From assembly GCA_030062745.1 (NCBI GenBank), contig CP099841.1:18231398-18295397 (forward strand): a stretch of DNA of 64,000 bases, read 5' to 3'. Shown piece after piece: positions 1 to 64,000 of the stretch (position 1 is the stretch's first letter; each line of letters begins with the position of its first letter). Origin of the DNA: Capitulum mitella (taxonomy: Eukaryota; Arthropoda; Thecostraca; Pollicipedomorpha; Pollicipedidae). The notes beneath the pieces are model-generated. The model had not been told where the DNA came from. It did no database searches and saw only the letters and a program-made list of their open reading frames with translations. A program made the position numbers and the translations under genes.

Positions 1-519
1 GACGACACGGCTTAATTAAGACTTCAGATAAAGCTTTAATAGAGTAGAAATGCAAAGACGTGACGTCTGGTCCAATGAGCTACTCCCTCTCGGCAGGCAT
101 CCGAAGACCTTTGTGGACCAACATGTGAGCCAACCACCTCGTCTCAGTGGGATTTCCTTCCAAGCCCGGGCATCGGCTGGAGGCGAAAGCGCCTCCGAGC
201 CTGGGCTGTCGGCTCCGGACCGGCCGTTTTCGGGGCGGGTCGGCCGCTGGTGTGGCCGGGCGCGGCTCCCGTCTGACGGTGGTCACCGACCGCCGGCGGG
301 GCTCCGAACTGTGCCGCCGCCGTGCCGCCCGCGGTCCGTGCCGCGCCGCCTGGCCTGGGAACAATGCGTGTCGCGGCCGCCCGACCTTGGCTCGACTCAC
401 CGGCCGCGCCCGGGGTCGGCCCCCGGCAGAGGCGGCTGGTCAGACGCTGGCCGTCTCGCGGCTCATCCCGCCGACAGCGCTCCTCGTAATCTCGGCCCGG
501 CGGATTGATTAGATTGATT

Positions 520-552
520 GATTAGAATCAATCCGGCGGATTGATTCTAATC
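520..552. repeat. Perfect inverted repeat, 15-bp arms and 3-nt loop
   Basis: The left arm at 520-534 is the exact reverse complement of the right arm at 538-552, separated by GGC. The repeat is nested in a weaker outer symmetry of GGCGGATT-like blocks (about 499-506 and 551-557). Such a tight repeat can extrude as a cruciform. No terminal duplications or transposase are visible, so its origin is unknown. Confidence 0.8.
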
Positions 553-785
553 CGCCGGCCACAGTGGCCCGCTCGTCGGGCACTCGTATTAGCACGTTCG
601 GGATGCGTTACAAGAAACTAAAACATCGTAGGTGACGGCCGTCACTCGTCGAGTGTTCTCGCGACGCGTCCATTACAAACGGACATTTACCCCACGTCCA
701 GTCCCGGTGTGACCAGCGGACCGACACGTGCAGGCCACAGCCACATCCCGCCTCGTGCCCGGACGGTCACGTGTCCCGGCCATGT

Positions 786-799
786 CGGTCACGTGACCG
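786..799. promoter_or_regulatory. Palindromic CACGTG E-box
   Basis: CGGTCACGTGACCG at 786-799 is a 14-bp perfect palindrome centred on the bHLH E-box CACGTG. A second TCACGTG core lies about 20 bp upstream near 768-774. Paired E-boxes are a plausible bHLH-ZIP binding site. There is no gene start close enough to prove a regulatory role. Confidence 0.3.
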
Positions 800-2389
800 G
801 CCTCGTCTCGGACGTCCCCCGCGCGGCCATGTTTGGAGGCCGTCCTCCGGATGGCTGCTGGCTGATGTAGTTCCCTGATTAGCCGGCCGGCCAAGATAGC
901 CGGGCAGTCGGCGACCTTGCTCCGCCGCTCGGGGGACAGCTGGTGACGGTGTCTGGGGACACGTGGACGGCCGGGGACAATGTGGAGCCGCCCCGGCCAC
1001 GGCGGCAGCCCGGCCGCGGCGACGGATGCCGCGTTGCGTACGAAACGTTAAGAAACGTATAATTGTGTCACAAGGTGTCGTCGGCGTTATGCCATCTCGG
1101 CGCCATTTTGTGCCGCTCGGGTGCCGCAGAAACTCGAAATGTATTCGTCTGATCCACCCGATCCGACCTGAGACTCTTGATGTAAGAGGCTTATGTCGTG
1201 TTACGCAGCCAGACTGGCGATACACGGCAGTCTCCAGATGTCTGTCATCTTTTAAATGTCGGCAGCTGGAATATCTCACTTTGGGGGGGGGGGAGCAAAG
1301 ACGTGCCACGCCATTTTGGAACAACCAGGCGGACAATGAGTACGTTTTTGCTCCAAATTAAGCTTAACTGTTTTGTGCTGGTGGAGCATTGTCTTTGGCA
1401 GTGCGTTATATGTTTTTCGATTACCACTCAACATTACTACAAAGGCGAACTTTAACACGAGTAATCTTTACGCTGTTATCAATCAGCTAATGTATTTGGA
1501 TCACACATGACCTCACTTCTTTCGCAGCATGCTGTTATGCGGGCAGAACCCGAGCCTATCATCGGCATAACTCCTGTTTTAACTGCATTTTGATTCCGCC
1601 TTTTCCTGCCGTCACGAGTGCGGTTGGTAGGCAAAGTCCTCACGTACTGAAGGTTAATATCGATCGCGTTTTAACGATGGCCAACGCAGGAACTGAAGCG
1701 GGCATGCTGCGATATGTAATCTGCAGTCAGATTTGTTCGACACACTCACTCCTCAGACACGCTCAAGTGTGATGTATGATTCGAAGTAATGACACACTGT
1801 CGCAGACATTCCTCCTCAATTAGGCTCCAGTCGCCTTGGAAGGTCGATGTTTCGTGCGCATGCGCATTATGCTCGAACAAAGACAGGCTGTTTGTGACGT
1901 GCGGAGCACTTAAAAGTTCACGCTTGTTTGAACAACGCCGTCATTTGGCTGTTGTCTGAAATGTACCAATGCAGCCAGACGCGAATATGTGACCGAATTA
2001 GCGACTGGTAAACGTAAGCCTACAGCTTCAAAACATTACTGATGCCGTATTAACATTGTCCATACGTTGAGTCAACTCTTGCCGACATAACGATCGAAGG
2101 TTGTAAACCAATCATTTTTTGACATGGGGACAGTACGGCCATGGCCACGTGCTCCATGCTCTTCAAGCTCCCCACAGCCACTGTCTGGTGTTCGCCAGAG
2201 CGGCAGGGCAGTGCTCGACGGTGCTGGTCGGCCTCCGTCGCAGCGCCCAAAGGCACCATCTCTTCAGTGGCGACCCCTGGTCGCTGATCATTCCTGATAG
2301 CCGGCGCGGGTCGTTGACGCTGCCTAAATGGACGGAAGGCGGTCCCCTGTGATTAGCCTGATTGACAGGTGGGCACTGCGGGCCCTCAG

Positions 2390-3056
2390 CGCCCCCTCCC
2401 CCACCCCCACCCCCGCGTCCCCCCGTAAGCCGGCCGCCAGCCGGGGACGGACAGCCGGTGTTGTGAACCACGTTCGTGGCGGCGTGGTCCGACCGTCGGA
2501 GACGCGGCGCGGCAGACCGAGCAGCGTGCAGCCGGAGCGGGGCGGTGACGGAAAACTGGCCGGCGTCACTTCCGCGATGCAGCGCCGCCGCCGGCGAGCG
2601 GGGAGGCCCGCTGACCTTAGAGAGTTCTCGGCCGGAAGGAGGTGGCGGAGGGCGCGCCGCGGCGTACCCCGACCGCGCCCCGCCGCCGTTACCGCTAATA
2701 ACGAGAGCTCGCCGCGCGCGAGAGCTGGCCGGGCGCGGCCGCGCGCGCGGCTCGCACCGGTTTCTCCGCGGCGCGAGCTGCCTCGGCGAGGCGCGAGCGC
2801 GCAGGCGTCACGCGACGGCCGCCTCGCGCGGGCCGCACGGCCGGCGCTCGCGAGCGCGCGGCGGTGGCGCCGCGCCGCGGCCGCTGCCGCCGGACCTTGA
2901 GCTCGGCCCGGGAGGAACGGACACTTTCTCCGGCCTGGCCGGCCAGCGCGCGCCGCTGCCAGACCTTGGCGGAGATGTCGGTCGGTCCAGTTCTCGGGCG
3001 GCGGCTCTGCGGCCCCGCCAGATTGGCCAGACGCTGGCCCGACTCGAGCTCGAGTG
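2390..3056 (+). promoter_or_regulatory. CpG-rich island, possible promoter and untranslated first exon of the MH2 gene
   Basis: About 670 bp of very GC- and CpG-rich sequence ends at a good splice donor (GAGTG then GTGAGAG, intron starting at 3056-3057). The first coding exon of the MH2 gene has an acceptor 16 nt before its ATG, so at least one untranslated exon must lie upstream. This island is the best-placed candidate. Reading frames are open on both strands here, but their residues are mostly Arg, Ala, Gly and Pro, as GC bias predicts. The link to the gene is inference; other GC blocks (7020-7640, 10370-10960) are alternatives. Confidence 0.3.
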
Positions 3057-6000
3057 GTGAGAGGCTGGTGTCTGGATATGTCATCCCAGCCTTTTCGCGT
3101 ATTGAGCCGCGTACTCCAAGCCGCTTTCTTGATCTTTGATTTTTTCAAGTTGGGACAAAAACGTAGGCTTTAGTGGCTGCGACTCTGAACCACGGTTTAG
3201 CTTGAGCTGCCCATCGCGCCGCTGAGTGGATAAGTGACAGGTGTGCAGCCATTGGATTGGCCTGGAAAGCCAATTGACCACTTCGCTAGTTTCGACAGCT
3301 TTGTCAACCACTTTTTCTTCATTTTCCCGTAAGGACTTTTTACGATTTTGACAACCAGTGGGCTACCTGTTTAATCTAGGTCAACGGATGACAGATCCTT
3401 ATGCAGTGCTTTCACACTTCTGCATACAATCGGTGAGCTTATTCAACGCGGGTGTCACTGACTGCAGCGTGTTGCGCCGGGTATGTAAAGAGCACCGCAG
3501 AACCACTGCACAGGCTGATGTAAAGCAATGACCATTCAGATCTCGAAAAGGGCACATTGCCAATTGAAGGAATGGCAGGTCAGCAATTTATAGTAATGCT
3601 TTTTTGGGGGAGGCAGACAATGATGCGGCCTAAAGAAATTACTGTCCATTGTTTGAAGCTCTTAAGCCGCCTCACGCTTCATGGGGTGATGCTTGAGGGC
3701 GGGAGCTTCAGGGAGCCGTCTAAGCGTCGGAACAAAGGACGTTGAATTGTAGGGACAAAACCACAAATTGGCAATTTGCCCTCCTTCACACCCTTTCTCA
3801 CGAAGCCAGACTATGGCCTACGACAGACGCGTGATGAGCCTCGGAACTATAAGTTAATAAACAACGTGACGCGGAGATTGAGGGTAAACCGTAATTACCA
3901 AGAGGCCGCTCATGGCGTGTTCTTAAAAAAAAAAAAAAAAACGTAAAAATAGTATCCTTCGGGACATGTTTTTCCAGCTCAACGGTTCTCTTGTAGGTTG
4001 AAAAAAAACTCATAAGCGAGCCCCACGCTGAGAGCGTAAGGAAGAATCCTGTACCGCTGCAACGCAGCTTGATCCGGTGTTCGCGCGTGCATAACCGTCT
4101 GTGCACGTGCAGTCATCCGCGACTCGTCCCGGCGAAAGTGGAGGGGCGGCATGTCGGCATCCGGCGTGCAGATTCTTCCGGCAGGAACGGGCGGGCTGGG
4201 ACGCGCCACGTTTCCCGACATGCAGCGGGCTCGTAAGGAATTTTGTGCAGACTTTCGACACCCATCGGGATGCAGCTTCGCTATCTCGAACGACGTTTCT
4301 CGCCGGCCTTTGGAGTTGCATCCCATAAGCAAAGTGCCCTACCAGCTGGCACTTCGTCTTCATAAGGCGTCATTAGCCGATTGTATGGCATCTGTCATGC
4401 TCCTTAAACGCTAAATGAAGACTTATTGGTCGATTCCCTTCGGCACACCTTCGGGTATTAAATGCAGCTCCACTAATTGAAAAACGGATGTTATGCCTAA
4501 GTGGGCTAAGACATGGCTGCCTCTTTCAGACCAGTCACCTAAAAATAATTCATTTAAATCCTCCGGGTCAGGCTCGATGCTCATTCGTAAAGGCACGCCA
4601 CTTAGGTGCGTGCGTTCGTAATGGCTCCCTTGTCCTTGTACACTGCCAGCAACGTGTGACGCCGTAATGACAGGATATGACGGCTGCCCAGACCACGACT
4701 GGAGAAATCCCGGAAGCTGGTGTCAGCCCGGCCCCCATCGCTCAGACTGTGTCTCATCTGCGTGGTGCTAACCATGCTTCCTGGTCTGCCGCTAATATCT
4801 GTGTAGATTACGTCGCAGAGGGGGTCCGTCGGTCTGCCGGAGAACGACACGCAAAGTCAGTCACGGCGGGAGGGGGAACTGTTTCGTTTGGGTTGGCACT
4901 GTCATAGAATGGGGGGGGGGCATGGTTCACAGCACTCGGATTCTGCTTAAGATGTCGGATACATAATGTATTGGGCACTCTTTGGTCATGATGACGTTAG
5001 GAAATTGCTAGGCTTACACTACGGAGACTTCGCATGCGTTACGAGGCAAGGATCACACGAGATCGCGAAGTAAAGGTTAATCGGGGTCAGACACCGGGAA
5101 TGACATCGCATTGCATGACAATGGCACGTCATAGTACTGGACTGGGAACCGGAGTCAAGCGAATTCATCTGCGGGTCTTAAACCCGAATGAGTCATCACC
5201 GCGAGGTCTGGAACTCACATCAAAGGAATTCGCACCTATTAAAACTCACAATTTCTCCTCCAGTATTGTCCGTCAGTAAACTGGTGTAATATTGTGTGGA
5301 GCTGGTCCGTCCCCGATGAGGGATGACCCGGCCGGGAAGATGCTCGTGCTCCTCTGCCTCCGCTTCAGGCTCGGTCGTGATGGATAGTCTGCCAGGACCG
5401 CCTGCTCTCCGGCTGGCCTTGACATCCGAAATTCCGAGGCAGTGCCAATCTACCGCGGAACATTATTAACAGTCGCTTTTGATGGCGCCAGGTAATTATG
5501 CTTATATTAGGCAATGCTTGGCTACCAACAGCGCTCGCATGCGATGACTGCACGTTGCTGGTCAGGTCTTCATCATAAGTGTCCTACCCAGCATCCGGAA
5601 CGTGTTTTGCTCTGCGTAAGAAACTGGGGAGACAGACATTACGGTATTTCCGGGTAATCATGCAAATGCAAGCTCAAGGACAGAGAAACTGGTCCCATTG
5701 GCCAAACGAGACTGAACACTTCAGGAAATTGCACCCACATCGTCCCGTCAAACAGTCCATGGGCAGACGTGATATCCCAAGAAACAGATGAGCAGATGCG
5801 AAGGAAAATTTGTTCGTAGGAATGCAGAAGGCGTGAGTTGGTTGCAGTGTATGGGAGCATAGCAGTATCAACCATAAATTTGTAGAACGCAAAGCCCCAC
5901 CCATCTGTTGTTAATGTTGAATTATTTGTTCAGGTAGTTAGATACCCTTCGAAATATTGCTCATCATTTAATTCATTTAAGCATTACATCTCAAACATAT

Positions 6001-7019
6001 GACAACATAAACCACTTTACATCTAAAAGGGTGGTTTCTTTGTATATGATCTTTTGATATATATGATCTTTTATCAGGACCAAGCGATTGATTTTTCGTT
6101 TGTATCAATTACTTTCTCGTTGCTTCAAGAACCTGCTCATGGTTTGCCGATGTACTTTCGGTATCACCTTTAAACTCACAAGATGAGCATATATCAAACA
6201 AACTGAAAATCTTTTCACATATTCTCACCCCAAGGAAGCAGCGTTGACGGCTCCGCCGGCGATGTAAATGTTTCTTACACCCGCGTATCCACCCAGTCGG
6301 TTGCCAAATGCACCAGATTCATATATCTGGTTGCAGGGCTGAGGCGGTGTTCGCAATGCCGCGGTGGTTACAGTGACTGCACCATGCTGAGCAACAGTGT
6401 GGGAAACTCCGACGACTGGGATCACATTCCGCTGATAAAAACTAGCACGGTAAACAGGTGCGTGATGAGAAGGCATTTGGACGATAGCTACCGCTTTCTA
6501 CTGGCGTAGATGTAGGAAATCCCTTTGGTTTTTGTTTTCAAATGCTTTCTAATGGCCAAAGGCAGTGAACTATGAAATGACGCAAAACCCTACTTTTAGA
6601 CGGTGTGCAAGCGGCTGTGCAAAACAGCTAAAGTGTCTTCAAACCTCAAGGATTTTACATTGTCCTTGTTTCTCATCATCTGCAAATCACTGCGGTTCCG
6701 ATTGCCGGCCAATCCGTTCGCATGATCTGTCGGCCAGGACTGGTGCGTGCAGCGTTTGTCTGGGACTGGCGGCAGGTTTTCCCGTCTGAGCGTTGACTGT
6801 TGACGGCTAGCGGCCGCCCAGTTGGCCGCCGTCCGGCCAGATGGTGCCGGCTCGCAGACTGTCGTCTGACAGATTTAAGAGCCGGCGGTTTGTCCGGCAA
6901 GAGACCCGATCGGAAAGAGGCCAGCGCCCGGCTTTGACGGAACTTTATTTGGCGACTGCGACGCCAGTGTGACCGCCTGCCCACGTCTGCTTCACGTTTA
7001 GGAAGCGGTTAGGGAATCG
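3057..7019. other. Non-coding DNA, no gene seen
   Basis: Mostly AT-richer sequence without exon-like frames. It contains an A-run at about 3925-3941 and a G-run at about 4911-4920. A minus-strand frame at 6225-6476 (83 codons) and short frames near 4000-4900 lack recognisable motifs and splice context. Confidence 0.55.
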
Positions 7020-7624
7020 TCTTGCGGCTTCACTGCTGGTGGCGCAACGCGTCCGTGCTGACGCCTGGGGCCGCGAACATTAAACTCGCCAGCCGTAGAA
7101 AGCGCGCAGCCGCTGGGAAAAGCGGGCACTTCCAACCTGTTCGGTTCTGGCGCGACGCCGGACGCGGCCAGTCGCCGTCGGCACAGATCGGGCCACCCGC
7201 CTCGGAGCCCGCCGGAACCGTCGGAACCGTCGGGACAGCCCCCGACGACGCCGGCGAGGCGTTGCGACGGTCGCCACCGGTCACGGCGACAGGGCGCTGT
7301 CGGCCGCAGGCGGCGGCGGGTCCAGTCCGGCTGCTAGGTGTGGCCGGCCGGCGGACAGCCTTGGCCGCCGTCGGCGGTGAGCGGTCAGCGGCGGGACCGG
7401 CCGAGTCTGGCGTCCGCCGCCACGCCGCGCGCACTGCTGCCGGACGGGGGCGACGCGGCCGGACGGCGCGGCTCAGACAGTGGCCGGCGCAGTGTTGAGC
7501 GGAGAGCCGGACCGACGGCCGTCTCCGAGCGGACGGTGGCCGCTGGGACGACAGTGACCGGTGACCGCGACGCGTGACCTGAGCGTGGTCTCTGTGACCG
7601 GTGCCGGTCGGTGGCCGGCGGAAA
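7020..7624. other. GC-rich block
   Basis: About 600 bp of CpG-rich sequence, rich in CCGG and GGCC, with frames open on both strands because of composition. It resembles the 2390-3056 island and could also be a promoter, but no good donor marks its edge. Confidence 0.4.
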
Positions 7625-7828
7625 ATGGCGTATAGAAATGCGCGACCCCACCCGCCCTACGAAGAGATTGAAGAGAATCCATATTCGGGTCGGTCCCGTA
7701 ATGGTCAGAGAGGCCCTGAGGGAAAAGACGAGAAGACGTACGACTTTCTGCCCATTCATCGCCCAGGAAACGCCAAAAGGTTGGTTGTTGAAAAGAACGT
7801 TGAACTCTGCAAATTTTGGCGCTTTTAA
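7625..7828 (+). CDS. Unrecognised small reading frame at the edge of a GC island
   Basis: A 67-codon frame starts with an ATG in a fair context (AAAATGG) just where the GC island gives way to AT-richer DNA. Its first 50 residues are polar and charged (YEEIEENPYSG, GPEGKDEKTYDFLPIHRPG), unlike the Arg/Ala/Pro frames produced by GC bias elsewhere in the window. A second frame shifted by one (from 7611) is also open for 104 codons, which weakens the case. No family is recognised. It could be a short peptide gene, a first coding exon whose donor I cannot see, or chance. Confidence 0.15.
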   Translation: MAYRNARPHPPYEEIEENPYSGRSRNGQRGPEGKDEKTYDFLPIHRPGNAKRLVVEKNVELCKFWRF

Positions 7829-10800
7829 GGATATATATGAAACATTTGCTGCTATATTTGTTAAATATATCTCACTATTTGTTACACTCACTATTCTCAC
7901 ACATTTGTTAAATATATCTCACTAACTGATGACATCATTTCTGCCATGGATGCATATCGGCGGGTAACATCCTAGCACTGCTAAAACGCTCTTTGATGCC
8001 TTGGTATCCAAATATTGTTGCGAGTGATGGACAGAAACGGTCAGCATCATACTTCTATCTGGGAAAGCATAGGACTCCCGAGACCGTTGGGATTGTTTTA
8101 TATGCGTCCATGTAACTGCTTAGTAAAGCTTCAATGTAATTGGAGCATTTGAATGACAACGCGAACTGGAGATGAACCACCGAACACCCAGCTAAGATAG
8201 CGAGTGCATTCTAGACCACTCGACAATTTCACTTTCATCCTGTCTGCATACCACCCGAAGCTATCTCCGAATACCGCTGCGGCAAATTACGTCACTCAAC
8301 ACTCCCAGAGTGGCACAAGCATCCGCTGGAATGGCGCCGCGGGTTGGGCACATCGGCCAGTCATCGTCTCGGGATCTCTCCGCGTTGGGAAACGTCCGAA
8401 CGACGCTCGACGTCCGTCGGTGTTCCGACAGTGGTGCCCTTTGTGGCCGTCGCGCGGCCTCTCACGCGTCCAGTGTCGGCCGCTGAGGTCGGCGACTATC
8501 CGCGTCACGTGTCAGCGATCGGCTCGAATATCGCCGCCGTCGGCACCAAACCGGGGTCGCCGGAGGCCGTTTCGCCACCGGGCGCGAACGAGGCGCCGTC
8601 GACGACGACCGCAACTAGGTCAATGCCTTAATCAAGTAAGGTCAATGGCTCTCCGAAGGCATTGCGAGGTGAAAACGAGCCTAACTGTCGAAATTATCTT
8701 CGGCTTGTGAGTGCGGTGGTCGCGCGAGGTCCTGCGGCGGCCAGACCTCGGCGTGTTCCTTCATCGTCGAGCGGCCCTTTTAAAGCCTTCCGTCAACCAC
8801 TGTAATCAACGCTGTCGCTTCCATGATGGATCTGTATGTCCAGAAGGTCACGTGGGCGATTTCGGGCAGTATCCATCCACAAAAGACCGTCGCTCTTGTT
8901 CGGCGTCACGCCTCATGTGCTATGGCTGTAAAGTGCTGTTACAGGTGCACCAAAGCTCTTCCCATCTTGCTCCCGGTTTTCCCTCTTTACTTTTAACTAG
9001 AAAGTGTGTCTGTATTTAACGCAAGACTAAGAGGATCAGCCAGTCACGGTGCGTCCGTCTTGTGGAGTTGCACCACACCACAAAGATTCTCCAGCGGCAT
9101 CTGGTTCAGCGCTTGGGGAAAACATTATTCCATGTTTGGAAACGCTCCGCTGGCAGGGTCAGGGCCCAGCAACAAGCTCGGCTTAGTTTGAAGTCTGATC
9201 CTAACGCTGCCTCTTTAGTTCGTTTGGGCTAAATAAATAATAATTCAGGGGCTTCTATAGCTCTCTGAAATGTAACTGGCGCTACAGTTGTGGTGGAACC
9301 CAGCAAAGTCCGAATATTGTTGTCGATCGACGGAAAACACAATATGGAAGACAATACGGAGCGAGGCAATTGTTCTTGTTGTGTTCAGCTCGAACCGTCT
9401 TGGCCCGCGGTCGAAGACAAGAGACGCTGACAGTACGGCGGACGGGCGGAGACAAAGCTGAGCTCCCCCCCACTACCCGCCCAACCCCACACTGCCAACG
9501 CTCGGGGCACTGAAAGAGGTGACGTCGAAGCGTCTAACCGGTGCTTTATGGATGCATTGTGCGCGGCACGCTGTGCAGTTAGCGCTGGCCCAGGCGCCAT
9601 CCAGACCATTGTTTGTCTGTCAATGACTTCGAGTGACGCCATCAAATGGCGATGCCGTGAGGCGCTGAACTGAGTGGCGGAAAGATCGTCGAAAAACTAC
9701 TACGCACAAATGGGTCCTGAAAACCTTGAAGTCGATCGCTCAAAGTAAAGTCAGCTTCCAGAGAATTTGGGAGCTGCATTTGCCAGTTTAGTAAAACTTT
9801 CTCAAAAAGGTGCCACAAACAGGGATTATCCTCTTTTCCTTGTAACGGCTTAGGATTAATGACGTTGATACCAACATTTTATGCTGCTTGAATGGGAATA
9901 ATTTTATATTAAACAGTTCCGAGAATGCATGTCGGTTTTGCCTGAACTGATTGCTATAACACCATTCTAGCTTGCAAAGGAAACACTATCAGGTGCTGCG
10001 CAGCCTGATCGTCACAAAAGAATATCAAAATCCGATTTGTTTATTTGCCGGTAGTTGACATAAAATGTATTCGTAATACATTACGCATTTCAAATGCATT
10101 ATGTCTGTCATTTCGATGTACGATGTCGTGATTTCAGTCTAATCGTGAGCGGGGCTAACGAATACATTTTACTCCTCTGCAAAGCAGTGATTGGCCAAAG
10201 GAAGCTTACGTTCCCGAATGGCTGCGGCCTAAAAGAGTTCGGTCAGCCCACTCGCATGTAGTCTTTGTCACACCAAGTGAAATTAAGCCGAGCAAATGAC
10301 GACAATGTCTTGCTATTAGACGTTCTGTTGCCAGAGGTCGGCTGCTCTGTGTCACCAGACATGTCCAGCTCGGTGGCGGCTCCCTGGCGGCGTCGCTGTT
10401 CGGCGCGCGGGCGTCCGCCGCGTTAATATCGTGCCGTGCGGCGCTCGCCGGCTGGTTAGCCTTCGGCCCGAACGGTTATCTGCCGGCGTAACTGGCCAGT
10501 CGGCCTTGGACCGGTATTTCTACCGATGACGAAAATAACGACCCGCTGCCGGCCTCGCCTGCCAGGCTCGTGCGGCATCTCGGGCGGCCCGGCCCGGGCG
10601 TGTCCACTCGGGCCGTTCCATTGTGGAGCAGAGCCGAGGCAGTTCACGGCTCCCGACGCGTTCTCGCCGAGCCCTCGGCCATCCGGCCGGAGCCTCTCCA
10701 GCGCCTGGCCTCTCCCGCCGTCGACGGCCGCGCTCTGTCCGGGCTCAGCCGTCCGGAAGGCCCGCTCCTGCGGCGCTCACCAGGCCGCGGCCGGCAGCGT

Positions 10801-12629
10801 CGGGGCCTAGGTGCCGGCGGCCCGAACGTCGGCCCGGTGCCGGACCAGGCCGCGGCCGCCCGGCCGACCGGGTGCGGGCGAGACTGGGCGCGGCCGCTCG
10901 CATTGCCGGCTCTCAGTTGCGTCACCCCGCCCGGCGGCCGACCGGCCCCCGGCAGGAAAGTAGTTCTCAAGGCTTCACAATCAATCAGAGGCCATTAGTT
11001 GGTCTCGAACGGTCGGTGGCTACTCAGCGCCTGTGTTCATGCTGACCACAACGTTGAGCTGTCCAGCAGCCCGTGTCGCCCTGAGACTTCGTCTTGCTCT
11101 GGAAATTTGGCTTACCCCAATTATGCTCAAGCCGCAAGCCTCTTCCAATGAGTTGTGCTGTCTTTTTTAGTACCCTGAAAATCCTGATGAGTTTAACCAA
11201 TGGAACGAATCAACAATTTTCGCGACATTAACCATTTTACAATAATCTGATAATACTGTCTAGTGAAAACGTGCAGCGATGTAAAAAAGGCATTCATTCC
11301 GATCATATTGATAATGTCAAAGTGACCAGGACATCTTTATCAGGGGATCCTGTAGGCGGCTTTTTATGGTTCTGGACAAAGATCAGTTCCCATTTAGGCT
11401 GCCCGTTGCGTGCTTAACAGCTGTATTTCATTCATAGCAAAATGTTTTCAAATGGCTTTCACGTTGTTAATGTTTTACGTACCATTTGAAGGCGAAAGGG
11501 GGCGCAAAGATGTCAAGAATTGTATCCCCTCACTTCGTTAAACTTCAGCTGGTTCCATGGTGGAAGATAATCATACTGAGAGGTTGGTTAGCAAGGCGTT
11601 TACTTCCGACATACTTCAGACCAAAAAGCTAGATTGTGTTCTGAAATCTGATAGCACACCTTTTCCTTACGCCTGAATATACCATTTGCTGAGCACATTA
11701 CTGGTCCACAACGTGAGTGCTTACATACGAGTTTAGTTCATCGCATGGCTGGTGATTGCGTGGGACAGTGCCTTACCTCTGTTGTAGTTCGAAAGGCGGC
11801 GCTAGAGCCAGTCTTTGGTCACGTCGGTTTTTCAGAGGCGAGTTCAGCAAATGAAGTGGAACCAGTGGCGTCTTGTCCCAGGACCCGTTTTACTTTCTCT
11901 TCGGTGTGCGGCGAGACAAAAACAGGATGTGTGGCGGAGCTGTACGTCAAGTTCTGACAGCTCAGATTGCGGCATGACAGGCTGAGGTGCTCCACTGACC
12001 ACATTTGTCCTATGATATACTGACACTGACCTCGACTGTGGGTCTCACTAATTCCACAGTTTGATATTTCAACACGCTTCATTTCGTTGTTGATGAACGT
12101 CGTCATAGTGATCATCATTACACATTACCGGTGGCTAATTACCTAAGGACCTGACGTCAACAACCATCAACAAAGGCCACGAGAACGCCACGACTTTCTC
12201 TTTCAGCGTGCCCCACGTTTCCATCAGTCTCACGTGATTTGGTGCCAACTGAAGTCTGGCGTGATTCTGCGTTTCTGCTCAGTTTTCCCCGGCAGTCGTT
12301 TTCCAAAAGACCGGATCACTTCTCGTTTTATTTTTATTTTTGGGGCTTCCAGCTGTGTTTCTGGCGGGCAAAAACTCACATTGATCGGATTTCACGCATA
12401 TTTTATGTAATGCTGTAGATCCTGAGGCGAAATGCAACCTTGTTTTCAGTCGCCATTTTTCGTCCTGTAATTTAGATGCTCGGGGAATGCCGCCATCATC
12501 ATCAACGTGAGCAAACATATTTCACATCTGGTACAAAAGTATCGTATTGCCGTTTCGAAAAGCGAGCTATGTTTGCCCGTGATCCAGATGTTGCAGAGCT
12601 GGCTCCTAACACGCTGTCATCTCCTTCAG
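7829..12629. other. Non-coding DNA before the first coding exon
   Basis: No exon-like frames. GC-rich blocks sit at about 8330-8620 and 10370-10960, separated by AT-richer sequence. The 10370-10960 block is a further candidate for the MH2 gene promoter. The region ends at the acceptor CTCCTTCAG (AG at 12628-12629). Confidence 0.5.
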
Positions 12630-12645
12630 GAACGCTTCAAACGAG

Positions 12646-12756
12646 ATGGTGAGCCGCCGTCGGATCCTCAGCCGGTCGCGCGACGACCTCAACCTGGAGG
12701 CGGCCTACCAGGAAGAGGAGGACGATGTCTGGTACAAGAAGGAAAAACTGCACAGC
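12646..12756 (+). CDS. MH2 gene, coding exon 1 (start)
   Basis: Encodes residues 1-37: MVSRRRILSRSRDDLN, then an acidic EEEDD stretch and VWYKKEKLHS. The ATG was chosen because the residues match the conserved start of the family. An acceptor (AG at 12628-12629) precedes the ATG by 16 nt, so the exon probably begins at 12630 with a short 5' UTR. The donor AGC|GTGAGT at 12757 leaves phase 0. Confidence 0.9.
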
Positions 12757-15700
12757 GTGAGTGCCGCGTAGTCTCGCGGATAGTCTCAGACGTAGCTGCG
12801 TGGGCTTGGAATAGAAACCTTAACAGCAGTGAAAGCCCACGCCAAAAAGTACGTGACGCCATACGAGTATCAAAGGCTGCAAAACGCCAGCGGACATTAA
12901 AGAGCTCGAGCATTTGTCCAAACGTTCACAAGACGGAGTACCGTTACTCTGGGTGGTGTTTTGCGGACATTACTAGTCGCCTAAGCTGCTCGTCGCGGCA
13001 TGACTGCTTGAGCCCCCCTCCGTCCGTCAGACGGCCGAGCAGGCTGGCGGGCAGCGACCGGGTCTGGTCCGGTTTCACCGCGGGCGGGCCGGGCAGCTGC
13101 GCTGCGGGCCGGCCTCACTGGTCGGCGAGGGCAGACCGCGGCCCCGGCCGGCGGCGGCAGCGGCGCGATGCTCGCACGGTCTAAAGCACGCGTTTCGCCG
13201 TCGGCCACAGTGCGCCGAGAGCTGGTAGTCGCCCAAGCCGCAGGCAGGCGATTCCGTTGACACCCGGAGACCGCGCTGAACGCCGCACGCGGACAGATTC
13301 TGCGGCAGATCGCCGCCGCTCCTGTCGACCGTTCGGCGCCGGTGGCACAGCTTCACTTTCATCTCAGCGCTCCGGGGCGATTAACCTTGCGCGCCGGCCG
13401 AACGGCGCCGAGCGGCGGCCGGCGGCAGCAGCGCTCCCGTAACGGTGCTCGCCAGTTAAAGCTTTCGCTGCTCGTTACACAGATCTAATTGTGGAAAAGG
13501 TCAGCAGTGGCGCGGCAAAGCGTCGCGTGCGATGCCGTTAAAACCGTGAGGATTTGTGGGCTGGTTGCTAAATATACTAGCAGATAGCTCAAACCCGTAT
13601 GGGGCAAATTATCTGTGGTTTGGGTAGGCGAATGTGGAACAAATGATGCGACATATCATTAATCACGCTAAACCCTTGTCTCTAGCAAACCACTTTGTCG
13701 TAATGTTCAGTACACAACGTCTTACTGCGGGCAAACTTTGGTTTTATAAACTGTTGGGCTCATCAGCCACTGCATCAGCTTTTCATTCACATAGCTTGGT
13801 CAACATCATTCAGCCTGTACCAGCCTTCTGTCCCCTGCTGACCCGTTATAGCACGTCTTGATCAAAAGTCTTGGTGGTATAGGCCAGAAGTTTCTGATGA
13901 TTGATGGCAAAAGGATTGAGCGGTGCCACAAAAAACAGCATTCCTATGGATTCAGATTTTATGATGTCAAAGGCCAGATTTCATCAGTCCGTGCATCTCA
14001 TAGTTCGGCAATCTCAACCTCACCTCATACACGATCTTCTGAATATTTCCAACGGGAAGGCGACTGGAGCCTAATTTGCTTCTCCTCTCAATTGTGAGTT
14101 GGGTAACCAACTAACCAACCTGCTCGTCGCCGGCGGTATGCCATCGAATGCATTTTAATGACGCGAGCGGTACCGCCACCTACGTTCGGGTGCAGCGCTT
14201 GTTAGAGGCGCTTCGTCAGAATTTCAATTAGCAATGCCGGCGCCCATCGGCAAAAGTTTCCACTTCAAATAATCCGTACGTCCAGCATTATTGACAATGC
14301 GCGTTATTCATCGGAATGGATCCCATTAAGCTGGTAGGCAAAGGCCGGACGGCGAGTCGGCCCCCTTCGCCGGGCAAGAAGCCGCGATTCTGGATAGCTG
14401 GCGTGCTACACGGTTCAGGTGTCTGTGTATGGCGCTGTTGGCTGGAATGTTGGCTGCAGATTGGATCTTGGAGCGAGGATTTTGACGCCGAAAGCCTTTT
14501 TGTGCCGATTTTATCTTGAAGAGAGACTGTATCAGTTTGCTGTTATATGCTCAGTCACCAAAGCTAAAAACAGATGTCCATCGGCATTGCACGATCGGCT
14601 TTTGATTGCAGTTGTGTAACGGTGTCATTGTCATGTTGTTTTCGTCTTCTCATTCCTAAATGTTGTTTACTTCTGAGCAGTGCTCGGGAGTTGGACAATC
14701 TTGACACTGCGAAAAATGGTGCTTACGTCTGAAGGGATCAATTGCCATTCTCCTTGCATTTGACATCTTATCAGCCAAAGAGAGCTGGAGCTGGGCATTG
14801 CTTGTTGCACTCCTTTGGGCGCAAATCTATTTGTCCGGCAAAACCAGCGGCAGCCACCTAAACCGTACGTCCTCCGAATAATGCGAAAGCCTTGCAGGAG
14901 TGTACACCGCTTTGCGAAGCTGAGAATTTGGCTCGCAGCTATTCCCTGGCAAATCTGACCACGCTGGGTCCCAGTGATCCGTCAGGTACAGAGAGACGGC
15001 AGGTCACAGACATGGGAGGAGGGGCAGTGCCCTACGTTGTGTCCGAGCCGGGCACGCACAGACCTGGATGTTTATCTTGCGTCGCCGTCAGGAACGCATA
15101 GCGAAATGGCCCGCGCGCCGAGACATCAACACTGTGGTGTTATTGAATCGCTGGATTCTAAGAGAGGCATCCTCGGAAGAATTTGAATTCCTGACGAGCG
15201 CGGCGAACAAACAATAGTGTTTGAGAATGCGCCACGCTTGACGCCGAAATCAGCGTCACGGTTCTCTGTACGCTGTCGGCAGACAGTACGGACGCTGGGA
15301 GAGGTAGGCAAACTTTACAGGGCTTCGCCGGTCTGGTATTCCACAATGTGGTACATAAACGTACTTTCGTGACGTAAAGTTGAAACAATTGCAGTCTCTG
15401 GAGCAGTTTCCTGACGTCAAGCGGAAACGACATGCTATGGTTTCAGAATTGCTTCACATTTCCCTTCACCATATTTCACACGGACTCATGGTTTTACGGA
15501 CTTCCTCATTGCATGTTTAATAACTCGCTGTAGCACTGCAAGGTCGTCATTAATTCCGGAAGTCGTGCGAAACACATCTCAGGGCTAATTAAAACGACGT
15601 AGGCAGATGCAGGGAACACCTCATGGATGTAAATGTGCCATTGTTCGTGCGGCTGAAAATTCCAAGGCATCACCACGCCCACCATTCTAGTGCCTGCGTC

Positions 15701-18700
15701 AAAGTGATCAGCGCAGATGACTCGACACATGCGACAGTGAACCCTGGAACGAAACCGGATGCCAGCTACTCGCCTCGGACGTCTTTGAGCGGATCCTTTG
15801 TGCACGCCTGACAGGCGTTTCGTGGCGGTTCAATGTCGGCGCTCGGCCGGCGTCCAATGCCAGGGCGTGGTCGGTCCGCACCGATCCGCCACCAAGGCCC
15901 ATCCCACCCGGCGCAGCCCTGCAAGTGGCCCGCCTCGTGGTCGATCTGTCGGCCCGCTCCGCCTGTCACGCGGTCCGCCCGTCTGTCAGCCAGGCTGTTC
16001 GTCGGCTGTCCTCCAGCTCACCGATCCGCCCTCTCTATGGGTCAGGCTGTCCGCCGGATGTCCTCCGGCCCACGGATCCGTCCTCTCTATGTGCCAGGCT
16101 GTCCGCCGGATGTCCTCCGGCTCACGGATCCGCCCTGACCCTCTGTTCCCCTAGTTCACCAGTCCGCCAATCCACCAGTACGCCTGTCCGTCTATCCGCC
16201 AGCAATCACCACCGACCGATCGCTCTCGGCCGGGCTCGTTTGCGCCGCGCCTTGACCTGGTTGCGGCGTTAACGGCGCGGCGCGCGGCGCGCGGCGCGCG
16301 GCGCGCGGCGCGGTGGCGCGGCGGCGCCGGCGGACCACCAGCGGCCGGCGGCCCGCCGCGCCGGCCGCAATCACCACGGCACGCAACGTCGCCGATAAAA
16401 ACGCGGAACCGCGCGGCCCACGCCGCCGGCGGCCGTCCGACGGCGGCGTGCGTGTTTACCCCGCTCTAATCACCGGACATTGTCGCCGGCCGGCGCGCCG
16501 CCACCGCGCGCCGATCTGGGCCAGCGCGCGACGGGGGGCGGCGATGGCGCCGCGCCGCCCCGGCCGGCGACACGACGCGGCGCCGGCGCCGGACGATATT
16601 GCGGCCGGCGTGATGCAACGCCCGGGTCGGCCGGGTCGCGCTCGTTCCGGCCGATCGGCGGCGTGCGGCGATAATGGCGCGATAGGCGGCGCGCAAGGCC
16701 GGCGGCCGACGGGACGAGGCCGGACGAGGCGGAGGAGGCGGCGGAGGGCCTGTCCGCCTCCAGGCCAGCCCACTCTGACACCACATGGCTGACGCTCCCG
16801 ATTTCAGCCTGCTATAGCATTGGGTGTCTGGCAGGCACGCTTCCAGCTCACAGTTCGCTCGCTTACATTAGGTTACTGCCACGCTTGTTCTTAACCCGAT
16901 AGCGCATTGATGCTGGGTGTTGTGAACACCACACATGCCTACCGTTGGACATGTTGCTGACATGTCGTATCTGCTGGTTTGTAATGCCACTGTCAGGCAG
17001 CGTCAGATATCATCTGACAGCCGGATTAGCGTGACCCTTCCCCGGTCCCACCGGTCCCACCCACCCGCCTTAAGTACTTACATCGCAGAGAATGTGAAGC
17101 ACTCAGACGCTGTCTGTTGTCTACCGTCAGTAGCGACACGAAGGTCTTCGGACGCGTCAGTTTCAAACTCATCCAATCCGACCCCGCCCACTCATTAGGA
17201 TCTGGCTCTCATACTAGCATAACATGTCGTTATCATCTGAGCTGCCAGAGATTCGTCTACCCGAATCGACAGCCCGCGCTTGGAAAATGATATCGTGATT
17301 ACTGAACTATGCGATCTCAATCAAGATTACCTTGCAGGGTATGCATGTTCCGAGAGCCAATGAAACCTTTACGCGATGAAAGGCATTTTCATGAGGCTTC
17401 AAGACGAAGTTTCATAATTACATGATCTTGAAATGATCGTTATGACCACGATGTAATAGTATGTGGCCAACGTGGCACATCCATGGCAGGCCAATTGTTG
17501 ACGGACCGTAAGATCATCTTCTGGCAAGTAATCTGAGACATGGCTCTGTTATGCTGAGATGAGAAATGTATCAAAAAGATTAACCCTATTCCCGGCAGGG
17601 GGGGGGGCGGAATCCGCCCCCCCTCGGGTTTTTTGCTTGCCAATTCCAGGCTTTTTAACGCAGCTTCACGAAACCTCGTGACTTTTCCTAGCTATTCCTT
17701 CTACGCGCCGTGACAAAATTTCGAAATTCTATTTTGCTCAGGGGCGGAGCCAGGCAACGTTTTTGGGAGGCACCTCAGGTCATTTTTGGCCATGTTGAGG
17801 GTAAAAGGAAAATGTCTGCCAAAAACAGAGTTTTTAAGATAGAACTTACAATTTTACATGAATATATAGCTAAATAGCTGGACAATGTGCATATGCAATT
17901 TTGTTTATCTGAGGTCACTTAACAAGGCCAGGTCAAGGTCAAAAGTCAAAATTTGTTTTTTTGTAATAATTTCTGCGCCGTTTTTTCAAATGCCAAAACC
18001 GGAATATATATAACGTAGAAAGATGCCCTCTACTTGTGTACCAAGTTTCAGCTTGATATCAGGTCGGGTCACGGAGCTATGACCTAAAATGTCAGTGCAC
18101 GTACCCTATATCGCAAAAGCCAAAAAATGAATTTTTTTGGAATAGAGTGAATTTAATCGATTAAAAACGTTTACAGATAATATTGAATGCGCACGACATC
18201 ATTCCAGGTGACCCCAAGGTCACTGGAGGTCATTTAAGGTCAAAGGTCACAAGTTGATCTGAAGAACGTGTGACCATGACAGTTCCCCCTTTTTTATGTC
18301 CCTGGCACCGCCTATGCTAACATTATACAAACATTGTAATGCGATTTGTACTTCTTTAGCATAACATGACTAGCAGAAGCTAAAAAGGTGTTTTGGCCTC
18401 TTTTGTTCATTCAGTTATTAGAAAACTAATCCCCCTATTTTTGAAACCCTGTGAACGCCCATGAATTTTCTCAAAATTTCAAATTTGCATACCCATGGTA
18501 AAAGCCCTATTCATAATCTCTCGATTCATGCCAGTTTCATCGAAATCGGTCTATAAAAAATGGAGTTATAAGAAGTCAAAAAGTACCTCCCATTTTGACA
18601 TTTTTGCCCCCCTGTATCCACAAATTTCAAAATTTTGAAAATTTCTTTTTATAAAAATGTAGTTCACGTCACGGCAAATCGATTGCCGTTTGTTGCGATG

Positions 18701-19663
18701 AAGTCGGATAAGTAGTTCTCGAGATCTCAGGGGGGGGCCGAATCCGCCCCCCCCCCTGCCGGGCCATACCGTCTAGCCCTCCGGGAATAGGGTTAATAGT
18801 GTCGGAGTTTCATTATCATTATTTGGAATTTCCAGCGATCCAGCGTTTCTGAAACTTGGCCAGAAAATTACAACAGAAATGAAATATTACCAGTAACTAT
18901 TGGAACCTACACAAGACAAAGAATTGGCATATGATAGGGCCATGGATGTGTGCCATGTGACTCAAATAAAGTGGTAAGTTTATTTCAGCAAACATGACTT
19001 AGTAATGAAGTAAGACACCATTCTTTTCAAGCGACTGCAGCCAGTGGCACACCTGTTTCTCTGGCATACTTGTTTGTCTATTCCTGCTTACCTTCGTTAT
19101 AATCCCCGGCAACTTGGTTTGCTTCTTGGCGTCAAACAGCAGGCGTGTAAGCTTTCCGACCACCGCTATCTTCACCAGAGGGCATAACTTCCGGCCGACG
19201 CGAATCGAGACCACTTTCGATCGCACGCCCCGTAACCGGGCCAGCCGAGCGTTCAGTCAAGTTCGCCATAAACCTATGCTAGCGGCCGGCTCACTCATGC
19301 AGTCGCCGGATACTTTCTACGTTGGCGCTGCAGTCTCCGGCGGCGGGCCGACGGCGCGTGTCCCGGCCCCGATCTCGCCGCGCACGAGCCAGCGGCGGGC
19401 TCGATATCGATCGCACGAGCCGCACTCAGTCGCGCCGGTTGGAGGCCAGTCATCTGCGGCCGTCGAGAACCGGGTCAGTTCCCGCCGGACGCGTCGCTCA
19501 TCTGTTGAGCGCTCAGGCTTCAATGACTTTATAGGTTGCTGGTTTCAGGCGGTTTCTAAGCGGTCCGACTCTCTCGCCCCTCTCCCTTTCTCTCCATTGT
19601 CCTCCTCCTCTTCCCCCATCTTCCTCTGTCCGTCCGTCTGCTGTCTGTCTGTTTGCAGTCTGC

Positions 19664-19696
<33 letters not shown>

Positions 19697-22247
19697 CGTC
19701 TGTCCGTCTGTCTCTCTGCCTGCCTGTCTGTCTGTCTCTCTGTCCCTCTGTTTGCTCCTATTGTAAGCTCTTTCTCTCGTTCTCTCTCTCCCTCTCCCAA
19801 TTCCTGAAGTCTCTCTCTCTCTCTCCGCTCTCCTATCTAGGCCCCGTTCTGTTGCTTTCATAGCGATGATAGAGTCTTAAGAGCGTTTCTAAAGCCGAGC
19901 CATGCGACGAACGCCTCACGCGTTCTCACCGACTCTCACACAAACTTTGCACGTCTACGCATAACCTCAACACTGCCTCCCCAGTTTCACGCCTCAGCTT
20001 GGCAACTGACCGCCTGCCGTTTTTGTTCCAGGACCATATCAGGGAAGTGCTAGCCAAGTGGGACTCCATCGACGACGAGATCTGGGCCAAAATCATCGTC
20101 TTTGAACGCAACCGACGTGTCGCCAAGGCCTACGCTCGTGTTGGCGTGCTCACTATACATGGGTCTGACGTCGGATTCGACGGCAGCAAGTAAGTCATTG
20201 TCGGCACGCATGCCAATCGTGCCGTGGCAAACCACGCGCACGAATGGTCATTCCGGATAATCAGGGTGTCAGCGGATTTAGGCGTTACGCGGAGCACGCT
20301 CTTCCTGTACCTGGTGTCACTACTAGCCCCAGTGCGGGCGGTGCATGTCAGCGTGTGCTGAGGCAACGCAGTCGTCCCTTTCATCACCCAGATCAGATCA
20401 ATTTTTAATTTCCAATCAAATATTCTGATCACGACCGGGTAGAGCCAGCCACTGAGAGCGCCTTACGCAACGACTCCATGGGGTGCTGGAGAACCAGAAG
20501 CCACGGGCTATAGCCTCTCACCACCCACAGCCTCACCCGGCGGGCATGAGACGTCTGGTTCGTTATACCGTGCAGTCAAATGAGCTGGCCTCTCACCGCG
20601 TTGATGTTTGACTCCTGTGATTGTGCCTGATCTGCAGAGTCATGTCAAGTATCGCTCTGCTATATATTATCAATATTGCCTCGTCCTTCTGTAGTACGAG
20701 GCCAATCCCGTCATCAGGCAACACATCACTGAGGCCTGTCCGTTTGTCTGCTTTCCCTGGCGTGAGTCCTGTACCCTGGGAGGGCTGATAATCGGACCCC
20801 ATACTGGTCCCACGTACTGTGTACCTCTGGCGCGTCGTAATGCAGCCGAAGACCCGTAGCTCTACTGCTGAGGCAGCTGTTGGCAAGGGGAGAGGTTTAC
20901 CGCGACCGTTGCTGGTTTGCCCCTGCTGCACCGTTAATCATGAGGTCTGTGCAGCGCTCGTTCAAGGCCGGGGCGTCGTTATTGCACCTCCGGGACGTGA
21001 TTTGGCTCGAGACGCGACGGAGCTCCCCAGGCGTCTGAAACCGGAACATGCATACACTAAAGACGCAAGGAGTTCGAGATGGCCTGGATTTACTGTACAA
21101 TACGCAGTCTACGTCTCAAGCCGATTGCATTCCGATGCATGAAAGCTGCTTAATGATTGCGAAAGTTCTCTATATAAGTGATATAGGTCAGATGCTTTTG
21201 CTGGCCAAAGAAAAAGCAACTGAGAATTTTTAGGATCTTACAAAAGTTGCTTCATTGAAATACCAGTTTATATACGTGGCAACAGATCATGTTTGCAGTA
21301 TTTTCTCCAGGTATATTTCCACAGAGCTTTACCGGGGGTTTATCTTTCAAATTCATCCATCCGCACCAGGCTGGATGCCGTGGGGTGCCGTGGTCTGGAG
21401 CACTTAGCCTTGCCGAGTATCTGCTCATCTTCCTAATCGAGTCGGACCCCTGCCAGCGGCGCCCCGCCGGCACACAAAGGATCGACCGGTGTGGTGGAGC
21501 CCGGTTAGGCGGGAAGTTCACCCCAGAGGTCGGCCCTCCCCACCCCTCCCCCATCCTTGAGGCCGGGCCAGGTGCCCGGCCGCCCCCTCGCGGGCCGGGG
21601 CAGCCCAGCGCCGCGACTGTCGGCACCGCTCCGTGCCCGCGGCGCGGCACTGGCGGCCCGCTCGCGTGATGAGCGCCGGCCGGCCGCCGGACGGCCCTCC
21701 GAGCGCCGCCTGGCCGCCGGCAAGGTTTCCCCCGGCCGAAGGTCGCCGGGTGTCGGGCGCTTTTTGTGCCGGCCAGACGACGCTCGGCAACGGCCCGTGG
21801 GGGCAGCGCCGACGGACGACGGTGCGGTCCGCTCCGCCAGACGTGATCCCCCGCCGGACCGCCGCCGCACGTGATCTGTAGAGGGGGAGGGGCGGTCGCC
21901 GACAGTCCAGTCATCGGCGATAATCTGGCCAGCTTTCTCAAGTGCCAGTGCACTCTTAGTCACATGCTCCTTTTTGTTTGGTGTAGCGTATCGTTGGATA
22001 TTTGTGTACCCAACGCTGGTTTTTAATGCTGACTGATGGCTATTAGAAGCCCGACAGACATAAGATAATCTGGCCAGTTCCGCTACGAGCTGCTTGCCTT
22101 TTGCCGGTACCGGTACCGGTAATCTGGTGCGATGTGAGAGGAAGGAAAAGCCAGGAGAGTAACAGTCGATGCTTAGAGCATATTATTTATATTATCGTTA
22201 GTTATGTTTTTATGCCGTACATATAGATATACATATATACATACACA

Positions 22248-22301
<54 letters not shown>

Positions 22302-25300
22302 CATGAGCCATTATATTTCAATGTCTTTACCATTTTACATATGATCCGAAAAATAAGTGACCATATTTATTACAATTGTGCATGGAATACATGGCTATGA
22401 CTCTTGAACAGTGCTTTTTAAGCGACGGACGTTTTCCCCCGCCAATCCCCAAGAAATTCACTGGGTGTGTTCTATTATTTGGAATGATCTACATCATTGA
22501 CAACGGAAGGTAGAGCCGTACTAATTAGATCCACTATCAAATGTTCCACACTAAATGAGTAGTTTCATTTTGTGCTTAAGCTAAACTGAAGGAAGAAAGT
22601 GACATTGTAACTGGTCATTAGCCGTTGTTCCCATTTTTGTAAACCTGAAAAAGCCAGTAATCAGAACTGTGTTTGACGGAAGTTACTGCTTTTTTATTGC
22701 CTCTCCAAACACCGAGCAGTTTTTGTTGTAAGCAGGAATGCTGTGTGATGGACATAATAATGTTTTCCATAGTCATTATCCATGGATGACGTATTTTCGG
22801 AGGCTTAGATAGTTAGTTACAGTGTCACTGGTATGGTCATGCCTTTTAGAAAAAGACACGTCTGTGTAGCTAAAGCTGATGTAAAAACAGCTCCAGGTGT
22901 CAATAAAGCTGGAACAAGTGCATTATGATATGTTCATGATGCTACGTGCCAAATAATACATCAGTTCCACTTTACGATTCCCGGCTCCTGACTGGCTGGA
23001 GTGCCCCGCTGACCCGCGCAGCCGGTCCCTCGCGGGCCCTGGGTCCTCAGCTGCAGTCCGCACTGCGCCTCGGAGTGCCGCGGGCCCCGGATCCCGAGCC
23101 GTGGTCCGCGCCAGGCCTCGGCCCCGTGGGTCCGGACCTCCAGCCCCACTCCTGGCGAGGCCTCAGGCCGCCGCCGGCCGACAGCCCGGCAGTGGTGGCG
23201 GCGCACTTTCCAACGACGCCGCGCCAGCCGGCCGGGCGACATTATGCATTTGGCAACGGACTGACGAGCTGTCGCCCCTCGAGCGGCGCCAGCGCCTCGT
23301 TTCGTCACCGTGTCCGGCGGCGCACCGGCCGTGGGAACCAGACCCCGGCGACGCGGACGGTGCTGTCGCGCCGCGTGTGTCAGACGTGTCGCCCCCACGC
23401 CGACGCTCTCGCCCGTTTCAGGATCGGCCTGTGCGGCTTCGACAACCCGCTGCGCGACCCGAAGGTGGAGGAGGTGAAGCGGTACATTGGCGCGGTGAGT
23501 GCTGGCAGCCCCGAGCGGCCTCGATCTCTGGCTCTGCACGCCGTGTGGCAAACCGTGAACGGTGTTGACGGCGGCTTAGGAGTCAGAGGTAATATGCGTG
23601 ACAAGAAGCGTTTTCCCACTTTCTTCGGTATAACGGAAGACGGTAGATATGGTGGCTAATTTACAAGCTGCATGACAGCGACTCAGTGTAATCTTTACGA
23701 ACCGCAGAGGCCTAATCACTGTTAATGTGCTTAGCAAACTCGACAGGCTTAAATATTGGCGTTCGCCGGCTGCAAACCTGATGTTTTACCGCCGAAGCCT
23801 AACTTCCACCGCAAATCGTTCAGAGAAGCCGAGGATAATGGTTGAACCCAACTTGCATTACAGGGTGTGAAAGTGAAGATGGACAACGAGGGTAACCTGA
23901 TGGTGAAGCGGCTGGCCAAGTCGAACGTCTTCGTCAGATACGCCAACGGCGAGAACGCGGTCGGCTCCGACATCCTCAAGCTGCCGCAGGCGGCGCTGGA
24001 GGCCAACAAAGGGCTCGCGGTAGGTCCAGGACCGGGAGCTGGCGGAAAAAGACCACGCGAAGGCCGTTTTCGCGTCCATGGCCGAGACGGTCCCTGGATC
24101 TCCTGTTTAACGGCTCTCTGTAACGGCGCAGTGTGGCCTTGGTTCGTATCGAAACACAGGCACATGATTCACTTGCGTCAGCTTTTATAGATGCCTCACG
24201 GTCGGTCTGCAACAAAACAAAGGTGAAAGGGGATACTGTGCTACCAGCGAAATCCTTCTGACAATTAAATTGTTGTATCCTTTTCTTTTCACGGTATCAT
24301 TTCCGTCCGTGAAAACCGTTAGGCATACTGGCTAAATATGATACAAGTACAAAATAAATTCTGCGCAATTCTTTTCTCATTTTTTCTATTCATCGCATTA
24401 TTTTAAGCACACGAGACTAAAAAAAGGATACAAGTTCAAAGTTAATCCCACCTAGTTCGTATTTCATCATAAAATTATTTAGACCGGTCTGATTTCAAAA
24501 CCTCCCAAAAACTAACTTATGGGGTCTTCAGTACGGTAACCCAGGTATATTGTTTACAACATGGCCAACCCTTACCTGAACGCAGAAAAAGTATAATGCT
24601 AGTTTTACGTTTTTGCCTCATTAGATACGACTAATCATTGCTGTCCGTACATCATATTTTTTGCTACGTCTTGAGGGCAGGGCGGAGCTGGCTTCTGTTT
24701 CGTTGTCTGGCACGGGCTGACGGACCCCAAAAAACGGCAGCGACTCGAGCAGCACCGGAAAATAGCCCGATCCACGGCAGAAAAAGTTGGCGTGCCTGAC
24801 TACATTTCGAAGCGCGACAAAGCGGCCGCGACATCGGCTCCAGCTGCACCCGACATGCCAGGACCGTCGGGCGGGCGTCTGGCTCGCGTGTCTCGGCACG
24901 GGCTCATGTCATGCGGCTGCGGCGATCTGTGCGCGATTAGACAACGCTGGTCCGTTCCAGGGTCTTTGAGTAACGTGAACCACCGGTCTGCAGTTCGATA
25001 ACATGGCAACTACTGAGTCGTCGTGAATGGTGACGCCGCGACACGCAAACCTGTTTTGACAAGTATTATCTTATCGTGAATGATAATTCACGGGAAAGTC
25101 TATATAGGATCAGACGCAAGCTTTCAACGAATTAGGATTCAGCCTGGCCTTTTGGACGATGGGTGCATGATATATGTATGGCTGTTAATTCTTGCACACG
25201 AGGCTGAAGAACATGTTTTATTTGCAGCCATAATGATATTCACGTTATAGGTGTTTGTGTTGCTGCTTACCAGTCACGTAAGTCAGAATGTTTCGAAGGG

Positions 25301-28300
25301 GCTTAAGCGACTTGTGAAGGATGATTTTCAATGCATCGCCCTTTCCATCCAAGATCACATTCTCGCCTCAAAATTCTTCTTTTCCGGAGACTTTGTATTA
25401 GTTTTCACATGCCGACGCTTTTTCCTTAGCTGTTCGACCTGAAGAAGTTCCAACAGAACGTGAACCGGGAACTGAAACGACAGTACCCCGACCGGACACG
25501 TCTAGAGAACCAATGCATGACCTCGCTGGCCTTCGTCAAGAATGATGACGACCTCCTTAATTGCCCGTGCTGGGTACTCATCATCAACATCGTGGCTCTC
25601 GACATGCTCAAGGGCAAACTGATGCCAGGTGAGGCCAGACTTCACTCTGAGAATAAGCCGGGCGGCTGCTGCACGGATGCAGGGCCGGCGCCTCGGCTCT
25701 TGAGTTGGGAAAGGGGGGGGGGGGCAGAATCATTAGTTAGAATGGGGCCTCCTATTTGAAATGGGGCCCCTCTCACGGGGCATCCTAATTCATACAGGAA
25801 AATTTCCGATTCAGCAAAGGCCCTCTTTGTCCCAGATAGGGCCTCCTTTTCCGGAACAGAATAATCCAGAATGAGGGCCTCCTGATTCACGAAGTGAGCC
25901 TCCCGAGCCAGCAAAACGGCTTCCGTAATACAAAACCATGCCTCTATTCCTGATCCAGAGAAGGGACCACCTAATTCAAGACGGGGGCCTCTTGATCCGG
26001 AAAAGGGCCTCTTGATGCAGAAAAGGGCTCCTGAACCTGATTAAGGATCACGTAGCTCAGTTACTGGGGCCTCCTTTATCCGAATTTTGATGACATATAT
26101 CTAGGGGAGATTTGGGTAATATCGTCCGGTAGGGAATTTCGGACATCCTCACTTCTTCGCCACGGTTGGACTCATGTTCAAAATATTTTTTTTGATATTG
26201 ACAAGGATCCAATATCCATTTTCGCCGTGTTGTGCATACCAGAAGTTGCAGTTCCCAGGCGAATATTTTTTTCTTTGAATTCACCGTTTCCGTTTGTTAA
26301 ATTTTCAACTTTCTACCACCTGGCATTGAACACTCCACTGATAGAAGTGTGCGTAATTATCATATTACACTCTATTCGTGCATTTACTTGATTTTAAAAG
26401 TGGCTGCAAATGGCTGAAGCCGTCTGCCTCGCCATCATGCCGCATCTTTTAAGGCACCACCTTCCTGGTAATACTGGACACCATCCGATAATACCGGAAT
26501 ATCCGAAACCTGTGCTTTAATATGTGCAACGAAATGCATTTCTACAAAAAGTCATTTTTTAGTATTAGAAACGCGCAGTAGCACGTCAGAGCTGGCCAGC
26601 TGGCAGAAATATTACAACGAATCGACCAGGCAGCTTCTGGTGCCAGACGGCAGCAACAGCAGCGGTGACGCGGCAAGCCGACGGCAATAGCAAAGGCGTT
26701 TGAAGGCTGACATGGGGGTAAATATCTAGCTTGTAATTAGCCAAGGAAATTTCGGCTTAGCCTCAGCACCGCTTGTACCAGACATGGATGGGGTAAATTT
26801 GGACGGCCGTCTGAAATTACCGAGCGGTGTCCGGAATTACCTAGATTCAAAATTTATTTCAAAAATGACCGCAGCTAAAGGAATGCTCACGGCAGCGGTT
26901 AAACGGTCACATGTTAGATTTAAAGGTGGTCTTTTATTTGAATGGCCTCTGGTTGACTTGCGCCCATCTGGAAACTGACTACAACCGATTTTGGATAGGC
27001 GCGCGATGTTATCCGATTCTCCCCTAACTGCAAAACTTTCAGTTTGGGTGAAAGGGGCCCCCCAACCTTTTTTCGTTTTTGGGGGCGGGGCGAAAGCATA
27101 TTTTTGCTCCTCCCTGTCTGCAGGCAGGGAGAAATTGCCTCCTCCCTTCCTCCCCCCCCGTCCCGCCGGCCCTGCCGCCCGTGCACGGGTGCTCTTTATG
27201 GTAATACGAAAAGACATTTGGACTGTCCTGGCTTGAGTTTAGCGATAGCATGCTTCATGACATGGAAAAGATAATCAGCTTGGATGGATTCAGACCGTCA
27301 TGGGCGAAGGAACGGAGGGCGGGGGCCATACCCCCGCTTCTGGGAGAATTTAACATTATCCCTATGGAGAAAACGACTCTGTCCTCCCCACAGCTTTCTG
27401 GATGTCCTACGCCACTGCAAGCTGTATTGGTATTTCCGTTCATTTGCAGCTTCCTTGACCGTCCATTGTTTATTCAGCTCGCTGACTAATTTATGAAACC
27501 CCGAGGAGAACCACAACCTCGGTTCATTTGACTCGGACATGCTAAATTGAGCAACTCGCTGGCCTAACGCTCACGATGTTCGCAGCCAGTTTTTGCCACT
27601 CGCACGCCGTATTGAGTCTGTGTCGCAATCAATCCTTCGCTGTGAATTGTTCGTCGCCGGCTAGCCACCGCGGCTGACGGTACGGTTTATTTCAGTATCC
27701 AGTCGGCTGACGGTACGGTTTATTTCAGTTTCGATACCGCCCGCCGTCCCGGCGCCGGCGGGCCAGCGTACTCGGATCCAGATTCCAGACGAGGACCCGT
27801 ACAGCGTGGCTGGCTCGGGAGGCAGCTCGGGCTCCTCCGGCCGGCAGGGGCGCCCCGAGCGGCCGCCCAAACTGCCGCCCAGGGACACGGACCGGCCCGG
27901 CCGCAGGGACATAGTGAGTCGCCGGCCGCGGCCACACCGTCACATGTTCCAGCGGGAGGTCTCCTGGGTCGGGATTTAATGCCAAAAAAGAGCATAGCTG
28001 GTTTTGTTGTACGATTCGTCCACGTCAGGTTCAAGTTATGAGAGGTAATGTGGTCTGCCTACCTGGGACAAGCTTGTCGAACGCCGGTGGTCTTTGTCAA
28101 TAACGAATAAGATATCGCTCTAATTTGGAGACTACATTTCAAGTGCCTCGTGTGTTTGTTTTCGCCAAGGGCAACATACCCTTAAGTTGCTGTATAACCA
28201 TTTCAGACGGGGAAGACGAATTCACGGACTACATGGCATTGCATTTTGTATTCATGGGTAGGCGGAGTCGCGTGATGGTGCGATGCCCCAGTTTATTCGC

Positions 28301-31300
28301 TCATGTAGTTAGACAGTGGCCATCCACTGGAAATCAGCTGGCAGCCAAGCAGATTTTCCGTAACTTTCCATTAGACAAAAAACAAACATAAAACAGCGCA
28401 CACTTGCTCTTGTTTGTCTTGACTCGAGCTTGATCTCGTGACATTATCAATTATCACGTTTGCTGATTACTGAGGTTCAAAATCGCAAACTCGCAGCTGT
28501 TTTACAAGCTGCCAGTTGGGTAAAGTATTGGAGCCGCCTGTTCGGTGCGGCCACTGGCTCCACGCCGATCAGGTCTGTCCACTTTTTCTCGCCGAACTCG
28601 GAAACAAAGCGTGCCGGTGGCAGCCCGTTCTGCCGCCGTCAGCTGCGGCCGCCGTCTCGTGGCGCTCCGCTCTCTGCGCCGTCTCTGCGTCGCTCGCTGC
28701 CGGCGCCGGTCGGCGGCTGGGCCGGGACACCTGCCGCCGCCAGCCGACCAGCCCATCAGGCTATCCGCTCACGGGGGAAGGGCTTTTTGTGAAAGCAGAA
28801 ACCAGTCCGCGGCCGCCGACTGGCCTCGTCGATGCATATTGATGAGGGCGTCCGCCGGTGGAGTGGATGGGACCGCCAGTCCTCGCCCTACCTCCCGCTA
28901 TGCGTGTGCGTTTTTCTGGCCAACGACCCGGTCCGGGAAATGTGTGGGCAAGCGACGGGGCCCCTTCAGGTGCAACTCGTGAGTTATGCGTCGCATCGAA
29001 TCACCGACGCCCGGACAACGGTGGCACGCATCCGTCACACGAATCACGCAGCTTTGACGTTTGACAGGGACGGGGCTACCCAGCCGTACTGAAGGCCTAA
29101 CGGTCCCCTTCCGCTGGCCGGTTATGGTTCCGGCCGTATCTCCTGACCCAGATCAACCTGTCGCAACCGGCGCCAGCGCCTGAAACCCGCGCTGTGTCGG
29201 CAGGCGGACTACACAGACGACACGGATGACGCCGAGCCGACCCAGAACGGCGGCGTGAGCGGCCCGCGGGCGCGGCTTCAGTCTTCCAGGCCCAAAAACA
29301 AGAAGGACAGGAAGAAGGGCGGTAAGTCACCGGAATGCTGTTTCCCAAGGACAATCTACGTGATGGAAGTCGATTTCTTTGTGTTAGTGCTGTGTTGTTG
29401 TTTTCTGAGGCAAACATTCCGCGATGTATTTAACATCTCGGAGCGACTGGTGCAAGTTTCGTAGGAGGTTACTTTGTTTTTGGTTAGGTTAAACCACGTC
29501 TGTACTTCATGCGGTCATATATCTGGTGCGGCCGGCGCCAGCGTGAGTCAGCAGTTGTGGCGCCGCGGCCCCTCCGTCATCTCGCGCTGAGTCGCCTTCC
29601 GGCGGGAAAAACCTAGCCTGGGCCCCGGGCGAGGCCGGCCGAAGACCTGAGCGAGTGGTTCGACAAGATGACGCACTGGTGTCGGCGGCCGCCGCCCCGC
29701 CGCGCCAGGTTGAGCCCCGACCGCAGCAGAATTTCCAGAGCAGGGGATGACGGCGCTCCTGCGCCGGCCCGCCCCCTCGCGCCCCGTGCCGCCCGCCCCG
29801 TTGCCCGCGCGCGACTGGCAAACCGGGCAGTCTCGTTTTAACCGGTGGCGGCACGGTTACACCGGTACGATGTTGCCTGTTTCGGATGGCATGACGCTAC
29901 TTTCGTGCAGCGGCTAATCGGTTCTGTATTTTTGTGTTTCGAAATGCACTCATGTAGTTTTTCCTTTGCGCCGATAAGAAGTTTTCCTGCAGCTGTGCTT
30001 CCGGCTTTGTGCTCGTAAATATTGTTGTAAGAGCTCCTGTTTTTCATTTTTTGAGTAGGTTATGAATACCTTTCCTGGCCACCCTTTCTCCTTTAAACAA
30101 TAATGGAGTATTGTTAGACTATTGCTGTTTTTTCTTGGTATTACGAAAGGCTGATGATACCTATGCTCGGTTCTTCGCAGCAACGCAAAATGGCGCCAAC
30201 GCATGATGCCCGTTATATACTCCAAATACCGTGAAACAAGTCATCTGTGAACGAGTTCTGAATTAACCGCTGCACTGCCAGCTTGACAAATCTGGCCTCC
30301 GACGTCATAATGTAAACTAACTACATCTCTCGACTCAGTTTCCTGTCGTCTTTTCTTTTCCTCCGTGTTGACCATGTCGTGACGGAGTCGCCTTCCTCAC
30401 GAAACGTAACAAGAGCCGCAACGAGGTCGTAAACAAGCCCAGCGCCGGCGGCACCTTGTCCGACGCTTATCACCTCTCCGTACAGAGGGCCACTCCCACC
30501 CGCCTCCACCAGGCAATCCCCGCCCCATCCCTCACCAAAATAACGGAGACCCGAACGTCACGTTTGGTTCGCTGATCTGCGTCGTCTGAGGGGGGGGGAG
30601 CTATGGTACCGGGGGAGGCGTTATAGCCCTCGTCCACAGCGGCTCGTTGCTGTGACGTCACCGGCCACTGCAGGCTGAGCTCGAGCCCGATTTCGGCGCC
30701 GGAGACCTCGGTCAGAACCTGTTTTACTTTCACTGGGCTGTGGCGGGGGCGGTGCTGAGGCGGGCGGGAACGGGTCCCGGGCGGAGCGGGCAGGGGAGCG
30801 GAGTGGGAGTGGATACGCGAGTCGCGGCCGGGAGGCGGGCGGGAGCAGGAGACGCGGTGGGGAGTGGAGATGGGATGAATACCATTCGTGGATGGAGAGG
30901 AGGGAGGAAGTTGGAGACTCGGCGGGAAGTGAAAAGAGAGTGGACATCCTTCGTGGCTAGGGGGATTGAGGAGAGTGGGGTGCTTGGGATTCGGTGGGGG
31001 AGTGCAGAGAAAGTGGATACGAGTTACGGCGGCGAAGGGAGGCGAGAGGAGTGGAACGCCCCAGCCGGTTTTTGAATGTGGGGCTAGTCCCAAGCAAGTA
31101 TCATCGCTTGGTGACCCAATTTACTGCTCCCCGAGGACCATGTTTCAGAAAAGTGACTGATGGACATCCAGGACCAGGAAATTTGTGCAAAGGTCCAAAC
31201 CTGGCTTCAACCAAGAAATGCCTCGTTCGCTTTATATGCTGGGGAAGAACAATGACGTTTAATTAGGTGGACAGTAACGTGGGTAACGTGACAGGCTCTG

Positions 31301-34300
31301 ATCTATCTCACAGAACAACGGTCCAAACAACAAGACGAACGAATGTCTAGGTGTGTAAGAATTAAATGTGTGTAAGAATGTCATGCTTTAATGATGGTGG
31401 CCGATTAACCATGGTCATCATGTACGTAACCATCGGAGGAAGGGGGATGCCCTTCAAATTTTGGCAAAATGGGTCTTTGTCTCCCCCGGTGTCGGTCAAC
31501 AGATGAATGATTTTCGCAATGTCCTGCCGAAAAATGGGATTTTTGGCCAGATTGTCGGCGCAGGCTCTGACTCCACCCCCAATCCATCCTCAGTTCCTGG
31601 GACGTGGCTAAACCCATGATGATCATAATCATTCAACTGGCAGGCGCTTGTTTTTGAAAGTAGCATGGACTAAACGTCCTGACGAGGAACATCCCCCGCC
31701 TTGCCATTTGCCCGCCAGCGCGGACTCCAGCTCAGATAGCGCTTCAGGCCGCCTTTCCGACAGCTCCAGTGAAGAGCGAAACGCTGGGCGTGTTGGCGGC
31801 TAAGGCTGGTCGGGCCGCTTCCGCGGCCAGCTGGCTGACGGGACGTGGGGACAGCCAGAGGGAGAGAGGGGGAGAGAGCGGGGCAGATGACGAACAGCAG
31901 CGGCGTGGCTAACACCTGCCGGAGCCGATATACGGCCGGAGAAAGTTTGTTTTTCGGACCACCGTCCGGACACAGGACGCTGACGACGCTCTTCAGATCT
32001 GTGGGCTTGGCGATGAAAGGCTGTTGAAAAATGAAGTGTGGGACGGAGACGGTGCTTGAATATTCCCGTCATTTTTTGGTTTACTGATGGGGTTTATGAT
32101 TCAGTGACGACATTGATGGAATATTGGATGTCATGTGCAGCAGTATTGCTTTAGCGGTGGGCATCACCTGCGACTGTAAACAAGGTTTTGTTGGTAATGA
32201 TTCGTGTAATTGGCACTTGAACAAGGCAACATGGGAAAAAATGACGTTTCCAATAATAACTAGGCGCAAGTTTAATGGCCCGTAATAAAAGTGAGCTTTT
32301 GCCGGGGCTAATTAGGTCGCGGCAATTAAGAAAGATACCATGCAATGTTAGCTGCCTTACTGGATCGCATAGTATTTGTTCACAATGTGAAAGAAAAGAG
32401 CGGTAGATACCCGAAATCCTTCTTTAGTTTTTCCTTCAGGGAGCCGTCCCTGAGTCTGGCAAGAGAAGTGGCGTTGGTCACCTGTAATGCGTCACACGAG
32501 GTCACACGTGGTCGCACGTGGATGCTGTTTCATTTTATCTGAAGAGTTCCTGAAAAAGAAATTTGTCCGATTTCTCAAATTTGGTACCTTTAGGAAGGTT
32601 GCATTTTGCTTCCTGGTTTTCCGAGCAAGTATTGCTGCTGGCTGGCTGAGACCGGTGAGCTTGATATGAAGAAAACCACGAGTGCCAGTAGATCCTTAAC
32701 ACACTGCCTGAAGACGCCGACGGCCGCCATTTTATCCGTGATGGCGTTTAATTTGTGGCACGTGAGACCTTCTCTCAGCGGAGATCGGCGAAAGTGCGAT
32801 GTCTGGCGAAACGTCTTCCCCAGAACCATATTTGGAGACTGGAGGGACTCAGAGTGCAGACGGTATCGCTGGCGTTGGAACGAAACAATGGCGTCTCGGC
32901 TGTCCCGTTGTGGCGCAATATACAAAAGAGGCGAATCGGTAGAAGCCGTCGGTTGCCGATGCCTCATGCCACGAAGATATTCTAGCCTCTGTGGTGGGTC
33001 AAGAATCTGTACCGCGCGGCCGCCAGGCTGCGTACTCTCTGGTTGTGATGAAGGTTGAGATCCGTTTAGCCCCGCCAGGAACTCTGGATGTGCGACACTG
33101 TCCAGACGTGGTGATTTCGGGAGGGCGCCGGCGGCGGCGGCGGCGGCGGCCCGTGCAGGAGGCCAGCGGCCGGCCGGGGGGACCTTGAAGGTCGCTGTGG
33201 TCAGGTGCCGTGGGAAAATAGCGGCCTACGCCTAACGGCCGGGTCCGGTTCACCTTGCACCTACGGCCTTGTGACGCGGGACGATAGCGAATACCCGCAA
33301 GCGCGAAAAGAACGAGGACCCAAAAAGTCTAGACTAAGGCGTGATGCTTCGATGGCGCGACGGCTTAACGTCTGCCCCGCCAGACCAGTAAGCTAAGCCT
33401 GCTAAACCTGCGTAGGGGCGTGAGACCGACTCTGGTGGCGTGATTTCAGACGAGCTGTACTACGGAGGTTTCCAGGCGCGCATTCCCAACTTCGCCAAGT
33501 CGAAGCCTGCCAGGGAGGACCCGCGGGCCTACATGGCCGCCGGACCGCACGGCATGCCCGTGCCCCACCCGGCCATGTGGCACAGTCGCAGCTACGACAG
33601 CGGAATGGGTGAGGGCTGCATGTTTTGCGGTGCGCGACCCGCATTAAACAATGTGTACCTGTATCTAGTAAAGGCTCGTAACTTGGCTCGTGTCCAAAGC
33701 TCCGCAGCGCCACCAGTGCACATATGTCAGCGTGGTTTAACACGTGCTGAGCTGTTGCGAGGCTGCTGACTTACGTGTGTGTTGGTAAAGAGATGTCGGC
33801 TTTGCAGCGCGACGACTAGCGTTTTTTTTTTTAGCGTCAGTGCTTTAGGCTGATTTCGAATGCTTAAACGGGTAAACAAATTAGTTTTCTTCAGTGGGGA
33901 CCAATTATTAGACCGGTTTGATTCCACTGTCACAAAATCCACATTCCCGTCGAACGTATTTTCTGTGGCAGCATTGCAGGAATGATTCAACGCTGTTGTG
34001 AATCGTCTTATTGGAAACGTTAGACATTAACATATGTCTCACAGAATTGAGCACAATACTCCACAATGCTTCCTGATCTGAAAACTCGCCTAAGTTGTTT
34101 CAAACTGACACATTGAATCAAAGAAAACCTGTTTATCTCGTGCAATACGGCTACCACAGCGCAAACCCACGTCTGCCCACGTCTGTGATACGCGGAAGGG
34201 TGCACCATTGCTTTATTCACGTGCTTTCTCTCTCTCTCTTTTCTGTGTTACCCAGTGCATGTCGTGACTTGCGAGGGACGAGCACGCTGGAGATGGTGCC

Positions 34301-35304
34301 GTGCTGGTCAAAGCTGTCGGGCACTTGATCTGTTCTGTCAGACGGCACAAACAGCGGAACCAGCCGCTCAGAACCACTCCAGAGCAATGCGCCAGGTCAT
34401 GTCCGGCGATTCCACGTGACCCCTGCTGGACTAATGTCTGTTCTCGCCCTCACAGGACGCATGCAGTATGTGTCCATGCCTAACATCCACCGGATGTCCC
34501 AAATACAAAACCCGATGAATTTCGTTCAGCCCATGGCCTTGCATCAGGGTGAGTTGTAGGAGCGATTTTTTAGCACATAGAGTTAGACGGATAGCAAAGA
34601 AGATTCTAGTCGTCGCGCACTTAAACGTCTGTTTCCCTGAAGTTCATGTGTAGACTCTGCTTCATTAACATTAAATACTTTACATCTCCAATAATTTCTT
34701 TTTCAGCAACAATCCTATTTCATTAAACGCATGGTACGAAAAAATCGCTAGCATTCTCATTAGCAAGGCTGCACTATATGTCACATAAACTTATCCCGGC
34801 TTCTTTCTTAATAGTGGGACTGCGCAGAGTTACATGCTGATTGCTGCCCGTGCTTATTTTCTCTGCTGCTGTTCTCTTGATGCATCCCATGCAGACAACT
34901 TAGTATGCTGAGCTAGCTTTTAACGCCAAAACGCCTTTTTTCTCAGTTCTGTTCGATGTTTCCCCTGGCATCTCGCCTTGGTAGCGTGTCTGTTTTACTT
35001 TTCAGTCTACTGCTTGTTCTAACCTTTTATCTGTATCATACTGTCTTTTGGCTGGCTACTCTCTGGCGACGTGTCTCCTCCCGCTCTTCTCCCACCTTTC
35101 GGCTCCCTACTTCTATGTCTTCTCTATCTTTTCCCTCCCTCCACCCACTCACGTTTCCTCTCTCCATTTCCGCGTGTCTGCCTGCCGCTGACTAATTCCC
35201 TCGGCCCTTCTTCGCGCTGATGCGTTTCTGTCTCCGGTCCGGCAGCCGTGGACCGGGAGTGGGAGCACTATTTCAGAAAACAGCACGGCAGGCCCGTCAA
35301 ATAA
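12646..35304 (+). CDS. MH2-domain (Smad-like) protein of the Expansion/Rebuff family, ten coding exons
   Basis: Spliced gene: 12646-12756, 20032-20189, 23422-23494, 23864-24019, 25430-25628, 27729-27913, 29204-29321, 33450-33608, 34456-34548, 35246-35304. All borders are GT/AG and all phases agree, giving about 436 aa. Residues 1-37 open with MVSRRRILSRSRDDLN, a signature I recognise from Drosophila Expansion. Residues 38 to about 232 form an MH2 domain (DEIWAKII, ERNRRVAKAYAR, GLCGFDNP, KRLAKSNVFV, LFDLKKFQ, CWVLIINIVALDML). There is no MH1 DNA-binding domain and no C-terminal SSXS motif, so it is not a receptor-regulated Smad. The tail is low-complexity (Gly/Ser, Pro/Arg, Lys) with a WHSRSYDSG motif. 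Drosophila Expansion and Rebuff are cytoplasmic proteins needed for chitin deposition and tracheal tube shape. I cannot tell which paralogue this is. Alternative 3' exons lie downstream. Confidence 0.9.
15991..16140. repeat. 52-bp minisatellite, about 2.9 copies
   Basis: Units beginning CAGGCTGT start at 15991, 16043 and 16095, exactly 52 bp apart. Each contains GTCCTCC, GGATCCG-like and CCTCTCTATG blocks with a few substitutions. The last unit is truncated. It lies inside a GC-rich part of intron 1. Confidence 0.85.
16273..16320. repeat. Alternating GC tract (GCGCGGC repeats)
   Basis: About 48 bp made almost only of CGCG and GGCGCG units. Long alternating purine-pyrimidine GC runs are the classical sequence type that forms Z-DNA. 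It is flanked on the right by several hundred bases of CpG-rich sequence. Confidence 0.8.
17579..18797. mobile_element. Foldback or MITE-like element with 17-bp terminal inverted repeats
   Basis: The first 17 bases (17579-17595, ATTAACCCTATTCCCGG) are the exact reverse complement of the last 17 (18781-18797). Just inside each end is a G-run/C-run foldback around GAATCCGCC (about 17598-17624 and 18729-18757). The 1.2-kb interior is AT-rich, has no transposase frame and contains many AGGTCA half-sites. This looks like a non-autonomous DNA element. No clear target-site duplication is visible. A possibly related sequence lies at 43660-44160. Confidence 0.65.
18237..18249 (+). promoter_or_regulatory. 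Perfect DR1 nuclear-receptor motif within the foldback element
   Basis: AGGTCAAAGGTCA at 18237-18249 is two AGGTCA half-sites in direct repeat with a 1-base spacer, the consensus bound by RXR/USP- or HNF4-type receptors. Other half-sites lie close by (near 18212-18230 and 17925-17945). It sits in an element inside intron 1, so whether it acts as an enhancer is unknown. Confidence 0.3.
19620..19745. repeat. Degenerate (TCTG)n microsatellite
   Basis: A pyrimidine-rich stretch of TCTG/TCCG tetranucleotides. Part of a longer polypyrimidine region (about 19555-19860) ending some 170 bp before the exon 2 acceptor. It makes a long artificial frame of Cys, Leu, Ser and Val residues that is not a gene. 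Confidence 0.85.
20032..20189 (+). CDS. MH2 gene, coding exon 2 (start of MH2 domain)
   Basis: Encodes residues 38-89: DHIREVLAKW, DEIWAKIIVFERNRRVAKAY, VLTIHGSD and GFDGS, plus two bases of the next codon. The WAKI and NRRVAKAYAR blocks open the MH2 domain of this family. Acceptor GTTCCAG at 20031; donor AA|GTAAGT at 20190 leaves phase 2. Confidence 0.92.
20190..23421 (+). other. MH2 gene intron 2
   Basis: No exon recognised. Holds GC blocks at 21480-21890 and 22980-23420, a three-copy CCGGTA hexamer run near 22103-22120 and a CA/TA microsatellite. Confidence 0.6.
22221..22305. repeat. (CA)n(TA)n microsatellite
   Basis: A run of ATACAT-like units passes into an uninterrupted ACAC tract of about 20 dinucleotides and then a TATA tract. 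Simple-sequence repeat in intron 2. Confidence 0.9.
23422..23494 (+). CDS. MH2 gene, coding exon 3
   Basis: One base completes a Lys codon, followed by 24 codons: IGLCGFDNPLRDPKVEEVKRYI and GA. GLCGFDNP is a family-specific part of the MH2 core. Acceptor CGTTTCAG at 23421; donor GCG|GTGAGT at 23495 leaves phase 0. The frame runs open upstream and downstream of the exon, but that sequence is GC-biased and not conserved-looking. Confidence 0.92.
23864..24019 (+). CDS. MH2 gene, coding exon 4
   Basis: 52 codons: GVKVKMDNEGNLMVKRLAKS, NVFVRYANGENAVGSDILKL, then PQAALEANKGLA. Covers the central beta strands of the MH2 domain. Acceptor TTACAG at 23863; donor GCG|GTAGGT at 24020; phase 0 on both sides. 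Intron 3 (23495-23863) is short and shows nothing else. Confidence 0.92.
24020..25429 (+). other. MH2 gene intron 4
   Basis: AT-rich apart from a GC-richer patch at about 24665-24960, which contains the unexplained open frame listed separately. It ends in the acceptor TTTTTCCTTAG. Confidence 0.6.
24675..25001 (+). CDS. Unexplained coding-like open frame in intron 4
   Basis: An open frame of 108 codons plus stop, with no ATG, bounded on the left by TGA at 24672-24674. Part of it has protein-like composition: LTDPKKRQRLEQHRKIAR, TAEKVGVPDYISKRDK, then an Ala/Pro-rich stretch (AAATSAPAAPDMPGPSGG). It would insert between residues that are normally adjacent in the MH2 domain, and I see no good donor in the right phase. 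More likely a fragment of another gene or a transposon protein than an exon of the host gene. A minus-strand frame overlaps it (24621-24899). Confidence 0.15.
   Translation, partial: GQGGAGFCFVVWHGLTDPKKRQRLEQHRKIARSTAEKVGVPDYISKRDKAAATSAPAAPDMPGPSGGRLARVSRHGLMSCGCGDLCAIRQRWSVPGSLSNVNHRSAVR
25430..25628 (+). CDS. MH2 gene, coding exon 5 (end of MH2 domain)
   Basis: 66 codons plus one base. Starts LFDLKKFQQNVNRELKRQY, continues PDRTRLENQCMTSLAFVKND, then LLNCPCWVLIINIVALDMLK and GKLMP. Contains the C-terminal helix and strands that close the MH2 fold. Acceptor CCTTAG at 25429; donor CCAG|GTGAGG at 25629 leaves phase 1. Confidence 0.93.
25629..27728 (+). other. MH2 gene intron 5
   Basis: Contains a degenerate tandem repeat just after exon 5, G/C-run patches at about 27050-27180 and 27300-27340 that resemble foldback repeats seen elsewhere in the window, and a duplicated splice acceptor at its end. 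No exon recognised. Confidence 0.6.
25733..26090. repeat. Degenerate tandem repeat of GGGCCTCCT units
   Basis: At least ten copies of a core close to GGGCCTCCTGATCCAGAAAA, spaced about 20-35 bp and strongly diverged. Preceded by a G-run at about 25707-25724. Starts about 100 bp into the intron. Likely an old satellite-like array or the tail of a dispersed repeat. Confidence 0.6.
27671..27729 (+). repeat. Exact 26-bp duplication carrying a second splice acceptor
   Basis: CGGCTGACGGTACGGTTTAT followed by TTCAGT occurs at 27671-27696 and again, identical, at 27704-27729. Both copies end in a usable 3' splice site (TTTATTTCAG). The two acceptors are 33 nt apart, so use of the first adds exactly 11 codons to exon 6 without a stop. 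Confidence 0.9.
27729..27913 (+). CDS. MH2 gene, coding exon 6
   Basis: Two bases complete a Val codon, followed by 61 codons: SIPPAVPAPAGQRTRIQIPD, EDPYSVAGSGGSSGSSGRQG, then RPERPPKLPPRDTDRPGRRD and I. This is the linker after the MH2 domain. The IPDEDPYS segment is conserved-looking; the rest is Gly/Ser- and Pro/Arg-rich. Acceptor at 27728, or alternatively 27695; donor ATA|GTGAGT at 27914 leaves phase 0. Confidence 0.88.
27914..29203 (+). other. MH2 gene intron 6
   Basis: Contains a GC block at about 28540-28900 whose open frames are composition-driven on both strands. No exon recognised. Confidence 0.55.
29204..29321 (+). CDS. MH2 gene, coding exon 7
   Basis: 39 codons plus one base: ADYTDDTDDAEPTQNGGVSG, then PRARLQSSRPKNKKDRKKG. 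An acidic segment is followed by a Lys/Arg-rich one. The start is uncertain: AG at 29202-29203 is used here, but AG at 29175-29176 would add nine in-frame codons. Donor GGCG|GTAAGT at 29322 leaves phase 1. Confidence 0.8.
29322..33449 (+). other. MH2 gene intron 7 (4.1 kb)
   Basis: Contains a GC block at 29520-29850, a G-rich purine stretch at about 30740-31040, an E-box-like triplication near 32490-32520 and a CGG repeat at 33128-33150. A 150-codon frame at 32606-33058 is open but has no motifs and no splice context. No exon recognised. Confidence 0.55.
33128..33150. repeat. (CGG)n trinucleotide repeat
   Basis: About seven CGG units in the middle of a short GC-rich patch in intron 7, some 300 bp before exon 8. 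Confidence 0.8.
33450..33608 (+). CDS. MH2 gene, coding exon 8
   Basis: Completes an Asp codon, then 52 codons: ELYYGGFQARIPNFAKSKPA, REDPRAYMAAGPHGMPVPHP, AMWHSRSYDSGM, plus one base. The YYGGFQARIPNF block resembles YFPGLRVRVPSF in the alternative exon at 39056, suggesting exon duplication. Phase 1 at both ends (159 nt), so it can be skipped without a frameshift. Acceptor ATTTCAG at 33449; donor ATGG|GTGAGG at 33609. Confidence 0.9.
33609..34455 (+). other. MH2 gene intron 8
   Basis: No exon or repeat of note apart from a T-run near 33823 and a short CT-rich tract near 34228. Confidence 0.6.
34456..34548 (+). CDS. MH2 gene, coding exon 9
   Basis: Completes a Gly codon, then 30 codons: RMQYVSMPNIHRMSQIQNPM, NFVQPMALHQ, plus one base. 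Met/Gln-rich tail segment. Phase 1 at both ends (93 nt), so skipping preserves the frame. Acceptor CCTCACAG at 34455; donor CAGG|GTGAGT at 34549. Confidence 0.88.
34549..35245 (+). other. MH2 gene intron 9
   Basis: Becomes strongly pyrimidine-rich over its last 300 bases (about 34930-35190), which gives a long artificial frame. No exon recognised. Confidence 0.6.
35246..35304 (+). CDS. MH2 gene, terminal exon A
   Basis: Completes an Ala codon, then VDREWEHYFRKQHGRPVK and TAA at 35302-35304. The short REWEHYFRKQ block looks like a conserved C-terminus of the family. Acceptor CCGGCAG at 35245, phase 1. Downstream, ATTAAA at 35800-35805 is a possible polyadenylation signal. Confidence 0.85.
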
Positions 35305-35390
35305 GTAGCCTAGATCCGCCCCCTCCCGCGCCCTCTGTAGTCTTCCTCGGCTAGGTAAGACGACTGCCCGTGGTTTCGCCCGTGCTTGAC

Positions 35391-35443
35391 TGACCCTACA
35401 CGACCCGACCTGATCTGACCTGACCTGACCTGACCTGACCTGA
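35391..35443. repeat. (TGACC)n pentanucleotide repeat
   Basis: Five perfect CTGAC/TGACC units flanked by imperfect ones (CGACC, TGATC). It starts about 90 bp after the stop codon of terminal exon A, so it would lie in that 3' UTR. On the minus strand it reads as tandem AGGTC half-sites. Confidence 0.85.
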
Positions 35444-35882
35444 GCTACTTGGCCCAACCTGGCCCGAAGGTATGATGAACTGAACTCGACTGGAACAGTA
35501 ATTGATGAGTACTTATTTGTGGTAATGGTTGCGGCCACGATAAATCTATTTTCGCTCTCTCCGCAAAACTCGCATCGTTAGCAGGCCACATTATGCAGAC
35601 GTGCAGTACAGTTTTGTGAAGGTTTTTCAGTCAGATTTTTGCATAAACTACGGAAAAGTGTCGTTGTTGATCACGAATCTTCACCACTTTCCTTTCCGTT
35701 TTCCTCGCATATCTTCTTGCTAAAGCACCTTGCCGTGATATTCTCATGCAAACTTAACATCCAACTCCTAGCCGTTTGGTAGTGCCAAGCGACACATAAA
35801 TTAAACCGACTCCGACAATACACATAACTGAAAGTGAAACACACCGACTGGACAATGAACGGCGACGCTGCACATGCTAAAT

Positions 35883-35912
35883 GCATCCCGGGATGTTCGC
35901 GCGTACGCGCGA
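35883..35912. repeat. Two adjacent perfect palindromes
   Basis: CATCCCGGGATG (12 bp, 35883-35894) is followed two bases later by TCGCGCGTACGCGCGA (16 bp, 35897-35912). The second is mostly alternating purine-pyrimidine. Function unknown. Confidence 0.75.
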
Positions 35913-36695
35913 GCCTAAACTGCGACCGCCTGGCATGCGACTGTGGCCGACCGAACTGCTGGCCTTGTGTGCTGGACGCTGGTAGCCGCCTGCCGGGCCG
36001 TCAATGACGCGACCTTGACACGCTTTTGACCGGACTTGGACCATGAGGTACGTGACTCTGTCGACCGCACGGACATCGTTCGCCGGGGTGGGCTGTAGGA
36101 GGGTCGCTAACGTGCTAGACCGATCTAGTACAGATCGCTTGATTCTTTGTGCTTTGGAGACGTCATGATTGGTTAGCTGACGAAATCTGCAAGGCCATTT
36201 CGGTAGCTCGTCTGATGGCATTTTGTCACGGATTTTGAGGAGGCAAATGTTTTTTGTGTTGTTCGGTGACAGCCTTGTTTACGTCTAATTAGGCTGTTTT
36301 CGCATCGTGAATGGCAGCGGAAGGTGGTCCATATGGGTGTAATGGATTAACGACATTTAGACTCTTGAAGAATGCACATGTAAAACGCCTCATTGCTGTT
36401 CACTTGTCTTTAAGATTAGAATTATGGCACGTTTTGGTACGATCCGTACAGACGCTTCGACGTCCCCGTCACTGCTTTCCGGTAATTTAACGTCGCTTTT
36501 TGCAAAGTAATCCGTTCGATTTTAACACTGCTGCTTTCATTTCACAAGTCCCAGGTTCTCTGATCTTGAACATTACCTTTTCACCGTGCTTGGACCAGAA
36601 ATCATGATTCAAAGTGCAATTGCCTGTACGTTACGAGCCAGTCAGCACATCCTGAACCTTGACGGCGGCATTCAAACATTAACCACTTCTTTCAG

Positions 36696-36811
36696 AGATG
36701 GACAAGGCCGAGTCACCCTACAGTCGAATGCTCAACTGGAACCCCATTCACGGCCGGCTGCCGCCTTCCTTCCAGCAGCGGCGCGCCATGTATGTCTCCA
36801 ACTGGCAGTGA
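36696..36811 (+). CDS. MH2 gene, alternative terminal exon B
   Basis: Strong acceptor (CTTCTTTCAG at 36695), then AG completing a Glu codon and 37 codons: MDKAESPYSRMLNWNPIHGR, LPPSFQQRRAMYVSNWQ, stop TGA at 36809-36811. The entry phase is the same as for terminal exon A, so it can be joined to exon 9 instead (about 455 aa) or to exon 7 or 8. It has protein-like composition with three Trp/Tyr-containing blocks. AATAAA at 37900-37905 is a distant possible polyadenylation signal. No transcript data, so its use is inferred. Confidence 0.7.
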
Positions 36812-39055
36812 GACGACTGTGGCGCGTGCGCGGCGGTCGAGCTTCCCTCACTGATGGGGAGAGTGGGGCGGACAGACTTCTGTTCCCGGACGGTGCCGAC
36901 GCTGGCTCGATGGACGCCTGTAGCTGCGACGCAGCTTCGCAGCCTTTGCTGCAACTAACGACAGCGGAGGCCCGACCAGCGGGCGATTGTGGCGTGTTCG
37001 GATCGTCGGCGCTGTCAGGCACGAGATGTCTCCGAGAGCCTGTGAAGAGACCCTTCAGAAGTCGGCTTGTTGGGTGGGGGCGCCGCGCCGCCGCCTCTCG
37101 CGAGCCATCTCGCGTTACCAGTGTAACGACGCTTGCCTGTCACGTGTTGTTTTTGTTAGGGTTAAGTCTTCCGGATTTCTATGTCGAGCCGTGCGACGCG
37201 GGGAGGCCGAGTCTCCGCGTGATTATCGAGACGTGATTAGCGAGGCGTAGCGGCGAAGGAGTCTGAGTTGTGATGATTGTGGGAGGGCCGGGCGCCGAGG
37301 GGAGGATCTTTGTCGATGCTCCTCTGACAGTCAGACCTTGGCGGTACAAACGCCTGCTGTAGGCGTGGTGTTCGCAGACCCACGTGAGCCTTTAGTCTGC
37401 CTTCTGCAACGAGCCGAAACTGATATTAACTCAGCTCAGTATACGTAAGACATACCTGCGTTCAGTATGGAAACAGGCTCAATGTTTTTTTGGGAAAATA
37501 AGGTTTGCACTATCCAGCGGAATCTTTCCTGTTTCGCGTAGTGCGGAGCAAAACGTCAGGACCTCGTCTGGATGTTACTTGAGAACTGAAATGTTTGGGT
37601 CATATATTGATACAGTGAAGGAATAGTTCATTAGTTTTTCAGACGGCGATTTGCTCTTACAATTTCTGCTTGTCTAAAGATACTCAAGCACACCTTTGGT
37701 ACCGAAAGATTGCCATCGTCTTTTTCCGTACCATATTTTTTTCCTCCAAACAAAATGTTCTGCGGCGCATTCTTGGCTCGCCAGAAAAAATGTGAACTTC
37801 TCGGCAAGTATACCGACCACTTTGTTGCACATGTGCCTTACGAGCTGTTTCCTTGTATGACGTCTGTACTGATGTGTGGTATAATGCGTGTACGCACATA
37901 ATAAACAAAAGTTGGCCTAATTCGTCGTTACTGGCACTAACACAACACGTAAGCATGTGTGTACGAAATCCGGTCCACAGGTAAGCCATTGTTCTATAAA
38001 ACGTTTGTGAGTACCGTTGACATTTTGGGTTAGATATGGGGTGCGTGCGAGGTGTAGTACTGGACCAGTTTTTGCGTTTTACCGAGGTGTAGCATGTGGT
38101 GACAACATCGGCGTAAATCCTTTTTCATTGTTATGTAGCGAAAGCTTAACAGTTCCAGCTGACCTGTCGACAGAACAGCGAGCACCGAGCCGACTCGAGC
38201 CCGTCTCGCCAGACCCGTCTGCTCAGACTGGTGCTCTCGCAATCGAGCTGCCGTCACCGTGAAAACTGTTCCTCAACAAATAACGTTTACCTGTCATACC
38301 AGAGCAAGCGTGACTTAAGTTTGCACACATGAGCTAATGATAAGGAACGGCAAGGCTAAACATCACCACCTTCCAAAAACTTCATCTGGATGGTTTGACA
38401 GACTGATGTTAGTGATCGGAGCCCGTGCTAAGCAGAGCCTGTCGCATGGACTCCGACCTCTTCACCCGATCACTCGATGCCAGGTGACGGCTGATTTTTG
38501 TGGCGAAATGTGAACGTCCCGCTGAAGGTGCGACGCGGCCACACAGTAGTCAGCTTGACCCTATTTGGGCCACTTATTTTTTCAGTTTTTAAGTTTCCGG
38601 AACCTTTGTCCCAAGACACTCATCTTTGAGGATATTAGATGATCAGCTTACAAAAATCAGCTCACGTTCAAAGCCACCTTAGTATGCACATGACATCCAA
38701 TAAAGCAGCTTGACATTCTTGTTAGGTTAGCACACGTCGCTTCGAAACGAACCGACTTTTTTATGTTCTTAACACAATGAAATTGTTACTGCATTGAAAT
38801 AAAAAACACCATCAAAAGGAAAGTTTGCCTTAGAAATGACGTTCACTTCTGTGGTCCATATGGCTGATTGTAGTTTTTAATAGTATGTAATATTTTATCG
38901 TAAAGAAGCACTGGTTCTCACTTCGGTGTAAGTGATTGTTCTTCATCCTTATCACAGCGACGGTAAAAGTGTGCGAAAACAAGTCGTTATGCGTGACTGC
39001 TTGTCTTATTTGGGTTTGTTGCATGAGTTTCGCTTACCCGAGCACTTCTTCCCAG
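36812..39055 (+). other. Intron or 3' UTR between terminal exons B and C
   Basis: No exon recognised. AT-rich from about 37430 onward. The frame open through 36586-37236 is in a different frame from exon B and is not supported. Confidence 0.55.
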
Positions 39056-39657
39056 ACGACCCGTACTTCCCGGGCCTGCGGGTGCGCGTGCCGAGCTTCC
39101 GCGGCGCCGAGCTGCCGCCGGAGTTCGAGTCGACCTACGCGCTGCTGCCGCTGGACCCGCGCCTCGCACCTCGCCGCCTCGACCCGCGGCGCGCCTCCTG
39201 GAGTCGCCTCGACTCGGAGCCGGAGCCGGCCGCGATCGGGCGGGCGCCGCGCAGCCGCGCCCGCTCGCGGCGCCGCTCGCAGTCGCGCGACGCGCGGCCG
39301 GTGCGCATGTTCTCGCCGCCTCCGGTCCGCCTGCTGAGTCCGCCAGCGCTCCCGGCGAGTCCGGCCCGCGGCCGGCCGGCAGCCGAGCGCGCGCTCAGCC
39401 CCCGCCCGGACCGCGACCGCGGCGCGCCGCCGCCGCGCGAGCGAGCTTTCAGTCCCGGCCGCGCGGCGGCGCCACCAGCGCCGGGGGCGGCCGCAGAGGG
39501 CGTGCACGTCTGCGGCCGGCCGGCCAGCCCGACGGCACCGGCTGAACGCTTCGTGGAAGCGATGAGGGAGAAGTTTGAGGGTGCGCGCCTCACGCGAAAA
39601 GTCAATAAAAAGGAAGGGACAGAGGTAGAGAAGCAGACAGTGAAGGGACGCGACTGA
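39056..39657 (+). CDS. MH2 gene, alternative terminal exon C (proline/serine/arginine-rich tail)
   Basis: Acceptor CACTTCTTCCCAG at 39055; two bases complete an Asp codon, then 199 codons to TGA at 39655-39657. It opens DPYFPGLRVRVPSFRG, similar to exon 8 (ELYYGGFQARIPNF), and enters in the same phase, so it could replace exon 8 after exon 7 (about 533 aa) or follow exon 8 or 9. The rest has repeated SP-containing motifs (MFSPPPVRLLSPP, RALSPRPDR, RAFSPGRA) in an Arg/Pro/Ala background, partly driven by GC content, and ends in a charged helix-like stretch (FVEAMREKFEGARLTRKV). It could instead belong to an adjacent paralogue. A donor-like GAG|GTGCGC near 39578 might shorten it. Confidence 0.65.
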
Positions 39658-40538
39658 AAGGTGTTGAGGTGAGACTGGCGTCTGTTGTCACGTCTTTTAA
39701 ATACCGATGACCATCTCCAGTGAGCCAACTGCTCTTGATGTTTTATAATTGCTCAGATCATAACGAGTAGGTATTAGCTGGTTTTGAGTAGTGAATTAGC
39801 TGGTATTGTTATCTGTGAAGCATGAATAGATTATTAAGATTTCTCGAGGCAGTCATCAAAGTCTTTCTGTTGCGCCAGACCATTGTTCCTGAGTTCCAAC
39901 TTCGACAGTTTCTTGCCCGTAAAAAAGCAGGATCTAACCCCATGGAAATCCCACTAAGATGGCATAATTGTGGAATACTCATCCCATTTACGTGCTATGG
40001 CAGTTGTTGGTTTACAACAGAGCAAAGGGTTATTTTCAAATGATGACTGCTAAGCGACAATGGACATCACCTTTGGCTACATAATGATCGCCTTTAACCT
40101 GGTCTGCCATAAGTTTTGGTATACTTTCTAAAACGTTTTTGAGCTCGAAATCATACCACTTAATTAGGATGATTAAGTCGGAGAAGGCATTGATGACGAT
40201 GAAACCATAAATTTGTAACATGATGGTGTTTATAAATATCGTCCATCGTTTTGAACAGATTATCACATAATTCCTGCCGAGTTTTCTTGTCAGACTCAAA
40301 AAGGCTTTTCTCAGGGATCTTCCTTTAAACTTTTATATATACTACATCCAAGTTTGCATTATGGATGTCTCTGGCAAAACATGGTTCCGTGACAATGAAT
40401 TAACATTGTTTGCCACCCCCCGGATCAAAGCGTTCATTATTCTGTGCGTCTTTGAGACCCACGCACGTATAACATGTAGGAACGTTCTTCTGAACGTTTT
40501 ATTCCAGCTGTATGGTATGGTCAACACATTCTTATATC

Positions 40539-40577
40539 GGTAAAGACCCATCACTATGTCAAGCATGGGTCTTTACC
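40539..40577. repeat. Perfect hairpin, 13-bp arms and 13-nt loop
   Basis: GGTAAAGACCCAT (40539-40551) and ATGGGTCTTTACC (40565-40577) are exact reverse complements. It lies between convergent genes. It is not followed by a T-run and is too short for a typical microRNA precursor. Confidence 0.75.
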
Positions 40578-43500
40578 CTATTAAGCCTACGCGTCAGTAA
40601 AGCGTTTTGTTGACGTTGTTTGCCAGCATTGATTAGCGACGGATGCTCTATGTTTATTGCTCTATGCTCTATGTTGGTGACTTGCTCCATGTTAATGCTG
40701 ACCGATGATGACGGCTTTGAAGAATCTGTGTTACGGCAGTCGTTATGCTGGGTGTTTGCTTGCTTTGCAGGTTATTTCACGACTGTACCGCGTGACCTCG
40801 TGGATAGCAGTTCTTTCCCGTGGTCAGTGATCATGAAGATCGTAGCCTGTTTGTGTTGTACAGACTATCGCGTTTTTATAAGTGCTTAGTGTTGCTAAGT
40901 GCAGGGACTGGCGGGCGATTTGGTGTATGTTCTTTGTTCAATCGCGTCGTTACTATCTGCCAGTGACTGTCGTGTGTTCCTTTAACATTTTTGCCACCGT
41001 AAGGGATGGGTAGAATAGGCCAGAAAATAATCTATTTAGTCGCAGGAAGCAAGTTGTTTACCGGAGTAGCAAAAAGGTATGCACAATAATCAAGCGATTG
41101 AACGTGGTGGGCCTGTGTTGTAAATCGCAACCTCGTGGGATTTCCTGTAATAGAAAAGTTATTTCTTGCTCTTCGGTAAACGAGAACGAAACATTTGTTA
41201 CCTAGAGAACCGAAACGCTGCCTCTAGTGAATCTCTTCAAGAAAAACTCGGTTTGGAACATCGAACACATGTAGGTACTAATGTGTGATATACGTACTAG
41301 TCTTCACAAGCAGATACTATTTTCAGCAGGCTAAGTTCAGGAAGTTTTCTTGTTTTCGAGCGACATTTAATTAATCCTGTTTCATCAAAACCAAAGATAG
41401 GTCCAGCCAGACATTTTTAGAGGGGCTAAACGGCTTGCGGAATCGTGGCATTGGCACCGTAAGCAAATATACGACGTTAGACATTTAAAACATCAGCATT
41501 TGCTATCTTTTGTGTGCCAGAAGGTAGGCTGAGAGCCCTCTTTTGCTACATCTTTATAAACCATTAATTTGAGACCATGGCTGGAGACCATGAGAAGCTG
41601 GGTGTGGCGAGACCCGCAATATTAAGATATATCACATTGGGCATATGGCAATGATTGGAAAAAACCGGTATGCATTCTTATGCAGACCCCCCCCCCCCCA
41701 CTCGTAATAATTTCCGAAAATCTCCAGCCATGTTGAAGGTTATGACCCATTTCGACCCTTCGGCCTCAACTGCTTGTCAGGGTGTTTTGTGCGGTCGAGG
41801 GTGTAAACAGGTCGTGGTGTGGGGCAAGGTTTATTCTCACTTTTGTTGCGTCAGAAGATGGTTTTTAAAGTCTGAGTCCCAATCTGTGCACATATGTTGC
41901 CGGCATCACCGTTACATTATCGTTACATCGCAGCAACTCAGGCATATTCACTTTAATGACAATGAGGCGTCGGTGCCATCTCAAACAAAACGTTTATTCT
42001 GATGGAATGCATGCGCTGAAAGCAGAAAGCCTTAAGACATACAATTGAAACTAGCATTCCTCCTCTCCCCACACGCACACACTATCTCTCAACACAGCCG
42101 TTCTTTCCTTCCCTTCACTCGATGTCAGCTTGCGCCGCTTGCCGCCAGCCTAAAAACTGACTCAAATTCCGACATCTACCTTCAGCCAATTGGAAACATG
42201 GCAGCTATCGATGCGATCAAGATTGCATCTTCAGATATGAAAGATGAAATCAAAATTTATGGAGAGAAATCAAGACTCAAAACACAACAGTACTGAACAT
42301 AAGCCTTCTTCGTGACTTGTGTTCTGTTGCGACCCATATGATGCACAGAAATATTGTGCCGAAACTCAAAAAAAAAATCCGGGTTATTTCAGCAGGATTT
42401 ATCGACATCATAATAAAGTAGCCCAGGCCCTCCAATGACTGTCAAACAGGCCAAATCGCCGTGCCCCAACAAGGAATGCAGTTTTTGGCCCCATTGACCC
42501 GTTTCCGCTAGCCGGCTTTAGAGCCAGATCAAGATCTGCCCATTCTTACCCTCCTCCTCCTCCTCCCTGTCGTCCTCCTTCTCCGAGATCTTTGAAACGT
42601 GCGGTGACTTTACTACAAGACGTTTTAGAAACATTATTAGGGGCGTAAAACGACTCAACGCCGAAAAAATTACGACCATACTGGTGTGGGAAACGACAAA
42701 AAGAGGCGTCACAGTAGAAAAGCGGCTTCACACCTTCCTCTCTAAACAGGTCCTTATCAGTAGACAAATGCCGTAAATGAACGTAATCAAAGGTTTGAGC
42801 TATACTTTAGCATTCAAGGGTTCATTATTGTAGTCAATTACGAATTTCACAAGGTACGCCTGTTGCTTACGTTCCTAACGTTCGCTTTTATTGCCGAAAT
42901 TCAGTTCCCTGAGTCCTACACCAGCATAACAAAACTGTTTCAAGGTGCTGCAAACATGCACGAATCGCGCAGTAATATACAATTTCTGTCATGAAATGGA
43001 CTGCAGTTTTTGACGTTCCAAAAAAGTTGCACAGCATACCGTGTTTGGTTTTCTGACCCATTCGTGCCATCATTAAACTTATCATTGGGAACAGAAATGC
43101 ATGGAAAATTTGAACTAAACACGTGAGAAGCGACTACTGCTCTGATGACGTGCGGGCACTGTTTTCTGTTTTGTCCCCAGTTTAGCCCGCTACAGCAATG
43201 GCAATAATTGCGCTTCACGCTGCTTCATTTGGACGAAGACGAATCACGTATCGTTCTGCTTTTCGTCGGTACTTGCAATCGCGTTTGTAATAATAATACA
43301 CGGCGCCCACGTCAGGCGAGTCGAGAGACTGCATTTCAACAACGGATAAAGCAACAATGGCATTCCCAACAGTCGATAAGTGCAGCCTTAAAATACAGAC
43401 AATAAATGAGAACATATGAACAGTTAAAACGGCTATAAATCTAGCATACAGATTAACATGGCGTGATGCTGACATGCACAATATAGCAGGAATGCAAGTT

Positions 43501-43659
43501 TTTGACTCGTTAAGCGTTGCCTTAAACGTGTAAAATATCAGTCTCTATCTCCCGCATTAAAACATACTTTATCGTTAACATGTATCCGGCACGTCTAAAT
43601 GTTCCTCTTTCAACCGAAAAAGTCCAATTCGCAACAAAGCTCCATATCTCATTCTTCCC

Positions 43660-44160
43660 AAACCATGTCGTAAACACGCCCCCAACTGGGGGAGGGTGGT
43701 TGACCGCCTCCCTGAGGTTTTCCGAGATTGCGAAAAACGAACAAACGCAGCTCCACGAAACTTTGCATATCTTTTACTTGGTCATTTTTATGCCTTGTAT
43801 AAAATTTTTGGACCTCAGGCCATGTAAGGCATCTCACCTAGGTCAGATCAAGTGGACCTATGTCCAAAAATGTCAAGCGCCCTGTAACTTTTTCGCAAAA
43901 CATGATATCACAATAAAACTTTCTAGGGTTAGAGATGTTGACATATGCAACAAATCTGCCATCTCGGATTTTTCTGGAAATGTCCGGATCATTGCCCTCA
44001 GGTCAAGCCCGTTTTTAACATTAGTCGCCGTTTTTTTTTAAACTGAGGATTTTTTTAAAACCGTTTGAGTGTAGGGAGATCCAGACATCTGGTTGTCTTC
44101 AATGGGCAAAGTTTCAATGATCTCCGACCAATGACCTGAGGTCAGACCACGAATAACTGT
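43660..44160. repeat. Segment possibly related to the 17579-18797 foldback element
   Basis: Begins with a short foldback (CCCCCAACTGGGGGAGG), then has the phrase CAGCTCCACGAAAC, close to CAGCTTCACGAAAC at about 17660, and AGGTCA-type half-sites. This suggests a diverged or partial copy of the same dispersed family. Ends not defined. Confidence 0.35.
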
Positions 44161-45222
44161 TATGAGTCAAAATGCACTGCTATCAAAATCGACGATGAAT
44201 GACTCAGATCGGGTTGAAAATGGCAGAACTGGCTCACACAGTAGCGACTAATACCAAAAAGTTTAAAAAGTTTCCAACAATTGCATATTTTGGGAATAAA
44301 GAGACTTTCGCGAATCAAGCTTTGCCAGTTGTGTAGATTGATAACTACAGAGTTTTTCCAGAATTTAAGCATGATAAATCATCGCAAGAAGCATTAGGAT
44401 CAAGAAACAACACTTAGAATGGCATATTTCGCGAAAATAAGAGCTAAAATCAGTTCCCGTTAATTTCATACCGCCTTCGTCGGCGGCGCCCGTCGTGGAG
44501 CGTTGTGATAATCACCGTGTCTTTAACTCAACGTTTCCGTGTACATATGAAACACATCAAGGAAATTAGATGTGTATCGGCATCTGCGGACTTTTACCTG
44601 TCCACTGGTGCGTTTATCTACACTTTATTAGTACAGCCCTTGAGATCCAGGCCGTTTCTCGGTCTCGTGCAGGCGGCTATGAGAGAACATATATAGGGCG
44701 TAAACGGCTTACATATTATCCAGAACTAAAAACGAGACCAATTTCGTGCTCTACTCGTCACGAGTCGTGACAAGTTTTCCAACCGTGAGATTTTTTATCT
44801 TGCGACCGACCGTTCGTGAGCTAGAGGGGGCGGCCATCCGTCCCGCAGTCGGGCGTGCATTGCGCTGACCCACAGTCGGGCACAGGTGAAAGCTCGTGAA
44901 CGCAATTTACATCTCCATTTACCCTTATCCTTTTCATAATGTCAAGGTACAATGTTCATATAGGCTTGATATAAAATGTTTTGATAAAATAACTAAAGCT
45001 TACGCTTACAACGATTACATTACAACCCACTTGTTACGATCAACATCATATAAATCAATCAGTTCGTCAATACTTTTCGTGCCACATAATTAACGATGTA
45101 TGGCTACATTTATACACAAACATGCGACAAAGACACTGTTCAGATTAGCAATAGTTGTAATTCTTGATGTACCACTAAATGACGTCAACGAGTCTCATCT
45201 ACTGCAAACGAGTAATCCTGAC

Positions 45223-45228
45223 TTTAAT
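45223..45228 (-). terminator. Polyadenylation signal ATTAAA of the NPDC1-like gene
   Basis: On the minus strand ATTAAA (plus-strand TTTAAT at 45223-45228) lies 75 bases after the stop codon at 45303. The position is reasonable for a 3' end signal. Not proven. Confidence 0.4.
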
Positions 45229-45302
45229 TTGGCATTTCTGACATGGGCTTCCCATACGGAGCTCGCTGCACCTCCCCGGCTGGTGGCCTCTTGAACCATC
45301 AG

Positions 45303-45386
45303 TCACGGATCGCTGTTATCACCGCCGGACTGAGACGGAGTTGGGTCGTCATTGAATAGTGGATTCTTCACCTCCATCTCCCCACT
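45303..45386 (-). CDS. NPDC1-like gene, last exon
   Basis: 27 codons and stop: SGEMEVKNPLFNDDPT, then a short Ser/Gly/Asp tail ending SDP. GEMEVxNPLF is the conserved C-terminal motif of the family. Acceptor CGTTTGCAG (AG at 45388-45387); phase 0. Stop TGA at 45305-45303. Confidence 0.92.
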   Translation of the reverse strand, partial: SGEMEVKNPLFNDDPTPSQSGGDNSDP

Positions 45387-48300
45387 CTGCAAACGAAATC
45401 AGTCAGAAGGCGTCAGTAATAAATATCTAGTTCCGCATGTCTCCTTTCCCTTTCTCACCGTTTCCCACCCCTCTTCCACCCATTTTCTTCACTGGCCTTA
45501 CGCGTCTAAATTCGAAATTACGGGGAGGGAACAGTCAGAGACAAAAGGAGATAAATGGGGAAATAGACGGAGGGGGATAGGGGGGAGGGCGTGAGAGAGA
45601 GAAAGAGGGAGGGAGAGATGTGGCCAGATCCGATATCAAAGAGCCACCTGTGCCTGTGCAGCACTGACATAGAGGGGTGCGTGATGGATTCCATCACGGC
45701 TGCTCGTGAAGCCATAAAAGAAGAACGTGCGTGATAAAAGGCTCCCAATCGAGGCATGCGAGCACCCAAATCAGTATCGAACCAACAAGAGCTAGGTCAT
45801 GATAATGTGCTTTTTGCAAGCACACTACATACTCTGTAATCGAAAGCTATCCACTCGATAGTAACATGAAAACGAGATGCTGGACTCATCACATTTTAAA
45901 TACCCAGATTTTTCTCGCCAGACTACTCCGCCGCTAAAAATAGATATAACAAGGTGACGAAGACAGCGGAAGGCTGAATTATAAACCACTGCGTTTTACA
46001 ATTCAGCATATATACGGGGCGTGCCAGATCTAATGGCGCATGACTTGAAATGAAAAAGGAAACTCGTCGTTTGAATCTTAGACCACGAAATGCAATCAGA
46101 GAAAAAGAAACGTAATTCAAGTTTGAAGTACGTATCACAAAAAACAAAGAGGAACAATGAAACGTAGTTACATGGACTATTTCTTAATGTCTTTCAATAC
46201 TATCAATATCTCAGCCATGAACACACCTGCCTCTACTGGCTACATGATGCATCGCGCGCCATTAGTATTTTCAAGACCCCAAAACAATTCTTCATCTGGT
46301 AAACACCACAGCATTCCCCGAATCGAGTAGCCCCCACCGTGCAGGCCTGGTGTTGTCTCGTGAGCCTCTTACCGGCGCCAGTCCGGGACACTCGTACACA
46401 GTGTGCTCGCTCTCCTCGTCCGAGTCCGTATCTGACGGCGAGCCCTCGCGCCGGCCGAGCGCCCTCCTGCGGCACCGGGCGCACAGCCGTCAACGACGGC
46501 CACAGGCTCGGTACGACGCCCGCCAACGCGGCCAGAGGCTCGGTACGACACCCGTCAACGGCGGCCACAGGCTCGGTACGACACCCGTCAACGGCGGCCA
46601 CAGGCTCGGTACGACACCCGTCAACGGCGGCCACAGGCTCGGTACGACACCCGTCAACGGCGGCCACAGGCTCGGTACGACACCCGTCAACGGCGGCCAC
46701 AGGCTCGGTACGACACTGGCCAACGCGGCCACAGGCTCGGTACGACACCCGCCAACGGTGGCCACAGGCTCGGTACGACACTGGCCAACGCGGCCACAGG
46801 CTCGGTACGACACCCGTCAACGGCGGCCACAGGCTCGGTACGACACTCGCCAGCGGCGGCCACAGGCCCGGTACGACGCCCGCCAACGGTGGGGACACGT
46901 CCGCCACCTCGCTCATCAACGATGGGGACGGACTCGGCGCTGCACCAGCCAACGGCGGTTACAGGACTCGGTACTGTACCTGCCCATGGCCGTGAGCAAC
47001 TGTCGCTTCCGTCAACTGTTGTGGACTCGGGTATTCCAGCACCAAGATATTTGTTGCCGCCGGACCAAGTCAATGTCCACAAAGACGACAAAAGATTAGG
47101 ACCAGCACGTACTCGGATTCTTGCAACATCTGAACACAGCACAGTTCCTCGAATACTGCGATATCAAGGATGCGACATGAGGCGTGACAAAGCCGCTGGT
47201 AAAGCACACATCCCATCATCATCATCCCAATCGGCTTTGGACGGCGTGTTGTAATGAGATTTTCTCCTATTCACTTCAGACATTAAGCATAATGACTGTT
47301 TTTCGCCAGCGCGTGTGAATGTGCGCTATGCGTGTCTGAGTTCGCCAGAAGCATCTGTACGCCACGCTTTGCACGCTTTTCCGTCTTTCCAGACTGTCTG
47401 TAATCATTGCAGTATTTTTACAGAAGAAGCTCAAGCTAGCATGCCTCTGCATTGCCAAAACCTGAAAGCTTCCAAACAGGTGAATAAACTCAACGATGGT
47501 CCTTCCTGTGCGTAGTCTAAGACGTCACAATGTTGTTGACGAAAATCATGTTGAAATTACCGATGTGAGACTATTTTTGTTTTAAGGACATACAAAAACG
47601 CGAACATCGCGCCTCATAAAACGCAAAGAAGTCATCAGAACTCTATGCAACATCACTATCCCAATAGACAAAACATTCGTGATAAATGTCAACAAATTTT
47701 TGTAACTACTCTCCGTGTCACATAAAAATTCGTGGTGATTCTCGTTCCTTCTGCGTTCATATACTATGACTGAACACGTCTTTTTAAGTTTGACCTATTG
47801 TTCAAGAAGCTTGCACATCACCCAATCGAGAACTCTAAAACAGTGCAATCCCTAAAGCTTTCAAGAAAGCAAATCACGGACCACGATTTCTTTATTATTC
47901 ATTTTTGCGGCCCGGCCGGTTAAACCATGCACCACCCCGACATGCTAGCATGTTTTCCCCCGTTCTGAACCCATCTAGCTTGTGAACAAAGAAGATTCGT
48001 GCACGTGCGCAGGTGTGCCGGCATTGTCTCCCAATATTGTCAGACTATCTGCCGCAGTGCAAAGCGCAAAAACGATGCCGTGCTACTTTGGAGGCTCACA
48101 GTTCACCTACTATGCCACGACCCGCCGAAAGTTCATTGAACTACTTCCGAATGTAGCGCACTCGAGGAAAAACGCTATCTGCAGACGATAGTGCACGCGA
48201 ACTTTCCTCAGTCGAAGTGACGAAAAACCTGCCTTTAAGGGCCAAGTGTCTTCCATATGCTCCGTCCATTATTTCGATACCATCCCGTCGCTAAAATGTC

Positions 48301-51300
48301 CGTTTTTTTTGCGTTGACGCTCCGTTCTTCATTACATTAAACGAAGCAAGTCCACCGCAACTTTGAAGCTCTGAAACGTTTACCCCGTTTACATGACATG
48401 ACGATAAGGAACGAAAAAATACGTTTAGGATAACTCGCAAAAGTCACAGTCAAGTCACCTCTGTACATGAACGCTGCGAAACCCAAACGGAGCTTTCGTA
48501 CAGTGGTGGCGCTAGGGTCCCGCAACGGTTGAGTCGCTATCATAGCTGTTACTTCGTCAAGGAGATGGAATAATGGTCATTAGTGGCGAAACTTCTGTGG
48601 TGATGGGGGCAGACGTGGTTTTTCCCTTTTTTCTTTCCATGCAGCACCAGAGGGTTAATTTTAAATGTTGACCAAAGTTAGTGGGGGCAGCTGCCCCCTC
48701 TGCCCCCCCCCCGGTTGCAACGCCCTGGTAATGGCTGGCCAACCTGAAACAGTTCCTGGTCCGAATTTCGTTTACCAAAATTTGAACCGTAGGGTTTTTG
48801 TTTTTGTTCTTATTTGTTATTTTATCCCCACCATTATTCAAGGCATCGGAAGAATAGCATCAGAGGGCAGGTTCTTTTGAGTGCAGCTTGGCCCAGAATT
48901 TCAGCACTGATTCAAGGACACTCATGAACAATGCTACACATTTTCATACATTTCTTTGAGTCGCGACGCCTTTTTAGGTTCAGTTCCTGATACGAGCCAC
49001 CTGCACAGAGTTGACCGCGATCCCCACTTGGCACGTTAAGTAATTCACGAATGTTCCCGTGCCTTGTGTATATCCGCCACCCTCGAATAAAACCATGGTA
49101 TCATTAATTTCGGTTTTGTGGAACACATTTCAGTGCAGTTCGGGAGAACCGGCCAGCTTACTTTGGGAAATAGTTGGCTTTACTGTTAACATTAATGTTT
49201 GTACATTTTATTTCCTCCATCGCCCGAAAATGTCAATTCCAGTGTTACTGTGGCAGGCATCCGCATCGTCCGTGGCAGAGCAAATGCTTCCCAAATATTG
49301 GGGTTTTAACACGGGACTCTTATAACATGCATCTTTTCCATGTGCCTACCAGCCTGTGCATACGTTAGACAACAAGCAGAAACAAAAGTCTTTACGTTAC
49401 GTCCAGTTCTGAAACATTTGTTACGTATAGCAGTAGAACACGGCATGGTCTCATCTGAAATGTTTAAAATTTCTAGCCCTTTGATGGCGATTCCCCCACT
49501 TTTCCAACGTTCCTACAAAATTATCAAAACACCAAGGTCTAGTTTCCCTCTCAGCGTAGACTTCATGAGCCAATGAGGGCCCACTGTCATCCGTAATATA
49601 AAAGCAGACGATTTCAGAAAAAAAGGAAATGCAAATATTCGCACCCAGACATTGTCCTCAGCCACAGCATAGGTCAGGCACAAGTAGCGTAGCCATAGAG
49701 GTGTCAGAGGTGTCAGAAGATTAATTGATCCCCCCGTCACCTCCCTGATATCGTGAGTGGTTTTCCTTGTTTAAAAGACAAAAATACCTCAAAATTTAAA
49801 CGAAATGTGCTTTCATTCTCAAAACCAACAATTCAGTCGGAAAACTCGGCCCATGCTCGTAACAAAATGTCAGGAATATTAAACCTGATTTTACTGTACT
49901 ACGACAACTGGGCGTAAACGCCTTGGGCACAACCAGGCGCATCCATCATTAGGGACGGAACGTGTTCCGGAAAGGGGGGCAAGCGGGGCACCGGCCACTT
50001 TTCGGGTCATTTCTGTCCATGCAGCTCCGATAAGATTATAACTAAATCTCGCCAGTTAAGGGGGGAGGGGGCACGGTGCCCCCGTGCCCTTCCCCCCGGT
50101 TCCGCCGCCTATGACAACCATGGTATGGTACGCTTGGTAGCCATGATGTGCTGGCTCCTTGGCCAAAGCTAGCTTAATCATAGCTCTTAGATACGCCAGC
50201 TTTCCTCTCAGGTCGGTTAACACACTTCTACAGATAAAAAAAAACAAATTAAGCAGTACCTGTAACAAATTCACAGTTCGGGATCTCGTGGCACAGGCGA
50301 GTTGACACCGAGCGCAGACACAAGCAGTCACGCACAGTTCATGCACTGAAATGGCACTCAATAATCAATTTGTCTGATGCGCTAAAATCGGTATCATATA
50401 GTGCACTGCCAGTTTGATATGGTAGCCGTATGAGGTGTGCCTCATTGGGTGTTTCTCCCAAAAGACTTCAAATGAGAACTAGTGCTGTTCGCCAAAGAAA
50501 TACGCTTTGATGTTCTCAACATAATGAACAAACTGAGCTGCTGTCCGTGTTATGCTTTCTTTATAATTGCGATCTATCATTCTCATAAGACTTTCATAAA
50601 GATAATCAAACGATAAAAGAACATTGGTAAAAGCCAGGACTACAGGTGAGGCAGTTCCTCATGTTCTTTAATGAAAGAATCGCCATTGCTTCGTGACCTT
50701 TTTTTCGCATTCACCATAAACGTACTCGTCTACGTAAGCACTGTCAAGCCTAAACGGAAAAAATGCCCACCGTCTCCCAGAGAAACAAACAATGGCGAGT
50801 AGGGCGTAGCCAGGGTTTTCTTAAAGGGAGCAAAGCGAAGTGTGAACTGAAATCATACGAAAACCGCCTGCCGGTAGCACGATGTGCATTGGTTTTCACA
50901 AAAAAATGCAAGCCAGGGGGGAGGGGGCACTTGGCTGTGCCTGTGGTGACGAGTGCTGCACTTCTATTCACTTAGCGACAAAAAATCCTTCTTCGTGGTG
51001 GGCTTGAGACAGAATCATAGAGGTAAGTTTGACCAAGTAAAAGACGACTTTTGCTGTGCATCAGAGCGGCTGAAACTCCCAGTTGGTCTCGGCCGCGACA
51101 TACCCCTCCTGGATGGCCATCATCTGCTGCTTCTGGTGCTGGAAGTGGTACATCTGAGCCGACTGGGCCAGCTTCCTGTCGGCCGACGGGCTGACGTCCC
51201 GGTGCGGCCCAGTGACGCCGTAGGAGGGGAACTCGGAGTCGGAGGTGGTCCGAATGTACCGGCGCTGCAGGCTGGCGGACAGGCGGCAGCGGACAGTGTG

Positions 51301-54300
51301 AGAAACCACGGACCAAAGGTGTGTGTGGGGGGGGGAGGGGTGGAAAAAGAGAGGGAAGGGAAAAGAGAGAGAGAGAGAGAGTGGAAGAGTGAATGATTCA
51401 GTGAGTGGTAGGATATCTGAAGGAGTAAGCAAGTAAGTGGGAAAGTAAGTGAGTGAGAGAGCGGGGAAGGGAGGAATACAAATGGATGCCAATGTCGATA
51501 TTTTTAAAGGCAACAACACCATGTATAACGTCCTTCATCACATGGACACTGCCTACACAAATCGCATATATGCTGTATATATGTAACTCAGTTCAGCTTT
51601 AATTACTGCTCCTGTTTTTTGCTTTATGCAATGGGACATTTAACTTCACGTAAAGCAACCAAGTACAGGGCGTCCCCTGTCTTCTTTTAGGGCCTGTGGA
51701 ATTGCTGAAATGCAAAGACTCCATGCCTTATGCTGAGTGGGATTGCTGGGTCAGCAGCAGATGACGACTCACTAGCGGTAGCAGAATCCGCCCAGAATGG
51801 TCACGCATACCACAGAAGCGCAGGCTCCAACAACCGCCACTGAAAAATAGAACCATGTGTTAGTGATGTTCTGCCTTTGCGCCGACGTCCTGCCCTCCCA
51901 AGTTTCAAAGCTTTAAGAAGGTATGAAATTAGTAATTCGATGTCAGAAGCGAAGTACCATCAAAGGTGCCTCCCAATTGTATTTCCTCTGTACTCTGGCG
52001 GAAATGACTTCATCAGTTCGGTTGCCAAATGGAAAATCAGATATGAAATGCGACATGAAAGAACCCCTTTGAAATCAACCATCGTTGTGTTCACCGATGA
52101 AAATGACATCTGATATTTTGTTCCGGACGATCCTAGAGCCGTGAAGGGCCGCAGGCTGCGCGGGGGCTTCCTGATCGCTGCCAGAGAGAAGCCTCTTGTA
52201 TCGAGCCTCTTCCCTGGCGCCACCCATTGCGTCACGGTATTCCTCCGTTGACGCGTTGGAACTTTCGCTTGGAACAGGCAAGGGAGGTCCAATCGCTCCG
52301 TTGCCTGAAGACAAATAAGACTGTTATTGTCAGCAGTACTCAGAGACAGTTCAACAGCTGCAGACATCACAAAAATGTTTTCGAAAATATTCCAACGTCG
52401 TGTTCAGTAGCGCCTACCAGGTATGAGGAACAGTGTACTATCGGTATCTATTTTTTTAGCACGTTTACTAGCTCAGTTTCAAAAGGGGCGCCGCCACGAA
52501 CCGTGCAGGCTTCTAGTAAGCCTTTGAAATGAGGAACCTAACGGTCTCAACGAGGAAATGTGGGCCGCACCATCCGTAAAAGTTTGCCTTTTAGTGCCAC
52601 ATAACCTCACTGGTCCCTCCGGCGAAGACCAGTGGCCACGCTGCACAAAGCACGTCAGCGCCCAGCGAGACAATGCGACCCTCCAGGCTCGCCCACGCCT
52701 ATTGAAACCATGCATCAGGCCGCCGACCGCTCCTGTCCCAGGGGCGTCGTAGGCCATTAGGAGCGGCCAGAGAGGCCAGCGCCCTGCGGACAGGCGGTCA
52801 CGTCTGGCTGGGTCATGACAGCATCCGGTTCGTAAGGTGAGGCGCGCGCCATGTTCGCCGGCGTCCGCTCGTGATGTTGGCAAATGCTTTCAACCGCGTC
52901 AACTCGTATCAGCCCAGCGCAGACAGGAAACAGGGCCGAAATACAAAACGAGATACTGCCCATATCGCCCTGCTATAATTGATTATTATCACCTTAGTGT
53001 GATAACCCATTTGATCCAACAGCTGTGACCCCATTCACACCACCTCCCTGGCTGTGACGTCGCATGATTAGTACACGACAACAGAAACTGCCGGTGGCCT
53101 CAGACGCCCAGTAGTGCCGTGCATGCCGCTGCCCTTACCTGCCCCTACGCCGAAGCCCTGGCCAATGTTGACCTTGTCCGTGACCCCAGCGAGCGCCCGC
53201 GGCGCCGCGTGACCCGCAGAGCGCCGCGGCGCGCGGTATTCAGGGTCGCTGGGGTAGTAAGCGAACGGTCGTGGCGAATGACCGATCGTTGGTGTGAGTC
53301 CTGGACGCTGTCTTTCCGGCGTCGGCACCTGATCGCCCACAGCACGCGGTCAATGACCTCCTGCACAGCGCGGACCTGGCCATAATTTGTTCCCGTGACA
53401 ACGCTAATTTTACAGTTTTCCTCACGGAATTCAACGATAACTGCCACTGCCTCCTTTGTTTGCCAGATCATGGATACACACCTGACTATTTAGTGTTATC
53501 GAAGTCACATAATAAAACTTAATGCTTTAATCTCGCATGATTATCGTGTTGCTCAGTCTCTTAGTAATAAAATAAAAAATGCCCTTTGCATACTGAACTA
53601 TTTTAGATACAGTCTTCGTCAACATCAGTCAGTTGTCAGCCTAGCGCCCTCGACAATCAAGAATACCATCCACCCATGTTCCTATTTTACGCGAATTGAC
53701 GACTGAATCAAAAGCCTGACAGTTTCCGTAAAAAATTGCATTCTTTCAGCATCGTTAAAAAAGGGCTTCTATATCTTATCAGGCAAACGAGTTATAACGT
53801 CATTCGCAAGAGTATGTTTGGTGACTTTCAAGTCCGTTAGGCACGATGTGGCCGTTCCGCCTGACAGGACGTGAAGGAGTCGTTTTCAAAGTAGATTGCT
53901 TGGACATATTCTTTCATTTAATTTGATTCCATCCATCCAATATTAATTAATTTATTTATCCTTCATTTGATTCGTTAACCATTTATTTTATTCCCTCATC
54001 ATTCACTTCATCCATTCATCAGCCATGTCACCATTCATCAGTCATTTCACTCTTCCATCATTCATTCATTTCATACATATTCGTATCATATCATTTGAAT
54101 ATGAAATCGAAAAGCTACCAGATCGTTACGTTGGATTGTTTGCCTTGCTTTAGTGAGAATAAGAGAAATTCTTCGTTTTGGGTATGTTTTAGTTGTTTCG
54201 CGGCCAAATTTTAACAGTCTTCGATAGCTTTCTCCAAAGAAGTTTGTATGTATTTGATCCACCATCTACTCAACTTTGTCTCCGAAGTCCATGGAAATGA

Positions 54301-55770
54301 TGGTATGAAGGTCGTGAAGGTCGATAGATTACGCATACACGGAGAACACCTGTCATAACGGACGAACCTCCAAGACCTTTGACTGCATGCGATATTTCGA
54401 CACGATAAGAATAGTGTTTTTGTTGACTCAGTGATGTGCTGGGTTGTTTTGCTAACCTGAGAAAACGTCTGGAAATACATGCTTATATGTTTATTCATAT
54501 GCAGCGCTCATACCGAAAGGCTGTCATGAGGCTCTGACCCAATCTGATTCACCCAGTTTTCGGCTGCAGAGTGGCCAGGCAACGATTTTATGGACATATT
54601 GGCGTATGTGAGGCCATCTAGGGTCACGCCAGAACGTTCGTCTCCATCGTACCGAGGCAACCGAGGAAAAAATGTCAAACCAGTGGATATTTTTTTCAGA
54701 CAGAGCTGACTGAAACGCAGCCGCAGCTTTGCAGCGTTTCCAAAATCCCTATGAGATTCCGTGTGCGAACAATCTACGAAACAGCTGACTCGAAGTAGAC
54801 CTTACAGACTTAAGTCTATTGCCCCATGCAAAATACTTGGCGCTACATTCAGCTCATGCAGGCGTCTGGCATACCACAGCGCACCGTTTGGTTGTGAACA
54901 ATGCCTGGCAGTCTTCTCACAGGGCTGTGCTGGGGACTTTCTGCCATCTTTCTAGCTCAAGGACTGACCTACATTCCAGATAGAAAAAGCCGGCAACCAG
55001 GGAGCTCCGACAGCGAACCGTTCCCTATTGGTTAGTGTTCAACATTCTGTCAGTTACATGCACATGACCTTCTGGCGTATGGATCAAGAATATTTCCGTA
55101 TCTGCAATATTATGGCGCATTCCTATTCACATGGGGAAGAGGGCCTATTTGTCTCCCCAAGATCTCGAAAAGTACCGGTTCTATTTCATCGCACCAAACG
55201 ACAATCGACTCGCCAGCACGTAAACTACGTTTTTCTAAAAAGAATCTTTGAAATGTTGAAAGGGACGGGTACAGGCAGGACAAAAAAGTCCGAAAGGGGA
55301 TATTTTTTAACTTGTTATAATTATGTTATTTATAGATCTACTCTAATGGAACTCGAAAGAATCGAGAGCTAATTAGTAGGACTTGTCATAATTCCATACG
55401 TTTGGAGCTTTTAAAAATCCAGAGGCGTTCACAGTGCTTGTAAGATGGGACGAATATTTTTCTGAAAACTGAATTAAGCTAAAACAATAAAAATATATTG
55501 TTAGGTTTTACTGGTCATGTTACACAGTCGTGTTATGTTCCACATAATTTCGTGAAACGGATGAATATTGCACTGACGAATTGGCGAAGGGCGAGGGCCT
55601 GAGTCGGTGTTTTCAGGTTGTTGCAAACCGTTGGAATGAAGCGAAGCTAGCAATCAAGCTTTCTCTTCAATTCCAGACACAAAGTATTCGTTGCACAGTA
55701 AAATTCGAGCCGTCCTTTATGGTTCTCTTTCCCCTTTTTTCCAAAAAAAAAACCTTATCCCCCCCCCCAA

Positions 55771-55807
<37 letters not shown>

Positions 55808-56748
55808 CCTGTTATTTTTTGCGTATCTTATGCACCAATGCCGCTTAGGATAGGCCAGATTTTAAATGCCATTAATTTTTCTGACGCCAAATGAAGCTAC
55901 TGTTCTTTAGAAACCAGAAAATTAAACTGTTTAGGTCGCCAGAAAGAAAGAAATTTACTGCTGTTTTATCTGCGACATCTTCATTTTCAAGCGCAAAACC
56001 ATTTATGTTTTGGCTAAATTCTGAAAACCTTTACCATAGTATCGTAGGTGCGACTACTGCTATGAGGTGGCCGCTTTCGCTGTAGCATGAGAGACAGCTG
56101 TGCAACCTAAATACGACAAATATCACATAAGATGAAGAAAGCATTCTTCAAGCACGCACGCCCAGTCTTGTTCCACTCTGCTATTTTGATTAGGGGATAA
56201 ATGGGCATGGGTGGCAGGCAGTTCGAATGGCACATGGCAGGAAATCATTCGTCCCAGGGGTGCTGATTTGTTTTCTTTTGTGAGGGCCATCCCCTCCCCC
56301 CTCCCATGTGGCTCTCGGTTCTTCCAAGGCTGATTTTGGCCTCCCAATATTTTCTGCCACTATTAACAATGAGAACATCGCATAATTACGAAAATAATGA
56401 CTGTAATGGATAACGGATAGGCAGAAACTATAGAGCCTGGCATAACATTACCCATAACATTAAGAAAAGAAACAATGTCACACTTCGCGGTGAAACAGAC
56501 ACAGTGATCAGGGATGTCGTTTTCTGTAGGCCTAGTAGTGCCTAGACCCCATCAATGTTCCCCTGGGTCCTACCAATGCGTTTTAGAAAGAAGTCCGAAA
56601 CCACAAATGTTTGTAAAAAGGCAACGGAATACAAAATAGAACAAAATAAAATAGAATGCACACATACATGCATTTACACACATGTATATATATATATATA
56701 TATATGTATATATTACATAAATATTCTATATACATATATAGACAGATA

Positions 56749-56797
<49 letters not shown>

Positions 56798-59700
56798 GAT
56801 ATCGTTAGCTGGTTATGTGATAGATGATAAAAAATAATAAATAAAAATCCCCGTCGGCCAAAATAAAGTGGATTATACCAGCCAAGAAACTCACATTTGG
56901 GGGAGGTTAGTTTGTCGGGCCCTCGGCTTGCATCCCCCCCAATCATATGCACAGAACGACATCCCTGCTCCGTTCGGTGAGTATTGCGATAATAGTGTTT
57001 GCCGCAATAGCGTGCAATTCTGCAAGCTATCGCATCATGATTTGATTTTAAGTAACCTCATGAGGATAATGCCTTCAGGAGGATGATGGATTACCTAATA
57101 TCATCTCACCCACGGTTGTGCCATGCCGATAGGTCATTGCAAAACCTGCTGGGGAAACGCTTATTTATTTATTTTACGTCGTGGATCCATCCCCGATGCA
57201 TGGGTAAAGCCAATAGGCTACTGTTGGGCCCGAAGTCAAACAATGGGAAGACGCACAATTGGTAAAACACACACGCGCATACACACCCTTCATGCGGAGC
57301 CTAGGGGCGTCAGAACAAAACGTTACGCATTCAAAAATGTAGTCACAGCCAGTGGTAGAGGACGTGCTTCATGTCGATGTCGATGATAAGCGTCACTTCA
57401 GGACGCGCCTGAACTGTGACACTGACATGCGGCAAATTCCAGGCGGTAACGCATTGTATTGATCGGCCGCACGGTAGGCGAACTGCCTTTTTCCGACCGC
57501 AGCGCCGCGGGTAGAAGGCAGGCTGAGGAGGTTAGCCTGTCGCCTAAATCGCGTGCTCCGCACGTCGTGACGCTCTTCATTCGTGTAAAACCCGACGGCT
57601 CGTGACTCTGGCTCACCTGTCGTGCAGATTGTGCAGAAGTGTGAGGGTTTGGTGGATGAACATGTCATGAGTGTCCAGCCAGCCCAGGCTTTGACGCACG
57701 CCAGAAATGTGGTCGAATTTTTGCTTACCGAGTTACTTCTAGCGGCAAAGTTAATGATTATTTTTCTTGGACGGCAGCCATGTTTCTGGCAGAACCATTG
57801 CCGCACACCGGAAGATAATAACGGGCGTGCGAGAAAACCAGGGCGGTCACAATCGTGGGCAAGGAGCAAGTGGACAGGTAATGGCGGAGATGGGAGACAG
57901 CGGACAGGACCCCCGACACACCTCAGACAGCTAAGCGACGTGCAAATCCCAGGAGAGGTAACGGTCAAATGTGATGCCGAGATTTTTGGCTTCGCTGCAG
58001 GTGGCCAGTTTTTTGTCGCGGAATTTCATGTGAACGATGGTACGCTCCGCATGTTTGGTCTTGTGCCTAGAGGCAGACAAGTGCCTGGATCCCGATGGAA
58101 TACAGTTATTCTCATTTTGCATGCAACACCTCGTTGGCCTGGGTGGGTCATTGCATCATCTTAGACTTTGCAAAGTAAAGCCCAGGTGACGCAGCTCTTA
58201 CCCTGGTCGCCTTAAAAACCCGACACAAAATGAGGATTACCTCCATCCCATCGGGATCTCGGCACATGTCTGCCTAGAGGGAGGAATTCAAATTTCGTCC
58301 TGTTCACCTTCAGCCCGTGAGGACGAAAGTACGCATCAAACGTACTTTCGCTGGCGATGTTAGATTTGTCTCCATGTCATCGACCAGGACCGGGAGAGCT
58401 TCACGTTTTACGCAACTTGGCGAATTGCTGATATTTCAGTTGAGAATCGAATGCTGCTCGTGATCGCTGATGCGCGTGATGGCGGTGGGAATCGATAACG
58501 TCGTAAATTCATGACCATCCTATGTCGACAAATGTCTGCTGGAGGTTATGAACTCCGAGCGGCTTTGGAGGGCGAGTTACAGATGCGACCTCTGACGTCA
58601 ATGTGACGCAAGCGGACATCTATTTCTGAGTTATCGAGTTTCGACACCCTGTGGCTCGTTCCAGCGCTGAAATTACTTGCGAGGGTGATGTTTAACGAGC
58701 TGCAAGAATAACGCATTTTGGCTGCGCAGGAAAAATGGCGAAGAATCACAAACTTTTGCGATCACACCATTATTTGAGTGTGACCAGAAACCCATGTATA
58801 AGTTTTGTGTGAGGTAGCTTTTTAGTGGAACGTTGTCAACCAGTATCTAAATTTTTAGGAGTCTGGTTTCTTTTGACAGTTTTTTTCTTTTGTGCTTCTG
58901 CTTGCCCCGCTCGGTAACAGCGACACATCGTGGGAGTCATGTGGCCGCTATAAGAAAGGCATACAGCTGTCCAGGTACCTCCTAACGGCACACAGAAACT
59001 ATACAACAAATGACATAAAAAAGCCTACAACGGTGACGATTTTGGAGCGTGCGCTTCTGCCGGCGCTGTACAAATTTTCCATCAGAAGCGATAGATTACA
59101 ATGCGAGCACACTACGTAAAATGTTTTATTTCAAACTGTAAATATCTCTTGCACGCATATACGTCAGATTCCAGGATGAAAGCTTACCTTATTTTTAGGG
59201 GACATCAGAATGCTGGAGATGAGGCCATCTATGCTTTCCTCGTTGTTCTGCAGCGGTTGTAGCCATAGGGCGTCTGTCGGAAAGTGGTCGGTTTCAGTGG
59301 CTGCAGTCGATCCCTAAAGCGGAGAACAGGCTTCCTTTGAATTAAGGATGTCTTGCTCAATCAGCGGTCGCTGGACGTGGCTCGACGTACCTCTGTTGGA
59401 ACGGATCCAGTCAAACTCTTCTTGACTGACTACATCTAGGAAGCCATTGCCGTATTTCCATGTTTTTATCGTCCATAAATGAAGGACTAATTAAATTTTG
59501 TCATCGACTGTGCCGATGCCAACTTTTCATTTTCTGAGATTCAGTGGTAACATGTGATGTGAAGCGGTCCATGGCAACAATGTTTTGCTACCTCAGACCA
59601 AAGCCAAGCAAACGTAGAATGTTCGATGTTCTGAAAAACCGACGCATATGCGATAGAGCCAGGGAATGCCTCGGTTTAACAAGTCCCTTGATGTACAGCT

Positions 59701-62680
59701 GAGCAGTAAGTGTAAATTGCTTAATTGCAGGAGCAATCGGGGAGCGTTTGGGTACAACTGAGACATCCAAAGGCGGGAGAGCTGCTCAGAAATGACCGTG
59801 ATTGTCGAACAATACTGCTCTCTACGTATTCCAGAATTTGAGGGCCAAAACGTAATACGAGCTACTTCAAGAGTTTCACAGTGAAATTTCTTTCAGAGAA
59901 TTTCTAAAATTTGCATATGAGATCCAAATGTGGCATAATTGTGAGAAACAGCTATTACTTGTCAGTGCTGTTTTCAGGTTAGAGGGCGCTCCCGCTCCCG
60001 CGGCGACAGGCGAAAAAAAAATCTCGTCATGTCCGAAGAAGTCTTGTACTAGATGAGACTTGTCAAGTGGGTGAAAAAGGGAGGGGCACAGAGCAAAAAA
60101 AGACTACAGAGGCAAAACAGAGGCACAAAGAGGCAAAAATGTACATTCGAAAAGTAAAGTATCAAGGGCAAGCCCTAAAGTACATTATTGGGGTACACAA
60201 TCACTACAGGGTGCACATTAATTCCTGAGGAAAACACGTGCTCCTACCCTCACGCTAGTACCTCGTCTACGTAGCATACCTGCCTATACTAGCATACTAT
60301 ACTGCCTATACTACTAGCATATACTGTCTCATCCGAAGGCGTTGTATACCGAATATCTTTGCCAGACGCGAGGTTTCATCACCATGTTCCTAGAAGTATA
60401 TACAAAGTATGCACTTCTAGGAACATGGTTCATTCTAGGAACACTAAGCAACAGTCAAATATCAACAAGTTGGGTACAATCGTGTGCAGAAATACTCCTC
60501 GTCGGTAGATGTGTGCATTAAGATCCGTTTAAGATTATTTCTGTTGCGCTAAATGCAAACATTGAAAACAGTAGGCGTTCAGTTACAGCTTCGTGCTAAG
60601 CACAACATACTGTCTAGACACTGGAACCACCACCTAAATGATCCTTTATCTGATGTACCTTTGTCCAAAGTACTGATCCAAATTGAGCTTAATCATTTTT
60701 CCTTGCCAACTACGAAGCCGTTCTGCGCCCGCCTACCCTACCAGTGATAGACTTCCGCTACAATGAACCAAATCCTTCGGAACGCTTTATACAACGACGA
60801 AAAGCCAGATATACATATATTGTGTTTTAGCTTGATGTACCTGCCACATAAACACACTCAACAATTTCATTATTTAGATTCAGGCTTCATTTTGCGAAAC
60901 GAACCATCTCTCTGCTCTCAGTTGTAAGACAGCACGTATGTCTTGTTGTGGAAATATAATCGACATAGGGTATGGCAGAGACGTAAAACTAAAGAAGACG
61001 GCGGTTGTTCATGGCGGTAATCAGTTAATCATTCAAGTTAAAAGCGGTTCATACTTACAAGGAACCTACAAGGTGTAAATAAATTAATGTCATAAGTTCC
61101 CGCGAGAAAGCACATCTGCCGGTCAGTCAAAACGACAGCTGGAAGTTCCGTGACTTGCCCGCGGGCGACACGGCACGCCTGTGGATCACGTGACATACAA
61201 CCCTGCCTGGCCCGAGGCAACGCTCGTGCAGGAGAGGACGCTTGGTGACCAGTACCAGACTAGCAAGTATGGCGTGTCCGAGTACGGTGAAGCAGTATAA
61301 TTTGACGATTCGGCACAGGGTGGCAGGAATGGTAGTCGGTGGAATGCCACCATACCAGGCAGACAAGGAACTGGGTGTTCATGTTCATGCGCGTTCAGCT
61401 TACCGTTGGGTTCCCGCTGGAAAGGTGGTAATTTTCTGGGAAACAGACAAGGACGGGGAAAAAGACCAGCATCAGAAGAGTAGCAGAAATCGATATTGCC
61501 AAAAATCAGCACTGAAATAAGGGAAGTCAATCAGGAAGTTCGATCAGAGACTGACCGCCGGGGGTGTCCAGTATCGCACCAGATTGCCCACACGAAGGGC
61601 AAAATTTCCATCTCATGCCCTTCAAACCACAAAGCTGACCAAAGTTAAACAAAACTCAGAAGAAAGAAGACTTGAATTCGCTCGCAAAACGCAAAACTGG
61701 ACCATTTAGATTGGAGCCGGGCAGGCACGTAGCCAGGATTTTCCTGGGGGGGGAAGGGAATATCAGATTTCGTCACATGCCACAGGCATGTCACGAAATT
61801 TACAAGAAAAGGCAGCAATTTAAAGCAATTTGTCTCATATCTAATGCAAAGAAAAACATATAATGTTTGTTTTTGCAACATATATACATGACCGCTTTTA
61901 CGTATTCATGCGAAATCGCCATGTATCTAGTCTAGACCGCTTGGCTCAGGGGGGGCGTGGTCCCTATCGCCCCCCTTGGCTACGTCCCTGGAGGCGGGAA
62001 AATGTTCTCGGATCAGTCTCCTTCCAAACCCCACCACCCTCCTAACCGCCAGAACGAACGAAGTTTGGGCGAGCAAGACGAACAAGTCCCCATGTCAGAG
62101 ACAGCGAAGCAGTCTTTGAAGGTTCAGGTCTGGAAAGGATGAGTTATTGAGGGCTATCTGAACTTCATATCATCCCCAGACGCCAAGGTGTGACGGATTA
62201 CTACACCGAACAAATATTGAAAAAAAGACTGTAACATCAGCTATTCGCCGGAAGAGCGAACAAGACCCTCCAACCAAAAAAAAACTGCTGCCAGACATAT
62301 CGCAAGGAATTTATCAGCAAGGTGGTGTTCCACCGCACAAGGACCAAAAAACTCAGCTGTGGTGTCAAGAGGACTTTTCTGGGTACTGGGCGAAGGATGC
62401 GTGACGTAACTGATCGAGCAGCCGTGCCCTGTCAACTATATAGAATCTCGGGGCAATTGTCAAGGAGAGCGCATCAAAGTTGCATCCGCCCACCTGTGAA
62501 ACGACACTTGTCAGGAACATCCAGAAGGCATGGTCGGGAATTTTCGCGGAGATTCTGGATTATCTGGTGTGTGATATGCCAGACCGCATGAATGACTGCA
62601 TAAGCAGAAAGGTGAATACATTGGGAAATGAAGCAGTAGCCAAAAGTGGATTCCTTTATATCCTGTGCTAAACTGCATTG

Positions 62681-62738
<58 letters not shown>

Positions 62739-63939
62739 GCCGTGGTTTTGACCGGATTCACCTTTGCATCTGTCATCAAGAAACCTCCGGATCTGTGTGG
62801 ATTTAAATTAACCTTCCCCATCCACACAGAAGACGCAAGTTCAGCTGGAACACCAGCAATCTCGCAGTCGCAAAGGAAAATGTCTTAGAAAGGATGATCT
62901 ACGAATAAATAAGGCAAGTGTCTTGCAGAGGCCTTAACGCCACTTTGACGCCGTCCGTTGGCACGGCGCATTTGCAGTCACAGCTGGCGATGTCAACACC
63001 TGGCGAAGCGTGTTTTCACCAGCGATCGTCAGCGGCTGCCGCCCGCATTGTTGCCGTCTATAGCAACTCGGCCCGCATCGCTTATCGCGCAGGAGCCGAG
63101 CGACCATGTTAAACGCCATAACTAGGGAGATGGATGCGTTTCGACGTTTAGACGTTCGTTTCATGAGAAGCAGACGAATAAAAGTAGGCATGATTCCCGT
63201 ACTGAGAAATCAAGGTATTGTTTCGGAAATTATATCCTCATTTAATATCTATTGGCAACGTGCATTGTATATTTGCGATACCAACAGGTGTGGGTAATTT
63301 CTGAAAATTAGTAGTGCAGTAAGACACAATGATGTCAGTATTTCCGCACTCTCCACAGGTGTAACATTAGAATGCAGGATTATGAATGTTGCCCTGGCAA
63401 AGCCAAAAGTGAAAGGGACCTCCACATAGGTGTAGAAACGGGGGGGGGGGGAGGTGACAATGGGCATAGCCCCCACTTTTTGGAAATTCAACATAAGCTC
63501 CTTGGGAAAAACGTTTTTAGGCCCACACTTTCTTGATGCTCCCTCGCTCCTGAGTCTCCGTTCCTGAACACAAGTGCTTTTCCTGTTTGGAGGTTCTCAC
63601 CTGTTGCTCGAACGGATTCGCATGTGATGAAAATACATCATTGGATGACCAGACAAAAGAGCTCGATTGTAAAAAAAAACTATGTTTATCACATGGTTAT
63701 GAAAGTCCCGCACCTCAGTCATCCGAAGCTCTGTACAAGCCTTACGTGAAACTCACATTCCCCCTAATGTTAACTACAAATCCCGCCAAAGTTAATTCTC
63801 GCCCGCCGCCCACGCGGCACCTCCTCACGGGGGCACGCTGCCGCTGCCCTAGCGCCTGGGGCTCACCTGGGGCGGCGGCGGAGACGGCTGCGGCCAGCAG
63901 GAGGCCGACGGCGGCAGCCCGGGACCCCGGGGCCCGCAT
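45303..63939 (-). CDS. NPDC1/CAB-1 family single-pass membrane protein, nine exons found
   Basis: Minus-strand exons in order: 63939-63867, 59435-59391, 59300-59188, 53328-53139, 52304-52095, 51839-51773, 51271-51104, 46466-46373, 45386-45303. Every junction is GT/AG and in phase, giving about 347 aa. Residues 1-24 are a signal peptide (hydrophobic VGLLLAAAVSAAA). Residues about 25-205 are the ectodomain, with an N-glycosylation sequon (NAS). Residues about 207-231 are one transmembrane helix (IFIVAVVGACASVVCVTILG). The cytoplasmic tail carries three blocks I recognise from NPDC1: PSYGVTGP...DRKLAQSAQMYHFQHQKQQM, DEESEHTVYECPGLAP and GEMEVKNPLF. Vertebrate NPDC1 is a neural membrane protein linked to proliferation control; C. 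elegans CAB-1 binds AEX-3 in synaptic vesicle traffic. The cysteine-rich N-terminal domain of vertebrate NPDC1 was not found; an exon in the 59436-63866 intron may have been missed. Confidence 0.88.
45387..46372 (-). other. NPDC1-like gene intron between the last two exons
   Basis: No exon recognised. Contains a purine-rich GGGAGAGAG-type stretch at about 45530-45620. Confidence 0.65.
46373..46466 (-). CDS. NPDC1-like gene, penultimate exon
   Basis: One base completes a Gly codon, then 31 codons: RALGRREGSPSDTDSDEESE, HTVYECPGLAP. The acidic stretch followed by TVYECPGLAP is a hallmark of NPDC1 tails. Donor CCG|GTAAGA at 46372; phase 0 out. A 12-copy minisatellite starts only about 30 bp upstream of its acceptor (GTGCCGCAG). 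Confidence 0.92.
46497..46895. repeat. 32-33 bp minisatellite, 12 copies
   Basis: The core GGTACGAC recurs twelve times at 32- or 33-bp spacing, with a consensus containing CACCCGTCAACGGCGGCCACAG. Five central copies are essentially identical; outer ones vary (CACTGGCC, CACCCGCC). Because 33 is a multiple of three it gives long artificial frames on both strands (for example VVPSLWPPLTG repeats) that are not genes. It ends about 30 bp from a coding exon acceptor. Confidence 0.95.
48660..48735. repeat. G-run/C-run foldback repeat
   Basis: The palindrome GGGGGCAGCTGCCCCC is followed by a C-run and CCGGTTGCAACGCCCTGG. It resembles the ends of other repeats in the window (50060-50110, 61721-61991). 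Confidence 0.5.
49970..50115. repeat. G-run/C-run foldback repeat
   Basis: Starts with GGAAAGGGGGGCAAGCGGGG and ends with GGGGGCACGGTGCCCCCGTG, then CCCCCCGGTTCCGCCGCC. The inner symmetry (GGGGGCAC/GTGCCCCC) matches the design of the neighbouring foldback repeats. Confidence 0.45.
50800..50955. repeat. G-run foldback repeat with a GTAGCCAGG end
   Basis: Begins GGGCGTAGCCAGGGTTTTCT, like the left end of the repeat at 61721, and ends in a G-run followed by CACTTGGCTGTGCC. Probably another copy of the same short dispersed family. Confidence 0.45.
51104..51271 (-). CDS. NPDC1-like gene, first cytoplasmic-tail exon
   Basis: One base completes a Tyr codon, then 55 codons: LQRRYIRTTSDSEFPSYGVT, GPHRDVSPSADRKLAQSAQM, YHFQHQKQQMMAIQE, plus two bases. 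KLAQSAQMYHFQHQKQQM is the most conserved block of the family. Acceptor GTCCGCCAG (AG at 51273-51272); donor GAGGG|GTATGT at 51103. If that donor is not used the frame continues 13 codons (YVAAETNWEFQPL) to TGA at 51063-51061, giving a short tail. Confidence 0.93.
51272..51772 (-). other. NPDC1-like gene intron after the transmembrane exon
   Basis: 501 bp, containing GA-rich simple sequence and a G-run around 51325-51470. No exon recognised. Confidence 0.7.
51773..51839 (-). CDS. NPDC1-like gene, transmembrane exon
   Basis: 67 nt: two bases complete a Val codon, then AVVGACASVVCVTILGGFCY and R, plus two bases. Encodes most of the single membrane helix and the first basic residue on its cytoplasmic side. 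Acceptor CTATTTTTCAG (AG at 51841-51840); donor TA|GTGAGT at 51772. Phases match both neighbours. Confidence 0.9.
52095..52304 (-). CDS. NPDC1-like gene, juxtamembrane ectodomain exon
   Basis: Two bases complete a Gly codon, then 69 codons: NGAIGPPLPVPSESSNASTE, EYRDAMGGAREEARYKRLLS, GSDQEAPAQPAALHGSRIVR, NKISDVIFI, plus one base. NAS is a possible N-glycosylation site. DVIFI begins the membrane helix. Acceptor TTTGTCTTCAG (AG at 52306-52305); donor ATCG|GTGAAC at 52094 is non-ideal but is the only one in the required phase. Confidence 0.82.
52305..53138 (-). other. NPDC1-like gene intron in the ectodomain
   Basis: GC-moderate, with frames open on both strands at about 52480-52880 but no family motifs. 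No exon recognised. Confidence 0.55.
53139..53328 (-). CDS. NPDC1-like gene, ectodomain exon
   Basis: 63 codons plus one base: VPTPERQRPGLTPTIGHSPR, PFAYYPSDPEYRAPRRSAGH, AAPRALAGVTDKVNIGQGFG, VGA. Pro/Arg/Gly-rich, probably unstructured. Donor GGGCAG|GTAAGG at 53138. The acceptor (GCGATCAG, AG at 53330-53329) has a weak pyrimidine tract but is in phase, and a stop lies eight codons further upstream in the same frame. Confidence 0.75.
53910..54120. repeat. Degenerate (CATT)n simple sequence
   Basis: Recurring TTCATTT, CCATCCATC and CATTCAT units over about 200 bp. Confidence 0.6.
55772..55805. repeat. 34-nt A-run preceded by a C-run
   Basis: An uninterrupted run of about 34 A follows a shorter A-run and a C-run. 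It could be the tail of a retroposed sequence on the plus strand, but no source RNA is recognisable upstream. Confidence 0.7.
56680..56800. repeat. (TA)n / (TATG)n microsatellite
   Basis: Two blocks of TATA-rich simple sequence (about 56687-56715 and 56750-56792) separated by related diverged units. Confidence 0.85.
57386..58410 (-). pseudogene. Dead non-LTR retrotransposon reverse transcriptase fragment
   Basis: On the minus strand successive pieces in different frames match the end of a LINE-type reverse transcriptase. Near 58380 is PVLVDDME, a degenerate form of the catalytic xDD motif, then GLKVNRTKFEFL (near 58315), ATCSEAKNLGITFDRYLSWD (near 57980), LVFSHARYYLPVCGN and NFAAR (near 57750-57830), GVRQSLGWLDTHDMF (near 57670) and finally RRQANLLSLPSTRGAAVGKR with FAYRAADQYNALPPG, ending near 57400. 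Several frameshifts and stops separate them, so it is inactive. The order and motifs fit jockey/CR1-like elements. It is oriented with its host gene. The 3' end may be the CGATGTCGATGATAAG region near 57376-57392; the 5' part is absent or unrecognisable. Confidence 0.85.
59188..59300 (-). CDS. NPDC1-like gene, N-terminal ectodomain exon
   Basis: Two bases complete an Ala codon, then 37 codons: TETDHFPTDALWLQPLQNNE, ESIDGLISSILMSPKNK. The amphipathic ESIDGLISSIL segment may correspond to the short acidic helix seen in this position in vertebrate NPDC1. Acceptor GACTGCAG (AG at 59302-59301), phase 1; donor AAG|GTAAGC at 59187, phase 0. Confidence 0.78.
59391..59435 (-). CDS. NPDC1-like gene, 45-nt microexon
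   Basis: Two bases complete an Asp codon (if joined to the signal-peptide exon), then VVSQEEFDWIRSNR, plus one base. Acceptor GCTTCCTAG (AG at 59437-59436); donor AGAG|GTACGT at 59390. Phase 1 at both ends, so skipping keeps the frame. The intron to the next exon is only 90 nt. Confidence 0.7.
60381..60429. repeat. Perfect hairpin, 17-bp arms and 15-nt loop
   Basis: ACCATGTTCCTAGAAGT (60381-60397) and ACTTCTAGGAACATGGT (60413-60429) are exact reverse complements. A partial third copy (TTCTAGGAACA) follows at about 60434-60444. Confidence 0.85.
61154..61300 (+). CDS. Unexplained coding-like open frame
   Basis: A 48-codon open frame with no ATG, bounded by TGA at 61151-61153 and TAA at 61298-61300. 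It includes TPVDHVTYNPAWPEATLVQE and RTLGDQYQTSKYGVSEYGEA, which look like real protein rather than biased composition. No good acceptor precedes it. The opposite strand is also open in this interval. It may be a fossil of another gene or element. No family recognised. Confidence 0.15.
   Translation, partial: LARGRHGTPVDHVTYNPAWPEATLVQERTLGDQYQTSKYGVSEYGEAV
61721..61991. mobile_element. Short foldback repeat with G-run ends
   Basis: The left end GCAGGCACGTAGCCAGG (61721-61737) and the right end CCTTGGCTACGTCCCTGG (about 61974-61991) are imperfect inverted repeats, each with a G-run or C-run just inside. The interior of about 240 bp has no gene. Similar ends occur at 50800 and, in part, at 17740, 48660 and 49970. 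It abuts the transposase remnant on its right. Confidence 0.6.
61996..62671 (+). pseudogene. Dead Tc1/mariner transposase fragment
   Basis: Pieces in shifted frames follow the order of a Tc1/mariner catalytic domain: KMFSDQSPSKPHHPPNRQNE (near 62000-62055), ELHIIPRRQGVTDYYTEQIL (62159-62220), YQQGGVPPHKDQKTQLWCQE then FSGYWAKDA (near 62309-62400), and NLGAIVKE with RNIQKAWSGIFAEILDYLV and MPDRMNDCISRK (62444-62610). The usual QQDGAPPH motif reads QQGGVPPH, so the second catalytic Asp is Gly, and the segment that should hold the third acidic residue is frameshifted. Stops interrupt it, so it is inactive. The N-terminal DNA-binding part and terminal repeats are not recognisable. Confidence 0.85.
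62683..62733. repeat. (TA)n microsatellite
   Basis: About 25 uninterrupted TA dinucleotides immediately after the transposase remnant. Confidence 0.95.
63867..63939 (-). CDS. NPDC1-like gene, first coding exon (signal peptide)
   Basis: ATG at 63939-63937, then MRAPGSRAAAVGLLLAAAVS and AAAP plus one base. Arg residues precede a hydrophobic core and small residues at a likely cleavage site (AVSA or SAAA), a standard signal peptide. Donor CCAG|GTGAGC at 63866 leaves phase 1, which matches the exon at 59435. Assignment to this gene rests on strand, order, phase and the need of the family for a signal peptide. Confidence 0.75.
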
Positions 63940-64000
63940 CCTGCCGCCTCTGCCTGGTCTCGGCGGCCGGCGTCTGCGGCTCGTGCCCGCCGCAGTTTCA
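63940..64000 (-). promoter_or_regulatory. GC-rich 5' leader at the window edge
   Basis: CpG-rich sequence continues from the signal-peptide exon to the end of the window. It is probably the 5' UTR or the edge of a CpG-island promoter that lies mostly outside. Confidence 0.35.

Follow-up and report, generated by a model that had tools for sequence, protein, structure and literature searches.

In Drosophila, chitin deposition requires Expansion and Rebuf along with the chitin synthase Kkv, and chitin translocation depends on the N-alpha-MH2 domain, according to the portions of two reports drawn on here (PMC4305360, PMC9894549); the first of them also describes short and long isoforms of exp (PMC4305360). 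In the passages of PMC9894549 that deal with conserved motif 2 (CM2), the motif consists of eight well-conserved residues followed by nine less conserved ones and supports apical localization of Drosophila Exp. Deletion of CM2 reduced apical accumulation of the protein, while the overexpressed protein stayed active, and the same passages propose that CM2 brings Exp/Reb to the apical membrane and call for cleaner mutants (PMC9894549).

Here we describe an Expansion/Rebuf gene in a window of 64,000 nucleotides of the Capitulum mitella genome (contig CP099841.1), in which two versions of CM2 open separate 3' exons behind a single MH2 core. The family itself is known, but the presence of two CM2 versions among alternative 3' modules seems to be new, as no report of such an arrangement was found in the open-access literature searched.

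An Expansion/Rebuf gene with a modular 3' end

One plus-strand gene spans positions 12630 to at least 39657 of the window, and its exons 1 to 9 join in phase. The MH2 domain is encoded by exons 2 to 5 (Pfam PF03166, E = 3.3e-31) and occupies residues 16 to 182 of a 418-residue model protein built without exon 1, in which Pfam also gave a sub-threshold IRF-3 match and found no MH1 domain. When solved structures were searched with phmmer, the top match was 4r9p (E = 2.3e-87), while the best Smad, the Smad1 MH2 domain, reached 1e-06; the part of PMC4388265 consulted identifies 4r9p (RE28239p) as the N-alpha-MH2 domain of Drosophila Expansion. The first coding exon, found by comparing window open reading frames with those of a paralog on contig C2, runs from the ATG at 12646 to 12756, starts with MVSRRRILSRSRDDLNL, ends in phase 0, and is kept in the C2 copy; the outer edge of exon 1 (12630 to 12756) is an acceptor read by eye. 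Exons 1 and 2 together match 4r9p from its first residue (E = 4.5e-47), so the helical extension ahead of MH2 is present. Exon 2 (20032 to 20189), where the N-alpha-MH2 domain starts, is 100% identical to its C2 counterpart, and exons 3 (23422 to 23494), 4 (23864 to 24019), and 5 (25430 to 25628, the phase-1 end of MH2) are also found in the C2 copy; all four match 4r9p. With the structural match, the Pfam domain, and the N-terminal extension in agreement, the predicted gene is an Expansion/Rebuf (Exp/Reb) homolog, which bears out the identity suggested in a preliminary description of this DNA. Neither the window nor the 50 kb read on C2 yielded more than one set of MH2 exons, and searches for relatives of MH2 exon 5 gave 95 pattern matches in prokaryote genome contigs and 31 in viral contigs, none of which was confirmed.

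Exon 6 (27729 to 27913, kept in the C2 copy) encodes a linker containing PPKLPPRD, which by eye resembles a proline-rich motif. Within 27672 to 27728, reading by eye shows two occurrences, at a spacing of 33 nt, of a 24-nt sequence with TTTATTTCAG at its end, which would give exon 6 two possible in-frame acceptors (before 27696 and before 27729).

The modules downstream share one reading phase. Exon 7 (29204 to 29321) ends with codons for KNKKDRKKG plus a single G, in phase 1, and its donor (GCG/gtaagt, after 29321) would be common to the 3' modules. Exon 8 (33450 to 33608, 159 nt), which carries CM2a (DELYYGGFQARIPNFAK), and exon 9 (34456 to 34548, 93 nt, kept in the C2 copy) both begin and end in phase 1, with donors after 33608 (TGG/gtgagg) and 34548 (AGG/gtgagt). 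Exons A (coding part and stop, 35246 to 35304), B (coding part and stop, 36696 to 36811), and C (39056 to 39657) also begin in phase 1. Acceptors precede 33450, 34456, 35246, 36696, and 39056, and several of these in-phase acceptors lead to a stop of their own, as expected of alternative last exons. Exon C encodes CM2b (DDPYFPGLRVRVPSF), an Arg/Ser- and Ser-Pro-rich tail, and an end motif, ERFVEAMREKFE, before its stop. The splice coordinates, phases, and exon lengths given in the preliminary description are therefore those we find; its tail lengths of 18, 37, and 199 aa agree with the frames and become 19 (A), 38 (B), and 200 (C) residues when the split codon is counted. Searches returned no Pfam family for tail C and no Rfam family in 28000 to 41000. 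When homology was sought among exons 6, 7, 8, 9, A, B, and C, with a gapped score reached by at most 6 of 300 shuffles as the cut, no pair passed in both copies; exons 8 and C passed in the window only (1 of 300 shuffles), and exons 6 and 7 passed in the C2 copy only (5 of 300).

The paralogous copy on contig C2

A search of the genome (477 Mb in 16 contigs) gave a weak MH2 match at C2:4389697-4389858, and the 50 kb around this match was read. It contains a paralog whose exons 1 to 9, A, B, and C follow the order and junction phases of the window copy, including phase 1 after exons 7, 8, and 9 and before exons 8, 9, A, B, and C. This shared set, order, and phasing argues that the tails are real coding modules rather than chance open reading frames, and the presence of the whole set in a second copy lends good support to the earlier claim that A, B, and C encode protein. 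Exon C of the paralog runs 240 residues to its stop. When the entire genome was searched with exon C, one of the eight matches was its own locus, two (3.6e-9 and 2.2e-7) were parts of the C2 copy, and five had E values of 0.9 or more. At the DNA level, the matches between 27 and 42 kb of the window and the paralog are exons 6 to 9, A, B, and C plus one element in intron 7; besides these there were only cross-matches, within the low-complexity exon C and, once and off target, from exon 6.

Comparison of the copies, whose pooled dS is 0.71, reveals where the protein is constrained. In the MH2 core, pN/pS was 0.02 for exon 2, 0.18 for exon 3, 0.08 for exon 4, and 0.04 for exon 5, and it was 0.39, 0.42, and 0.43 for exons 6, 7, and 8. 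Exons B (0.47, interval 0.25 to 0.83) and C (0.72, 0.58 to 0.90) followed, while the intervals for exons 9 (0.52, 0.26 to 1.13) and A (0.52, 0.13 to 2.24) both include 1; of the 19 residues of A, 13 are identical in the two copies. Constraint on the 3' modules is focal. There are no nonsynonymous differences in 17 codons of CM2a (the first 17 of exon 8), in 14 codons of CM2b, or in the last 14 of B (SFQQRRAMYVSNWQ), while exon C outside its motif has a dN of 0.49 and a dS of 0.76.

The pair is one of several. Eight other MH2 loci were fetched, and they form four reciprocal best pairs, each on different contigs (L001/L005, L002/L004, L003/L006, and L007/L008), so that with the Exp pair there are at least 10 MH2 loci in five pairs, counting best-scoring candidates only. 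Pairs of this kind are what a large or whole-genome duplication would be expected to leave. Parts of two published studies describe an ancient whole-genome duplication in barnacles, with paralog Ks peaks at 0.8 and 1, and report 16 chromosomes and assemblies of 463 to 512 Mb for Capitulum mitella (PMC8416341, PMC11331182). The pooled dS of the Exp pair was obtained by a method different from that behind the published peaks; we infer a whole-genome duplication as the origin of the pair. The predicted tail set predates the duplication of the Exp/Reb gene.

The conserved element inside intron 7 (30653 to 30843) is 66.7% identical over 198 columns to intron 7 of the C2 copy (E = 8e-14) and may act as an enhancer, as an internal promoter, or in splicing. 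Both copies contain TGACGTCA and TCAGAACC-GTTTTACTTTCAC within it, and GTTTTACTTTCAC was considered as a candidate Blimp-1-like site. The exact match to GTTTTACTTTCAC is unique in the window, but with up to two mismatches there are 3 matches versus 1.66 expected, and the identification is offered as a side note only. TGACGTCA occurs five times in the window versus 1.09 expected, a count reached in none of 100 shuffles.

Several observations concern the surroundings of the gene. On the minus strand, NPDC1-like open reading frames lie at 46316 to 46489 and 51064 to 51264 (PF06809, 2.1e-8 and 8.2e-4, the second below the Pfam cutoff), and DNA blocks of this region recur, conserved and in the same orientation, next to the C2 copy, which suggests that an NPDC1-like gene on the other strand is a conserved downstream neighbor of both copies. 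A dispersed repeat at 17579 to 18796 has three matches, at 77 to 95% identity, in the 50 kb read on C2; a tandem repeat at 46483 to 46889 consists of about 12 copies of a 33-base unit; and open reading frame pieces on the minus strand at 57396 to 58155 resemble, by eye, the C-terminal part of a retroelement reverse transcriptase.

Two versions of conserved motif 2 and their possible splicing

The CM2-deletion primers given in a portion of PMC9894549, translated by hand, read NKKY (GKSDKGKDNKKY), eight residues, RARVPN, three residues, and SGKPIP. At the exon 7-8 junction, the window reads KNKKDRKKG-DELYYGGF-QARIPNFAK-SKP, with spacing equal to that of the fly primer translation, and by this measure the gene has the CM2 behind a basic stretch that characterizes the family (PMC9894549).

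The start of exon C, DDPYFPGL-RVRVPSF, is a second version of the motif that was missed in the preliminary description. Scored against CM2a (DELYYGGFQARIPNF), it reaches 42 with 6 of 15 identities and ranks second among the 127,912 six-frame 15-mers of the window, where exon 8 itself ranks first and the third scores 21. Shuffled versions of exon C reached 42 in none of 20,000 trials anchored at the first residue and in none of 3,000 searched anywhere, the largest score being 38. In each locus, exons 8 and C are picked up by a profile built from the four CM2 sequences; the profile's sole other match above 18 scores 18.8 and lies in the C2 copy. Past the first 15 or so residues, exons 8 and C have no convincing relation (1 of 300 shuffles attained the gapped score of the window pair, and in the C2 copy the pair failed the cut).

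Exons 8 and C, which carry the two CM2s, complete one and the same split Asp codon after the basic end of exon 7; this favors a switch at this point, and on balance we consider it probable that this Exp/Reb gene switches at exon 7 between CM2a and CM2b forms. As we infer the splicing choices and their effect on the protein, the 3' end would act as an alternative C-terminus switch with one phase-1 donor, that of exon 7, and several phase-1 acceptors. One path would run through exons 7, 8, and 9 with CM2a and end in the 38-residue B tail (exons 1 to 9 plus B, 455 aa by arithmetic), or in the 19-residue A tail if the stop-bearing exon A is included (436 aa). The other would lead directly from exon 7 to C (exons 1 to 7 plus C, 533 aa), replacing exons 8 and 9 and putting CM2b at the place of CM2a behind KNKKDRKKG, with the Arg/Ser- and Ser-Pro-rich tail to follow. 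The MH2 core would keep its chitin-export activity in all forms, the manner and site of the protein's anchoring at the apical membrane would depend on the choice of CM2 version and tail, and the Ser-Pro sites might be phosphorylated in the C form only. A more far-reaching proposal, which we advance as a tentative possibility, is that Exp/Reb genes of this lineage encode CM2a and CM2b as two localization modules selected by splicing from a single phase-1 donor, that the choice between them sends the export core to different apical sites or molt stages, that the CM2b form is under proline-directed kinase control, and that both modules were kept after gene (perhaps whole-genome) duplication.

The preliminary description had the tails joining freely to any of exons 7 to 9. 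Phase does permit this, as joins of 8 to C and 9 to C are also in frame and exon 8, a multiple of 3, allows joint use of both CM2s. Exon C placed after exon 8 or 9 would yield a protein with both CM2s (by arithmetic 543 or 617 aa, the latter from exons 1 to 9 plus C), a bivalent anchor and not a swap. Phase 1 throughout the modules permits such a protein, but the registers of CM2b and CM2a behind exon 7 agree only when C directly follows that exon, and we regard the two-CM2 protein as doubtful. Register favors the join of exon 7 to C, and C spliced straight from exon 7 is, on this evidence, the most likely arrangement.

Another possibility is that A, B, and C are ordinary alternative terminal exons with their own poly(A) sites, freely joined to exons 7 to 9. 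The in-phase acceptors and stops found in both copies agree with this view, as does AATAAA or ATTAAA downstream of A and B in both copies, although such signals are too frequent to weigh much. Against it, both copies have a donor-like site a short way past the stop of A and another past that of C (after 35354 and 39668 in the window; 14402 and 21681 in the C2 copy), and neither copy has one after the stop of B. Start points would have such a site by chance at a frequency of 0.059 (window) and 0.087 (copy) at the A distance and 0.022 and 0.027 at the C distance, for sites that lie at non-aligned positions between the copies and were scored with a generic matrix. From the C stop to 42000 in the window there is no AATAAA or ATTAAA, again a signal too frequent to weigh much. 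We find three ordinary terminal exons improbable; the in-phase acceptors with stops stand, while A and C are perhaps not 3' terminal as had been proposed. The donor-like sites are instead suggestive of a stop-bearing cassette in the case of A and of a coding end followed by a spliced 3' untranslated region in the case of C, and B, with AATAAA downstream at 37900 in the window and 17997 in the C2 copy, fits a plain last exon.

That C or B lies outside the gene, as a separate transcript or a chance open reading frame in GC-rich DNA, is very unlikely: C is indeed GC-rich and of low complexity, its pN/pS indicates weak constraint outside the motifs, and an in-frame ATG lies upstream of C in both copies, but the two ATGs differ in place (26 and 3 codons before C), and the C2 copy retains, at the pooled dS of the pair, the open frame, acceptor, phase, and CM2b as well as a ERFVEAMREKFE-like motif at the C terminus. 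C as the last exon of another gene was rejected on CM2b, the conserved acceptor, and the C2 copy, and a separate gene with its own promoter, which the preliminary description named as what would overturn its reading, is unlikely for C with a family CM2 at a phase-1 acceptor kept in both copies.

Relation to known systems

A natural gene with two CM2 versions, present in two copies, offers ready-made swaps for asking what CM2 contributes to the place, timing, and amount of chitin export, and the two conserved versions show which residues stay fixed. The question that such swaps would serve is how Exp/Reb acts on chitin synthase at the apical membrane.

The gene shares the MH2 domain with Smads (R-Smads and Smad4), as seen in PF03166 and the Smad1 match, but its MH2 is N terminal with the Exp extension and without an MH1 domain by Pfam, in contrast to the Smad order of MH1, linker, and C-terminal MH2. 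It resembles genes with mutually exclusive duplicated exons in that one motif opens two exons of identical phase. However, exons 8 and C are not the homologous exons of similar size expected in such genes: they differ in length (159 versus 602 nt) and have no more than about 15 residues in common, exons 9, A, and B lie between them, and use of both stays in frame. With Drosophila Expansion (CG13188) and Rebuf (CG13183), the gene shares an N-terminal N-alpha-MH2 domain with its MVSRR... extension and, judging from the primers in the cited part of PMC9894549, a basic stretch followed by CM2; compared with these proteins, the Capitulum gene has two CM2 versions in separate 3' modules and three tails.
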